This document shows, in pieces, positions 1 to 49,879 of a stretch of 49,879 nucleotides of DNA. Source of the DNA: Lysobacter sp. Root690 (lineage in GTDB: Bacteria; Pseudomonadota; Gammaproteobacteria; Xanthomonadales; Xanthomonadaceae). The notes beneath the pieces are model-generated. The model saw only the letters and a list, made by a program, of their open reading frames with translations, searched no databases and was not told the DNA's origin. Positions within the stretch are counted from its first letter, which is position 1. Every line of letters begins with the position of its first letter. Both the position numbers and the translations under genes were made by a program. The stretch is taken from positions 659,157 through 709,035 of the forward strand of contig NZ_LMHM01000012.1 in NCBI RefSeq assembly GCF_001427785.1. Direction: 5' to 3'.

Positions 1-1126
1 GCGGGTTGTCGTCCAGCGAGGTCGCCATCGATGGAGTAGGGGTGTTGGGCGACAAGTGGCTGATGATCTCGGTGGACTCAGCCTTGGCGGCGAGCAGGCG
101 CTGGCGCGCGACCGCTGGCGTTACGCCCTCGGCGAGTAGCGACGCGGTCAGCTGCGGCTGACCGGCCAGCTCGCACAACTCGGCAATCGCGAGGGAATCG
201 GCGCGCGCTTGTGCGCGCACGGCGTCGGTGTCCACGGTGGGCACCGTGGCGTCAGGTTGGGACATCGTGGGGTTCTCCAGGAAAAGCGGACGCGCCGCGG
301 CGTCGAGTTCGGCATGCATCTGTTGCACGGCATCGCTGAGCGTGCCGAGGCGGTCGGCCAGGCCGACGTTGATGGCGTCCTGACCGAAGTAAAGCGCGGC
401 CTCGGTCTTGCGCACCGCTTCGGCGCTCAAGCCGCGCTGGTCGGCAACGGTCAGGACAAACAGTTCGTAGAGGCGGTTGACCTCGGTTTGGATCGAGCCG
501 CGGGCCTCATCGGTCAACGGCTCATGCGGCGTGCCGTCGTTCTTGCGCGCACCCGCGTGGATCGGCGTGAACTTTAGCCCCGCATTCGCATCCGACTGCG
601 ACTGATCGACATGCAACGCGATGACGCCGATCGAACCGATTCCGCCCGTTCGGGTAACAAACAGTCGGCTTGTAGCACTAGCCAATGCATAGGCAGCCGA
701 GAATGCAGCATCGTTGGCGACGGCCCAGATCGGCTTGACGCCGCTCGCCGCGCGGATCTTATCTGCCAGATCAAACACCCCCGCGGCTTCGCCGCCGGGA
801 CTGTCGATCTCCAGAACGATTCCGCGCACGGAGTCGTCGGCCAACGCCGCATCGAGGCGGCGTGCAATCGAGATATAGCTGGTCAGGCCCGACATCGCGT
901 CCAACCCAACGGCCCGTTGCGCCAGGGTGCCGTGGATCGGCAGCACATAAATGCCTTGCTCGTTCGCCAACGCCGGAGCGGGCATCGGCGGCCCCATCTG
1001 CGGCGGTGGCAACGTTTGCAATTCGAACTTTGGAGCGAGCACGCTCAGGATGACTTCCAATTTGGCGCGTTGAATCAGCAGCGGCGTGTTGAACACGCGC
1101 GCCGCTAGGTGGGGCAGTCCGGTCAT
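1..1126 (-). CDS. Phage head maturation protease, S49/SppA-like (lambda C type), partial
   Basis: This serine protease should process the capsid and portal during prohead assembly. About 375 residues are visible; the reading frame is still open at the left edge, so the C-terminal part is missing. The S49 fold shows as the strand-turn EIDSPGGEAAG near residue 106, the nucleophile region AFSAAYALAS (Ser143) and a plausible catalytic Lys195 in GARKNDG. That is the Ser-Lys dyad pattern of SppA-like phage proteases. The ATG at 1126 overlaps the portal stop (ATGA), which fixes the start. In lambda the C gene also encodes the scaffold Nu3 in its 3' part; that region would lie outside this window. 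The family is clear; scaffold content is unknown. Confidence 0.9.
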   Translation of the reverse strand, partial: MTGLPHLAARVFNTPLLIQRAKLEVILSVLAPKFELQTLPPPQMGPPMPAPALANEQGIYVLPIHGTLAQRAVGLDAMSGLTSYISIARRLDAALADDSVRGIVLEIDSPGGEAAGVFDLADKIRAASGVKPIWAVANDAAFSAAYALASATSRLFVTRTGGIGSIGVIALHVDQSQSDANAGLKFTPIHAGARKNDGTPHEPLTDEARGSIQTEVNRLYELFVLTVADQRGLSAEAVRKTEAALYFGQDAINVGLADRLGTLSDAVQQMHAELDAAARPLFLENPTMSQPDATVPTVDTDAVRAQARADSLAIAELCELAGQPQLTASLLAEGVTPAVARQRLLAAKAESTEIISHLSPNTPTPSMATSLDDNP

Positions 1127-2619
1127 TCGATAGGCTTCGTATCAAAGGCCGCAGAGTCGGCCGGGGGTGGTGCGTGCTTGACGCCATTGCGGGCGACGGC
1201 GCGGGGATCGGTATCGAGCACCAAGCCGAGGGAGTCAGCGCGCTGCGCGTCCGCCGCGATTTCGCGATCGATGGTCTCGGCGTCGTAGCCGGAACTGGCG
1301 ATGGCCTCGGAGCGCGAGAGCAGTCCCGCGCGGATCGCCAGGATCATCGCGTTGAACTCCTTCTCCGGGTCCACCCAGCTCCAACCTTGGGGCACCCACT
1401 TGCATGCACGGTACTGGCGCTTACGTCGCCGGTAGCCGGGCAACTCGATGGCACCCGACAGCACCGCGGCGTCTACGAACGCATTCCAGATCGGGCGGCA
1501 CAGCTGGAACACCAGCACCGAGTGCTGGACCATCTCGCAGCGGCGCCGGAACTCCAGCAACCCGGCGCGAATGGACGAGTAGTTCACGCCGGTCAGATCG
1601 CCGGTCAACTGCTCGTAGGTGATGCCCATCGCGGCAGCGACCGCGCGGAACTGCGATCGCAGGAAGGCGTCGTAGCTGGCGCCAACATCGGCCGGCTGGG
1701 CAAATGTAACGCTCTCACCCGCCTCCAGGATTTGCAGACTCCCCGGCTCCAGGCCTAGCGGTGCGTTGCCGTGTTCGTCTGGTGGTGCGTCGCCCGGCAG
1801 CGGGTCTTCCGGGCCATCGCGGGTGATGAAGCCGGCGAACATCGCTGCCGTCTTCTTGCGCACCAACTCGGCGTCGTCGTACTGATCCAACTCATTGAGC
1901 TTGACCAGCGCACGCGCCAGCCACGGCTCGCCGCGGATCTGGCCCGGACGCAATGGCCGGAAGATGTGCAGCACCTCGGTGGCGGGGACACGGAAGGTGT
2001 CCAGTCCCCCCTGCCGGCTCATCGGCGCCATCGAGCCGTCTTGCGGGTGGGATAGGTAGAGGTGGTACGCGACCCGCCGCCCTAGCCGGTTGAACTCGAT
2101 GCCAGCGCGGATGACGTTGCCATTGGGTTCCTCGCGGTTGAGCGTCAGCGGCAAGTGCTCGGGTTCCAGCACTTGCAGTTGCAGCGGCACGGCCAGGCCG
2201 TCCTCAGGACGACGCGGACGCAGCCGCACCAGACACTCGCCGCCTTCCAGCAGCGCGCGGCAACCCAGCGCTTGCAGACCGTAAAGATCGGTCAAGCCCG
2301 CCGCGTCGGCCTCGTCCACGAAGTCGCGCCACAGCGCGTGCAACGCTTCGCGCTTGATTTGTTCGGCAATCAGCGATTGCGGCTTGATGCCGGTGCCGAC
2401 CGCGTTGGCGACGAATGCCTCGATCGCGGCATTGGCCCATGCGTTACGGCGAACCAGATCGCGCGACCGGATGCGCAACGCATCGCCGGTCGCTACGAGC
2501 GCGGCGATCGCGCCGGGATTGCTCGGCTGCCACGCGGTCGATCGACGACTGTGGCCCGCGACCTCATGCACGGGGGAGCCGCCGAACATCGCGGTTCGGG
2601 CACGCGACCACCAGCCCAT
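1123..2619 (-). CDS. Phage portal protein, lambda B family
   Basis: A 498-residue protein that forms the dodecameric portal ring at the head vertex through which DNA is packaged. Its size suits the lambda-family portals. Residues 55-80 carry the RSRDLVRRNAWANAAI segment, and GQIRGEPWLARALVKLNELD near residue 230 matches the conserved RG-PWL region of lambda-type portals. It starts one base into the stop of the gpW-like gene (TGATG) and its stop overlaps the protease start, so it is translationally coupled on both sides. The order small terminase, large terminase, gpW, portal, protease is the lambda order. Confidence 0.93.
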   Translation of the reverse strand: MGWWSRARTAMFGGSPVHEVAGHSRRSTAWQPSNPGAIAALVATGDALRIRSRDLVRRNAWANAAIEAFVANAVGTGIKPQSLIAEQIKREALHALWRDFVDEADAAGLTDLYGLQALGCRALLEGGECLVRLRPRRPEDGLAVPLQLQVLEPEHLPLTLNREEPNGNVIRAGIEFNRLGRRVAYHLYLSHPQDGSMAPMSRQGGLDTFRVPATEVLHIFRPLRPGQIRGEPWLARALVKLNELDQYDDAELVRKKTAAMFAGFITRDGPEDPLPGDAPPDEHGNAPLGLEPGSLQILEAGESVTFAQPADVGASYDAFLRSQFRAVAAAMGITYEQLTGDLTGVNYSSIRAGLLEFRRRCEMVQHSVLVFQLCRPIWNAFVDAAVLSGAIELPGYRRRKRQYRACKWVPQGWSWVDPEKEFNAMILAIRAGLLSRSEAIASSGYDAETIDREIAADAQRADSLGLVLDTDPRAVARNGVKHAPPPADSAAFDTKPIE

Positions 2620-2837
2620 CAGAAACCCTTCGACGTGGTGGTCAGCAATCGGCGCAGTCGCCGGGGCTGTCCCTCGGTGCCGGCGAGCGCGGCTTCGATC
2701 TCACGGATCGCCGCCAGCAGTTCATCGACACTGCGGTACTCGACCAGGCGGTCGCCAAAACTGACGCGGCGTTCACCGCGCGCGAGAGCATTGCGCAGCG
2801 CCTTCAGCTGCTCATGGGTGTAGGGAAGATCGCTCAT
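2619..2837 (-). CDS. gpW-like head-tail joining protein
   Basis: A 72-residue protein whose size, charge pattern and position match lambda gpW, which plugs the filled head and makes the binding surface for the tail-joining protein. Residues 8-50 form a helix, a short strand region (RRVSFGDRLVEYRSV) and a second helix (DELLAAIREIEAAL), the gpW arrangement. The ATG overlaps the terminase stop (ATGA). Assignment rests on size, synteny and the helix-strand-helix pattern, because gpW proteins diverge strongly in sequence. Confidence 0.8.
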   Translation of the reverse strand: MSDLPYTHEQLKALRNALARGERRVSFGDRLVEYRSVDELLAAIREIEAALAGTEGQPRRLRRLLTTTSKGF

Positions 2838-4780
2838 CGCATGAAACGGCTCGAAATGACCCGACGCCCACGGCGCGGATCAGAAACAGAAAGGCCGCCC
2901 TGCGGGGCGGCCTGTGATGTGAGGTGCGGCGGTGGCTGCAGTGGGACGGTTGACGGCCCTGCGGGCAGCACATCTAACGTCCGCTCCAGTTCCCGCCAAT
3001 GACGGTCTTCGAAGCGATCGACACCGGCCTGCATCGCGGCAGCGCGCGCCATCACGTAGCAGTCGAGCGCTTCGTTGCGGTCGCGGCGCTTCTCCCACAC
3101 CCGCTGCGGGTAGCCGTGGCGGTCGCGGCGGGTGATCAAGTGCTCAGCCGTCAGCTGCTGCAAGAACTCGCCATCGATCTTTGGCAGATGGACATAGCCC
3201 GCCGGAAAGGCCGGCTGCCCATCCGGGCCGATCTCGATCGACAGACGCAGCGCGTTATAGAACTCCAGCTTGGCGATGCCGCCGGCCACCGCGAACAGCT
3301 TCAGGCCGCGCCGGATGCGCTTGCCCGGCACGCTGACGTCGACCGCGGTCGGCGTGCCGATCAATGCGGCGCCGCTACCGACACCTTTCATCGGCAGCAG
3401 GCGCGGATCGCCGGCCGCGCGCGTGAACGTATAGGCTTCCTGCGTCGCAAAGCCGGTGTCCAGGCCCAGCCGGGTCAGCGGTAGCAGCGCGCCGCTGGCG
3501 TGGGTCCACTGCTCCGACAGAATCGCGCCCAAGTCGGTCCACACCGCAGCGCGCGCGGTGTCGCCCATCAGCACGCGGTGTTCGACCAACCAAGTCTCCC
3601 GGCCGCGCCCAAACGCCCAGATCGAGACTTCGATGCGGTCCTTCTGGACGTCGGCGCCGCCAGTCAGCAGCAGGCCACCCGCCGGCACGCTGCCGATCCG
3701 GTAGTCCTCGCGCCGTTCCAGCAGGCGCTCCCAATCCGGCGCCTCGCCCTCCTCCTCCCAGGTCTCGCCCAGCTCCGTGTTCTTGAACGCCTTGAGCGCG
3801 GTGGCCGAGCCCTGCGCGGTTTCCCACGCGGCGGCGATGTCGGCCCAACTGCGCCAGCCCACCGGCGAATAAAGCGACGACAAGTGGTAACCGGCCGTCT
3901 TGCCCTTGTTCTGCGGTGCGGTCGCTCGCCATTCACCGCCGGCCAGCATCGCGGTCTTGTGGTGCTCGCCGATCGGCTGCTCGCAGCCGGCGCAGATGTA
4001 CCGAGCCGAGCGCGGGTCGCCCCAGCTCCAGCGCAGTTGCTCAAACCGCAGCCATTGCATCTGCGCGCAGTGCGGGCATGGCACGAAGTACCGACGTTGG
4101 TCGGACGCGAGGTACTCGCGCTCGATGGTGCTGGCGCCGGCAATGGTCGGCGTCGAAACCAGCAGGATCTTGCGGCGGGTGAACGTTCGAGTACGGGCTT
4201 CCGCCAGCGCGACCGCATCACCTTCGCCTTCCACGTCGCGCGGGTAGCCATCCACCTCGTCCAAGAACAGATAACGCACCGGCATCGAGCGCAGACCCAC
4301 CGCGCTGTTCGCGCCGGTCAGCACCAGCACGCCGCCGCGGAACTCTTTAGCGAGGATCGTGTTGCCGGCATCCCGCGCGCGCGAGGGCGCGATGCGCTCA
4401 CGCAGCGACGGCGACTCCTCGATCAGCGGATCGATGCGCTGTTTCGAGTTGCGCTTGGCCATCTCGACCGTGGGCGCCACCGCCATCATCGGCCCCGGCG
4501 CGCACGCGATGACGTACCCGATCCAGTTGTTGCCGCACTCCGTACCGCCGACCTGCGCGCCCTTCATGAAGACGACGCGCTCGGTCGCCGAGGCCGGCGA
4601 CAAGTCGTTCATGATGTCGCGCAGGTACGGCGTGCGAGCGGTGCGCCAGCGGCCGGGCTCCGACGACGACGTGCTGGACAGCACCCGGTCCCGGTCGGCC
4701 CAATCGGATACGTCGAGGAATGGATCAGGCGTCAGGCCGTCGCGCCAGAACCGCGCAACGTCGTCAAAGCCGTCGTACAA
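2834..4780 (-). CDS. Phage terminase large subunit, lambda GpA family
   Basis: A 648-residue packaging motor and DNA-cutting enzyme, close to lambda GpA (641 residues). The N-terminal ATPase shows a Walker A-like MKGAQVGGTE at residues 72-81 and a Walker B LFLDEVDGYP at 171-180. A zinc-binding insert follows, with the CPHC and CAGC pairs near residues 230-265. The C-terminal nuclease half begins around LLTGGADVQKDRIEVSIW. The start lies 3 bases after the small terminase stop, and the end overlaps the gpW-like gene. A cos-type mechanism is expected by family, but I could not identify a cos site. Confidence 0.95.
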   Translation of the reverse strand: MYDGFDDVARFWRDGLTPDPFLDVSDWADRDRVLSSTSSSEPGRWRTARTPYLRDIMNDLSPASATERVVFMKGAQVGGTECGNNWIGYVIACAPGPMMAVAPTVEMAKRNSKQRIDPLIEESPSLRERIAPSRARDAGNTILAKEFRGGVLVLTGANSAVGLRSMPVRYLFLDEVDGYPRDVEGEGDAVALAEARTRTFTRRKILLVSTPTIAGASTIEREYLASDQRRYFVPCPHCAQMQWLRFEQLRWSWGDPRSARYICAGCEQPIGEHHKTAMLAGGEWRATAPQNKGKTAGYHLSSLYSPVGWRSWADIAAAWETAQGSATALKAFKNTELGETWEEEGEAPDWERLLERREDYRIGSVPAGGLLLTGGADVQKDRIEVSIWAFGRGRETWLVEHRVLMGDTARAAVWTDLGAILSEQWTHASGALLPLTRLGLDTGFATQEAYTFTRAAGDPRLLPMKGVGSGAALIGTPTAVDVSVPGKRIRRGLKLFAVAGGIAKLEFYNALRLSIEIGPDGQPAFPAGYVHLPKIDGEFLQQLTAEHLITRRDRHGYPQRVWEKRRDRNEALDCYVMARAAAMQAGVDRFEDRHWRELERTLDVLPAGPSTVPLQPPPHLTSQAAPQGGLSVSDPRRGRRVISSRFMR

Positions 4781-4783
4781 GGG

Positions 4784-5335
4784 TTAATCCAGTCGAGCGT
4801 TGAAGTCGCCGAGTTCTGCCAAGTGCTGTCGCACACCGCGCTCCAGCGCAACGTGCATCACATGCGGGTCGATATTTAATTCGGCCGCCAGCATCGAACT
4901 GATGCGCGCCGGCCAGTTCAACCAGGCATCGCGCTCAGCGCGCGCGAGCGCGAACACTTGCGCCATTACCTGCGATCGATCAATCAACTCTCCCTTGAGT
5001 TGTGCGATGCGCAGCTTGTGGTGCTGCGCTTTGAGCACCTCGTTGGCGGTGCGGGCCTGCGCGTAGGTATTGCCGCCGCCAGGTGCGCTGCTCGGCGCAC
5101 CAGCGGCGACATCGCTGGCGCCGGTCCCCGTGGCCGCACGCGTCCGCGCCGGCCGTCCCGGCGCCGACAGGCGATCGTCCGGGGTGCGCGTGCTGGCAGT
5201 CCAGTCAGCGTCGGCACGCGCCGCATCGATGGTGCCGTCCGCCTCGGCGGTGATGCGACCGGCAGCGATGGCTTTGCGCACAGCCGTATCGGAAACGCCA
5301 CGATGGCGGCCGTAGGCGCGGATGGAGATTCCCAC
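4784..5335 (-). CDS. Phage terminase small subunit, Nu1-like
   Basis: A 183-residue DNA-recognition subunit that should bind near cos and recruit the large terminase. Residues 1-35 (ISIRAYGRHRGVSDTAVRKA) form a Nu1-type winged-HTH. An Ala/Pro/Gly-rich linker covers about residues 60-95. The C-terminal helical half (from NTYAQARTANEVLKAQ) resembles the region that contacts the large subunit. The first codon is GTG with no obvious Shine-Dalgarno, so the exact start is less certain. It is the first gene of the head operon. Confidence 0.85.
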   Translation of the reverse strand: MGISIRAYGRHRGVSDTAVRKAIAAGRITAEADGTIDAARADADWTASTRTPDDRLSAPGRPARTRAATGTGASDVAAGAPSSAPGGGNTYAQARTANEVLKAQHHKLRIAQLKGELIDRSQVMAQVFALARAERDAWLNWPARISSMLAAELNIDPHVMHVALERGVRQHLAELGDFNARLD

Positions 5336-5415
5336 GATAGAAGGATTTGATTCGGTAGAGCCTCCGCGATCGCCGGCCTCGACGCAGATGGAATGGTGAA
5401 AGAACTGAAGTGGGT

Positions 5416-5446
5416 AAACCCCAGCACCCTGCGGGCGCTGGGGTTT
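5416..5446 (-). terminator. Hairpin after small gene 5461-5718
   Basis: AAACCCCAGC pairs with GCTGGGGTTT (10-bp stem, loop of about 11). It sits between the 5461-5718 gene and the terminase operon, and is nearly identical to the hairpin at 5857-5881. There is no long T-run on the minus-strand side; a T-rich tract lies on the plus-strand side, so it may act in both directions. Confidence 0.6.
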
Positions 5447-5460
5447 GCGTCCTCCTCTTT

Positions 5461-5718
5461 TCAGCGCGCAGCAGCCTCGCGGTTGAACTTGTCAACCAAC
5501 CGCGCCAGATCGGGGTCGTCGGCGACGTCCACATCACCCGCCTCGCAGATGGCGTTCACGATGTCGAGGCAAGTGGTGATCAATTCCTTTGCAGCGCTCA
5601 GCTCCTCGCGCGACAGCGGACCGACTTTCTCGTCGTGGATCAACGCCTCCAGCCAGTAGTGGCACTCATTCAGATCGACCAGGGTGTTCCGGAATCGGCA
5701 ATACGACATGTTGGGCAT
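5461..5718 (-). CDS. Small phage accessory protein (unknown)
   Basis: An 85-residue, mainly helical acidic protein starting MPNMSYCRFRNTLVDLNECH. I do not recognise a characterised family. The ATG at 5718 is chosen because a purine-rich AAGAGAA lies just upstream and because the open frame beyond it runs through the shared leader element. The gene is a self-contained cassette, with element 5757-5788 upstream and hairpin 5416-5446 downstream. Its position between terminase and the methyltransferases, outside the structural operon, suggests accessory cargo. Confidence 0.7.
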   Translation of the reverse strand: MPNMSYCRFRNTLVDLNECHYWLEALIHDEKVGPLSREELSAAKELITTCLDIVNAICEAGDVDVADDPDLARLVDKFNREAAAR

Positions 5719-5756
5719 TTCGTTCTCTTGGCGTCGCCGCGTTGTTGCGGCGACCG

Positions 5757-5788
5757 CATGAACGCTTCTTCCTAGGACGATCGCAAGC
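5757..5788 (-). promoter_or_regulatory. 32-bp shared leader element, copy 1
   Basis: Read on the minus strand it runs GCTTGCGATC to GAAGCGTTCATG, exactly 32 bp. It is followed by a GC hairpin (CGCCGC/GCGGCG) in the leader of gene 5461-5718. Shared with five other leaders in this patch; a promoter or operator role is inferred. Confidence 0.55.
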
Positions 5789-5856
5789 GGATTGAAGCGA
5801 TTTGCTGCTTGAAGACAGCGCGCGGACAGGTCCGAGTGAACGAAGAAGAGGGAACG

Positions 5857-5881
5857 CCCCAGCACCCATCGGGCGCTGGGG
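5857..5881 (-). terminator. Hairpin after small gene 5898-6152
   Basis: CCCCAGC pairs with GCTGGGG. The sequence is nearly the same as the hairpin at 5416-5446, as if the cassette (leader, gene, terminator) had been duplicated. A CT-rich stretch follows on the minus strand. Confidence 0.6.
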
Positions 5882-5897
5882 ACTTACCACTCCCGGC

Positions 5898-6152
5898 TTA
5901 CTGCTTATCCAGCGTCGCGTTAATGTCCGCGAGGATGTCGTCCCAATCCGGTTCGGTCGGCAAGTCGACTCCGGCCGCCCCGCAGAGCATGGCAACGACC
6001 GCCCAACAGATTCGGCTCAGGTTGCCAGCCGCTTCCAAATCTTCGGGTGCCAGCGCGATGGTGTCGTCGTGCTCCAGCATGTCGTGGATGTCCACTTCGA
6101 ACTTGGTCAGGCTGCGGGTGATGTTGCCGAAATTACGGTGGTGCTCGCTCAT
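5898..6152 (-). CDS. Small phage accessory protein (unknown)
   Basis: An 84-residue acidic protein starting MSEHHRNFGNITRSLTKFEV. It is similar in length, charge and general layout to the 85-residue neighbour at 5461-5718: both have a DxxELHxxLE-like start and a C-terminal PDWDDILADINATLDK-like end. The two may be distant paralogues; this is a visual impression, not an alignment score. The ATG at 6152 is chosen because the frame upstream overlaps the leader element at 6193-6224. Function unknown. Confidence 0.65.
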   Translation of the reverse strand: MSEHHRNFGNITRSLTKFEVDIHDMLEHDDTIALAPEDLEAAGNLSRICWAVVAMLCGAAGVDLPTEPDWDDILADINATLDKQ

Positions 6153-6192
6153 GTTGGCTCTACTTGGATACGCCGCGTCGTTGCGGCGAGCA

Positions 6193-6224
6193 CATGAACG
6201 CTTCATTCCAAGCAAAAGCCAAGC
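6193..6224 (-). promoter_or_regulatory. 32-bp shared leader element, copy 2
   Basis: Minus-strand GCTTGGCTTT to GAAGCGTTCATG, 32 bp, followed by the same CGCCGC/GCGGCG hairpin as copy 1. It lies 41 bp before the start of gene 5898-6152. Confidence 0.55.
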
Positions 6225-6277
6225 ACTATCTCGCCCAATCGGATAGGCGTAGGACAGATTGAACGCCGGTTGTTGAA

Positions 6278-6805
6278 TCAGGCCGCCTGACACTCAGCTG
6301 CAGCCATGGCCTGTTCCAAGCCGCTGACCGCATGCGCCAGTCCGTGCTGAAACTCGTCATCGTGCGGATAGCAGCTCCTCAGTCTTTCCATCCGTTCGAT
6401 GGCTCGCGCGATGGCGTGTGCCGGCTCGTGCGGGTCGATGCCATCGAGGTAGCGGTCGATCATCGCCATGACCCCGCGAAACGCGTGCTCGGCCGGTGTC
6501 GCCTCTCCAGTGGGCTTACGCCGCGCTTTGTTGTGGCGCGCCAGGATGTGCCGCTCCCACGACGACAACTCGGCATCGCAACCATCGATCAAGTTCCGTA
6601 GCACTTCGGACTGAATCGGCTGCGATCGATAGCCTACGCTGTGATGCGCCAGCATCATGCCGAGCGCCACGGACAATCGCGTCGAAAGCGTTTCGAAATC
6701 GTTGTCCGCCAGCAACCGCGCGCGCGCGTGGTTCGTCAAGAAATCCAGGCGGCTCGCGCACGAGCGTAAATCCGTGATCAGTTCGTCTCTATCAATCGCA
6801 CCCAT
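6278..6805 (-). CDS. Helical phage accessory protein (unknown)
   Basis: A 175-residue, almost wholly helical protein (MGAIDRDELITDLRSCASRL...). It has a basic stretch ARHNKARRKPTGEATPAE near residues 112-128 and a histidine-containing C-terminal half. I recognise no family. The ATG at 6805 is preferred over upstream ATGs because those fall inside the repeated leader. The third member of the minus-strand cassette series. Confidence 0.65.
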   Translation of the reverse strand: MGAIDRDELITDLRSCASRLDFLTNHARARLLADNDFETLSTRLSVALGMMLAHHSVGYRSQPIQSEVLRNLIDGCDAELSSWERHILARHNKARRKPTGEATPAEHAFRGVMAMIDRYLDGIDPHEPAHAIARAIERMERLRSCYPHDDEFQHGLAHAVSGLEQAMAAAECQAA

Positions 6806-6844
6806 GTTGTTGTTTCCGCTGCCTCCGCGTCGTTGCGGCGACGG

Positions 6845-6876
6845 CATGAACGCTTCCTTCGGAGAGGAAGCAAAGC
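6845..6876 (-). promoter_or_regulatory. 32-bp shared leader element, copy 3
   Basis: Minus-strand GCTTTGCTTC to GAAGCGTTCATG, 32 bp, in the leader of gene 6278-6805. The following hairpin arm is shortened to CCGC/GCGG and merges with a GGAGG. Confidence 0.55.
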
Positions 6877-6982
6877 GGTATTCGTCGCACTTCACGTCTC
6901 GAGACAGCTGTCGGACAGCTTCAGTCGAAAGCTGTCAAAAGTCTGTCCGAGAACATCGCAGCGCGCCAAATGCGTTGATGAT

Positions 6983-7014
6983 GCTTGGCTTCGTTGCGAA
7001 TTGAAGCGTTCATG
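6983..7014 (+). promoter_or_regulatory. 32-bp shared leader element, copy 4
   Basis: GCTTGGCTTC to GAAGCGTTCATG on the plus strand, 32 bp. It lies 33 bp before the ATG of gene 7048-7437. The leader continues with CCACGGAGGCT, also found after copy 5. Confidence 0.6.
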
Positions 7015-7047
7015 CGTCCACACAGATACACAGCCACGGAGGCTGCC

Positions 7048-7437
7048 ATGAACCGGAAGACGCTCACCACCATCGCGCAACAATATCTGGACGTATCGAC
7101 GCTCGACGCTAAAGACAGCGATAGCGCTGGACTCCACAGCGTGTCTACGAGCAGCCTCGACTCGGCGCTGACCGCCGCCTATCTCGCCGGCTACGCCGCC
7201 GCTATCCGCGCAGCGGGCGGCTACCAAGCCGACGCCTTACCCACGGAGCGGCGCACCATGGTCGGTAACACGTGGCTCCGTGAGGGCGATGCGACGGATT
7301 GGTCGGATGATCCACGAGCGGAGGCGATCGTTACCTTGCCCATCCCGGAGGTGGCGCTAACCGCATACCGGTGGCTGGAGCACAAAGCCTGCGAGGTACT
7401 GATTCCAACCGCGATCCGACAGCGTCGAATCGCCTGA
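7048..7437 (+). CDS. Small phage accessory protein (unknown)
   Basis: A 129-residue protein starting MNRKTLTTIAQQYLDVSTLD. The N-terminal half is helical with an Ala-rich segment (SALTAAYLAGYAAAIRAAGG, residues 43-62). The C-terminal half carries WSDDPRAEAIV and ends in a basic RQRRIA. No recognised family. The ATG has a strong GGAGG 6 bases upstream. A clear intrinsic terminator follows at 7452-7475, so the gene is probably monocistronic. Confidence 0.7.
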   Translation: MNRKTLTTIAQQYLDVSTLDAKDSDSAGLHSVSTSSLDSALTAAYLAGYAAAIRAAGGYQADALPTERRTMVGNTWLREGDATDWSDDPRAEAIVTLPIPEVALTAYRWLEHKACEVLIPTAIRQRRIA

Positions 7438-7451
7438 CCCACGTCTCCCGC

Positions 7452-7475
7452 AACGCCCCGCAAAGGGCGTTTTTT
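7452..7475 (+). terminator. Intrinsic terminator after 7048-7437
   Basis: AACGCCC/GGGCGTT stem with a 6-base loop, running straight into TTTTT. A textbook Rho-independent terminator. Confidence 0.85.
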
Positions 7476-7544
7476 GTTGGCGCGCGGCGTTCCTGTCCGA
7501 TACCTGTCTGCAACCGAGAACGAGCGTTCTTTATCGCGCAATCC

Positions 7545-7576
7545 GCTTGGCTTCGTCGGGGAAGGAAGCGTTCATG
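7545..7576 (+). promoter_or_regulatory. 32-bp shared leader element, copy 5
   Basis: GCTTGGCTTC to GAAGCGTTCATG, 32 bp, 33 bp before the ATG of gene 7609-7839. It shares the downstream CCACGGAGGCT with copy 4. Confidence 0.6.
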
Positions 7577-7608
7577 TCCCCACACTAACAAGGCCACGGA
7601 GGCTCAGC

Positions 7609-7839
7609 ATGAAAGACCAAACCGAAGCGTTCAAGGATTACATCGGCGGCATGAAGAAGCATAACCACACCGCGCTGACGCAACTGCTCACCATCAACGA
7701 CTGGCACGCTGCCGCGCAGCGCGAACTGGAACGCAGGGCCTATCTAGTCCTCACCACCTTCAACGACGACGTGATGCTCGCCATAGCCAAGGGCGAGCTC
7801 AACCCCTACCGAGCCATAGAAGAAGTGCTCGCCGAGTGA
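7609..7839 (+). CDS. Small phage accessory protein (unknown)
   Basis: A 76-residue helical protein starting MKDQTEAFKDYIGGMKKHNH and ending YRAIEEVLAE. I recognise no family. GGAGG lies 7 bases before the ATG. It is followed within 65 bases by the DUF3489 gene, and the two may be co-transcribed from element copy 5. Its size and cassette context fit other small phage cargo proteins; no function is visible. Confidence 0.7.
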   Translation: MKDQTEAFKDYIGGMKKHNHTALTQLLTINDWHAAAQRELERRAYLVLTTFNDDVMLAIAKGELNPYRAIEEVLAE

Positions 7840-7904
7840 TTGACCCGCGCGCACCGCGCCAGCGTGGCGCGCTCAACTCCCTATCCAATCAAAAGGAAAT
7901 TCCC

Positions 7905-8546
7905 ATGATCAAGATCACCGACAGCCAGCGCGCCCTGATCCTCCTCGCCATCGATACCCAAGGCCGTATCGAGAGCTACCCTGATAACCTCAAGGGCGGC
8001 GCGCGCGCGGCGGTGGTACGCGGCTTGCTGCGTGAGGATCTGATTGCCGCTGATGGCTCGGGCTACGCGCTCACCGACGCCGGATACGAAGCCGTGGGTC
8101 ACCAGCTACCGGAAGTCGCTAACGCGGAAGAAGCGGGCGACTACGAAAGGACCGGCAGCGACATGGTCAGCAACGACGATTCTGTTGCCGATGCCGATGC
8201 CGATGCCGACGCGATCAACGACGCCGACGCGACGGTCGCTTCCGATCTTGGCCCGAACGATGAAACTGCTGGCCGCTTCGATTGCGCCGAGGCCAACACG
8301 CCCAATCCGCCCGTGAAGCGCGCGCAGAGCAAGCTGGACCAAGTTGTCGGCCTGCTGCTGCGTCCCCAGGGGGCGACCATTGCCCAGGTGATGGAGGCCA
8401 CCGAATGGCAGCAACACTCCGTGCGCGGGTTCTTTGCCGGCACCGTCCGCAAGAAGGGCTACGTACTGAGCTCTACTAAGCAAGGAAAGGAGGAGCGGGT
8501 CTACCGCATCCAGCCCAAGACCAAGCAACTCGGCGCCGACGAGTAA
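7905..8546 (+). CDS. DUF3489 domain protein (predicted DNA-binding)
   Basis: A 213-residue protein. Residues 1-70 resemble a winged-helix (SQRALILLAIDTQGRIESYP, then GYALTDAGYEAVG). A low-complexity acidic linker of D-A repeats spans about residues 88-125. Residues 145-205 match DUF3489, with QVVGLLLRPQGATIAQVMEA and WQQHSVRGFFAGTVRKKGY. That family is thought to be a winged-helix DNA-binding domain and often occurs near DUF2924 proteins and serine recombinases. Here a DUF2924/recombinase module lies 16 kb away in the same element. AAGGAAA precedes the ATG at 7905. Confidence 0.8.
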   Translation: MIKITDSQRALILLAIDTQGRIESYPDNLKGGARAAVVRGLLREDLIAADGSGYALTDAGYEAVGHQLPEVANAEEAGDYERTGSDMVSNDDSVADADADADAINDADATVASDLGPNDETAGRFDCAEANTPNPPVKRAQSKLDQVVGLLLRPQGATIAQVMEATEWQQHSVRGFFAGTVRKKGYVLSSTKQGKEERVYRIQPKTKQLGADE

Positions 8547-8552
8547 GCCGAT

Positions 8553-8579
8553 GGCGAGCCGGGCGGTGCCCGGTTCGCC
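8553..8579. terminator. Bidirectional hairpin between convergent genes
   Basis: GGCGAGCCGGGC pairs with GCCCGGTTCGCC (12-bp stem including a G-T pair, 3-base loop). It lies between the DUF3489 gene (plus) and the exported protein at 8607-8888 (minus). No long T-run. Confidence 0.6.
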
Positions 8580-8606
8580 GTTTGCATCACGCTGACCGCA
8601 CTCGGC

Positions 8607-8888
8607 TTAGTCGTCCGAAAAGCAGCCTTGCGACAGCTTGACGTACCAATAGCCCGTCGCCGGCTGAAACTCTTCGACGAGGATCGTCTCTTCCTGAGTG
8701 GATTCCCCCCATCCCAAGTAGCAAGCTTGGTACGCGTAGTACGATGCGGCTTCGTACGCTTGATCGCGGTCGTGGCCGTAGCCCTCGCCGATAACTTGGT
8801 AGTGATGCCGGGCCGCAAGGGCGGCACCACTGAACACGATCGACATCAGAAACGCAGCGCCGACGGCGCGATACTTGTTCATCTTCAT
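8607..8888 (-). CDS. Small exported protein (unknown)
   Basis: A 93-residue protein with a clear Sec signal peptide: Lys-rich start, then hydrophobic GAAFLMSIVFSGAALA, with likely cleavage after ALA near residue 25. The mature part is about 67 residues and rich in Tyr, Gly and acidic residues (YHYQVIGEGYGHDRDQAYEA-like), with Cys at about 56 and 89 that could pair. AAAGGAG precedes the ATG at 8888. No family recognised. A periplasmic phage-encoded protein could act in superinfection exclusion, but nothing in the sequence proves that. Confidence 0.7.
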   Translation of the reverse strand: MKMNKYRAVGAAFLMSIVFSGAALAARHHYQVIGEGYGHDRDQAYEAASYYAYQACYLGWGESTQEETILVEEFQPATGYWYVKLSQGCFSDD

Positions 8889-9029
8889 ACGTGCTCCTTT
8901 CGAGTGAAGTTTGAAGGCTGCGGAATGATCGTGACGACTGTGTTAATCCAGACGCCGTAGATTGCCAAAACCGGGACTCGGACTGCTATCTACTGTCGCG
9001 AATGCAAGCGTGGCGACTATCCCCGCTCC

Positions 9030-9061
9030 GTTTGCTTCCTCAGAGAAAGAGAGCATTCATG
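9030..9061 (+). promoter_or_regulatory. 32-bp shared leader element, copy 6 (degenerate)
   Basis: GTTTGCTTCC to AGAGCATTCATG. It resembles copy 3 most closely (TTTGCTTCCTC), with one extra base in the middle and GCATTCATG in place of GCGTTCATG. Confidence 0.4.
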
Positions 9062-9085
9062 CGTTCCCGGCCCCGGAACCCTAGC

Positions 9086-9193
9086 ATGCACACCGCCCTC
9101 TTGCTCGCCGACCTGGTACTCGTCCTACTCGCCTTCGTCGAGGACCAGCGCAGCAACAACGATTCAGCGGGCGACGACTGCGAAACCACTTAA
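9086..9193 (+). CDS. Possible 35-residue membrane peptide
   Basis: Encodes MHTALLLADLVLVLLAFVED and then a polar acidic tail; the first 20 residues could span a membrane. It follows element copy 6, which is the main reason to list it. The ribosome site is weak (GGAA), and the frame could instead start further upstream with an Arg-rich extension. Low confidence. Confidence 0.3.
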   Translation: MHTALLLADLVLVLLAFVEDQRSNNDSAGDDCETT

Positions 9194-9491
9194 TAAGTTG
9201 TTGCCTGACTGTCGAACAGGCCGATCGAGCAATTCAATATCGACCTGCTACGCGACGGACACCTTTTGGGGTGGCGCGACATGCACCATTCGCTCGGAGC
9301 ACGCGGAGGCGCTAAGCACGAGCATCGCTAACTCGTTAAACAACCTCTTCGGATTGATCCAGTCTAATAGGCATACCCGCGTGCTACGGGCGGCTACTTG
9401 AGTCTGGTTAGTTCGCTGCCTGTCTAGACATCACTGATAAGATTTATCGCCCACATACAATCATGATCCCGCAGCACAATTATCGATTACG
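9194..9491. other. Apparently non-coding stretch
   Basis: About 300 bases between the small-gene patch and the Dcm-type gene, with lower GC than its neighbours. Open frames here are short and have no protein-like composition or ribosome sites. I see no strong hairpin or repeat. Confidence 0.4.
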
Positions 9492-10406
9492 TCACGACCT
9501 CATCGCATGTAGGATCTCGACGGCGACTTGCGGGACGATCGCGTTGCCGGCGGCGCGCAGGCGAGGAATTCTGGCGGGTATCCCATGAGCCAGAAGACGA
9601 ATTCCGGATTCAGGTATCCGCCGGCCGGCGAGGGTTTGACTTGTCGTCCAAGCAACGCATTCTCCGGTGCGCTGCCAATGCTCGATGCGTCTTTGTGATC
9701 CCGCGTCGTCGGCGTCGCCCAAACAGCCTGTGCCGGCAACGGCAACATGGTCCCGCTGCCGAACCGCTGGCCGGGACTGCCCTTCGCGCCGTCGCTCGCG
9801 CGCGGCGTGCTCCAGACCGCCTTCACCACACCCGGCAGGCCATTGCGTCGCTCGGCCGCAAAGTCGCCGCGTTTCTCCGGGTCGTTCGCCGTCGCGGTCG
9901 GCCAGACGGCGCCCGACGATCCAGACCCGGTCGCGCCGATGCGGGGCGTTGACGGCACAAGCTGGAACAACAACCGCCCGGCTGGCGTAGCCTTCGGCCT
10001 CCAGATCAGACAGAACTCCGTCGAGCGCCAGCGCGATGAGGCCAGTAACGTTTTCGCCCAGGAATGCAGCGGGTCGCGCGGATGCAATAAGGCGATGCAG
10101 CTCCGGCCAGAGGTGACGGTCGTCCTTCTGCGCGCGCTGTCGTCCCGCGACGCTGAACGGCTGGCACGGGAAGCCGCCCGTCCAGATTTCTTCGTCGTCG
10201 GGCCAGCCGGCGAGACGGCAGGCGTAGGGGAAGCCACCGAGGCCGGCGAAGAAGTGGCATTGGCCGTAACCGTGCAGATCGTCTGCGGAAACAGATCTGA
10301 TGTCTCGGTCATCGATATCGCCAGCCGGGATGAGTCCGGCGTCCATGAGATTTCTGAGCCACTGGCATAGGTATGGATCGATCTCGTTGTAGTACACCAA
10401 CTTCAA
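9492..10406 (-). CDS. Phage DNA cytosine-5 methyltransferase (Dcm-like)
   Basis: A 304-residue orphan 5-methylcytosine methyltransferase. Motif I-like CHFFAGLGGFPYAC lies near residue 50, the catalytic PCQ motif in GGFPCQPFSVAGRQ near residue 79, the ENV motif in LGENVTGL near 118, and NAPHRRDRVWIV near 153. Motif X-like AAGNAIVPQVAVEI is close to the C-terminus. The variable region between about 165 and 280 should hold target recognition. The start is TTG at 10406, with GAGG upstream. No cognate restriction gene is adjacent, so protection of phage DNA is the likely role. A second frame overlaps most of the gene (see 9500-10312). Confidence 0.9.
   Translation of the reverse strand: MKLVYYNEIDPYLCQWLRNLMDAGLIPAGDIDDRDIRSVSADDLHGYGQCHFFAGLGGFPYACRLAGWPDDEEIWTGGFPCQPFSVAGRQRAQKDDRHLWPELHRLIASARPAAFLGENVTGLIALALDGVLSDLEAEGYASRAVVVPACAVNAPHRRDRVWIVGRRLADRDGERPGETRRLCGRATQWPAGCGEGGLEHAARERRREGQSRPAVRQRDHVAVAGTGCLGDADDAGSQRRIEHWQRTGECVAWTTSQTLAGRRIPESGIRLLAHGIPARIPRLRAAGNAIVPQVAVEILHAMRS
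9500..10312 (-). CDS. Overlapping alternative frame within the Dcm-like gene
   Basis: An uninterrupted 270-residue frame, offset from the Dcm frame, starts at an ATG (MTETSDLFPQ) and spans nearly the whole gene. Its translation is not random. STEFCLIWRPKATPAGRLLF followed by QLVPSTPR, a repeat series VWPTATAND / VWSTPRASD / VWATPTTRD, and LNPEFVFWLMGYPPEF resemble segments I recall from proteins annotated as phage cytosine-methyltransferase-related. Because the Dcm frame is itself conserved, the similarity may be only its shadow. Listed as a possible overprinted gene; product and expression are unproven. Confidence 0.3.
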   Translation of the reverse strand: MTETSDLFPQTICTVTANATSSPASVASPTPAVSPAGPTTKKSGRAASRASRSASRDDSARRRTTVTSGRSCIALLHPRDPLHSWAKTLLASSRWRSTEFCLIWRPKATPAGRLLFQLVPSTPRIGATGSGSSGAVWPTATANDPEKRGDFAAERRNGLPGVVKAVWSTPRASDGAKGSPGQRFGSGTMLPLPAQAVWATPTTRDHKDASSIGSAPENALLGRQVKPSPAGGYLNPEFVFWLMGYPPEFLACAPPATRSSRKSPSRSYMR

Positions 10407-10531
10407 CTAGCGGCCTCAAAAGTGATAGTCCCCGTGATAATCGTCCCAGAACCAGGATCTTCGGAGTGGCACCCTGTGGTCGCCATGAAATGACTCATGG
10501 CCAGGAGCGCGTATAAATCAAGGAGAGAACA

Positions 10532-11239
10532 ATGCTGCAAGACTTGCCTTTGGCGTTTGCGCCTGAAACGAAAACTGCCGCTCCGCGGAGTGCTTCACTC
10601 AGCTGGATTTCTCAAGTGGCCGCGGTCCTTATTTTTTTTCTTTCAACAATTGCTTCTTCGCCTGTTCACGCACAAAACCCGATGGACGACTCGGGGGCAG
10701 CCTCTGTCGCCTATCTGGCTTGTGTTTTAGAAGCGCGCCCAGCTACCGTTGACGCGGCAACGCGCTCGTTAGTTGAGCGATGTGGATACGATCCGGGTAT
10801 GCCGATCGATCAGTTCGTTTCGCAGACGCTGGCTGCGCTACCATCCGACCCTCTCGCGCCGGTGGCGCAGCAACTAGCTCCCATCCGTGAGCAATTTACG
10901 GACAAGCAATTCTCATACGTCGTATCGCTCGATAATGTTCTGCAGACTTCGAAGTCTTTCGAGGAAATGTTCAGTCAATTATCGCGACTGGAAACGCAGG
11001 CGATTAATGAACTTGGAAGGTCCGAGCAGGACATGAAGATACTGGGAGCCTTAAGCGCTGCAAGACACGGGCTAGCTTTCCTTTCCAACTTTGAGGACGG
11101 GCGAGTGTCGCCCATGGGGTTCTGGCGCGACCTGCTGCAAGTTGGCAAAGTCGTAGGTGCCTTTGCTGCCGGGTTTATAGGGGGCGGACCAATCTTGGCG
11201 TGTATCTGTGCGTGGGGCGTTATGGCACTCATGAACTAA
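10532..11239 (+). CDS. Exported or membrane-anchored protein (unknown)
   Basis: A 235-residue protein with an N-terminal signal or anchor segment (ISQVAAVLIFFLSTIASSPVHA, about residues 26-47; likely cleavage after HA). A helical middle domain follows. The very hydrophobic C-terminus, VVGAFAAGFIGGGPILACIC then WGVMALMN, could insert in a membrane. AAGGAGAG lies 6 bases before the ATG. Its GC content is lower than the structural genes. It is monocistronic and ends at a strong terminator. No family recognised; a phage-carried lysogenic-conversion or toxin-like role is possible but speculative. Confidence 0.7.
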   Translation: MLQDLPLAFAPETKTAAPRSASLSWISQVAAVLIFFLSTIASSPVHAQNPMDDSGAASVAYLACVLEARPATVDAATRSLVERCGYDPGMPIDQFVSQTLAALPSDPLAPVAQQLAPIREQFTDKQFSYVVSLDNVLQTSKSFEEMFSQLSRLETQAINELGRSEQDMKILGALSAARHGLAFLSNFEDGRVSPMGFWRDLLQVGKVVGAFAAGFIGGGPILACICAWGVMALMN

Positions 11240-11252
11240 ATTGCTTCAATCC

Positions 11253-11286
11253 TAGGCTCCTAGCTAAACCGCTGGGGGCCTATTTT
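11253..11286. terminator. Intrinsic terminator between convergent genes
   Basis: TAGGCTCCTAGC pairs over 12 bases with GCTGGGGGCCTA (two G-T pairs), with a 6-base loop and then TTTT. It serves the plus-strand gene ending at 11239 and overlaps the stop of the methyltransferase ending at 11264. Confidence 0.75.
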
Positions 11287-12520
11287 CGTGATCTTCCTCG
11301 GACTGGACTTCCAAGAATGCAGTGCCATCGCGAGCCCGCGTTGCCTGCTGACCACTGAACTCCTGCCATCGCCGAACGATCACATCCACGTACCTAGGCT
11401 CAAGTTCCATCAGACACGCGCGGCGACCGGTCTTCTCGCAGGCAATCATTGTGGTCCCAGATCCGCCGAACGGATCGAGAATGAGGTCGCGAGACTTGCT
11501 GCTGTTGACGATCGCTCGTTCAACAAGCGCCACCGGCTTCATAGTCGGATGTAGGTCGTTCTTACTCGTGCGGTCGATGAACCAAACGTCGCCTTGATCA
11601 CGCGCGCCGCACCAGAACCGGTCGTTGCCCTCGCGCCAGCCGTAGAGGATGGGTTCGTACTGCCGCTGGTAATCGGCGTGACCCATCGTGAATTTGTTCT
11701 TTGCCCAGATGATGAAGGTGGACCAGCGCCCACCTGCCGCGCGGAACGCTTCCTGCAAGCGATCCAATTCGGACGATGACATGGCCATATAGATAGCGCC
11801 TTTTGTCACCGCCAGGATCTGCTGGCATGCGGCCTGAAGGAACGCGCCGAAGTCGGACCCCAGGTTGTCGTTGAGGATCGGGCGGTGCTTGCCGCGCAGC
11901 TTGTCTTTCGGGTTATTAGCGTAGTCGACGTTGTACGGCGGGTCAGTGAACGTCATGTCGACCAGCTCTTCGCCCAGCAGCGCCGCGTAGTCGTCGGCAC
12001 TGGTGGCGTCTCCGCACAGCACCTTATGGCTGCCGCAGATCCAGACGTCGCCTTTACGCGATATTGTATGTTCGGTCGGCTCGGGCACTTCATCGTCTTC
12101 GGTCAGCCCGGCGTGGTCATCAATGAGCAGACCGTCCAGCTCATCTTCGGTGAAGCCCAGCAGGTCCAGATCGAACTCGACGTCGTGCAGCTCGGCTAGT
12201 TCCAGCCGCAGTAACTCCTCATCCCAGCCCGCGTTCTCGGCCAGCCGGTTATCGGCAATGACGTAGGCACGCTTCTGCGCCGGGCTCAGGTGCCCCAGTT
12301 CGATCACTGGCACCTGCGCGAGCTTGAGTTGGCGCGCCGCGAGCAACCGGCCGTGGCCGGCGATGATGCCGCTTTCGCCATCGACCAAGATCGGATTCGT
12401 CCATCCGAACTCCACGATGCTCGCAGCGATCTGCGCGACCTGCGCATCGGAGTGCGTGCGCGCATTTCGCGCATACGGAATGAGCGCCTCGACGGGGCGC
12501 TGTTCAACATGGAGATTCAC
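11264..12520 (-). CDS. ParB-domain / DNA modification methyltransferase
   Basis: A 418-residue fusion. Residues 1-100 are a ParB/Srx-like N-domain: VEALIPYARNARTHSDAQV, then ILVDGESGIIAGHGRLLAAR. The rest is an amino-methyltransferase of the beta group: catalytic TDPPYN near residue 191 comes before the AdoMet-binding LDPFGGSGTTMIACEKTGR near 356. It should methylate adenine N6 or cytosine N4. This ParB-MTase fusion is common in temperate phages and mobile elements without a nuclease partner. The start is GTG at 12520. It is the second orphan methyltransferase of this prophage. Confidence 0.92.
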   Translation of the reverse strand: MNLHVEQRPVEALIPYARNARTHSDAQVAQIAASIVEFGWTNPILVDGESGIIAGHGRLLAARQLKLAQVPVIELGHLSPAQKRAYVIADNRLAENAGWDEELLRLELAELHDVEFDLDLLGFTEDELDGLLIDDHAGLTEDDEVPEPTEHTISRKGDVWICGSHKVLCGDATSADDYAALLGEELVDMTFTDPPYNVDYANNPKDKLRGKHRPILNDNLGSDFGAFLQAACQQILAVTKGAIYMAMSSSELDRLQEAFRAAGGRWSTFIIWAKNKFTMGHADYQRQYEPILYGWREGNDRFWCGARDQGDVWFIDRTSKNDLHPTMKPVALVERAIVNSSKSRDLILDPFGGSGTTMIACEKTGRRACLMELEPRYVDVIVRRWQEFSGQQATRARDGTAFLEVQSEEDHENRPPAV

Positions 12521-12747
12521 TTGATTCTCTGAAGAAACATTGCGCGCCTTCCACTCGATGTGGGCAGGCGCATGGAGAGCTCACCGGCCGGCGTCAATGG
12601 CGTGAGGCTGCTTCGGTCGGTAGTGAGTTTTAGTGAGCAATACGCCCTATACGGCGTTCCGCGACGCAGGTCGTGGACTAACGCGGTGCGGCAGACGTAC
12701 ATCATTAATCGAGCAACTGGCTCACCACCCTGTTTCGGGAGTTAAGG
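12521..12747. promoter_or_regulatory. Divergent intergenic region
   Basis: 227 bases between the ParB-methyltransferase (minus) and the HAF-repeat gene (plus), so promoters for both should be here. CGCC-CTATAC-GGCG near 12647-12660 is a small inverted repeat that could bind a regulator. No clear -35/-10 pair stands out. Confidence 0.35.
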
Positions 12748-14286
12748 ATGATCCGCAGCCTCTTCTTGCCTGGTTTTTGGCCCACCTGCCTAGCTACTAT
12801 TGTCGTAGGAGGCCCGACGCCGGCTTCAGCGCAACTGGCCGATATGGGCACGCTGGGTGGAAATGTATGCTTGGCCAGCAGTTCCAATAACGCTGGCGCC
12901 GCGGTTGGATCCTGTCGTACTACCGACGGAGATCTGATACCCGCTTACTGGGCTCCGACAACCGGGCCGGTTCCATTAGCTGCGCTCGCCCTCAATGATC
13001 CCTGCGACGCGACGGATATCAACAGTGCCAGCGTTATCGTAGGCAACTGCGAGCTGGGCGCCGCAGGCGAATGGTTCCCTGTGGTGTGGACGGCGTCCAT
13101 TCCAGGCGCCACGCCAACACAACTTAAGTCAATACCCAATCACGCCAAAGCCACCGCGTGGCAGATCAATCAGGCAGGTGTCATAGCTGGATCGAGCGTC
13201 GCCGCAGATGGCTCCTCCACTGCGGTGATTTGGTTGGCGGGCTCGCGCACTCCCACCGGTCTGCCTGAGCTTGGTCTACTACCGCCGCTGATCCCAACCA
13301 CAACCGAATGTGTCGTCTCGGACATGGACGACACCGCTCAACCTGTGGTCGTAGGCGTGTGTGGGCTGCGCGACGGCGGAACGGTCGCGGTTCGCTGGAA
13401 ACCGGGTCTATTCGGATATGCAGCCACTGAGCTACCTAGAGTTCCCGGTGGATCCAATTGCGTCGTCGCCGGGATAAATTCTAGTCATCGCGTTGCGGGC
13501 ACGTGCGAAACCGCTGATGGTGATGCGGTTGCCGTGCGCTGGGAGTCGGATGGGACCTCGGTTACCTATCTTGATTACCTACTGAGCACCGGCGTATCAC
13601 GACAGCAACTGATTGCCGTCGATATCAATGAAGCAGGCATAGTCCTCGGGAACTATTTGACGGACGATGGATTGGCTCGTTCCTTTGTCTGGGTGCCTGT
13701 AGGAATCCCCGGGCAGGAGGAAGGGCTGGACATAGGCACTCTAGGAGGGCCGTGGATAAAGGCTGTTGATATTGCCGACAATGGAGCCGTCGTAGGGACC
13801 GGCCAATCATCCATTGGGTTAAGCGAGGCATTCGTATGGACTCCCGCTGCGGGGATTCAGGGGCTTGGAACGTTAGGCGGCTTCGCCAGTCAGAGCGTCG
13901 CGCTTAGCGACGATGGTTCCAAGATGGTGGGCAATAGCCAGGTCGCTTCCGGGCATGTCCATGCGTTCATGGCAGGCGGACCAAATCGAAACGTGCAGCA
14001 CGCAAAAAATATCGCTTCTGCGACTTCATACGACGTCTTGAGCCGCGGTATAGAACTCCGCCAGCTTGTCAAAGACAAGATAGATGCACTTAACCCTGAC
14101 GCTAAGACGTTCGTCAACGGAGTAATTGAGAAGGCCCGAGCGCTTCGTCCGAAAGGAGGTGAAGCGCCCAGTCTAGAAGAGCTTCGCAGTCACGGCCACG
14201 AAGTTGGCGAGAGGTATAGAGCACTCTCTGATGAGGCTAAAGAAAACCTGAAATCTAACTTCCCAAACGTCCACTCTATGTTCTGA
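12748..14286 (+). CDS. Exported HAF-repeat protein
   Basis: A 512-residue protein. A signal peptide covers residues 1-28 (FWPTCLATIVVGGPTPASAQ). Residues 30-410 are built from about eight repeats of roughly 45 residues of the HAF type, with the recurring strand GTLGG (MGTLGGN, IGTLGGP, LGTLGGF) and units of the form INxAGxxVGxxxxxDGxxxAxxW. Such repeats probably form a propeller-like extracellular domain. The last 90 residues are a charged helical tail (from ASATSYDVLSRGIELRQL). GGAG/AAGG precedes the ATG. It is an unusual passenger in a prophage and may be lysogenic-conversion cargo. Partner or ligand unknown. Confidence 0.75.
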   Translation: MIRSLFLPGFWPTCLATIVVGGPTPASAQLADMGTLGGNVCLASSSNNAGAAVGSCRTTDGDLIPAYWAPTTGPVPLAALALNDPCDATDINSASVIVGNCELGAAGEWFPVVWTASIPGATPTQLKSIPNHAKATAWQINQAGVIAGSSVAADGSSTAVIWLAGSRTPTGLPELGLLPPLIPTTTECVVSDMDDTAQPVVVGVCGLRDGGTVAVRWKPGLFGYAATELPRVPGGSNCVVAGINSSHRVAGTCETADGDAVAVRWESDGTSVTYLDYLLSTGVSRQQLIAVDINEAGIVLGNYLTDDGLARSFVWVPVGIPGQEEGLDIGTLGGPWIKAVDIADNGAVVGTGQSSIGLSEAFVWTPAAGIQGLGTLGGFASQSVALSDDGSKMVGNSQVASGHVHAFMAGGPNRNVQHAKNIASATSYDVLSRGIELRQLVKDKIDALNPDAKTFVNGVIEKARALRPKGGEAPSLEELRSHGHEVGERYRALSDEAKENLKSNFPNVHSMF

Positions 14287-14335
14287 GGTGGAAGTACGTT
14301 GGGACGAAGAATCTATCTGCCAACCAACTCGCGGT

Positions 14336-14353
14336 GCGAACCTAGTGGTTCGC
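14336..14353. terminator. Hairpin in the 14287-14591 gap
   Basis: GCGAACC pairs perfectly with GGTTCGC around a TAGT loop. It sits about 50 bases past the HAF gene stop, in a roughly 300-base convergent gap where I otherwise see only GC-rich sequence without good frames. There is no T-run directly after it, so terminator function is tentative. Confidence 0.4.
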
Positions 14354-14591
14354 ATTGACGCTAGCGGGGTTTTGCGGCTACGCCCCCCGCTCGGTGAATC
14401 GGCGGGGAAGGACCCGCGATTTCAGACCGACAGGCGCGACGTGCGGGCCGACGTGGGGCGCGTCCAATCAAGGTGGGGCGTCGTCGCTGCCACACTGCGA
14501 GACGCACGTGGGCCTCGCGTGGCGGTGGTGTGCTGTGCTCGGAATGCACGCTAGGCGTACGAACGACCTGAAGGTAGGACCAGCCGAAAAT

Positions 14592-15431
14592 TCAGGGGAT
14601 GTTGCTACGTGCTGGAACATCCCTAGGCGAAACGCTTGCTGCTTTGGCGGCAACCAGGGTGCGTACACCCTCATGAATAGCTTGAGCCTGCTGATAACAG
14701 TGCCGAGCCAACTTATTGACACCGGCTAGAGTCGCGATGCGGACGAGCGACTCTATGCGATCCGGCGCGTACACTTCACAACGAAGATTCGCCACATCAC
14801 ACGACTCAACATCAAACGATCCGTCGTGCCTTGCTTTAGCGATGTAAAGTGGTGCCTCTACAACAAGGACGGGCATCGAGAACACAAAGTTACCGACGTG
14901 TTCCCTCCTGTGGGCAAATGAGTACGCGGCCTTCATGACCGACATCAACGCCGCATATGCGGTCTCACGATCGTTTTTTGGCTGATGCGTCTGCTTGAGA
15001 ATGCTCCCGTAAGGCGTTACATGATCGACGGCTGAAATGCTATCGATTTTGAAATCAAGACCACCCTCGATCGTGCCTACTCCATCCCCGCAGATGCCAA
15101 GATCTAACTTTTTCCGCCTGTAAACACCAACATCGTCTGTGTTAATCACAACCCACGAAGTTGGTGAAGCTTTGCACTCAATTACGAAGAGTGCCGTAAT
15201 GCCCGACAAGATGTGTTCGCTCGTTTCATCCAATGCCCAGGCCACCACATCCGTTTCACGCACGACACCAGACTCTGGATCTACATACCTTTGAGAATGG
15301 AGAGCATGTAGACCTGCATCTCGAAATGCACGGTGCGCTTTAATCTCGAGTGGAAGCCCGGATTTGCTCAGCCAGTTCGCGATTTCATTTTCTGTAGTTG
15401 GCTCTTTATCCGATTTCATTGCCGTGGACAC
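14592..15431 (-). CDS. Possible PD-(D/E)XK-fold protein (unknown)
   Basis: A 279-residue cytoplasmic protein with noticeably lower GC than the phage genes. Residues 55-100 read RETDVVAWA then ITALFVIECKASPTSW. This E-D...ECK spacing is typical of PD-(D/E)XK nuclease-fold enzymes such as Mrr-like restriction proteins, with Asp about 24 residues before the ECK. The rest (INTDDVGVYRRKKLDL, then AYAALMSVMKAAYSFA) is unrecognised. No partner gene is adjacent. It could be a stand-alone nuclease used in phage-phage competition. Fold assignment is by motif only. Confidence 0.6.
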   Translation of the reverse strand: MSTAMKSDKEPTTENEIANWLSKSGLPLEIKAHRAFRDAGLHALHSQRYVDPESGVVRETDVVAWALDETSEHILSGITALFVIECKASPTSWVVINTDDVGVYRRKKLDLGICGDGVGTIEGGLDFKIDSISAVDHVTPYGSILKQTHQPKNDRETAYAALMSVMKAAYSFAHRREHVGNFVFSMPVLVVEAPLYIAKARHDGSFDVESCDVANLRCEVYAPDRIESLVRIATLAGVNKLARHCYQQAQAIHEGVRTLVAAKAASVSPRDVPARSNIP

Positions 15432-15586
15432 TCATGGCAGCTTGTTCGGGAGTTTCAGCCTAAACCGCGCATCTCTCGACCGCAACCATTGCGTCGCTTC
15501 GAAGCATCACAGCTTTCCGGTCAGATATTAAGAGTGCGCAAATCCGTCCAGGCTCGATGGTCAAAGTTGTCGAAGCACAAAAGGGC

Positions 15587-15634
15587 GGGCCAGCCCGGAG
15601 AAGAGGAGGCTGCGGAGGCACTCCGGGCTGGCCC
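15587..15634. repeat. Perfect 14-bp inverted repeat
   Basis: GGGCCAGCCCGGAG and CTCCGGGCTGGCCC are exact reverse complements separated by 20 bases. It lies in the non-coding stretch 15432-15767, upstream of the nuclease-like gene and downstream of the replication operon. Confidence 0.8.
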
Positions 15635-15693
15635 TAGCGATCGCGCTGCTTCATGGCACAGCGCGCTCAGCATGGGGACTAGGCTAGGTCAAA

Positions 15694-15763
15694 ACCGGGG
15701 AAGTTGGGACATGCCCAACTTCCGGTTAAGCCGGTTTAAGCCGGTTTAAACCGGCGTAAGCCG
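15694..15763. repeat. Inverted repeat plus four ~10-bp direct repeats
   Basis: GGAAGTTGGG (15699-15708) pairs with CCCAACTTCC (15714-15723) over a 5-base loop, extended by flanking CCGG. Four units of about 10 bp of the form GGTTTAAGCC follow at once (GGTTAAGCC, GGTTTAAGCC, GGTTTAAACC, GGCGTAAGCC). The helical-turn spacing is iteron-like. Candidate phage replication origin or a multi-site operator, at the downstream end of the replication operon. Confidence 0.6.
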
Positions 15764-15767
15764 AAAC

Positions 15768-16193
15768 TCATTGGCAAGAGTCTTCGATTGGGCTCGATTC
15801 TGCTTCTGCCAGGCGAGGCAGCGGCCCGTTGAGGTGGACAGTGACCAGCACCAGCGCATGCTGCCAGTGACGCCATGCCGTCTTGCGGATCAGTCCGGTG
15901 CGCGCAGACACCTCCCGCCATGGGACGTGCTGTGCCCGCAGCCAGATCAGGCGACGTTGTTGTCCGTCCAGCCAACGTAGCCATCGCACGGTCTCGCCGA
16001 AGCGGTCAATCGCTCCGGGCGATGCGGCGAAGCGCAGGACGATACGCTCGTCAGCGTAGCCCTCCCACGACTGCCGCTGGATGTCGGGCCAGTAGGCTGC
16101 GTAGCCCTGCATCTTTGCCGCCGGCAGCCGACGCGCTGTTACTGCGGCTTCTTGGAATCGATCGGCGACTATTTGCATCGTCCACTCAGCCAC
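15768..16193 (-). CDS. DUF6362-like phage regulator (HTH)
   Basis: A 141-residue protein, the last gene of the replication operon. The middle part, MRWLRWLD-like then RRLIWLRAQHVPWREVSART and RKTAWRHWQHAL, is the hallmark of DUF6362 phage proteins. It ends in a sigma-region-4-like HTH, so a role in DNA binding or late transcription is likely. The C-terminal 20 residues are variable. It overlaps the preceding gene by 8 bases. The repeat block 15694-15763 begins directly after its stop and is an obvious candidate target. Confidence 0.65.
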   Translation of the reverse strand: MAEWTMQIVADRFQEAAVTARRLPAAKMQGYAAYWPDIQRQSWEGYADERIVLRFAASPGAIDRFGETVRWLRWLDGQQRRLIWLRAQHVPWREVSARTGLIRKTAWRHWQHALVLVTVHLNGPLPRLAEAESSPIEDSCQ

Positions 16194-16395
16194 TGACCTT
16201 CTCCCGCTTGCCGTACAGGCGTTCGGCGATCTGCGACAACAGCTGCCGCTCGACCCAGTCTAGGCGCGTGTCATCGGCCGACACCACGAGCAGGCCTTGT
16301 TCGCGCCAGCCCTGACGCTTGAGCCGATCCAGATCGAGGGTCTGCGGCACGAACTGGCCGAGCGGCGAGCGATAGCGAAACCCGGAGGCGATCAC
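16186..16395 (-). CDS. Small phage protein (unknown)
   Basis: A 69-residue protein. It starts at a GTG overlapping the stop of the RuvC-like gene (GTGA) and reads VIASGFRYRSPLGQFVPQTL and so on. An upstream extension of the open frame is the shadow of the RuvC-like gene, so the GTG start is preferred. The sequence has a basic middle (LDRLKRQGWREQG) and a helical C-terminus. No family recognised. Its tight coupling places it in the DNA-processing operon. Confidence 0.65.
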   Translation of the reverse strand: MIASGFRYRSPLGQFVPQTLDLDRLKRQGWREQGLLVVSADDTRLDWVERQLLSQIAERLYGKREKVSG

Positions 16396-16994
16396 GGCTT
16401 GGCCTCCTGCGCGATCGCCCAATGCAGCACGGCGAGCGCGTCGGCTTCGTTGTCGTCGGCCGGCGCGTGGCCCCAACGCTTGGCCGCTTCGATCATGGCG
16501 TCCTTGTTGGCATTGCCCTTGCCGGTGGCGAACTTCTTGATCGTGCCGACCGGAACGCCTTGATACGGCACTGCATGCCGCTCGCACCACGCGGTGAGCT
16601 GGGCCATGAAGCCGCCGTAGGCATGCGCGGCGTCCACGCCCTTGTGCCGGCGCACTTCTTCGAAGTACACGGTCGAGATCGGACCGGTGAAGCGCATGAG
16701 GTCGTCGAGCCAGCGAACGAAACGCAGATAGCGCATACCACCGCCTTCGAATCGCCCCAGCTTGAATGACTCGGTGCCGCTCATGGCCTGGCCGGAGAAA
16801 CTCAGCGCCCAGCCCATGGTCGAGCCGAGATCCAATGCGAGGACGATCGCTGCGTCATCTCCGGTCGGCTGGGTGGCAGAGGGGGCAAGGCTGCCTGTTT
16901 GTCCACATACGTGCGCGCGCACACATACATAAGAGGGAACCGGCAGCTTTGCCCCGTCCGCCACCCGACCCCCCACGTTGTTGATTTCACTCAT
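16392..16994 (-). CDS. RuvC-like Holliday junction resolvase
   Basis: A 200-residue phage resolvase with an RNase H fold. Acidic catalytic residues are visible: Asp in LALDLGSTMGWAL (about residue 55), Glu in VYFEEVRRHKG (about 112), and the C-terminal pair in DDNEADALAV (about 181-186). The residue after LDLGSTMGW matches RuvC strand 1. The N-terminal 45 residues, rich in Cys and Val, are extra and may not be translated; a later start is possible. It should resolve branched replication and recombination intermediates before packaging. Overlaps the primase gene by 8 bases. Confidence 0.85.
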   Translation of the reverse strand: MSEINNVGGRVADGAKLPVPSYVCVRAHVCGQTGSLAPSATQPTGDDAAIVLALDLGSTMGWALSFSGQAMSGTESFKLGRFEGGGMRYLRFVRWLDDLMRFTGPISTVYFEEVRRHKGVDAAHAYGGFMAQLTAWCERHAVPYQGVPVGTIKKFATGKGNANKDAMIEAAKRWGHAPADDNEADALAVLHWAIAQEAKP

Positions 16995-19314
16995 GGCTGG
17001 CGCCTCCGAACTGCGCGAACGATTTTGGCTTCAGACTCAGGCCGAGGAAGTACCGCGCACCCTTCGTCCCCTTGTGTTTGTTGAACTGACGAGCGGTCAG
17101 CAGGTCGGAGAAGCGCTTGACTGAGCCGGCGAACTCGCCGTTGCAGTCGGCCCAGTCCCGCCAGTCGCTGAACAGTTCTGCCACCAGCGCCTTCGAGTGG
17201 GAATGGACATAGCAACGCTCTTCGATCCAGTGACCAAGCGCGTCCTCACCTTCGAAATACTCGTCGGTCGCATCGATCACGCATTTCGGTGCGCGCAGCC
17301 CTTCACGCTGCCAGTGCAGGCAACCCTCGATGGCCCAGGCGATAATTCCGTCCCGCTCGGCGAGCAGCTTCTCAGTGAGCCGCGCATCGCGCCGCTCCGT
17401 CGGAACGGTGACGGTGAACGGCACAAGATGCAGTCGCCGCTTCATTGCCTCATCCGCATTCCGGATTGCGGGCTTGTGATTGCCGGCAATGACGAGCTTG
17501 AACTGCGGCCGGTATTCGAAGAAGTCCTGGCGCATGAACCGCGCGCTGATCGCGTCGCCACCGGTGATCGCCTTGAGCTTCGATTCGTTCCATCGCCGGC
17601 CTTGTTCGGTTTCGCTCGCGGCAACAAAACGCGCACCGCGCAATCCGGCCAACTCGGTGGGGTGCCGGTCATGCCGGGCCTCCATGAACGTGTCCATCGG
17701 CGCATTCATCGCGTAGTCGCCTAGGATGGTGGCCAGCACGTTGACGAATACCGATTTACCGTTGGCGCCGGTGCCGTAGAGGAAGAACAGCGCGTGCTCG
17801 CGGGTCACGCCGGTCAAGCAATACCCGACGACACGCTGCAAGTAATCGATCAGGGCGCGGTCGCCACCCGTCACATCACTCAAGAAGTGGCACCACGTGG
17901 GGCAATTTCCGGCCGGGCTGGCGGTCGTCAGCTTTGTCATGTGTTCGCCGCGGGCGTGCCGGCGCACCGCGCCCGAGCGCAGATCCACGATGCCGCGCGG
18001 CGTGTTCAAGGACCATAGATCGCTGTCCCAGGTCTCGGCAGCCGACGCATGACGCGGGTCGCTTCGGGTTAAGCGCTCAACGCCACTGACCGTCGAGGCC
18101 GACGCCAGTTTGGAACGCTGCGACGGCCGGTCAGCGAATTCCTGCGCCGCTCGGCAGACGCCGCGTACCAGATGCTGCTGCACCAGCGTTCGGTCCGGGT
18201 TCCAGCGGGTGCCGGTCCAACTCAGCCACTGCCCCCACGCGGCACAGTAGCGCCAGTCATCGCCGTAGCGGCGGGTGAATGCCAAGCCCAGGCCATCGTC
18301 GCTGCTCCAGTCCAGGCCGGCGAAGTCTATCGGCGGCGGCGCGTCATCGGTGCCGGGCTGCAGGAACGTGCGCTCGCCGGCACGCAGGAAGCCTTCCACA
18401 TCGAAGCCCTCGGTCACCGCGTCGTAAGCATCCCAACCTTCCGGCTTGTCCTCGGGCAGGTGCATCAGCGCGCAAGATTCTGCGCCGGCCTGGAAAGCCG
18501 CCTGCGCCGCTTGCATGGCGTATTCCCATCCGGGTTTATCCTTATCGGGCCAGATCAGGATGTGCTTGCCGCACAGTGGCGACCAATCGGTTTTGTCGAT
18601 CGGTGCGTTGGCGCCGTTCATGGCCGTCGTAGCGCATACGCCGAACGCGACCAGCGCATCGGCGCTCTTCTCGCCTTCGACCAAAACGGCTTCGTTCGAC
18701 GCAGCCAGCCCCGGTTGGTTGTAGAGCGGTCGCGGCGTGGGCGCTTGATGCTTGCGCCGCTTCGCATCCCATGGGCGGTATTGCTTGCCTTCGGGCGGAT
18801 CGTACCGGTACACGCAGCCGATCAACTCGCCTTCCGGCGTCAGGTAATCCCAGCGCGCGGTATGCGGCCCCAGGTCGTCCATCGCCGGCTCGGATCGCTT
18901 GGACTTCGACAGCGCCGGCGATTGCGGTGCTAGGCCGAGCAGCGTATCCGCCTGGTCGAGCACCTTCGCGAAATCCCGCCGCGCATCCAGCCCATGATGG
19001 GCCGCGATCAGATCGAACACGTCGCCGCCTTCACCGCTGGCGTGATCCTTCCACAGCCCGGCCCTGTTGCCGCGCAGCTCGACTTCCAGGCTGTCGCCGA
19101 CCGTACCTGCGACATCGCCGATGGCGAATTTGCCTCGTCGCGCTTTGCCCTTCGGGAACAGGGCCATCAACACCGACTGCAATCGTTGCAGCAATGCGGT
19201 GCGCGTCTCTTCCCGATGACGGCCTGCGGGCGGTCCGCTTACGCTCGGGGCTGGTGCATCGTTAAAGTCGTTCCAGGTCTTCAATGGGGCAGACTCCAGC
19301 AACGGTCTTGCCAT
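16987..19314 (-). CDS. Phage primase-helicase (Toprim + D5/SF3, P4 family)
   Basis: A 775-residue replication protein. Residues 55-115 form a CHC2-like region (LWKDHASGEGGDVFDLIAAH). A Toprim domain follows, with EGEKSADAL at 213-221 and IWPDKDKPG at 254-262. The C-terminal half is a D5_N plus superfamily 3 helicase, with Walker A GTGANGKS at 514-521 and TELAGLRGARFVAASETE after it. It should prime and unwind DNA at the phage origin. The N-terminus carries TWNDFNDA (13-20), almost repeated in the SSB-like protein at 20697-21317. Central gene of the replication operon. Confidence 0.93.
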   Translation of the reverse strand: MARPLLESAPLKTWNDFNDAPAPSVSGPPAGRHREETRTALLQRLQSVLMALFPKGKARRGKFAIGDVAGTVGDSLEVELRGNRAGLWKDHASGEGGDVFDLIAAHHGLDARRDFAKVLDQADTLLGLAPQSPALSKSKRSEPAMDDLGPHTARWDYLTPEGELIGCVYRYDPPEGKQYRPWDAKRRKHQAPTPRPLYNQPGLAASNEAVLVEGEKSADALVAFGVCATTAMNGANAPIDKTDWSPLCGKHILIWPDKDKPGWEYAMQAAQAAFQAGAESCALMHLPEDKPEGWDAYDAVTEGFDVEGFLRAGERTFLQPGTDDAPPPIDFAGLDWSSDDGLGLAFTRRYGDDWRYCAAWGQWLSWTGTRWNPDRTLVQQHLVRGVCRAAQEFADRPSQRSKLASASTVSGVERLTRSDPRHASAAETWDSDLWSLNTPRGIVDLRSGAVRRHARGEHMTKLTTASPAGNCPTWCHFLSDVTGGDRALIDYLQRVVGYCLTGVTREHALFFLYGTGANGKSVFVNVLATILGDYAMNAPMDTFMEARHDRHPTELAGLRGARFVAASETEQGRRWNESKLKAITGGDAISARFMRQDFFEYRPQFKLVIAGNHKPAIRNADEAMKRRLHLVPFTVTVPTERRDARLTEKLLAERDGIIAWAIEGCLHWQREGLRAPKCVIDATDEYFEGEDALGHWIEERCYVHSHSKALVAELFSDWRDWADCNGEFAGSVKRFSDLLTARQFNKHKGTKGARYFLGLSLKPKSFAQFGGASHE

Positions 19315-20015
19315 GGGCAGAACCGACAGGTTTGATGAGTAGGGGTGGTGCTGATGCGGGGAAGCGCCTCGCCTGCATCGCAGGCCCGCAAGATCTCGAC
19401 CGCGTGGTCCGACGCGCGCTGCGCCAGGCCACGATCGAAGGGGATGCGCTCGGCGTAGATCGCCATGTCGTCGGCGCAGACCGCGGTGAACAGCGCGGGG
19501 TGTTCGTGCAGCCCGAGATAGGCTTGGTACATCGCCACCTGAGTGGCGTAGACGGGGCGACTGGCGAAGAGCCGCTTTCGTTGCAGCTCGCGGAACGTCT
19601 TCAATCCGACTGCCTTGTTCTCCCAGAGCATCGGATAGCGAAAGCTATCGGGGCCGGCGACGATCACGCCATCGGCGTGTCCACGCACTCGGCCGCCGGC
19701 CGCAACGAAGCCGTGTTGGTCGCCTTGGTCGTTGTGCGCACGCAAGTCGAAGCCGCCTTGACGCAGCCAGTCGGCCATCCAGTCCTCGACCCGGTGGCCG
19801 CGCGCGAAGACGCGCAGTACTCGGCCCGGGAAGTGACGGCCAGGGTCCTTGGGCGTGTTGAAGAATTGGAATTGCAGTCGGCGCGAGCAGTCTTCGCCCA
19901 GGCTGGATGCGCCCAAGTAAGCGCGCGGCGGTAGCGAGTCCGCCTCACGCTCCAGTGCGCCATCAATCAGCGCACTGACGTGTTCCGACAGATCATGGGA
20001 ATTGAAATCAAGCAT
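19281..20015 (-). CDS. PD-(D/E)XK phage exonuclease (Cas4/RecB-like)
   Basis: A 244-residue nuclease from the ATG at 20015 (MLDFNSHDLSEHV); a TTG ten codons upstream is less likely. It shows the AYLGASSLGEDCSRRLQFQF N-terminal Cys region, the active-site GHADGVI ... LWENKAVG pair (Asp about 128, E-x-K about 145), and three clustered C-terminal cysteines (HQTCRFCPWQDRC). This is the CxxCxxxxxC Fe-S arrangement of Cas4/AddB-type nucleases. Next to a Sak4-like ATPase and an SSB-like protein, it probably resects ends for phage recombination. Confidence 0.85.
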   Translation of the reverse strand: MLDFNSHDLSEHVSALIDGALEREADSLPPRAYLGASSLGEDCSRRLQFQFFNTPKDPGRHFPGRVLRVFARGHRVEDWMADWLRQGGFDLRAHNDQGDQHGFVAAGGRVRGHADGVIVAGPDSFRYPMLWENKAVGLKTFRELQRKRLFASRPVYATQVAMYQAYLGLHEHPALFTAVCADDMAIYAERIPFDRGLAQRASDHAVEILRACDAGEALPRISTTPTHQTCRFCPWQDRCWSLPH

Positions 20016-20063
20016 ATTTCCGACGCGGAATGTTGCAAATGCCAAAAAAACTGCATGCCAAAA

Positions 20064-20492
20064 TCAAAAGGGAATCGAGTCGTTTTCGAATCCATCCAGG
20101 GGCGGCGAGACCTTGTAGCCGGCCCGGCTCGACTGATCGCGAATCGCGGACTCGTAGGCTTGCGTAATGGCGTCGACCACTTGGGTGGCCTGCGCTTGGT
20201 TGTACTGCGCCAGCGGAACATCGAACCCGATGCGATCGGCGACGGACGCTAGCGCCATCAGACAAGCGCGTTGTGCGTAGTGGGTCAGTGGGTGTGTCAC
20301 AGGCAATAGCTCCTCTGCCGACGCCGGATCGCTCCGGCATCGGGTGTCGTAGAGTTGATGGAATGCGTTCTGGCAGGTGGCCGAACAAAACGCCCAGCGA
20401 TAAGGTGTGCGCCGCGTATCACCGATCCGGCGGCGCAGGTCCAGATGGCCGAAGCCGCGGGCGGGCTTTCCGCAGGCCCAGCAGCACGTCAT
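20064..20492 (-). CDS. Phage zinc-binding protein, DUF6511-like
   Basis: A 142-residue protein with an N-terminal zinc-binding site: CCWACGKPARGFGHLDL, then WAFCSATCQNAFHQLY. This is two Cys pairs about 30 residues apart, followed by helices. The layout fits small phage proteins annotated DUF6511, found in replication operons. Function unknown. It overlaps the upstream gene by 4 bases and ends about 50 bases before the exonuclease start. Confidence 0.65.
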   Translation of the reverse strand: MTCCWACGKPARGFGHLDLRRRIGDTRRTPYRWAFCSATCQNAFHQLYDTRCRSDPASAEELLPVTHPLTHYAQRACLMALASVADRIGFDVPLAQYNQAQATQVVDAITQAYESAIRDQSSRAGYKVSPPLDGFENDSIPF

Positions 20493-20686
20493 CGGCCATG
20501 GCGAGACTTATCGAAGCCGCGGTCGCGATAAGCGACCAACGCCTCGGCGTGATCGAGATGGCGCTGCGCCAAGCGCCGGCACGCTTCGATCTGGTCCTCG
20601 ATTTCGGCGCTGGTGAGTTTTCGCAACGGCGTGTAGATGCCGTTGCGGTTCGGATATAGGTCTTGCAGGTTGGGGTTCGTGGGCAT
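20489..20686 (-). CDS. Small phage protein (unknown)
   Basis: A 65-residue protein, MPTNPNLQDLYPNRNGIYTP and so on. A short N-terminal arm precedes a helix-rich, highly charged part (SAEIEDQIEACRRLAQRHLD). Overlap with the next gene (ATGA) and the 10-base gap after the SSB-like gene support it as an operon member. No family recognised. Confidence 0.65.
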   Translation of the reverse strand: MPTNPNLQDLYPNRNGIYTPLRKLTSAEIEDQIEACRRLAQRHLDHAEALVAYRDRGFDKSRHGR

Positions 20687-20696
20687 GGCGCGCGCC

Positions 20697-21317
20697 TCAC
20701 TGCGCCCACGTCGGCCGACCGGCCACCGGGCCGGCGTTGGCCGCCGTTTGCGCCACCTGCGCGACGTGTGCCGGGACAGGGGCCGATACCGGCAAGGACG
20801 CGGTCGACGGCGCGGAGCCGGCGCCCATCACCTCTTTGTACTGCGGGTGGTCGGGCATGATCGGCATCTTGATCACCGCCTTGTCCTGGCCGTAGCCGTC
20901 CTTCTCCCAGTCGACTTGGGCGGCGAAGATCAGGCCGTCCAGATCACCGAAGCTGCTAATGCAGCGCCCGGCCTGAGCGGTCGCGCCCATGTCGTCCGGG
21001 TGCAGGCCGAGTGCGGAGTTGAGGGCACCCTTGATGAAGCTGCGTCCCATCTGGCCCCAGGTCGGTCCCTTCGCGCTGTACAGGCCGATCAACGACCAGA
21101 GCTTGCGGCGAGCGTACTTACCTTCCATCACGACGAACTCGCCGTTGAGATAGACGGCGCCGGTATCGCCCCGTGTGGCCCAGCCATGCAGCCAACCTTG
21201 ATTGGCGTCGTTGTAGCCGCCGGGCTTGATGGTCATGCGGACCTTGACCAGCGTGCCTTTGGGAATGAGCGAGAACGCCGGGTTCTCGGCGTCGTTGAAA
21301 TTGTTCCAGGTGGACAT
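20697..21317 (-). CDS. SSB-like phage protein of the Sak4 recombination module
   Basis: A 206-residue protein from the ATG at 21317 (MSTWNNFNDAENPAF). The beta-rich body (LIPKGTLVKVRMTIKPGGYN, then GAVYLNGEFVVMEGKYARRK) and a disordered Ala/Pro/Val tail suggest a DUF669-type or other single-stranded-DNA-binding protein. Position directly downstream of the Sak4-like ATPase is the usual arrangement. The open frame beyond 21317 is the shadow of the ATPase gene. The TWNNFNDA start is shared with the primase (TWNDFNDA). SSB function is inferred. Confidence 0.65.
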   Translation of the reverse strand: MSTWNNFNDAENPAFSLIPKGTLVKVRMTIKPGGYNDANQGWLHGWATRGDTGAVYLNGEFVVMEGKYARRKLWSLIGLYSAKGPTWGQMGRSFIKGALNSALGLHPDDMGATAQAGRCISSFGDLDGLIFAAQVDWEKDGYGQDKAVIKMPIMPDHPQYKEVMGAGSAPSTASLPVSAPVPAHVAQVAQTAANAGPVAGRPTWAQ

Positions 21318-21331
21318 GGGATTCCTGCGGA

Positions 21332-22162
21332 CTATTCGGGTGAAGTTTTGTCGGGGGCGGCGGCTTCGGGGGCGCCGAGCTTGCGCATGAGCCGGCCCAG
21401 GTCCGGTGGCTCGACCATATCGAGACGACCGGAGCGGTCCTTGGCGGGGAAGCCCCACGGATTGCCGGTGTGGCAAATGAAGGCGCGATACGGAGCGCCG
21501 TCGCTCGGCGCGATCTCCGCCAGCGTGATCACCTCATCCACGATGCCGGGCAACTCCAGCCCAGTCTTGGAGCCGTCGATCTGCAACTCGTAGACCTTGC
21601 GGTTGAAGTCGTCGGTGCGCTCATCGAGGATGCCGACGAACCAGACATGCTTGTCGCGGCTGTGCTGGATGTGTGTGAGCCACGCAACCATCTCCTGACC
21701 CATCAAGCCGTAGGCGCCGCGGGTATCAGGCTTGTTGGTGCGGTCGGAGAACGCCTGCGGTTGCCCCTTGCACCACTGCAAGCAAAGCCGACCGGCGACG
21801 GTGATCGAATCGATGAAGTGGGTCCGGTACTTGGCCAACTCGGCCGGATCGCCGAATCGCTGACGCGCCTCATTGAAGTGCCACGGGCTAAAAGGCTGAC
21901 CATCGCGCAACGCGGGGTTCGGACCGCCGAGGAGAACAGCGATGTCGCGACATTCCTCCCAGGTCCGGGGACGCAAGCTGTCACCCGGCCAATCCTTCAC
22001 CGCCAAATCGCCCGCCTCGATGTCGATGAACAAAGTGCTGCCCGGATCGAGCGTCCACAGCTGATAGGTCTTGCCCAGGCCCCAGCGACCGACGAGTACG
22101 CCTTTGACGCCGCGGGTTTCGGCCAACCGCTGATCGGCGGTGATGATTGGAAACCCGCTCAC
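21332..22162 (-). CDS. Sak4-like ATPase (phage RecA-fold recombinase)
   Basis: A 276-residue AAA/RecA-fold protein. Walker A is GRWGLGKT at residues 25-32 and Walker B is STLFIDIEAGDL at 42-53. IDSITVAGRLCLQWCKG, GAYGLMGQEMVAWLTHIQHS and VWFVGILDERTDD are typical of the Sak4 group of phage single-strand-annealing or strand-exchange ATPases. Its SSB-like and exonuclease neighbours complete a recombination module. The ATG overlaps the preceding stop (ATGA). Confidence 0.85.
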   Translation of the reverse strand: MSGFPIITADQRLAETRGVKGVLVGRWGLGKTYQLWTLDPGSTLFIDIEAGDLAVKDWPGDSLRPRTWEECRDIAVLLGGPNPALRDGQPFSPWHFNEARQRFGDPAELAKYRTHFIDSITVAGRLCLQWCKGQPQAFSDRTNKPDTRGAYGLMGQEMVAWLTHIQHSRDKHVWFVGILDERTDDFNRKVYELQIDGSKTGLELPGIVDEVITLAEIAPSDGAPYRAFICHTGNPWGFPAKDRSGRLDMVEPPDLGRLMRKLGAPEAAAPDKTSPE

Positions 22163-22629
22163 GCGGTCTCTCCCGGCAGCGACAGTCGGAAGGTGGCTTT
22201 GCCGACTTTGAGGGTTCGAGCAGCATCAAAGGTCGCGCGCATAGATACGGGCCAAGCGTTGTACTTGCTCTCACTGATCCTGTAAGTGACCTCGACAAAC
22301 TCCGAAGGGTCTTCGCCTGCTGCCTGGATGCGGGAGACGATGCGCGAGAGTACGGTCTGATCCCATTCGACCTTCTTCGGCAGTTCGACACTGATCCGGA
22401 TCGGGCCATCGTTGAAGGTGACCGAGCCAGCATCTTTTCCTGCGGCTAAGCGCTGCGCCCGAGCGATCTGGCTGTACTTCAGCGCCAGTGCCTGGTCGAC
22501 CAAGTCGGCATGCGCCTTGGCGGTGGCCAATGCCTCGGTCGCCTCTCGCTTCAGGTCAAGCAGCATCTCCGGCGCATATGCGGCGAGTTCAGTGGCCGAG
22601 CGGTCCACGCTGCGTTGCAGGAGGCTCAT
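22159..22629 (-). CDS. Conserved phage protein of the recombination module (unknown)
   Basis: A 156-residue protein from the ATG at 22629. The N-terminal half is a long helix or coiled coil (about residues 15-70). The C-terminal half is strand-rich (PIRISVELPKKVEWDQ, then FVEVTYRISESKYNAWP). I know this pattern only from hypothetical proteins beside Sak4-like genes. Both ends overlap neighbours by 4 bases. No function can be read from it. Confidence 0.65.
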   Translation of the reverse strand: MSLLQRSVDRSATELAAYAPEMLLDLKREATEALATAKAHADLVDQALALKYSQIARAQRLAAGKDAGSVTFNDGPIRISVELPKKVEWDQTVLSRIVSRIQAAGEDPSEFVEVTYRISESKYNAWPVSMRATFDAARTLKVGKATFRLSLPGETA

Positions 22630-22838
22630 GCTCGCGCTCCCGCCGACGCCGCGGTGTCCTCGGGTGATCGCACCGAGACCTCCTCGAAGGCTTCGACATC
22701 GCTCAGGCGATAGCGGATGGCGCGGGTTACTTTGATGTAGCGCGGGCCGATGCCTTCGGATCGCCACCGTTCGATCGTGTCGACGGTAACGCCCCAGCGT
22801 GCGGCCAGCTGCTCGGTAGACAGGTGGGTGGTACTCAC
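22626..22838 (-). CDS. Excisionase-like HTH protein
   Basis: A 70-residue AlpA/Xis-type winged-helix protein: LSTEQLAARWGVTVDTIERW, then GPRYIKVTRAIRYRLSDVEA. It is the first gene of the minus-strand operon. The GTG start at 22838 is supported by AGAGGAG about 9 bases upstream. It could direct excision together with the serine recombinase or act as an early regulator. An upstream extension of the frame has no ribosome site and was rejected. Confidence 0.8.
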   Translation of the reverse strand: MSTTHLSTEQLAARWGVTVDTIERWRSEGIGPRYIKVTRAIRYRLSDVEAFEEVSVRSPEDTAASAGARA

Positions 22839-22903
22839 TGCGAGAACTCCTCTTGATGCATCGGCGCGAATGCACCGGCACAAAGAGCGTCTACCCAAGT
22901 CGG

Positions 22904-22944
22904 CTACGAACGGAAGAAGAAACCAGCTACGAACCAACTACGAA
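22904..22944. promoter_or_regulatory. Three CTACGAA direct repeats (possible operator)
   Basis: CTACGAA occurs at 22904, 22927 and 22938, followed by AGCTAGCAATCGATAGCAAC. This lies upstream of the minus-strand early operon, within the divergent control region 22839-23148. Candidate repressor or excisionase binding site; no binding protein is proven. Confidence 0.35.
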
Positions 22945-23148
22945 TAGCTAGCAATCGATAGCAACGTAGACAGAAAACATCGAAAAATTGGCTGTTTTTC
23001 TAACCGAGAATGAATCAGCGTTCAGACAGTCCCGTGTGATTTGCATTTGGGCGCGCTTGTGATATTGCGTGGCCGCCGATCTGCGCGATAGTCTTTGTTC
23101 AGGCAACACAACAACAACTAAAAGCGGTCTCAGCAAGGAGACCTGACA

Positions 23149-23328
23149 ATGAACAATGGATTGGTACTTCGCCACACGCTGACGGCAACCTTGTCAGCCC
23201 CGTATACAAACTACTTCCTACCAGGGACAGCGTCCGGCATTCCGGATCGCGATTGCGGCCACGTTTTCGAACGCGTGATCTGCAATCAACAAGGTATGCA
23301 TCTGCAATCGGCCTCGCCGATTCGCTGA
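23149..23328 (+). CDS. Short protein (unknown)
   Basis: A 59-residue frame, MNNGLVLRHTLTATLSAPYT to HLQSASPIR. AAGGAG lies 8 bases before its ATG, and it sits at the head of the plus-strand integrase module. It holds two cysteines (CGHVFERVIC). No family is recognised. The good ribosome site is the main support, and its position opposite the early operon would suit a small regulator. Confidence 0.45.
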   Translation: MNNGLVLRHTLTATLSAPYTNYFLPGTASGIPDRDCGHVFERVICNQQGMHLQSASPIR

Positions 23329-23356
23329 GGCACTTGTAACGCTTGTATTCGCTTTG

Positions 23357-23445
23357 AGGTCGGCAACGGCCTGACGGGCACGTACGCCCCCGCGAAACGC
23401 ATACGAATTAACTTCAGATCGGAAACGATTTGACGGGCAACTACG
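23357..23445. repeat. Imperfect ~30-bp direct repeats before the integrase module
   Basis: AGGTCGGCAACGGCCTGACG (from 23357) and AGATCGGAAACGATTTGACG (from 23416) belong to two 30-base units, 59 bases apart, matching at 23 of 30 positions. They lie just upstream of the 23478 start. Could be an operator pair, part of attP, or an old duplication. Confidence 0.35.
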
Positions 23446-23477
23446 TCCGCGATTTCCTTTGGTAAGGAAGCTTTTCC

Positions 23478-24446
23478 GTGCTCAGAAATTACCTTCACCG
23501 GTTCGAAACCGAACCGGTCGGCGCTCTGCTGCCTTCAAGCAGCGGTAGCCAACAAAGTGCATTGATCGATCTGGGTGCGATGCATCCGGCCAAACGTGCT
23601 GTGCGCTGGACCTGCAAGGCGTGTCGCTTTGTCGACACACGCCAGGTCTACAGCTACAGCGATCACGCGCTGCGATGCAACGCATGCGGCGGGGACGTTG
23701 ATGTGTGGCCGGCATTCCAAGCCGCACAGGTTCGTCACGAGTGGCTGCCGAAGGTGCTGAGCGAGGCCATGGCAGGCGAAGGCGCCAGGGCGGTCGAACT
23801 GTTGCCGTATCGCCTGTGGCGATTGGCGATGTTGCCGACCGCGAGTGGCAGCGTCCCGATCTACTTGCTCCGGTGCGGTTGGCACGTGGACTACGAACCC
23901 GTGGTGCGGGCGTTAGTGGAAGAGGAGGCTGCAAGCCAGATGGTCCTGACCACGTCTAAGGTACTCACGCGCGACATCGGCGATTCCAGTCGCATGGTGG
24001 TGCCGTTGATTCAGGTTGCCAAGTTAGAGCCACAGGGGCTGTTGCTCGATCTCGATCGGCTAGGCGGCTTGGTGGTGCCTGCGATATCTGTGCGGATGCG
24101 CCCGCGCGACGACAACCTGTGGTTCGACGTCAGCGCAGATGGATCGCGTTTGCGAATGAATGGACAGGACCTCTTTCTGTATCGCAAGCAGCGCGACTTC
24201 ATCCTCGCGTTGGCTGAGGCGCACGCGTCTGGCCATCGGCGGCCGAAACTGGAGTGGGTCCTTAGGCGCGCTAAATACAGAGGACAAGTCACGAGTCCGC
24301 GTCAGATTTGCGCCCGCGACGACTTTGCTCGCTTCATCGAATGGAACAACGGTGAGGTCGCGGTCCGAGACGAAGTGCTTCCGAAAAGCACCGTTGATCC
24401 GAGTCAAGTTCATTCATCCCGCAGAAGGAGCGCGAGTAGTGACTGA
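23478..24446 (+). CDS. Zinc-ribbon protein of the serine-recombinase module (unknown)
   Basis: A 322-residue protein. Residues 44-72 hold a treble-clef or zinc ribbon, CKAC then CNACGG about 23 residues later. The rest is mixed alpha/beta with no recognised domain. The C-terminal part is basic (HRRPKLEWVLRRAKYRGQ), suggesting nucleic-acid contact. It starts at GTG 23478 with AAGGAAG upstream. The stop overlaps the next gene by 8 bases, so it belongs to the recombinase operon. A regulator or recombination accessory protein is a guess from context. Confidence 0.6.
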   Translation: MLRNYLHRFETEPVGALLPSSSGSQQSALIDLGAMHPAKRAVRWTCKACRFVDTRQVYSYSDHALRCNACGGDVDVWPAFQAAQVRHEWLPKVLSEAMAGEGARAVELLPYRLWRLAMLPTASGSVPIYLLRCGWHVDYEPVVRALVEEEAASQMVLTTSKVLTRDIGDSSRMVVPLIQVAKLEPQGLLLDLDRLGGLVVPAISVRMRPRDDNLWFDVSADGSRLRMNGQDLFLYRKQRDFILALAEAHASGHRRPKLEWVLRRAKYRGQVTSPRQICARDDFARFIEWNNGEVAVRDEVLPKSTVDPSQVHSSRRRSASSD

Positions 24447-24636
24447 GCAACCGTTAAAAACCGCTGCCCGATCGATTGCTGATCGCAATCAGGCCGTAGC
24501 GCAGATCATCGCGCACGCACTTGTTCGATTGCGAAGCAGCGCGGTCCGGACATCGTCGCTATCCGGCGAAGTTGGACTTGATAAACCGGGCCACCCGAGT
24601 GTCCATGTCAACACCTTGGAGAGCCCTGGAGGCTAG
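24439..24636 (+). CDS. Small protein of the recombinase operon (unknown)
   Basis: A 65-residue protein from GTG 24439, with AGAAGGAG 8 bases upstream: VTEQPLKTAARSIADRNQAV and so on, helical for the first 35 residues and then Ser/Gly-rich. It lies between the zinc-ribbon gene and the DUF2924 gene with overlapping or abutting ends. The ribosome site and gene packing support it; no family is known to me. Confidence 0.5.
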   Translation: MTEQPLKTAARSIADRNQAVAQIIAHALVRLRSSAVRTSSLSGEVGLDKPGHPSVHVNTLESPGG

Positions 24637-24637
24637 C

Positions 24638-25117
24638 GTGTCATCGCAATCGTTGGAAGAAACAGAATCTACCGCAGCGCAGATTGCTGCCTTGCCGGAT
24701 TTGCCTTGGAGTCAACTCAAAGCAAGATGGGTCACTTTGTTTGGCGAGCCGCCGGGCATCAACAACAGGCGCTACGTAGTACGACGCCTTGCGCACCGCA
24801 TTCAAGAAGATGCGTATCGGGTTTCCCACCCGATGCTAATCGATGACAACGCCAGGCGCATAAAGCAACTGATCGATACGGGGCGGGTCAGTCGTCGGCC
24901 GGTGCATACGGCTCCGCTGGTGGGCAGTGTGCTCACCCGCGTCCATAACGGCCAAGTGCATCGAGTGACGGTGCTCGCTGGCGATGTCTTCGAATACCAG
25001 GGCAGACAATTCAGCAGCTTATCGAAGGTGGCGCGGGAGATCACCGGAACGCGCTGGTCCGGGCCGGCGTTCTTTGGCTTGCGAACTAATCACGACAAGA
25101 AGGAGCGGGGAACATGA
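24638..25117 (+). CDS. DUF2924 protein
   Basis: A 159-residue protein from GTG 24638 with a strong GGAGG 7 bases upstream. The end is diagnostic of DUF2924: VHRVTVLAGDVFEYQGRQFS, then REITGTRWSGPAFFGL. The N-terminal part, LPDLPWSQLKARWVTLFGEP followed by RRYVVRRLAHRIQE, is also typical. DUF2924 proteins nearly always precede serine recombinases in proteobacterial elements and probably assist them or bind DNA; the exact role is unknown. It overlaps the next gene (ATGA). Confidence 0.88.
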   Translation: MSSQSLEETESTAAQIAALPDLPWSQLKARWVTLFGEPPGINNRRYVVRRLAHRIQEDAYRVSHPMLIDDNARRIKQLIDTGRVSRRPVHTAPLVGSVLTRVHNGQVHRVTVLAGDVFEYQGRQFSSLSKVAREITGTRWSGPAFFGLRTNHDKKERGT

Positions 25118-25575
25118 GCCATCAAAGGAACAGCGGCAGCATCGTGATCTATGCGCGCTCGGACCAGCCCGACGCTAAAGCCATATCCCAGCAATACGAG
25201 GCGGCGCAGCGCGCGGCCGAGGCCCAGTTCGGCGAACTCGCCACGGTGACGTACTGCGATGAGGGAATGGCTGGGTCGACGGTGCGACGTCCCGCCCTTC
25301 AGGCCCTTCTCCAGCACGTGGACGCCGGCCTTGTTCGGGCCATTGTGGTGACGTCCAACGATCGGCTGACTCGATCGTACATGGACGATCTACGCCTTCG
25401 GGTTCGATTCCAAGACGCCGGAATCCCGCTAATTGTGGCCGCCAATATCGTGCCTACGACACCAGATATCAGCTCCGACAACACCGTCAGCTCAGACATA
25501 GTCACCGCCCATGCGGTTCCCCCTTCTCCTTGGTTCGTGCGCGCCCTGTCAGCGCTGCGAAGCAAAGTACCTTGA
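25114..25575 (+). CDS. Resolvase-domain-only protein, probably inactive
   Basis: A 153-residue protein that aligns by eye with the catalytic domain of serine recombinases: VIYARSDQ (10-17), VTYCDEGMAGSTVRRPALQA, then VVTSNDRLTRSYMDDL. The usual Y-x-R-x-S motif reads Y-A-R-S-D, so the nucleophilic serine position holds Asp, while the DRLTR arginines are kept. It lacks the zinc-ribbon or coiled-coil DNA-binding half. Probably a non-catalytic paralogue that could hetero-oligomerise with the active recombinase two genes downstream. Confidence 0.7.
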   Translation: MSHQRNSGSIVIYARSDQPDAKAISQQYEAAQRAAEAQFGELATVTYCDEGMAGSTVRRPALQALLQHVDAGLVRAIVVTSNDRLTRSYMDDLRLRVRFQDAGIPLIVAANIVPTTPDISSDNTVSSDIVTAHAVPPSPWFVRALSALRSKVP

Positions 25576-25584
25576 GGATCTACC

Positions 25585-25953
25585 ATGTCCGCTATTCGTG
25601 AGCCGCTCCGAGTCGCTGTCTACTGCCATACGTTCTCGGAAGATCGGGACGAAGTTGGGTTCCAACGCAAGGTCATCATGCGAACGCTTGAACGTTGCAC
25701 CGATCCGTTCCCAATAATCACCCTGTACACGGACGACGGCTTCTGCCCCGACACGCAGGTACGGCCCGACTTCCAACGAATGCTGCTCGATGCGGCTAAT
25801 GGATATCTGGACTGCATTGCATTCTGCGGTTGGGACCATCTATCCGGTGTCGAGAAGTCCCGGCAGATGCTCAGCCGGTTCCTCAAGAAGCATGAAGTCC
25901 TTCCGCTGGAGTGTCGGGTGTTAGAGGCCGTACTGGTCAGGTTGGCCGCATGA
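25585..25953 (+). CDS. Degenerate resolvase-domain protein
   Basis: A 122-residue protein that still follows the resolvase scaffold: VAVYCHTFSED in place of VAIYARVSxED, LYTDDGFCPDTQVRPDFQRM, and WDHLSGVEKS in place of xDRLSRxxxx. The catalytic Arg of Y-x-R-x-S is His and the later Arg pair is lost, so strand exchange chemistry is unlikely. The frame is intact with tight spacing (9 bases after the previous gene, ATGA into the next), so it appears kept as a protein and not as a decaying pseudogene. Confidence 0.7.
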   Translation: MSAIREPLRVAVYCHTFSEDRDEVGFQRKVIMRTLERCTDPFPIITLYTDDGFCPDTQVRPDFQRMLLDAANGYLDCIAFCGWDHLSGVEKSRQMLSRFLKKHEVLPLECRVLEAVLVRLAA

Positions 25954-27287
25954 ACGCCGCCAGCCCAAGCCGGCTGCGCTGCGCTGTCTATACGCGCAAG
26001 TCCAACGAGGAGGGGCTAGAACGCGAATACAACTCCATCGAAGCGCAGCGAGACGGCGGCGCGAATTACATCGCGAGCCGGCGCAGCGAGGGCTGGGCGC
26101 AGGTCGCCGACGATTACGACGAGCTGGCGGTCTCGGCCCGTGATATGAATCGCCCGGTGTTGCAGCGCTTGATGGAGGACATCCGACAGGGCCGGATCGA
26201 TGTGGTGGTGGTCTACAAACTGGATCGGTTGACACGCTCAATGCGCGACTTCCCGGTGCTGATCGACTTTCTGGACCAGCACAAGGTCACGCTGGTATCT
26301 ATCACGGAAAACTTCAGCACCAAGGATGCGGTCGGTCGGATGACCCTGAACATGATGATGACGTTCGCCCAGTTTGAGCGGGAGCTGGCCGTCGATCGTG
26401 TGCGGGACAAGATGCTGGCCAGCAAGAAGAAGGGGCTGTGGATGCACGGCATCCCACCGTTGGGCTACAACGTCAAGGACCGGCGATTGGTGATCAATCA
26501 TTACGAGGCGGCGCAGGTCCGAATGATCTTTCGGCGGCTGATCGAAACGGAATCAATCTTGACGGTCGTCAACGATATGCGGGGCATGGGTTACCAGAGC
26601 AAGGCGTGGACGACACGCGACGGCCGGGTTCGAGCGCCCCAGCCGCACGATAGGAGCACGATCCAGAAGATTCTGCACAATCGCACCTACCTGGGCGAGT
26701 TGAAGCATCTAGATCAGTATTTCAAGGAATGTCACCCGCCCATCATCGAGGTGGCCTTGTGGGAACAGGTGCATGCCGTGCTGGCAAAGAACTCGCATGC
26801 ACGCGGCAACGCCAGCCGCGCGCGGGTGCATTTTCTTCTCAAAGGTCTTGTCTTCGGCCCCGACCGTCGCGCCCTCACGCCGTGGCATACGACCAAGCGC
26901 AACGGCCGTATGTATCGCTATTACCTCAGTACCGCGCAGATCCACGAGGGTAAGGCGGCCACCACGATGCCGCGCCTTCCGGCGCAGGAGTTTGAATCCC
27001 TTGTCATGTCGTACTTGCGCACGCTGCTGACGTCCGAGGACATGCTTCGGCTCATTACGCAGCAGGCCGCTGCTATCGACCGCGGGCTGGACGAAGCGAA
27101 GGTGACCGTGGCAATGCGGCAATTCGATCAGGTTTGGGATGCCCTATTTCCCGCTGAGCAACAGCGGCTCGTCAAGCTGTTGGTGGAGCAAGTGCTGGTG
27201 CGTCCCGAGGCGATCGAGATTAGGTTTCATCCCAATGGCATCGCCTCGCTTGCGAGCGACTTTGAGCGCAAGGCGGTGGCAGCATGA
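25950..27287 (+). CDS. Large serine recombinase (integrase)
   Basis: A 445-residue recombinase with a full catalytic domain: AVYTRKSNEEG with Ser17 as the nucleophile, YKLDRLTRSMRDF, and FSTKDAVGRMTLNMMMTFAQ then ERE. The recombinase domain follows (GIPPLGYNVKDRRLVINHYE to ILHNRTYLGELKH). The usual zinc-ribbon cysteines are replaced (LKGLVFGPDRRALTPWHTTK), as in the subgroup linked to DUF2924. The coiled-coil-like C-terminus runs from about residue 340. It is the only plausible integrase in the window. The start overlaps the previous stop (ATGA). Confidence 0.93.
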   Translation: MNAASPSRLRCAVYTRKSNEEGLEREYNSIEAQRDGGANYIASRRSEGWAQVADDYDELAVSARDMNRPVLQRLMEDIRQGRIDVVVVYKLDRLTRSMRDFPVLIDFLDQHKVTLVSITENFSTKDAVGRMTLNMMMTFAQFERELAVDRVRDKMLASKKKGLWMHGIPPLGYNVKDRRLVINHYEAAQVRMIFRRLIETESILTVVNDMRGMGYQSKAWTTRDGRVRAPQPHDRSTIQKILHNRTYLGELKHLDQYFKECHPPIIEVALWEQVHAVLAKNSHARGNASRARVHFLLKGLVFGPDRRALTPWHTTKRNGRMYRYYLSTAQIHEGKAATTMPRLPAQEFESLVMSYLRTLLTSEDMLRLITQQAAAIDRGLDEAKVTVAMRQFDQVWDALFPAEQQRLVKLLVEQVLVRPEAIEIRFHPNGIASLASDFERKAVAA

Positions 27288-27730
27288 AGCCGATGCTGAA
27301 GATTGCCGGGTCGCCGAACATCATCGTCACCAGCGACGGAGCGCTTACGGTCATCCTGCCGGTGAGCATTACCCGGCGAGCTGGGCGAAAGCGGATCGGG
27401 CTTCCGAAAGACATCTCAATAGCAGCGTCGGCGTCTGATCTGACTTCGCTACAGCGCGCGCTGGCCCGTGGCTTTCGATGGCGAGGCATGTTGGAAAACG
27501 GCGAAGTTGCCTCCGCGAAAGAGATCGCCGAACGCGAATCGACCGACAACAGCTATGTAGGTCGGATGATCAACCTGACTTTGCTCGCCCCTGAGATCAT
27601 CGCGGGGATTTTGGATGACACCGTTCCTGATGTGCAAATTGACCGGCTCGGCATGAGCCCGCCCATCCTGTGGGAAGAACAGCTGGATCGCCTTGGCCTG
27701 GAACGAGGGGCTACGATTAGGCGCCAATGA
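27284..27730 (+). CDS. HTH-like partner protein of the serine recombinase
   Basis: A 148-residue protein whose start overlaps the recombinase stop (ATGA). LQRALARGFRWRGMLENGEV, then AKEIAERESTDNSYVGRMIN and LTLLAPEIIAGILDD form a ParB/KorB-like HTH that regularly follows this recombinase subgroup. The N-terminal 35 residues are strand-like and basic (ITRRAGRKRIGLPKD). It probably binds DNA to help or regulate recombination. Confidence 0.75.
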   Translation: MKPMLKIAGSPNIIVTSDGALTVILPVSITRRAGRKRIGLPKDISIAASASDLTSLQRALARGFRWRGMLENGEVASAKEIAERESTDNSYVGRMINLTLLAPEIIAGILDDTVPDVQIDRLGMSPPILWEEQLDRLGLERGATIRRQ

Positions 27731-27771
27731 CGCGATCGTTTATCCTGAAAAAAGAACCCGAGGAGTATCAA

Positions 27772-28281
27772 ATGCCGAACATCGCTACAGTTTTAAAAGA
27801 AGAGATCACCCGTCTGGCACGGAAGGAAATGCGGCAACATGTCGATCCACTTCGCGCACAGGTGTTAGCACAGCGCAAAGCGATCGCTGCGCTTAAAAGC
27901 GAAGTGGATAGATTGCAACGGGATGTTGTGAAGTTGGCTAAGGGCGCGCCGAAGAGTGCGCCGGTCAAGGCAGGTTCGACCGACTCTGGCAAGCAGTCAC
28001 GGTACTCCGGTGCGCTTCTGCGAAAATTGCGAGAGCGACTTGGATTGTCTCGCGATGCATTCGCACCGTTGCTCGGCGCCAGCTCGCAAGCACTGTATAA
28101 CTGGGAACAGACCGAGACCCGTCCTCGCCAAGAGTTCCTCGACAAGATTGCGTTGATTCGCGGCTTGAGCAAGGCGCAGGTCCACGAACTGCTGGAGCAA
28201 CACAGTGCGTCTAAACCCCGCCAAAAGGCGGTTAAAACGGTTGTAAAAAAGAAAGCTGCCCAGAGCAAGCCGGTGCCCTGA
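27772..28281 (+). CDS. XRE-family HTH protein with N-terminal coiled coil
   Basis: A 169-residue protein from ATG 27772 with GAGGAG upstream. Residues 1-60 form a coiled coil of heptads (EEITRLARKEMRQHVDPLRA, then LKSEVDRLQRDVVKLAKG). Residues 82-145 are a Cro/CI-type HTH (SGALLRKLRERLGLSRDAFA, then QALYNWEQTETRPRQEFLDK). A basic tail (KAVKTVVKKKAAQSKP) ends it. It could be an element regulator. Position between the integrase operon and the defence genes leaves open which unit it serves. Confidence 0.8.
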   Translation: MPNIATVLKEEITRLARKEMRQHVDPLRAQVLAQRKAIAALKSEVDRLQRDVVKLAKGAPKSAPVKAGSTDSGKQSRYSGALLRKLRERLGLSRDAFAPLLGASSQALYNWEQTETRPRQEFLDKIALIRGLSKAQVHELLEQHSASKPRQKAVKTVVKKKAAQSKPVP

Positions 28282-28345
28282 TCCGGTCGACTACCTCATA
28301 GAGCGGCGTAGGCAGACTCCAGCCCAATAACGTACCGGTGCAGGC

Positions 28346-28981
28346 ATGATCGAACACGAAGTATTCCGCCGCTCTGATCTTCTCGTTCAGAACATCGTGG
28401 AGATAATCGACCGTCCAATGTGTGACGGTTCCGCGCGTATTGCGGTCTCGGCCAATCTTTGCCAGATGTCGATCGAGCATTGTTGCGCTCTGAGAGCTTT
28501 GTCAGAGAGCAGAATGTTCGCAAGTGGCTTTGTCATTCTGCGCTCTCAATTCGAAGCCGTCGTCCGCGCAATCTGGGTGCTGTACTGCGCTACCGACGAG
28601 CAGGTACAACGGCTGGCCTCTCCGCTGAATGACGCGAGCGAGCAGTCCGCGAAGAACCTGCCTTCAGTCCACGACATGCTAGAGGCATTAGGAAAAGTGC
28701 CTGCAGCGAAGGTCCCATTCGATGCCTTGAGCGAGTTCAAGAGCTACTCATGGAAGGCGCTGAACTCTTTTACGCACGCCGGTATCCATCCACTTCAACG
28801 CATGATTGATGGCTACCCTCTGGTGCTGATTGTGCAGAACGTCAGAGTGAGTAATGGCTTGGCTATGATCGCCGCAATGCAGGTATGCGTACTAACTGGA
28901 ATTCCAAACCTTCAGCGAGAACTACTGCCATTGAATGGGCGATTTCATGATTGCCTGCCGGACCATCGGTCTAGCCCTTGA
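28346..28981 (+). CDS. DUF5677/DUF6988-like helical protein
   Basis: A 211-residue, largely helical protein. SGFVILRSQFEAVVRAIWVL (residues 60-79) and YSWKALNSFTHAGIHPLQRM (about 134-153) give an RSxxE ... HAGxHP pattern seen in DUF5677/DUF6988-type proteins, whose fold may be HEPN-related. The catalytic state is unclear because the classic HEPN R-x4-6-H is not obvious. Lies at the left edge of the defence island. Function unknown. Confidence 0.55.
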   Translation: MIEHEVFRRSDLLVQNIVEIIDRPMCDGSARIAVSANLCQMSIEHCCALRALSESRMFASGFVILRSQFEAVVRAIWVLYCATDEQVQRLASPLNDASEQSAKNLPSVHDMLEALGKVPAAKVPFDALSEFKSYSWKALNSFTHAGIHPLQRMIDGYPLVLIVQNVRVSNGLAMIAAMQVCVLTGIPNLQRELLPLNGRFHDCLPDHRSSP

Positions 28982-29009
28982 ACTAGGGCTGACTAGATCT
29001 CAGGGGCCG

Positions 29010-29279
29010 ATGCCGCGTATGCGCGCTCCAGTCAATTTGGCGATGCTGGCGGCAACATTCGTGGCCGCGATGTATGGCGAAACGCTCAACGGGGCATTGG
29101 CGGCTCAACGCGCCAATGCCCGAGCCCGTGGATCAGGACACTTGGTCGCGGTCGAGCTGGTCAGCAGTCTACATCGCCCCACTCGCCGGGGTATTGATAC
29201 ACCGTTTGACCAGTTACGTCTAAAAGCTGCCCGATGCAGGTACTTAGCCAAGCACTCTAGACAGAGCGGGCGAACCTAA
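29010..29279 (+). CDS. Doubtful short ORF
   Basis: An 89-residue frame starting MPRMRAPVNLAMLAATFVAA, a possible membrane segment, with a basic C-terminal half. AGGGG lies 4 bases before the ATG. It ends 2 bases before the convergent DUF3883 gene. Protein-like composition is modest, so it may not be real. Confidence 0.3.
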   Translation: MPRMRAPVNLAMLAATFVAAMYGETLNGALAAQRANARARGSGHLVAVELVSSLHRPTRRGIDTPFDQLRLKAARCRYLAKHSRQSGRT

Positions 29280-29281
29280 TG

Positions 29282-32200
29282 TCACTCCCGCAGACTGACC
29301 TGGGCAATCTCCGTCCACCCCCTGTCGAAGGTAAACGACTTGGCATTGCCTGCCGGATTCTGGATACGCAAGATTCGGCGATTTTCGGGATCCGTGGCGA
29401 ACTCCACCACGTAGAGCCAGTATGCCTCCCGCTTCTGGATCGCATGATCGAATTGCGTGTGGGACAAGGTGACGGGGCGGTGCTCCAGGGAGCCGGTCAT
29501 CGCCTTCACTTCGATCCAGCGTACAGGCTGGTTGTGGTCATCCTTGGCCAATAGATCGAAGCCAGCGTTGCCCGATTCGGTCGTATGGAGCTGTGGCTCA
29601 GCGTGAAGGATGTGCTTGATAGCCTCCGCTTCGATGCCCATGCGCTGAGACTGGCTGAGACCATCGGGGTCTTCCTCTTCCACGTCCGGATGAGTGCCGA
29701 TATACGAGATGAAAGGACGCCCACCCAAGCTACCGGGAGTGCGCTTGCCATGTTCTCTTGTACCGGACTGGGAACTGCCGTTGGTAGATGGGCCAGAATG
29801 ATTGCCGCCTGCGGAGCGGGAGCCGTCGCCACCGGTCACCGACGTCCTTAAGCTCCTGTGCTCATTGGTGGTACGGCCAGCATAGCCAGATTCAACATCG
29901 CCGCCGTCAGGGTCATGCGAACCTTCGGCGCTGTCTGGCATGTCATCGCCGTACAGATCCTTGTTTTCGTCATAGACGGAACCTTCTGGCGCGGGACTGG
30001 TTTCATCAGTATCGACAGGAATCATCGGTTCGTTAACCTCGGGCGATGTGCTGTCCACCCCGGAAGGTTGCGCAACGCCGAACTTTTCGGCCACCAATGC
30101 CGCCAGATCTGCTTCAGTCAGCTTGAATTTTCGCAGCAAGTCGAGTGCAGCGGGGTCAATATCGGCCTCTCTCGCCAACTGATCGATAACATTGGGCTTG
30201 AAGATAATCTTGGTTTGTAGGAATGGGTTTGCCTTCCAATCCAAGGACTCGAAGCTAATCAAATTGGGTTGGTGCAGCTCACCTTTTGCGTCTGGAACCC
30301 ATTTCCCCTCAATAAGTCGCCGAATGAAATGGGCGTGGAAGTCCGTGTTGTAATTTCCGCGGTTCGTCCAGGTGTAGGCACCATCGAACTGCGACCTTCC
30401 TCCACGCGACTCCAACTCATCCAATGCTTCCCATAAGAGCCTCGCTCTTTCTCTGCGGAAATCATGAGGCAGCGTAGGCAATAGCGACAGCAAATCACCC
30501 AGCCCTTCTATATCCCAATCGATGCACCTGTCGCTTCGATACGAAGTGCCTGGCAGTCCCCTGGCTTCACGCAGCTGACGCAACTCGGCATGGCTAAGCG
30601 CGTTCACTTCTTGCTTTGTTCGCAAATGCCTGGCCGCCCCGCATGAATCCAAAAGCGTCCGTATACTCTCGCCGCGAAGCGCCGGGTAAGACGTATCTAC
30701 GATAGAAATGTTGTCCACGCCAGCGAATAACTTAGACATACGATCCGAAGCGATGTATACCTCGCTTGGCATTGCCAAGTAGCTGCGCCCATCGCCAGTA
30801 TCGACAGCCATTACAAAGCTCGCTGATTGCAACTCTTTGATCAGCTCGATGCGCTTTGCATTTGAGTCAGTCTTGAAGGCCGTCAATATACGCGCGATGT
30901 CATCATCGTAATTTTCGGTATCGATGGCCCCGCCTGCGGCTACCTTATATTTCGGCAAGACTTTCCGAATTACAGCATCCACCGGGTCTGGATGTTGGAT
31001 GCCAATAGACTGAAGAAAATTCTGTGATTCTTCAGTATCACACACGCTGCGTCTAACTGTTAGAAACTCTGTTTCGTCATCCGTCGGCAGAAAAGCATTA
31101 GGCTGTCCATCCGTCTTCGCAATAACGTGCGTTCCATCGCTCAAACGAACAATGGGTGTATTCGCCATCAATGCCCGAACGTGGATCTGATCTTTCAGGT
31201 ACTCGTAAGCGCCCTTGATCCACTCGTCGGACTGTGCCTCGAGGAACAGCTTCGGAAGCTTCGGGAAAATGTCGCGGGGAACGATTTCCTGCACCTTCAG
31301 CTCGTTCGTCGCATAGGTACGCAGGTCGTTTGCCTTGTCCTGAGTGATTTCACCGGTCAGCCATTCCGTGTCTGGCTCGCCGTAGAGAACCGAAAGTTGT
31401 TTGCTGTCGAACAAATCGCGCAAGTCGCTGGTGCGTCCCAACTTGACTTGGCTGGCCTTGGAGTAGCCGCCACTGTCGTTTGGTAAGAACGCCTCATTCT
31501 GAAAGGCTTGCAACACCGCATCGAACATCGGCGTAAACATGCCGCCTTCGGGGAACTTGGCCCTGTCCAGAGGCAGGCAACGCAAGGCATTGATGTCCAG
31601 CCGATTGTTATCACGCAGCCAGATCATGGCCTCGACCAGTAACGAGGCGGCTTCGGCAACCAAGTGATGGTTCCAAAGCTCGTCGCTCCTGATGTTGTCG
31701 CGGCTTGGCGTACTCTGAAACGGACCTTGTAGGTAGAAGCCGAGATTGGTCGCGTGGGCAGTGGGGAAGAACACGACGAGGGGCGACGATGGCAATGGCT
31801 GCATCGTCCATTTGTTCTTGTCGCCTTTTTCGGTGCTGGCAGAGAAGGCCAGCTCGATGCGACCCTTACCCACGTCCCGGTGGAACACCAGCCAATCCTG
31901 GTCTACATCTGCCGCGCCGGAGGCTTGGCCGATGACTTTGATCCGGCTGATGTTGGGACCCAGTGCTTCCGGCTCATCTCGCAAATACAAGCCGGAAGCG
32001 CCACCGTCGGTGCTCCAGGAAACCTCTCGGATGTGCCGCAGGAACAATAGGGAAGTCGCCCCCAGGGCCTTAAGGCCTGCGGTAATGCGGGCCTTGATTG
32101 CGGCCCTATCCGCCTTCAGCGGTAGGAAAATCTGGGTTTCATCTGCATCACGCTGCGTTCTGTCGACCCTGCTTGGGAAAACATAGGCGTCGATGACGAA

Positions 32201-32581
32201 ATCTTCGTCACCGGAATGGATCTCCGGCAAATCCGAAACCTTGTACACCGACTTGAAGCCAAGCCCGAAGCGGCCAATCGAGTTCTCGTCCTTGGTGCTC
32301 TCGGAAATGTCACAGACGCTCCGAACATCGATCTCAGTGAAGGGGTGACCATAGTGGGACACCTCCAGCCGAGCATCGCTCAGGGCGAAACTGACCTGCC
32401 GGCAGCCTTTCCACCCCTCGCCACGGCGCTTAAGAGCATCCTCGGCGTTCTGGAGCAACTCATAGATGAAGTGGGTTTCGTCGTCATAGAGACTGGCAGC
32501 AAGGTCGCCTGACTTCTTCGCGCCTTTTTTGCCATAGTCCTCTCGATTCTGCCGGCAAATATCCTCGTAGTTCGATGCCAC
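29282..32581 (-). CDS. Sacsin-like GHKL ATPase with C-terminal DUF3883 (defence)
   Basis: A 1099-residue protein. The N-terminal domain is a GHKL/HSP90-type ATPase of the sacsin group: N-box FIYELLQNAEDAL (38-50) and glycine box IGRFGLGFKSVYKV (102-115). The long middle region is helical. From about 860 to 980 comes a Gly/Ser/Asp-rich linker. The C-terminal 110 residues are DUF3883: GNAGFDLLAK and RWIEVKAMTG (about 1023-1027), a D...E-x-K pattern of the PD-(D/E)XK fold. The start is GTG with AGGGGAG. It is divergent from the helicase-methyltransferase-Res operon across 176 bases. Such proteins are frequent in defence islands; here probably a sensor or scaffold. Confidence 0.85.
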   Translation of the reverse strand: MASNYEDICRQNREDYGKKGAKKSGDLAASLYDDETHFIYELLQNAEDALKRRGEGWKGCRQVSFALSDARLEVSHYGHPFTEIDVRSVCDISESTKDENSIGRFGLGFKSVYKVSDLPEIHSGDEDFVIDAYVFPSRVDRTQRDADETQIFLPLKADRAAIKARITAGLKALGATSLLFLRHIREVSWSTDGGASGLYLRDEPEALGPNISRIKVIGQASGAADVDQDWLVFHRDVGKGRIELAFSASTEKGDKNKWTMQPLPSSPLVVFFPTAHATNLGFYLQGPFQSTPSRDNIRSDELWNHHLVAEAASLLVEAMIWLRDNNRLDINALRCLPLDRAKFPEGGMFTPMFDAVLQAFQNEAFLPNDSGGYSKASQVKLGRTSDLRDLFDSKQLSVLYGEPDTEWLTGEITQDKANDLRTYATNELKVQEIVPRDIFPKLPKLFLEAQSDEWIKGAYEYLKDQIHVRALMANTPIVRLSDGTHVIAKTDGQPNAFLPTDDETEFLTVRRSVCDTEESQNFLQSIGIQHPDPVDAVIRKVLPKYKVAAGGAIDTENYDDDIARILTAFKTDSNAKRIELIKELQSASFVMAVDTGDGRSYLAMPSEVYIASDRMSKLFAGVDNISIVDTSYPALRGESIRTLLDSCGAARHLRTKQEVNALSHAELRQLREARGLPGTSYRSDRCIDWDIEGLGDLLSLLPTLPHDFRRERARLLWEALDELESRGGRSQFDGAYTWTNRGNYNTDFHAHFIRRLIEGKWVPDAKGELHQPNLISFESLDWKANPFLQTKIIFKPNVIDQLAREADIDPAALDLLRKFKLTEADLAALVAEKFGVAQPSGVDSTSPEVNEPMIPVDTDETSPAPEGSVYDENKDLYGDDMPDSAEGSHDPDGGDVESGYAGRTTNEHRSLRTSVTGGDGSRSAGGNHSGPSTNGSSQSGTREHGKRTPGSLGGRPFISYIGTHPDVEEEDPDGLSQSQRMGIEAEAIKHILHAEPQLHTTESGNAGFDLLAKDDHNQPVRWIEVKAMTGSLEHRPVTLSHTQFDHAIQKREAYWLYVVEFATDPENRRILRIQNPAGNAKSFTFDRGWTEIAQVSLRE

Positions 32582-32757
32582 AGCGCTCCCCTTAACGTCC
32601 TACCCCCGTCTGGTGTCCGCAAATGTAGCTGAACGGTGCAAACTCTCGCCACTTCATGCGAGCATTGGGGCTTGGTTGCCCACCAGGGCGACGCCCCTGC
32701 TGGAAGGAGGGCGCCACCCTACAGGGCTTGATTCCGGAGGCCTGACAGGGGGCTTTG
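32582..32757. promoter_or_regulatory. Divergent promoter region of the four-gene defence locus
   Basis: 176 bases between the GHKL-DUF3883 gene (minus) and the helicase operon (plus). It should hold both promoters, so the two transcription units can be co-regulated. It contains the small palindrome GGGCGACGCCC near 32686. No clear sigma-70 boxes were identified by eye. Confidence 0.45.
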
Positions 32758-35682
32758 ATGTCGGGGGACAAAGAGACGCTTCTTAGCGCGGCCAATCCAC
32801 AACAGCGCGAGGCCATTCTCACTACGGAAGGCCCGGTGCTCATCATTGCGGGCCCAGGGTCGGGCAAGTCCTACACCCTGGTCGAGCGCATCGTCTACCT
32901 CATCACCCGCAAGGGCGTTGCTCCAGAATCGCTGCTGGTTGTCACCTTCACTGACAAGGCGGCGCGGGAGCTGACTACTCGCATCTCTAATCGGCTGGCC
33001 GAACTGGACATCAAGTTCAACCTGAACGAGATGTACCTCGGGACATTCCATTCCATCTGCCTGCGCCTGTTAGAAGACCATCAGGAATACACCCGCCTAA
33101 AGCGCAGCTTCACCCTTTTCGACCAGTTCGACCAGCAGTACTTCCTGTACCAGCGCATCAAAGAGTTCCGCGCCATTGCGGACGGCACCATGGTTATGGG
33201 CGATGACGGCATCGGTCGCTGGAACCAGTCCGAGAACCTGCTGCATTGGCTCAACAAGGTCGGCGAGGAGGCCTTGGACGCGGAGGCGCTCGCACAAGCG
33301 CCGGAGGTCGAAGTAAAGGCGTTGGGGCTGCTGTTCCGCCGCTATCAGGAGCTTCTGGCCGAGCACAACGCGCTGGACTTCTCCGGCATCCAGTTCGAGG
33401 CGCTGCAACTGCTGGAAAAGCACCCCCAGGTGCTGGAGGCCGTGCGAGCCAAGCTGTCCTACCTAATGGTGGACGAATACCAAGACACCAACACTATCCA
33501 GGAGCGGCTGTTGCTGCTGTTGGCCGGAGAAAAGAAGAACCTATGTGTGGTGGGTGACGACGACCAGGGTCTATACCGTTTTCGCGGCGCCACCATCCGC
33601 AACATTCTGGAGTTCCCTAAGCTCTTCGCCGAGGGCCAGTGCAAGCAGGTCCAGTTGACCGTCAACTATCGCTCGCACCCGGACATAATCCGCTTTTACA
33701 ACGAATGGATGCTGGACCAGAAGTGGGACGACGGTGAGCGAAAGTATCGCTACGACAAGCAAATCCTGCCGCGCGAGGCTCGGTTTCCTGAGGTGCCTGC
33801 TGTACTGAAGCTCAGGGCCACGGATCCCGCCGGAGACAGCGCCCAGTGGCACGCTGAGGTACTGGCATTCCTAAATGCGCTGAAGGACTCGGGCAAGCTT
33901 ACCGACTGGAACCAAGTCGCCTTCCTGTACCAGTCGGTGAAGAGTGACCGTGCCCAGGACCTGGCCCGCTTCCTCGAAGGGGCCGGCGTGCCGGTCTATT
34001 CGCCGCGCTCCAACCTGTTTTTCGAGCGCGAAGAAGTGCGGATGATGATCGGGGCGCTGATCTTCCTGTTCCCGCAGTTCGCGAAGGTGCGGGTATGGTC
34101 GGATGGCGCGACCTTGCCCATCTGGAACTACTACGACCAGCAGTGCTTCAAGCCGTTCGCCGACGAGCTGCGTAAGCCTGAGAACAGGGCGCTGCTGGAG
34201 TGGGCGCGGCCCCTGGCCAAGCGCCACGTCGTGCTGGCCCAAACCACTGACTATGCCTTCTCTAGCCTCTTCTACCAGCTGTTGCAGTTCCCGCTATTCT
34301 CGCGCTACCTGGGCGAGGAAGCGACCCACGGCGTGGACAAAGGGCGTGCGGCCCGCAACCTGGCGACCTTTTCCAGCCTGCTGACCAAGTTCGAGCACCT
34401 GCACTACGTCAGCGTATTGAACCCGGAGTGGCTGGAACGCAACTTACGCGATCTGTTCAACCACTACCTCCGCTTCCTGAAGGACGGCGGCCTCGGCGAG
34501 TACGAGGACACGGCTGACTACGCGCCCAAGGGCTGCGTCTCGTTCCTGACCATCCATCAGTCCAAGGGGCTGGAGTTCCCTGTGGTGGTGTGCGGCTCGA
34601 TGGAGGCTGGCCCGCGCAAGCAGCACCGCGACATGGACGTGCTGCTGGAGGAAGGCGGCTATTTGTCCAAGGCCACGTTCGAGCCGTTGGAGCACATCAA
34701 GACCTTCGACTTCTCGCGACTGTTTTACACCGCCTTCTCGCGGGCGCAAAACCTGCTAGTGCTGGCAGCGCAGCAGCGCGGGGGAAAGGGCCAGCGCCGA
34801 GCGCCGTCGAAGTACTTCGAGCGCATGTTCGAAGAGCTTCCCAAGTGGCGTGACGTGGACCTGGGTGTACTGGACTACGAGCCGGTGAAGGAGATCAACC
34901 TCAAGCGCGAGTATTCGTTTACCTCACACATCACCGTGTTCGAGAACTGCGCGGAGCAATATCGCTTCTTTAAGGAGCTGGACTTTGCACCCATCCGCGA
35001 GAGCCAGATCCTGTTCGGTACGTTGGTGCACCAGACCATCGAGGACATCCACAAGACGGTGTTGCGGGGCGAGGAAGGCACGCTGGACGGTGACAGTATT
35101 GCCGGGTGGTTCTCGGCCAACTACGCCACGCTGTCCAAGAAGGAGCGTGTGTACCTGGCTGCCAGCTCCCAGCGGGCGGCACTGAACCACGTTTTGCGCT
35201 ACTACGAGCGCGAGAAGGGCCACTGGGACAGGATCAAGGAAGCCGAAGTCGAGATTTCACTGGTCAAGGATAGCTATATCCTCAAGGGCAGCGTGGACTT
35301 GATTCGGGGCGAGAACGACACGGTCGAGATCATCGACTTCAAGTCGGAAAAAAAGCCGGACATGGAGAAGGACAAGGAACGGCTCAAGCAGTACCAAAGC
35401 CAGTTGCAGGTGTACGCCCATCTGGTCGAGGAACGCACCGGGCAGAAAGTCAGCCGGATGCACCTGTATTACACCGGCGAGGAAGGCGGCAACCCCTACG
35501 TCTCCTTTCCGAAGGATGATCGTGCCATCGGCAAGACCATTGGCCGGTTTGATGACATCGTGGCCCGCATAGAACGGCGGGACTACCAGATGGCGGCCCG
35601 ACCGGCCAAGCTGTGCGTCGAATGCGACATGCGTGCCTACTGCGACAACAAGAATTGGAAATTCAGGAAGACAGGATCATGA
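32758..35682 (+). CDS. UvrD/PcrA-type helicase fused to Fe-S PD-(D/E)XK nuclease (defence)
   Basis: A 974-residue superfamily 1A helicase-nuclease. Helicase motifs: NPQQREAI (13-20), Walker A GPGSGKS (32-38), TFTDKAARE, Walker B LMVDEYQDTN (about 237-246), GDDDQGLYRFRGA, VNYRSHPDI, TIHQSKGLEFPVVV (about 597-610) and FYTAFSRAQN (about 655-664). The C-terminal nuclease has a leading Cys in ENCAEQYRFF (about 730), GTLVHQTIEDIH, GSVDLIR and IIDFKSEKK (D and E/D-x-K, about 846-866), and CVECDMRAYC (954-963), which is the four-Cys Fe-S pattern of AddB and Cas4. AGGGGG precedes ATG 32758. Overlaps the methyltransferase start (ATGA). Confidence 0.93.
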   Translation: MSGDKETLLSAANPQQREAILTTEGPVLIIAGPGSGKSYTLVERIVYLITRKGVAPESLLVVTFTDKAARELTTRISNRLAELDIKFNLNEMYLGTFHSICLRLLEDHQEYTRLKRSFTLFDQFDQQYFLYQRIKEFRAIADGTMVMGDDGIGRWNQSENLLHWLNKVGEEALDAEALAQAPEVEVKALGLLFRRYQELLAEHNALDFSGIQFEALQLLEKHPQVLEAVRAKLSYLMVDEYQDTNTIQERLLLLLAGEKKNLCVVGDDDQGLYRFRGATIRNILEFPKLFAEGQCKQVQLTVNYRSHPDIIRFYNEWMLDQKWDDGERKYRYDKQILPREARFPEVPAVLKLRATDPAGDSAQWHAEVLAFLNALKDSGKLTDWNQVAFLYQSVKSDRAQDLARFLEGAGVPVYSPRSNLFFEREEVRMMIGALIFLFPQFAKVRVWSDGATLPIWNYYDQQCFKPFADELRKPENRALLEWARPLAKRHVVLAQTTDYAFSSLFYQLLQFPLFSRYLGEEATHGVDKGRAARNLATFSSLLTKFEHLHYVSVLNPEWLERNLRDLFNHYLRFLKDGGLGEYEDTADYAPKGCVSFLTIHQSKGLEFPVVVCGSMEAGPRKQHRDMDVLLEEGGYLSKATFEPLEHIKTFDFSRLFYTAFSRAQNLLVLAAQQRGGKGQRRAPSKYFERMFEELPKWRDVDLGVLDYEPVKEINLKREYSFTSHITVFENCAEQYRFFKELDFAPIRESQILFGTLVHQTIEDIHKTVLRGEEGTLDGDSIAGWFSANYATLSKKERVYLAASSQRAALNHVLRYYEREKGHWDRIKEAEVEISLVKDSYILKGSVDLIRGENDTVEIIDFKSEKKPDMEKDKERLKQYQSQLQVYAHLVEERTGQKVSRMHLYYTGEEGGNPYVSFPKDDRAIGKTIGRFDDIVARIERRDYQMAARPAKLCVECDMRAYCDNKNWKFRKTGS

Positions 35683-37667
35683 GCAAGACCACCACCATCG
35701 CGCAGGGCGACCTGTCACTGAGTAAGCCCGACGGCAGCACCACCAACGTCGAGAAGTACGAATTCGAGCCGATCAAGGGCTATCCGATGTTGAACTGGCG
35801 CGGCAAGCGTCCGTTCACGGCGACTCAGTTCTATCCGGCGCAGCTGAAGGAAGTACATGGCGAAGAGGTGGACGGCTGGCGTAACAAGATTTTCTGGGGC
35901 GACAATCTTCAGGTGATGAGTCACCTGTTAAAGCAGTTCAGGGGTAAGGTCAATATGGTTTATATCGATCCGCCATTTGACTCAAAAGCAGACTATCGAA
36001 AAAAGATTCATCTAAAAGGCAAGACGGTCACGGGTGACGTCGCGGCCTTTGAAGAGAAGCAGTATGGTGACCTTTGGTCTAACGATGAATACCTCCAGTT
36101 CATGTATGAAAGGCTGGTTCTTCTTCGTGAGTTGCTTACAGAAGAAGGCAGCATTTGGGTTCAATGCGACTGGCATCGCAGTCATCACATACGTTGCTTG
36201 CTTGAGGAAGTATTTGGTCCGGAAAATTTCTTAAACGAGGTCGTCTGGCAGCGGACTGACCCGCATAACGATGCCAAGAGTCGACTTGGAATAATTCACG
36301 ACACCATATTCTGGGTCGCCAAGAAGAAGGAGAAAGCGTTCTACGACTGGCAGGCTGCTGCCGGTAATCTTTCTGCTTCAGCGCTCAGCGAATATAGCTT
36401 AGTTCGCTTGGATGATGGCTCGGTGGTCACCTATTCGGAAGAAACGAAAGAGCTTGGCAAGCGATTTAAGGTAGAAAATACAACCTACAAAGGGAAGGAC
36501 TCTAAGCGGCAATTCGAGTGGCGTGGGGTCCGGCCGTCGCCTAATCGTGTTTGGGCGTATGCCTCTCCCGAGGAAATGGATCAAGCCCTGGAGCGTGGGG
36601 ATCTTTATCTTCGCGATCTGAATAAGGGTTCTACTCGCTGCAAGGTCTTCTTTCTAGAGGAAAGTAACGGCCGTCTATTGCAATCGATCTGGACTGACTG
36701 TGGCCGGATGAAGGGTGGATCTGACTACCCCACCCGCAAGCCCGAGCAATTGCTGGAAAGAATTGTTACCGCTGGCTGCCCAGTTGGAGGGATTGTTCTA
36801 GACACATTTGTCGGATCAGGAACTGCCGCTGTGGTAGCTCAGAAACTTGGCCGTAAGTTTATTGCAGCCGACATCAACCTTGGCGCAGTTCAGTCGTCAA
36901 CTAAGCGATTGAATGGTTCTGCAGAGGACCTTCGCCAGCAGTCTCTTCTGGATGGAGAGAAGCGGTTTTCCGGATTCGAGGTTTACAACGTCAACAACTA
37001 CGATATTTTCCGGAACCCGACCCAAGCAAAAGAACTGCTGCTTGAAGCACTGGAAATCCAGAAGCTGGAGTTCAGTGCTGTGTTCGATGGCGAGAAGGAT
37101 GGACGCATGGTGAAGATCATGCCCGTCAACCGAATCTCCACCAGCGCCGACCTCAATGAGCTGATCGCTGGCTTCGACTACAAGGCTTGGGAACGCCGCA
37201 AGGCTGAAGCGCCCACGCGCCCGGTCGAAAAGGTCACGCTCGTCTGCATGGGCCACGAGCCCGACCTGGCAGCCCAGTTGGTGCTAGCTGCCAAGCCATA
37301 CCTGATCAACGTGGAAGTGGTGGACATTCTGCGCGACAAGTCCAACCTGGAGTTCAAACGGGATTCCGAAGCCAAGGTCGTCGTCAAGAACGGCGAGCTG
37401 GCCATCGAGCGCTTCTACCCGATGAGCCTGCTGCAAAAGTTGTCCTTGCAGAAGGAGTCGGCCGGCGAATGGCGTGAGTTGGTCGAATCCGTGCTGATTG
37501 ACTGGAACTATGACGGCGCGGTACTGCAACCGGCCGAGGTTGACATCCCGGACAAGAATGAGCTCGTCTCCGGCAAGTACAAGGTGCCGGCCGACGCGGG
37601 TACCATCCGCGTCAAGATCACCGACCTGCTTTCTGAATCGTGGGAAGGAAACATCGGAAATGGCTAA
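35679..37667 (+). CDS. Beta-class DNA methyltransferase, type III Mod-like (defence)
   Basis: A 662-residue amino-methyltransferase (N6-adenine or N4-cytosine). WRNKIFWGDNLQVMSHLLKQ precedes the catalytic VYIDPPFDSKADY (about 95-107). The AdoMet site DTFVGSGTAAVVAQKLG is at about 374-390, the beta-class order. Residues 110-370 hold the target-recognition region, and the last 180 residues look like an interaction domain. The start overlaps the helicase stop and the end overlaps the Res start, so all three are one transcript. Bases 35935-37010 are clearly more AT-rich than both flanks, suggesting replacement of the catalytic and recognition segment. Confidence 0.93.
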   Translation: MSKTTTIAQGDLSLSKPDGSTTNVEKYEFEPIKGYPMLNWRGKRPFTATQFYPAQLKEVHGEEVDGWRNKIFWGDNLQVMSHLLKQFRGKVNMVYIDPPFDSKADYRKKIHLKGKTVTGDVAAFEEKQYGDLWSNDEYLQFMYERLVLLRELLTEEGSIWVQCDWHRSHHIRCLLEEVFGPENFLNEVVWQRTDPHNDAKSRLGIIHDTIFWVAKKKEKAFYDWQAAAGNLSASALSEYSLVRLDDGSVVTYSEETKELGKRFKVENTTYKGKDSKRQFEWRGVRPSPNRVWAYASPEEMDQALERGDLYLRDLNKGSTRCKVFFLEESNGRLLQSIWTDCGRMKGGSDYPTRKPEQLLERIVTAGCPVGGIVLDTFVGSGTAAVVAQKLGRKFIAADINLGAVQSSTKRLNGSAEDLRQQSLLDGEKRFSGFEVYNVNNYDIFRNPTQAKELLLEALEIQKLEFSAVFDGEKDGRMVKIMPVNRISTSADLNELIAGFDYKAWERRKAEAPTRPVEKVTLVCMGHEPDLAAQLVLAAKPYLINVEVVDILRDKSNLEFKRDSEAKVVVKNGELAIERFYPMSLLQKLSLQKESAGEWRELVESVLIDWNYDGAVLQPAEVDIPDKNELVSGKYKVPADAGTIRVKITDLLSESWEGNIGNG

Positions 37668-40377
37668 GGGCACGCGCAAGGCCGCCAAGGAAAGCCCGTC
37701 GAGCGTGGCCGCCTCGCTCGACTTCGCTTTCTTCCGCTTCCTGTGGCAGTTCCATCAGGCCAACAAAGGCAACATCCGTAAGAGCTATCGCGAGCTGACC
37801 CGCAAGTTCCTCGACTTCAATGACCCCGAGAAGAACCCCAAGGCCTTCCTGCGCCAGCCGCAGTTCGAGGCGCTGGAAACCTACGTTTTCCTGAAGGAAT
37901 TCCTAGGCAACGCAAAGGTCGAAGAAATCTTCAAAGCATGGTACGAGCGCAGCGGCAAGTTCGAGGGTCGCCAGTTTGGTTCGTTTCGCGGGACCGCTGG
38001 GCAGGAGATGTTCCAGTTCGGTGACTCCGATGAGCTTGAGCTGAGCTCATACAAGACGCTGTTCGACCGCATGCGCAAGAACAGCCGGATGTACTCCAAC
38101 TACATCTTTGCACTGACCATGGGTACAGGTAAGACCATCTTGATGGCGACGTGCATCTTTTACGAGTTTCTGCTTGCCAACAAGTTCCCGAAGGATCCCC
38201 ACTTCTGCCACAACGCGCTGGTGTTCGCCCCGGACAAGACGGTGCTGCAATCGCTGAAGGAAATCGAAGGCTTTGACCTGTCCGGCGTCGTGCCATCGGA
38301 GTACGTCTCATGGATGACCGCGAACCTGAATTTCCATTATCTGGAAGAAGCCGGCACTTCACTGGACACGATGGACAGGTCAAAGTTCAATATTATCGTC
38401 TCTAATACCCAGAAGATCATTCTCAAACGCCAGCACAAGAACAGGAACGCTACCGACAAGCTGTTCGGAGCCACGGCAGAAATCCTCACTCCGTCCAGCG
38501 TGTACGACGAAAACGCCGACCTGTATGGCTTCGACCAGCCGGAGGATGAGGCCGATCTGACCACCAACCAGCGTTTCGAAAAGCTGCGCCGGCTGGAACA
38601 ACTAGGTATCTATGTAGACGAGGCCCACCACGCCTTCGGCAAAAGCTTGGCCAAGGACATGGGCGTCGGCCAAAAAGAAGCAGACACCAGCCTGCGTACG
38701 ACGATCGACCAACTGGCCAAGAGCTTGAAGAACACCGGCACGCATGTCGTGGCTTGTTTCAATTACACCGGCACTCCCTACGTCGGCCGCGAAGTTCTTC
38801 CAGAAGTGGTGTACGCATACGGACTAAAGGAGGCCATCGACAAAGGTTTCTTAAAGAATGTCGAGCTGCACGGTTACACCAATACCCGGACCGACGAGTT
38901 CGTGGGCATTGCTATCGAGGAGTTCCTGAAGCAAACAGCCGACCTAGAACCGGAAGGCTTGCGGCCGAAGATCGCATTTTTCGCAGGCACAGTGGAAGAA
39001 CTGACCGGCGAATTGAAGCCCGCCGTCGAAGCTGCTCTCGTCAAACACGGCATTCCCACCTCACGCATTCTCGTGAATGTGGGTGACGAGAAAATCACTT
39101 CCAACGACGATATCCGCGAGTTCAATCGGTTGGATACCGAAGGATCGGAAAAGCAATTCATCCTCCTGGTCAACAAGGGTCGCGAGGGTTGGAACTGCCG
39201 CTCCCTGTTCGGCGTCGGCTTATTTCGCCAGCCGAAGTCTAAGATATTCGTCCTGCAAGCCACTATGCGCTGCCTACGTTCCATCGGCCAAACCCAATAC
39301 ACGGGTCACGTTTTCCTCTCCAACGATAACCTGAAAATTCTTAATGACGAGTTGCAGCAAAACTTCCGCATCAGCACCGACGAGTTGCAGAAGAAGGACA
39401 ACAACAAAGAGCGTGTTCAAATCAAGGTGGTTCTTCCGTCCGTGAAGATCAAGCTGGTTCGCGTGCGCAAGCAGTTTGAAATGAAGGAGAAAGCGTTCAA
39501 GCCCGGCGTCGCGCTGGGGGTAGACAGGACAGATACTGATGCCTGGAAAGAGTTGACGGAAAAGTACCGCCTGCTGGAAACGCGACAGGGAGGACTGAGC
39601 TTGGAAGATGCCGCACAGTCCGGGAAGGTGGACATCCGCGACTTGACCGACCGCCGCCATAAGCGCGAATTCTCGCGCCTGACCTTGGTAGCAGAAGTGG
39701 CTCGCTATCTCAATCGCAACCCACTGGTAGTGGAAGACCTGCTGGATTCCACCAAGGAAGGCACGGACGAGTTGGTGGTCATCACCAACGAGTTCAACGA
39801 ACTTCTGTACGACGAGATCATCCCACGGTTGTTCAAGCTGTTGTATGACCTGGACGAAACCAAGCAAACCGAGGAGCACGAGGTCGAACTGATCAAACTC
39901 CCGCCGCAAGGTTATTACGAGGTCAATGCCGCCAAGGACAAAATAGTCCGCCTGACAGACAGCAGCATTACGAACGACTTCAAGGAAAAGAGCTTCCACC
40001 TGGACGCCTACTGCTTCGACTCCGGCTCCGAGCGGCAGTTGTTCTGGGACTTACTCCAGCACAGTAAGGTCAAGAAGATCTACTTCACGGGCATGTTGAC
40101 CCACGGCCAATCCGATTTCTTCATCCAGTACATCGACCCGGAAAGCCACACCGTTCGTAGCTACTATCCCGACTTCCTATTCGAACGTATCGAGGAGGAC
40201 GGCACGACCACGTACGTCATCGTTGAGGTGAAAGCCGATAACCAGATCGACGACGCGGTAGTGCGGGCTAAGAAGGACTTCGCCAGCCAAACCGCTGTCG
40301 CCAGCGGCATGGAATACATGCTGATGAAGTCTACAGATGCCGATACTAGCAACGTCGCTTCACTCCTAAACGCTTGA
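37660..40377 (+). CDS. Type III restriction-like Res: SF2 helicase with PD-(D/E)XK nuclease (defence)
   Basis: A 905-residue protein starting at ATG 37660, 8 bases inside the methyltransferase end. Superfamily 2 motifs: Walker A TMGTGKTIL (about 153-161), VDEAHHAFG (about 318-326), FNYTGTPY (about 365-372) and ATMRCLRSIGQTQYTGH (near 533-549). The C-terminal nuclease has YPDFLFERI ... YVIVEVKAD, the PD...E-x-K pattern (about 835-858). It should translocate on DNA and cut unmodified targets with the upstream methyltransferase. The extra helicase-nuclease and GHKL partner set it apart from a plain type III system. Confidence 0.93.
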   Translation: MAKGTRKAAKESPSSVAASLDFAFFRFLWQFHQANKGNIRKSYRELTRKFLDFNDPEKNPKAFLRQPQFEALETYVFLKEFLGNAKVEEIFKAWYERSGKFEGRQFGSFRGTAGQEMFQFGDSDELELSSYKTLFDRMRKNSRMYSNYIFALTMGTGKTILMATCIFYEFLLANKFPKDPHFCHNALVFAPDKTVLQSLKEIEGFDLSGVVPSEYVSWMTANLNFHYLEEAGTSLDTMDRSKFNIIVSNTQKIILKRQHKNRNATDKLFGATAEILTPSSVYDENADLYGFDQPEDEADLTTNQRFEKLRRLEQLGIYVDEAHHAFGKSLAKDMGVGQKEADTSLRTTIDQLAKSLKNTGTHVVACFNYTGTPYVGREVLPEVVYAYGLKEAIDKGFLKNVELHGYTNTRTDEFVGIAIEEFLKQTADLEPEGLRPKIAFFAGTVEELTGELKPAVEAALVKHGIPTSRILVNVGDEKITSNDDIREFNRLDTEGSEKQFILLVNKGREGWNCRSLFGVGLFRQPKSKIFVLQATMRCLRSIGQTQYTGHVFLSNDNLKILNDELQQNFRISTDELQKKDNNKERVQIKVVLPSVKIKLVRVRKQFEMKEKAFKPGVALGVDRTDTDAWKELTEKYRLLETRQGGLSLEDAAQSGKVDIRDLTDRRHKREFSRLTLVAEVARYLNRNPLVVEDLLDSTKEGTDELVVITNEFNELLYDEIIPRLFKLLYDLDETKQTEEHEVELIKLPPQGYYEVNAAKDKIVRLTDSSITNDFKEKSFHLDAYCFDSGSERQLFWDLLQHSKVKKIYFTGMLTHGQSDFFIQYIDPESHTVRSYYPDFLFERIEEDGTTTYVIVEVKADNQIDDAVVRAKKDFASQTAVASGMEYMLMKSTDADTSNVASLLNA

Positions 40378-40476
40378 GCAACGCTTGTGGACTGCCACGT
40401 GCGACCAAGCAGGCTCTCGGGCGTTCGCTCCATGATCCATGAGCTGCCCTTGAAGGCGCCAAATGTGTCCGGTGTA

Positions 40477-40580
40477 CCCTGCCATGGAGAGAGTGGTTTA
40501 AACTTGGAAGCCATGGGCGCGTCAAATTCCGCGGTCAACCACAGCGCTCACGTCGAGCCGCGAAGCGGCTTCGATTAAAG
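40477..40580. repeat. Flanking direct repeat, copy A (with hairpin)
   Basis: Starts CCCTGCCATGGAGAGAGTGG, includes an exact 13-base TGGGCGCGTCAAA shared with copy B, and ends with the hairpin AGCCGC-GAA-GCGGCT (40556-40570). It lies in the 222-base gap after the Res stop, where the facing ABC-3C ATPase gene also ends. See copy B at 44388-44529. Could be a terminator, a recombination boundary or part of a structured RNA. Confidence 0.65.
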
Positions 40581-40598
40581 TTGTTCGTTGTCGAGTAT

Positions 40599-42371
40599 CT
40601 ACAACCTGGGCGATTCAATCCCTAAGAACATCGGGTGATCAAGCCCGACAAAGTCTGGCGTCCACTCTGTGTCGTCTTGCCCTTGGTCATAGCGATGGTT
40701 CGTAGTGGAATAGATCACCTGCGCGGACCGCTCAGATGCTAGCAATTTGATTTGCTTTATGTACTCCGCTAGATCATCACGAGATATATCCTGTTGCCTG
40801 GGTGTATCTAAGATGAAAAATCGAGGACCCGGGTTCTCAGGTTGCGTTACTACATCAAACGCAGCAGTGCGGATCGCAAGAATTATTCTTGTGAGCGTGC
40901 TTCCCTTGAACTTCGTGACTTTTTGGCCGCCGAATACCACATTGAAATCACGATCCACTTGAACGTCCAAGCTGACGTTTGGCGTACGAAGGACGCCCAG
41001 CCAGAATTTGATCCTCTCGGCGATGGCCGTTCGAATTCTCAGGAGGTCGAGATCGGCCGCGCTTGAGTGCGCGTCCAGATTTGACAAGCGCGAATGCACT
41101 TTTTCGCGTTCATCAAGTTTCGCTACATAGTCAGACTCTATTCGGATCAGCTCCTCTTCCAGTTGGCTGGCTCGCCGTAGTTGTATTACTTGCTCCGTCA
41201 ACTGAGAGACCGCCCCTACCAGGGTGGCTACGGACGACTGATTCACCGAATCAAGACGCTCCTGTCTCGCCGTAGAAATTTCAAGGTCCAATCGTGATAG
41301 CTCACGCACGATCTCATTGGTTCTTCGCTGATGAATTAAATTGCTTCGCTCAAGATCTTTAATCTGATCCTTCAGATAGAGCAAGCTCTTGCCGTACGTG
41401 GCCGAGCTCCGCACAAAAAGGCCGCAGTTTTCGCTGGCACAAATAGCGTCGAACGATGCGAAGACACGCCGCGCCTCCTCGTTCAATGAAAGAGTGTCGG
41501 CCTCTACCTCGATTTCGTGCTTGATCTGTTCAAAGCCACGCACGCGCGCCTCCAGCTCTAATCGCTCTTGCGCTAATTCACGCCCCTGCTTCTGCAGCCT
41601 GGCGATGCGAATATCGAGTTCAACATCAACCTGCTCAGATAGATCGCCACCTCCGCGCAATGCCTCAAGACCATCGATAGCAACCTTTAGGTCAAGATTA
41701 ATTTCCGGAACTGATCGGCGTGGCCCCCCAAGATCAGACACCAGTTCAGCCATGCTTTTCTCCGATCGAATAATGGCCCGATCGAGATACTCAAGCTGGT
41801 CTTTCAACTCGTTTCTTGCGCGCCTTTTATCGAACGAGTTCCTGGGGCCAAGGCTAAATACCAGGCGCATTGCCTCTGCGTACTGATTCTTGATGAATTT
41901 TTGCGCAGAATAATATTCATCCGAATAGCCGTGATCTTGATCCAAGTAAAATAAAGGCAAGATCTGCGGGCTATAAATGTGAGTTGAGGCGCTTGCAACT
42001 GTTGTCAGAACAGGATCTTCCAAGCGCCATAGAGACAAGAGGAAGCGACTGTACTCGCGCTCGCTTATGAATTCTGCCGTAGCTCCGTCTGGATCCTCGA
42101 CTATTACGTCAAAAGGTCTTTTAACTTTCCGAGTAATGATGAATTTTCGGTCGCTGACCATGACCTCCAAGATGACGTCATCGCATCGCTCGATGATGTC
42201 ATCGCGGTATTCGACCTTATATCCAAGTGCGAAAACGATCGACTGCACTAGTGGAGTCTTTCCAGAACCATTGGGTCCAAACAATTGAGTCGCTCGCTTG
42301 CCAAAGACAAGCTTTCTCGAGGACCACGCTGTAGTCCCGCGACCGACAATCCGGAGGCTAATAAGTTTCAT
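40599..42371 (-). CDS. ABC-three-component system ATPase (SMC/RecN-like)
   Basis: A 590-residue ABC ATPase with a long coiled coil. Walker A is GPNGSGKT (32-39) after LFGP. The coiled coil spans roughly residues 165-440 with a central turn. The signature-like FKGSTLTRIILAIR is near 495, and Walker B with D-loop reads RFFILDTPRQQDIS (Asp about 522). An H-loop histidine is in STTNHRYD (about 558). DTPRQ in place of the usual DE-P fits the ABC-3C family described by Krishnan and colleagues. It overlaps the middle-component stop by 4 bases. Probably senses DNA structure and triggers the effector. Confidence 0.88.
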   Translation of the reverse strand: MKLISLRIVGRGTTAWSSRKLVFGKRATQLFGPNGSGKTPLVQSIVFALGYKVEYRDDIIERCDDVILEVMVSDRKFIITRKVKRPFDVIVEDPDGATAEFISEREYSRFLLSLWRLEDPVLTTVASASTHIYSPQILPLFYLDQDHGYSDEYYSAQKFIKNQYAEAMRLVFSLGPRNSFDKRRARNELKDQLEYLDRAIIRSEKSMAELVSDLGGPRRSVPEINLDLKVAIDGLEALRGGGDLSEQVDVELDIRIARLQKQGRELAQERLELEARVRGFEQIKHEIEVEADTLSLNEEARRVFASFDAICASENCGLFVRSSATYGKSLLYLKDQIKDLERSNLIHQRRTNEIVRELSRLDLEISTARQERLDSVNQSSVATLVGAVSQLTEQVIQLRRASQLEEELIRIESDYVAKLDEREKVHSRLSNLDAHSSAADLDLLRIRTAIAERIKFWLGVLRTPNVSLDVQVDRDFNVVFGGQKVTKFKGSTLTRIILAIRTAAFDVVTQPENPGPRFFILDTPRQQDISRDDLAEYIKQIKLLASERSAQVIYSTTNHRYDQGQDDTEWTPDFVGLDHPMFLGIESPRL

Positions 42372-42847
42372 GCGGGGCTCAGCCTCAGCTGCCTCTCGGT
42401 GCGGATGTTGCGATAGCTTCTTTCTACGGAAATCAAATTGGAAGCCAGATCTCCGCTCGCTGAAATAGCTCGGTCAATGACACTCCGACCGGCTGCCGTC
42501 GCAGATATTTTTTTACTTGTCGAGTCTACTTCTACCAGTTCGGCCTGTTCTAAGAACGCCAGCGCCTGGACGGTCCTTACCCGAAGAGATGCAGACCAGC
42601 CCAGATGCTGGGCCGAGCCGCGAAATCCCGGAAATGTTCGCTCATAGCAATCGCCGATGAGCTGGCCGATCTCTTCAGAGGCCGGCTTTACGTGGCCCTT
42701 TGAAATCATCAGTATGGTGATGGCGATAAGTGGAAGATGAAACATTGCTTCATTATTGAGTCTCGGCGGCGGCGACCCATGCGTATAGTCGAACTCGATT
42801 TCAATTCCATCGGCTCTGATCTGGCTAAAGAACTCCGCGAACTTCAT
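42368..42847 (-). CDS. ABC-3C middle component
   Basis: A 159-residue protein with a helix-rich, winged-helix-like layout: FHLPLIAITILMISKGHVKP, then SLRVRTVQALAFLEQAELVE and VDSTSKKISATAAGRSVIDR. It is coupled by ATGA overlaps to both the effector gene upstream and the ATPase gene downstream. Size, position and fold pattern match the small middle component of ABC-three-component systems, thought to link ATPase and effector. I assign it mainly by context. Confidence 0.75.
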   Translation of the reverse strand: MKFAEFFSQIRADGIEIEFDYTHGSPPPRLNNEAMFHLPLIAITILMISKGHVKPASEEIGQLIGDCYERTFPGFRGSAQHLGWSASLRVRTVQALAFLEQAELVEVDSTSKKISATAAGRSVIDRAISASGDLASNLISVERSYRNIRTERQLRLSPA

Positions 42848-44097
42848 CGAGATTCACTCCTCACCAGCTCTGCCAGGACGCCACCTGTAAGCATCTCTTC
42901 TGTGAGAGCTAATCCAAGTGAGTTTGTAGATAATTTCGACTTCAACGCATCGACCTCTACTTGCAGCCCAGAGAACGACACTTCTCCACGAGCCCATCGA
43001 ACATAGATTCCATTGAGAGCATGTTGCAAGAAGCTGATTTCTCGCTCGTACGTATGACGGTAAGTTCTGAACCAGGTATCCCAGGATATTTTCCAGCGAG
43101 ATGCCGTTTCGATGAGCTCCGGGTTGGCGCCAGCTTGGCCGAGCTTTCGCTGAAGGATAGAGGCATTCTTTAGCGCATTGCTGTCTCCCTCGCTGAGAAA
43201 ATTTTGATAAGCGCCCCGAGAAATCGGTAATAGGTCCAGGAGGTCATCGACCCCGACTCCGGCAAAGTCGTCTAGATCTTCTGAAGTCAGCTCATGTAAC
43301 ATTTTGCGACTTGATTTCTTTTGAACCAAGCCTAACAATTTCGTCACCAACTCAATACCCTCGGTATGAGTTAGATCGATCTCGCTAAAATCCCAAACGG
43401 CTTTCACTGCCTTGCTTTCAAAATGGGGATGATGAGGGTCGAGATAGTCATGACCTGCGGACAGACGTAGCTTGCCTATGCAGGCATGCGCGATACTCAT
43501 CTCGAAGGGGTGCGTAATTCCGAAAATAGCGCTGTAGTTATCAGCTAGGTATCGAACCGTGCGTTCGCTTACATCACCAATACGAATAGCCTCTGAAATC
43601 TGTTCTACTTGGTCTTCTAGGTACACATTGGTGAGGAATGTTACGGTTTTGCATGCGTCACTGAAATTCACCGTATGTTCCAAAAGCTTGCCGACAAAGC
43701 TCCCTCTAATTTTCTTCAGCTGCTCAGATGTGGCCGCCTTCCCAACACAACCGCCTGGCGCGTGAGCGGCCTTCACGACCGCCGGAAGTTTCTGAGGTAC
43801 TCCGAAGAGCTCAAGTCGGCTCCATTGATGCTTTTTCGCTCCTTTCGTTTTGACTTGGACAAAGTGGTAAGCCGATCCTTCATGAAGCGATTCACGTATC
43901 ACGAAGTCTTCTTGATAGTCGCAGTACACCCGATCGAACGCTTTCCCCTCGAGGAGGCGTAAGCATTCCAACGCTGCTGCTCGGAACTGGCACTCAAATC
44001 GTGCGATCACTTCTCGTCCCACGAGCTCGCGGGGCTTAACTTCATGCAACTGCGGCCGACCAGCTTCATCGGAGCCGCCGCCTCCATTCTTGGCCAT
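42844..44097 (-). CDS. ABC-3C effector with DUF4297-type nuclease domain
   Basis: A 417-residue protein from the ATG at 44097, which has GGGGGAG 6-7 bases upstream; a TTG/ATG start 8-13 codons earlier is less likely. Residues 25-110 fit a DUF4297 (Cap4-like) PD-(D/E)XK nuclease: IARFECQFRAAALECLRLLE, acidic DYQEDFVIRE (about 60-69) and HFVQVKTKGAKKH (about 78-90). The C-terminal 200 residues are helical and should be the ABC-3C interaction domain (LLPISRGAYQNFLSEGDSNA; ETASRWKISWDTWFRTYRHT). First gene of the three-gene operon. Expected to cut DNA when released, as an abortive or anti-phage effector. Confidence 0.85.
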   Translation of the reverse strand: MAKNGGGGSDEAGRPQLHEVKPRELVGREVIARFECQFRAAALECLRLLEGKAFDRVYCDYQEDFVIRESLHEGSAYHFVQVKTKGAKKHQWSRLELFGVPQKLPAVVKAAHAPGGCVGKAATSEQLKKIRGSFVGKLLEHTVNFSDACKTVTFLTNVYLEDQVEQISEAIRIGDVSERTVRYLADNYSAIFGITHPFEMSIAHACIGKLRLSAGHDYLDPHHPHFESKAVKAVWDFSEIDLTHTEGIELVTKLLGLVQKKSSRKMLHELTSEDLDDFAGVGVDDLLDLLPISRGAYQNFLSEGDSNALKNASILQRKLGQAGANPELIETASRWKISWDTWFRTYRHTYEREISFLQHALNGIYVRWARGEVSFSGLQVEVDALKSKLSTNSLGLALTEEMLTGGVLAELVRSESR

Positions 44098-44387
44098 CCT
44101 GGCTCCCCCTGATCGAGCTGGCATAGTTCTGCTCAATCTTCAGCTCGGCGGGCGAGAAGGTCAAATCTGGAGCGGAACGAGGGCATGTGGCGGCGCACTG
44201 CCTTGAACTTGATCGACGGAATTGAAGAGCAATGGCAGTAAAACTGGCTACTCCGTCACCCACCAATCTCTGATGACGCGAGATCGCTTGCCGCCGACAA
44301 GCGACTGGTCAGGAGCCCAGCAGAATCGCGTCCTGGCAAGGAGGGGCAGCGTTGTAAGTGAAGCCAGTAACCCGCCGGCAGGATATT

Positions 44388-44529
44388 CCCTGCCGTGAAG
44401 AGACTGGTTTGAAAACGGGAGCCGTGGGCGCGTCAAAATGCCGCCTCAAACATTGGTGGTCGTACAGTCGGGCGTACCTATTGGCTCGACCGTCAGATTT
44501 GAGCCGTGGAGCGGTTTCAGTTCAGTTTA
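44388..44529. repeat. Flanking direct repeat, copy B (with hairpin)
   Basis: Starts CCCTGCCGTGAAGAGACTGG, carries the exact TGGGCGCGTCAAA of copy A, has an extra stretch of about 37 bases in the middle, and ends with AGCCGT-GGA-GCGGTT (44502-44516). Hairpin differences from copy A keep pairing (G-C to G-T, C-G to T-G). It lies in the 500-base gap upstream of the ABC-3C effector; a perfect 7-bp inverted repeat CGGCAGG/CCTGCCG (44376-44395) overlaps its left end. Confidence 0.65.
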
Positions 44530-44598
44530 AGAACTTGTGATTGTTGGCCGCGAGCAGTGTCGTGCGTGGTTCTCTGTGTAGACACAGGAGGCTCTGCC

Positions 44599-44841
44599 AT
44601 GGCGGGGAAACCGTACTTTGAGATTTATCAAGAAGGCTTGAAAGTTGGTGAGCGCCGCTCATTGGCGAATGCATTTTTGGCCGGGTCGCTAACCCATCGT
44701 CAATGGCGTTGGCGGTTGGTCGGTGGAAATGGTGAGCCGATGGCCTGCGGGGAGTCATACCCCGACAGGGACTCGGCGATGCGGACGATCAGCATCATTG
44801 CGAATTTGGACGGTGCTGAGGTGAGGGAAGTCAACGGCTAA
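44599..44841 (+). CDS. DUF1508 (YegP-like) small protein, single repeat
   Basis: An 80-residue protein from ATG 44599 with GGAGG upstream. PYFEIYQEGLKVGE, QWRWRLVGGNGEPMACGESY and AMRTISIIANLDGAEV match one YegP/DUF1508 repeat. Typical members such as E. coli YegP have two repeats in about 110 residues, so this is a one-repeat form. Function of the family is unclear. It sits between the island and the tRNA and may be chromosomal background or island edge. Confidence 0.75.
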   Translation: MAGKPYFEIYQEGLKVGERRSLANAFLAGSLTHRQWRWRLVGGNGEPMACGESYPDRDSAMRTISIIANLDGAEVREVNG

Positions 44842-45233
44842 AGAATTGTGAGCCATCGTTCGTTCCGTACTTTAAAACTCGATGGCGAAACCAGTTGAAG
44901 TTGGACGCAATAGGCCGCGATCGACGGCACCAGGGAAGGCTGCACCCATCCAGAGCCTGCGTCATTGTTCGAATCAAGCGGTTTGACGCCGTATTTGGGG
45001 CAAAACGTCAAAAAAACTGTTGACTCAGACCATTGCTAAGTCACTGATTCGTATAGGCGTCCATTGGTCGGCCGACCACAGGTCCGGAGAAAACGGCCCG
45101 GAGAGAGGCGAAAAAATCGCCAAACAGCCCCTCTGTGGATAACTCGCCGACCAATGAAAAACGACAAAAGCCTCGGAAGTAAGGCATTTTTCGTCGTAGC
45201 GACGAGGCGTAGAAAAAGTTGAGGCTGGGAGTT
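44842..45233. other. Non-coding region before tRNA-Arg
   Basis: About 390 bases without a convincing gene. It contains TGTGGATAA (45134-45142), the complement of a consensus DnaA box, and a short GGCGA/TCGCC hairpin with an A-rich loop near 45107-45122. The tRNA 3' flank is the classic place for an island attachment site; I found no duplicate of the tRNA end in this window. Confidence 0.5.
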
Positions 45234-45310
45234 TGGCGCGCCTGGAGGGATTCGAACCCCCGACCAATGGCTTCGGAAGCCACTACTCTATCCGGCTGAG
45301 CTACAGGCGC
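45234..45310 (-). tRNA. tRNA-Arg (anticodon CCG)
   Basis: A full cloverleaf with encoded CCA. Acceptor arms are GCGCCTG and CAGGCGC, the discriminator is G, and the D-arm holds AGCTCAGCCGGATAGAG. The anticodon stem is GTGGC/GCCAT around the loop TTCCGAA, so the anticodon is CCG (decodes CGG, Arg). The T-arm is GGGGGTTCGAATCCCTCC. Its 3' end faces the accessory region on the left, as expected where a mobile element has used the tRNA as a landing site. Confidence 0.97.
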
Positions 45311-45550
45311 GTTGTCGGTGCGCACGGAGCAGATCGTCGTGCGGCCGGGCATTCTAACGGAATCCGGCGGTTTGGGTGATGGTCTGGTGCGATGAGGTGA
45401 TCGCAGGGGCCAAGGGCCGGGGAGCTTGGCGGGACGTGGGGACGCCGGGCGCGGGACCTGACCGGCCAGGCCCGCGCCGACGAGGCGAACCCAGCGCCAC
45501 CAAGCACCGCCAAGCCTGCGCGTCCGACCCGCACGTTATTCTAGGCGCCT

Positions 45551-46462
45551 ATGGAACACGCTCATTCCCCCATCCCCGCGCCGGACTGGCGCCGTCGCTT
45601 GTCGCTGTACTGGAAACTGACCCGCGGCGATCGGCCGATCGGCTGGTTGCTGTTGCTGTGGCCGACCTGGTGGGGGCTGTGGATCGCCGCCGAGGGCGTG
45701 CCGCCGCTGTGGACCTGGTTCGTGTTCAGCGCCGGGGTCTGGTTGACCCGGGCGGCCGGCTGCGTGATCAACGATTACGCCGACCGCTGGCTCGATCCGC
45801 ATGTCGAACGCACCAAGCACCGGCCGCTGGCGACCGGCGAGGTGCGCGGGCGCGAGGCGCTGGCGGTGTTCGCGGCGCTGATGCTGGTGGCGTTCGCGCT
45901 GGTGCTGACGATGAACCGGCTGACCATCTTGATGAGTTTCGTCGGCGTGGTGTTGGCGGCCAGTTATCCCTACCTCAAGCGCTACACCTATCTGCCGCAG
46001 GTCTATCTGGGCATGGCGTTCGGCTGGGGCATCCCGATGGCGTTCGCGGCGGTGCGCGGCGAGGTGCCGCCGCTGGGCTGGCTGCTGTATGCGGCCAACA
46101 TTCTGTGGTCGACCGCGTACGACACCTGGTACGCCATGGTCGATCGCGAGGACGATCTGAAGATGGGCTCCAAGTCGACCGCGATCTTGTTCGGCGACAT
46201 GGATCTGGTCGCGATCGGCGTGTTGTACGCGTTGATGTTCTGGACCTTGTACCTGGTCGGGCAGCGCGCCGAACTCGGGGGTTGGTACTACGCCGGGCTG
46301 GCGGTGGCGGCGGCGTTGGTGGCGTACGAGTTCGTGATCGCGCGCCATCGCGAGCGCGAGCCGCTGTTCCGTGCGTTCCTGCACAACCATTGGGTCGGGC
46401 TGACGATTTTCGCCGGCTTGGTGACGGACTATCTGGTGCGTGCCCACGCGGCCGGCGGCTGA
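45551..46462 (+). CDS. ubiA: 4-hydroxybenzoate polyprenyltransferase
   Basis: A 303-residue integral membrane prenyltransferase of ubiquinone biosynthesis; it attaches the polyprenyl chain to 4-hydroxybenzoate. Both Asp-rich motifs are present: [20 protein letters not shown] (about 74-93) and [20 protein letters not shown] (about 194-213). About eight to nine hydrophobic helices are visible (for example [17 protein letters not shown]). Codon use and GC are typical of the host chromosome, marking the end of the accessory region. An open frame on the same strand in another phase is only GC-driven shadow. Confidence 0.96.
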
Positions 46463-46620
46463 GCCTGAACAAGCGCCATGTGAATCTGGCGTGGTCAAGA
46501 TTCGCTAAGGGGTTTGGCACACTTCCGGCGCATAGATGGCCCGGCGGCAGTGGCCGGGTCGCGGTTCGTGCAGGGTTTGCGTCCTGCGCGGACATTCCGT
46601 CCATGACCCGGGGCTACCTG

Positions 46621-48672
46621 ATGTCAGCAGTCGCCGTATCGCCCACGCCGCGCCGTGGCGCGCGCTCGTTATCGTTGTTCGCCGTGATCGCGCTGGCCGG
46701 CTTGGCCATCGCGTTGCCGCAGTCGGCCCAGGCGCAATTCGCGACCGGCGGGGCGGGGCGGTTCCGGCCCAACATCCTGTGGTTCGACTGGGGCACCAAC
46801 GCGGCCAATATTCCGCAGGCCGGCACCTCGGTGACCAACGTGTTCAACGTGTCCGGGCAGGAGCTGCGGGTCACCTGCGCGCTCAGCAACATCAGCGGCG
46901 GCACCGCGCCGTCGCTGCGCATCTACCGCCCCGGCGGCTGGAGCGGCGACGGCCTGGACGATCTGTACAACGTCGGCGGCATCGGCGGCGCGAACACCAT
47001 GGACATCGGCCTGCGCAATCGCGTCGACGCGACCACGGTGAACTTCAACTTCGCCTGTTCGGCGACGATCGGCGCGCCGGGCCAGACCAATCCGCCGGCG
47101 TTCGCGCTCGACGGCCTGGTGGTGGCCGATGCCGAGCAATCGGCGGGCACCGAGTACCTGCAGGCCACCATGGCCACCACCAACGCCGGCCAGCCGACCA
47201 CCTGGCGCATCATCGACCGCTTCCGCACCGCCGGCTGCACCACCGGCACGCCGACCACGCTGACCAATAACGCCGGGTCCAGCACCTTGCGCTTCGGCGC
47301 CTCGACCAACTGCGCCAGCGGTCCGATGGGCGTGGCGTTCATGGAGAACGCGACCAGCGCGGCGGTCGAGTTCCGCGGCGGCGGCGGTTCGGCGGTCGCG
47401 CTGGGGGTGTTCATCGTCGACGCCAGCGATCGTGGCGACGCGCCGGCCAGTTACGGCGAGCCGGTGCATCTGTCGCAGTTCACCTGGAGCGGCGGCACGC
47501 TGACCGCGGGCACGACCACCGACATCAACGCGAGCGGTTTCACCCTCGCCAGTCTGGTGCCGCCGAGTACGCGCCTGGGCAATGCCCTGGACTCGGAGGC
47601 CAACACGCCGTTCTCGGCCAATGCCGACGGGGACGACCTGGTCGGCACGCCGGACGACGAGGATGCGTTCGCCGCGCCCCTGGGCACGATCGCGGCATTA
47701 CCGGGCCAGACCTACACCTCGCCGGCGGTGGCCTGCACCGGCCCGGGCACGGTGCGCGGCTGGATCGACTTCAACCGCGACGGCGACTTCAACGACCCGG
47801 GCGAAGTCTCCAGCAACAGCCCGACCTGCACCGGCACCAGCACGGTCGCGCTCAACTGGACGGTGCCGGCGACGGTCCAGTCCGGCCTGAGCTTCATGCG
47901 GCTGCGCATCGCCAGCAATGCGGCGCAGATCGCCACGCCGATCGGCACCGCCAATGACGGCGAGGTCGAGGATCACCCGCTGACCCTGGCCACGGCGCGC
48001 CTCACTCTGGTCAAGCAGGTCGCCGCGCGCGCTAATGCGGCCGACCAGTTCACGGTCAGCCTGTTGCAGAGCACCAGCGTGCTCGGCAGCGCGGCGACGT
48101 CCGGCAGCGGCAACAGCGCCAGCACCGGGGCGATCGCGGTCAACGCGGGTACCGGCTACAGCTTGCGCGATGCGCTCAGTGCAGGCGCCACGCCGTTCGC
48201 GCGCTATCAAAAATCGGTTGCGTGCGTCGCCAATGCCGGCAGCAGCGGGGCCGTGCCCACGCCGGGCGCGCCGAGCGGCAACGGTCCGGTCGACTGGAGC
48301 CTGACGCCGAACGCCGGCAACGACCTGACTTGCACCATCACCAACCGCGCCGCGTTGATCGCGTTGCAGATCAGCAAGGACGACGGCGGCCAGGCCAGTT
48401 ACACGCCCGGTTCCACCCGCAACTATGTGGTGACCGTGCGCAATACCGGTCCCGACCCGGTGGTCGGCGCGCAAGTCAACGATCCGCTACCGGCCGGGGT
48501 CACGCTGACCGGCGCGTGGAGTTGCAGCGCCAGCGTGGGTTCGGCTTGCGGCGCGGTGTCCGGTGGTGCGGCGGGAGGCAACGCCGTAAGTTTGACCGTG
48601 GATCTGCTGCCGGGCGGTTCGGCGACGATTACGGTGCCGGTGGTGTATAGCGCTAATCCTGGGGATTACTGA
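46621..48672 (+). CDS. Exported surface protein with GEVED-type and DUF11 domains
   Basis: A 683-residue protein from ATG 46621 (an ATG six codons earlier is possible). The signal peptide is LSLFAVIALAGLAIALPQSA with cleavage near AQA. Residues 45-285 form a strand-rich domain. From about 285 comes a segment of the form DRGDAPASYGEP, then GWIDFNRDGDFNDPGEVSSN (about 380-400) and NDGEVEDHPLT, as in GEVED-type adhesin domains. A prealbumin-like DUF (LTLVKQVAARANAADQFTVS) follows, and a C-terminal DUF11 repeat (NYVVTVRNTGPDPVVGAQVN). It ends after one DUF11 unit with VVYSANPGDY, where relatives often continue, so it may be shortened. Likely an extracellular adhesin. Confidence 0.82.
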   Translation: MSAVAVSPTPRRGARSLSLFAVIALAGLAIALPQSAQAQFATGGAGRFRPNILWFDWGTNAANIPQAGTSVTNVFNVSGQELRVTCALSNISGGTAPSLRIYRPGGWSGDGLDDLYNVGGIGGANTMDIGLRNRVDATTVNFNFACSATIGAPGQTNPPAFALDGLVVADAEQSAGTEYLQATMATTNAGQPTTWRIIDRFRTAGCTTGTPTTLTNNAGSSTLRFGASTNCASGPMGVAFMENATSAAVEFRGGGGSAVALGVFIVDASDRGDAPASYGEPVHLSQFTWSGGTLTAGTTTDINASGFTLASLVPPSTRLGNALDSEANTPFSANADGDDLVGTPDDEDAFAAPLGTIAALPGQTYTSPAVACTGPGTVRGWIDFNRDGDFNDPGEVSSNSPTCTGTSTVALNWTVPATVQSGLSFMRLRIASNAAQIATPIGTANDGEVEDHPLTLATARLTLVKQVAARANAADQFTVSLLQSTSVLGSAATSGSGNSASTGAIAVNAGTGYSLRDALSAGATPFARYQKSVACVANAGSSGAVPTPGAPSGNGPVDWSLTPNAGNDLTCTITNRAALIALQISKDDGGQASYTPGSTRNYVVTVRNTGPDPVVGAQVNDPLPAGVTLTGAWSCSASVGSACGAVSGGAAGGNAVSLTVDLLPGGSATITVPVVYSANPGDY

Positions 48673-48896
48673 TCGCCGGTTGTGCGGCGGGGCTTGGGGT
48701 TGGTCGCGATCGGGTTAAGGGTTTGCCGGTGCGCGGTGTTGGCGGGATGGCGCCGTGTTTGGTGGGGTGCGGTCGCGGCTTGCGCCGCTCCTACACGGGG
48801 CCCGTGAGGCGGCGACGGCGAAACCGCGATTGCGGGCAATGACGGCGCGGCCGCGGTGGCGTGCAATGACGGCTCCCGTGGTCACCGAGTCTTGCC

Positions 48897-49412
48897 ATGC
48901 GCGATCGTCTGCGTTTGTTGGTTCTGTCCATCGCCTTGTGTTGCGCGGGCGCCGCGTCCGCCCAATCGGCGAGCGCGCCGACGCGCGAGCATTTCGCGCC
49001 GAAGGATTGGGAAGGCTCGTACCACGATCTGCATTATTCGCCGGTAGTGAAGATCGGCGACCGGGTGATCGTGTCGGGCATTCCCGCGCTGGAGGGCGCC
49101 GACGACGAGGCCAAGGCGCGCTGGCTGTTCCAGCAGTTGCAGTCGCATCTGCGCGCGGCCGGGGCGAGCCTGGACGATGTGGTGGAGCTGCAGAGCTTCC
49201 ACGTCGCCCGCGATCACGAAGAGTTCCGCCGCCGGCTCGCGCCGGTGCTGAAAGTGCATCGCGAATTCTTCAAGGATCACTACCCGGCGTGGACGGCGGT
49301 GGCGACGCCGGGGTTGTATTCGAAGGATGCGAGTTTTGAGTTGCGCGCGGAGGCGGTTATTGGTTCTGGGCGGGCGGCCAGGGCGGAGATTGCGGTGCCT
49401 AAGGGGCCGTAG
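48897..49412 (+). CDS. Secreted Rid-family (RidA/YjgF-like) protein
   Basis: A 171-residue protein with a signal peptide (LRLLVLSIALCCAGAASAQ, cleavage near residue 22) and a Rid-type trimeric barrel domain. YSPVVKIGDRVIVSGIPAL, HLRAAGASLDDVVELQSFHV and YPAWTAVATPGLYSKDASFE, then LRAEAVI show the family pattern. The usual catalytic Arg of RidA (in the R-x-x-V segment near the end) is not present in the standard context, so imine deaminase activity is uncertain. Core chromosomal gene in a GC-rich setting. Confidence 0.85.
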   Translation: MRDRLRLLVLSIALCCAGAASAQSASAPTREHFAPKDWEGSYHDLHYSPVVKIGDRVIVSGIPALEGADDEAKARWLFQQLQSHLRAAGASLDDVVELQSFHVARDHEEFRRRLAPVLKVHREFFKDHYPAWTAVATPGLYSKDASFELRAEAVIGSGRAARAEIAVPKGP

Positions 49413-49470
49413 GGTTGCTTGGATTGGGTGCGCCGAACGTTCAGCGCTTTCGGCGTTATCTCTCCGGGGC

Positions 49471-49737
49471 GTCATTCCCGCGAAGGCGGGCTCCGCTTTA
49501 TTTCGGCCTAGCCGAACATCAAGAGCCTTCAGTCGTCTTTCCAGAACGTCATTCCCGCGAAAGCGGGAACCCAAAGCCTTCAGCGTCATCTGTCCAGAAC
49601 GTCATTCCCGCGAAGTCCGGAGTCCAGAGCCTTCAGCGTCATCCCTCCAGACCGTCATTCCCGCGAAAGCGGGAATCCACTGACTTCAAGCGTTCTCGCA
49701 TGAAAGGCACTGGATTCCCGCCTTCGCGGGAATGACG
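49471..49737. repeat. Cluster of GTCATTCCCGCG palindromic repeats
   Basis: Four direct copies begin at 49471, 49548, 49601 and 49654, and one inverted copy ends at 49737. Each complete unit contains TTCCCGCG-AAAG-CGGGAA, a self-complementary hairpin followed by TCCA. The third copy is degenerate (GAAGTCCGG). Dispersed intergenic palindromes of this type are common in Xanthomonadaceae. Confidence 0.85.
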
Positions 49738-49820
49738 GTAGGTAAGGGCGGTCGGTCTGGAAGAGGTGTTGCTTCGGATAAATTACGTAAAAAGCAGTCA
49801 TAGCGAATTACGCTCTTCCC

Positions 49821-49879
49821 GACTCCCGACTCCCGACTCCCGACTCCCGACTCCCGACTCCCGACTCCCGACTCCCGAT
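49821..49879. repeat. Tandem heptamer GACTCCC array
   Basis: Eight uninterrupted copies of GACTCCC up to 49876, then GAT at the window edge, so it may continue. Variable-number tandem repeat. Confidence 0.9.

Follow-up and report, generated by a model that had tools for sequence, protein, structure and literature searches.

Type III restriction-modification, represented here by EcoP15I, is marked by two head-to-head sites, ATP-dependent sliding and methylation of one strand. Tiamat (TmtA in PADLOC-DB), a sacsin-type GHKL protein, is regarded as a single-gene system. Fusions of a UvrD helicase to a Cas4-like nuclease most commonly adjoin type III Mod and Res genes, and some stand alone (Hudaiberdiev et al. 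2017, PMC5704561). In these loci, which were predicted from genomes, the three parts lie in one neighbourhood, the Cas4-like nuclease (pfam12705) being joined to UvrD, and WYL, HTH and Schlafen-like genes are added; an auxiliary function of the RecB/AddB kind is proposed for UvrD-Cas4, and the accessible parts of their paper do not mention GHKL-NOV_C. ZomB, a UvrD with two Cas4-like domains, is an ATP-dependent nuclease that degrades duplex DNA (PMC9453066). In the GHKL-Shedu protein VcSduA a GHKL ATPase carries a C-terminal PD-(D/E)xK nuclease, and ATPase and nuclease residues are both needed for defence; the nuclease is DUF4263 (Shedu), not NOV_C, and VcSduA is described as its own system, without Mod, Res or UvrD in the accessible parts of the paper (PMC12137116). 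MORC and paraMORC ATPases, which belong to other GHKL families, occur in restriction-modification operons with SF2 helicases, nucleases and methylases; no UvrD-Cas4 gene is found among these operons in the accessible parts of the paper, which also records a partnership of MutL with UvrD (Iyer et al. 2008, PMC2292703). ARMADA type II protects against some phages and combines a methyltransferase with several helicases, including a UvrD-like one; its set includes a PglX-like enzyme and helicases of the YprA and SNF2 types (PMC12458937).

We have analysed a locus of Lysobacter sp. Root690 in which a GHKL-NOV_C gene faces a UvrD-Mod-Res set (Table 1). Positions are those of the window, the whole stretch of 49,879 nucleotides analysed. 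The four open reading frames, at 29282–40377, are all intact and lie where the sequence-only reading had placed them, and the re-derived coordinates agree with its overlaps (4 bases for UvrD/Mod, 8 bases for Mod/Res) and its 176-base gap. For UvrD we prefer the ATG at 32758 to the TTG at 32755 because it directly follows the TTG and fits the nearest relatives. A chance arrangement is excluded because gene order and orientation are kept in other genomes. A scan of the divergent region for the sigma-70 consensus gave no match. No direct repeat of at least 16 bases brackets the four genes within 22000–45600; the only long one there brackets Lamassu. For G009, L039 and L040 a small conserved gene on the minus strand, lying between GHKL and UvrD, was considered and rejected, as the opposite strand looks like a small excisionase-type HTH gene when the translations are judged by eye; none was seen in the gap of Root690.

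Table 1 Features of the Root690 locus (window positions)
Feature	Position	Strand	Remarks
GHKL-NOV_C protein, 1099 aa, sacsin-type N-terminal ATPase, PADLOC TmtA similarity	29282..32581	-	GTG start
NOV_C/DUF3883 PD-(D/E)xK-like tail, residues 987-1064	29390..29623	-	Pfam NOV_C 1.4e-9
Sacsin/GHKL ATPase motifs, residues 37-131, ELLQNAED and IGRFGxGFK	32189..32473	-	Pfam SACS, NCBIfam P_loop_sacsin
Control region shared by the divergent GHKL and UvrD genes, 176 bases	32582..32757	.	Gap measured from ATG 32758
UvrD-Cas4-like SF1A helicase-nuclease	32758..35682	+	ORF from TTG 32755; ATG 32758 likely
RecB/Cas4-like nuclease domain of UvrD, residues 724-964 of ORF	34924..35646	+	PDDEXK_1 1.3e-21, four invariant Cys
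Mod: beta-class N6-adenine/N4-cytosine methyltransferase, 662 aa, type III Mod relative	35679..37667	+	ATG
Target recognition domain (TRD) of Mod, residues 181-345, hypervariable, exchanged between loci	36219..36713	+	Block identities
Res: SF2 translocase and C-terminal TnsA-like PD-(D/E)xK nuclease, 905 aa	37660..40377	+	ATG
TnsA-like endonuclease domain of Res, residues 820-889	40117..40326	+	Pfam 2.1e-6, just above cut-off

In Pfam the GHKL protein matches SACS (3.2e-14) and NOV_C (DUF3883, PF13020; 1.4e-9), and its N-terminus from the GTG start, MASNYE, is kept in 7/7 aligned proteins. Its ATPase residues E41, N45, D48 and G103–G108 are invariant in 10/10 aligned GHKLs, as are E984, D1009, E1024 and K1026 of the tail, which we take from family motifs to be catalytic. 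Pfam found no Shedu DUF4263 in this tail, which is NOV_C (PF13020). The predicted structure was unusable (pLDDT 36.8). Nine TmtA models in PADLOC match the protein, one of them along the C-terminal part. The best of them reaches 6.6e-74, and Res matches REase_III in PADLOC only at E = 0.0049.

UvrD matches UvrD-helicase (1.2e-74) and PDDEXK_1 (PF12705, 1.3e-21), domains that support its description as a helicase-nuclease; against the cas4 model TIGR00372 it scores 44 bits (2e-11), below the cut-off of 65. Four cysteines (732, 954, 957 and 963) are invariant in 11/11 homologues. Such a set is typical of Fe-S Cas4/AddB-type nucleases and fits the Fe-S nuclease foreseen on the helicase. D848, D861 and K863, presumably the catalytic residues judging from family motifs, are likewise invariant in 11/11.

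Res matches ResIII (5e-6) and a TnsA-like nuclease (2.1e-6). Its GxGKT and DEAHH motifs are invariant in 11/11 sequences, and so are D838, E856 and K858, assumed from motifs of the family to be catalytic. All three of the separate PD-(D/E)XK-like domains that had been proposed thus keep their likely catalytic residues (UvrD and Res 11/11, NOV_C 10/10). By these features Res is a putative SF2 motor with a PD-(D/E)xK nuclease, as type III restriction-modification requires. It scores 51.8 bits against NCBIfam BPTD_3080 (cut-off 800), and a PDB sequence search gave no match at E ≤ 0.01. In a fold search with its structure model EcoP15I Res (4zcf_C) came third among many SF2 proteins; because the model is of medium confidence (67.5), these matches show SF2 and not type III specifically.

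Mod matches N6_N4_Mtase (8e-44), and its closest solved structures in the PDB are the type III Mods 6k0w and EcoP15I 4zcf. In 11 aligned sequences D97-P-P is invariant and followed by F (Y in 1/11), and F377, G379, S380 and G381 are invariant; the order of DPPY/F motif, TRD (181–345) and FxGxG motif is that of a beta-class Mod. Comparison of 28 Mods (L050 was left out) shows that the three blocks of residues 181–345 average 23–32% identity and all other blocks 54–75%. The Root690 TRD is 17–32% identical, against 57–78% for the rest of Mod, in 25/27 comparisons. It shares 92% identity with the TRD of G203, and only 19% with that of G083, although Res (85%) and UvrD (about 90%) are close there. 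The TRD of a Nitrosomonas eutropha plasmid is closer to that of Root690 (89%) than is the rest of its Mod (82%), a TRD exchange; TRDs are swapped between cores, as expected for a specificity domain.

The type III-like nature claimed for Mod is borne out by its solved relatives and its hypervariable TRD, and the description of a composite restriction-modification-like locus is upheld. The likeness to type III systems lies in a beta-class Mod with its TRD between the motifs, an SF2 Res with a C-terminal nuclease, adjacent genes, and the appearance of EcoP15I Mod and Res in sequence and fold searches. The Root690 locus differs in its extra UvrD-Cas4 and GHKL genes, its TnsA-like nuclease and a Res that hardly matches the REase_III models. 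A putative restriction function of the Mod/Res part is well supported by these sequence features. Other systems have parts that we did not find here: the DUF1998 and PLD proteins of DISARM gave no Pfam match, and PglZ, BrxL and BrxC of BREX no Pfam or PADLOC match (for two proteins, among the PADLOC matches listed), in a scan of the four proteins and 6 neighbours, and Pfam found neither DUF1998 (YprA-type) nor SNF2 in the four proteins, unlike ARMADA type II. The sequence-only reading had seen that DUF1998, PLD, PglZ and BrxL are lacking, and for the four proteins we agree.

As in the 2017 loci, UvrD-PDDEXK_1 (PF12705) stands beside Mod and Res in a conserved order. The three-gene core has thus been known in silico since 2017, and we reject the idea that it is categorically new, the same three parts being reported in the accessible parts of that paper (PMC5704561). 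Among the literature matches listed, with most subscription papers outside the search, there was no experimental study of UvrD-Mod-Res as a set. When 72,556 plasmids were searched with Res, 26 records matched, 14 of which cover 80% or more of the query. The order is UvrD-Mod-Res in 10/10 annotated plasmid loci from three phyla (Nitrosomonas (2), Blastomonas, Phaeobacter, Yoonia, Vibrio, Spirosoma, Tunicatimonas and Enterococcus (2)), with two genes between UvrD and Mod in Spirosoma, and the chromosomal core loci have the same order. Tblastn found no GHKL relative in these 10 plasmid loci. A scan of genome contigs added a single 62% fragment (L002), which was set aside. Many copies of the core are on plasmids and on contigs classed as viral, and Lamassu, ABC-three component, OLD-like and ShosA-like defence genes lie near several core loci. 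Three phage records also carry Res relatives.

UvrD of this family is not always tied to the Mod-Res core. A plasmid search with UvrD gave 21 records, 5 of which were annotated: in Annamia UvrD (60%) has only a 49-residue piece of Mod, in Fusobacterium (31%) it is alone, without Mod or Res matches, in Geminocystis and Nostoc the gene is broken, and Priestia has a more distant UvrD-methyltransferase-helicase set. A broken cyanobacterial uvrD consists of pieces 57–62% identical to residues 1–699, followed by a DUF3883 piece at the place of the Cas4-like domain. If this arrangement is real, it suggests that Cas4-like and DUF3883 nucleases can substitute for each other.

The presence of GHKL was followed in several samples of genomes. 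In the family of Root690 (f1, 297 genomes) Res was found at E ≤ 1e-30 in 6 genomes, of which 4 are close (G000, G009, G083 and G203); the two distant ones, G123 and G211, have Mod-Res pairs with no UvrD or GHKL relatives found within 20 kb. GHKL at E ≤ 1e-30 occurs in exactly the 4 close-Res genomes, which represent four genera. In the family of G512 (f26, 117 genomes) Res at E ≤ 1e-100 and GHKL occur in the same 3 genomes, of three genera. GHKL is adjacent to the core and divergent in 7/7 of these genomes. The probability of such overlaps under random placement is about 3e-9 (f1) and 4e-6 (f26), values that ignore kinship and common transfer and are a guide only. The four-gene set is thus conserved beyond Root690 (4/4 genomes in f1, 3/3 in f26), as the sequence-only reading needed it to be, and the occurrence of GHKL and Res in the same genomes of two family samples rejects random neighbours.

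Elsewhere the core is found without GHKL. In the class sample (369 genomes) Res occurs in 3, that of Root690 itself, G866 and G756, and the latter two have no GHKL, G866 being scored on just 2.7 kb upstream of UvrD. Among 15 viral contigs with Res, two (L039 and L040) carry the complete set of four, 7 a core that lacks GHKL, and 6 were unusable, either because they start at or inside the core (L036, L037, L044, L045 and L049) or, for L050, because Mod and a piece of Res with no UvrD, and no GHKL within 8.1 kb upstream, mark a broken or partial core. L036 is probably the G009 locus (same identities), and L080 and L081 are the contigs of L040 and L039. This gives 28 informative core loci, 9 with GHKL (7 genomes, 2 viral contigs) and 19 without (10 plasmids; G756 and G866; L038, L041, L042, L043, L046, L047 and L048); they are not independent, L006, L007 and L041 being near-identical and likewise L011 and L012. 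The GHKL query alone found nothing in the viral contigs, a scan of low sensitivity because members turned up there through other searches (A1, A4).

In the core tree 7 GHKL-bearing loci fall in one clade, together with L003, L004 and L038, which lack GHKL, and L049, whose GHKL status is not readable; G1061 and G1075, found later, and L043 were not placed. With some nodes weak, the simplest reading of the tree would be one gain of GHKL followed by losses. GHKL distances between loci correlate with those of UvrD (r = 0.934, Mantel 11/5040) and Res (r = 0.871, 5/5040), GHKL diverging about 2.5 times as much as UvrD (mean 0.368 vs 0.148). The GHKL of this clade shares with Tiamat the sacsin-type GHKL and nine model matches, and is linked to UvrD-Mod-Res in 9/9 GHKL-bearing loci. 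On the other side, its absence from 19/28 informative loci, including L003, L004 and L038 of the same clade, makes it dispensable or replaceable, and one obligatory four-gene system is rejected. GHKL is an inherited but optional partner of the core.

A second assembly of the same kinds of gene was found outside this clade. Among 398 genomes sampled from the phylum, 2 have Res at E ≤ 1e-100 (G000 and G512) and 6 have GHKL at E ≤ 1e-50 (G000, G512, G416, G347, G359 and G363). G416, of another class, has on the minus strand a run of Mod (898 aa), Res (1047 aa), UvrD/PDDEXK_1 (923 aa) and GHKL/NOV_C (1077 aa), with a Mod/Res overlap of 1 base, 124 bases between Res and UvrD and 3 between UvrD and GHKL. 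Identity to Root690 is 44% for GHKL and only about 25, 23 and 28% for UvrD, Res and Mod; its UvrD aligns nearly full length to the core UvrD profile and its Res only in the SF2 motor. Relatives of the G416 Mod-Res were checked on 7 viral contigs and, of 38 plasmids found, on the 5 that were annotated, in stretches that are partly short: no GHKL relatives were found nearby, and no UvrD relatives except for a weak 73-residue stretch in L091, besides an annotated UvrD-type gene at the very edge of L089 and L090. With reserve for the short stretches, UvrD and GHKL look like additions to Mod-Res in G416 too, and this single run suggests a second recruitment of GHKL-NOV_C.

The more distant GHKLs keep other company (4/17 plasmid records annotated). 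In G359 and G363, and on Rhizobium, Ensifer and Methanomethylovorans plasmids, they lack the NOV_C motif and are paired with SNF2-type helicases; the Methanomethylovorans pair has a UvrD with PDDEXK_1 immediately upstream, in the same direction. The contig of G347 is too short to judge neighbours. On a Sulfuricurvum plasmid a distant GHKL (25%) with the NOV_C motif retained has a NERD gene and a Qat system as neighbours, and nothing within 20 kb matches UvrD, Mod or Res. This speaks against a general rule joining GHKL-NOV_C to UvrD-Mod-Res.

On balance we favour, as the probable reading, a mobile methylation-guided anti-invader system in which Mod/Res restricts, UvrD degrades and GHKL-NOV_C is an ATP-gated clamp or nuclease added on. 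Mod would methylate a site set by its swappable TRD and so mark self; with Res it would form a type III-type restriction enzyme, Res translocating with ATP and its TnsA-like domain cutting unmarked DNA, both steps being expected from the type III family. UvrD-Cas4 would load at the cut ends, degrade the DNA and block repair, for which ZomB is the precedent. For GHKL-NOV_C, an accessory of the clade, we infer a role by analogy, from GHKL families, VcSduA, the GHKL restriction-modification operons and its own gene partners: as an ATP-gated dimeric clamp it might make a second cut or nick, or hold the substrate for UvrD. The sequence-only reading had made it a sensor or scaffold; because the NOV_C tail retains its nuclease site, a clamp or effector seems as likely. 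Among the literature matches listed we found no mechanism for sacsin-type GHKL defence proteins. More tentatively, and rather doubtfully, the locus may use the MutL-UvrD logic as immunity, GHKL closing on DNA that Mod/Res has recognised as unmarked and NOV_C nicking it, so that UvrD-Cas4 is loaded for long-range destruction, with GHKL-NOV_C fitted at least twice to unrelated Mod-Res-UvrD sets, those of the Root690 clade and of G416.

The GHKL protein could instead be an independent Tiamat-like defence gene, placed in the same island and at the same promoter region as a complete UvrD-Mod-Res set and acting separately. It matches TmtA, which is itself a named defence protein, at 6.6e-74, it has its own divergent transcription, 19/28 informative cores do without it, and its distant relatives have other partners or none of these (4/17 plasmid records annotated). 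Simple sharing of an island fits poorly with the same-genome occurrence of GHKL and Res in two family samples, with its correlated divergence with UvrD and Res, and with G416, where a GHKL-NOV_C begins 3 bases past the UvrD of another Mod-Res-UvrD set, and we hold this account to be unlikely, though worth serious consideration. GHKL proteins are conformational switches. GHKL might thus be a gatekeeper that restrains or licenses the UvrD and Res nucleases, for self-protection and release on infection, with no attack on DNA of its own; a divergent promoter would permit separate dosage, and divergence about 2.5 times that of UvrD might suit a part that meets phage factors. The invariance of the NOV_C nuclease site in 10/10 proteins would be needless in a pure regulator, however, and the persistence of cores without GHKL argues that it is not always required against toxicity; such a role is improbable.

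Doubt may also attach to the core, which could serve the upkeep of mobile elements (end processing, recombination, plasmid competition) and not phage restriction. Its many copies on plasmids and viral-classed contigs, the occurrence of this UvrD without Mod-Res and the ancillary RecB/AddB-like role proposed for UvrD-Cas4 (PMC5704561) are all in keeping with that idea. TRD diversity and exchange are, however, typical of restriction, and several loci have defence genes (Lamassu, ABC-three component, OLD-like, ShosA-like) as neighbours; we regard upkeep as very improbable.

Under the favoured reading of an anti-invader system with an optional GHKL-NOV_C, a sacsin-type GHKL would be inherited together with a helicase-nuclease and a restriction system whose specificity subunit can be recognised, which would make its role testable, and in G416 a related protein is found among different partners of like kind. 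Some cores with and without GHKL are nearly alike (UvrD 77–92% and Res 74–85% identical to those of Root690) and offer a natural comparison. If the MutL-UvrD reading were true, the absence of a methyl mark would lead to long-range destruction and not to one cut.

The defence genes of the window are placed between a prophage region, with genes for a portal protein, a terminase large subunit and a D5-type primase together with two methyltransferase-like ORFs, and a tRNA-Arg gene (Table). A DUF6988 protein matching a PADLOC candidate is also encoded here. The four-gene locus is adjoined by a Lamassu set of three genes. The set is flanked by an imperfect direct repeat of 65 bases (75%), which resembles a scar left when a cassette was inserted. 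Among the fetched loci, the only exact matches to the 12-base core of this repeat were the window genome's own copies.

Table. Features in the window and in other loci carrying the UvrD-Mod-Res core
Feature	Location	Strand	Remarks
Prophage genes	window 1123-19314
Large serine recombinase (458 aa) and two small recombinase-related genes	window 25114-27730		beside four-gene locus
DUF6988 protein	window 28346-28981	+	PADLOC candidate PDC-S52, 1.8e-78
Direct repeat	window 40477-40541 and 44388-44452
LmuB	within window 40599-44136	-	PADLOC 8.5e-208
LmuC	within window 40599-44136	-	PADLOC 2e-64
LmuA-type Cap4 nuclease	within window 40599-44136	-	PADLOC LmuA model, 1.4e-123
tRNA-Arg	window 45234-45310
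OLD-like ATPase-TOPRIM protein	L052 12911-14875		between UvrD and Mod; G756
Two genes without assigned function	L009 10400-11981		between UvrD and Mod; Spirosoma
One gene without assigned function	L042 7277-8140		between UvrD and Mod
ORF of 1415-1457-aa family	L040 12763-17010		after Res
ORF of 1415-1457-aa family	L049 7431-11678		after Res
ORF of 1415-1457-aa family	L044 7591-11907		after Res

Some cores have extra genes separating UvrD from Mod; accessory genes seem to settle in the core. In four loci (L040, L049, L044 and the genome G009) Res is followed by mutually related ORFs of 1415-1457 aa, of which that in L040, a four-gene locus on a viral contig, has SF1-type helicase domain matches.

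The G416-type Mod-Res pair lies in two loci (L089 and L090, both 1-12147) with genes annotated as UvrD-type, DUF6361, PLD-family and helicase-related, a combination that differs from the others and is, judged by these annotations, DISARM-flavoured. A cyanobacterial uvrD (L075 9998-12486) is in broken pieces and is followed by a DUF3883 domain at the position expected for the Cas4-like domain. A Res relative in an Acutalibacteraceae phage record (PV036426.1, 340-2895) is 46% identical across 97% of the query.

The 458-aa serine recombinase resembles CcrB, with a score well under the cut-off of the CcrB model. It lies beside the locus, and in G009 and L044 relatives of it are encoded close to the core; a cassette moved by a serine recombinase may therefore carry the defence system.
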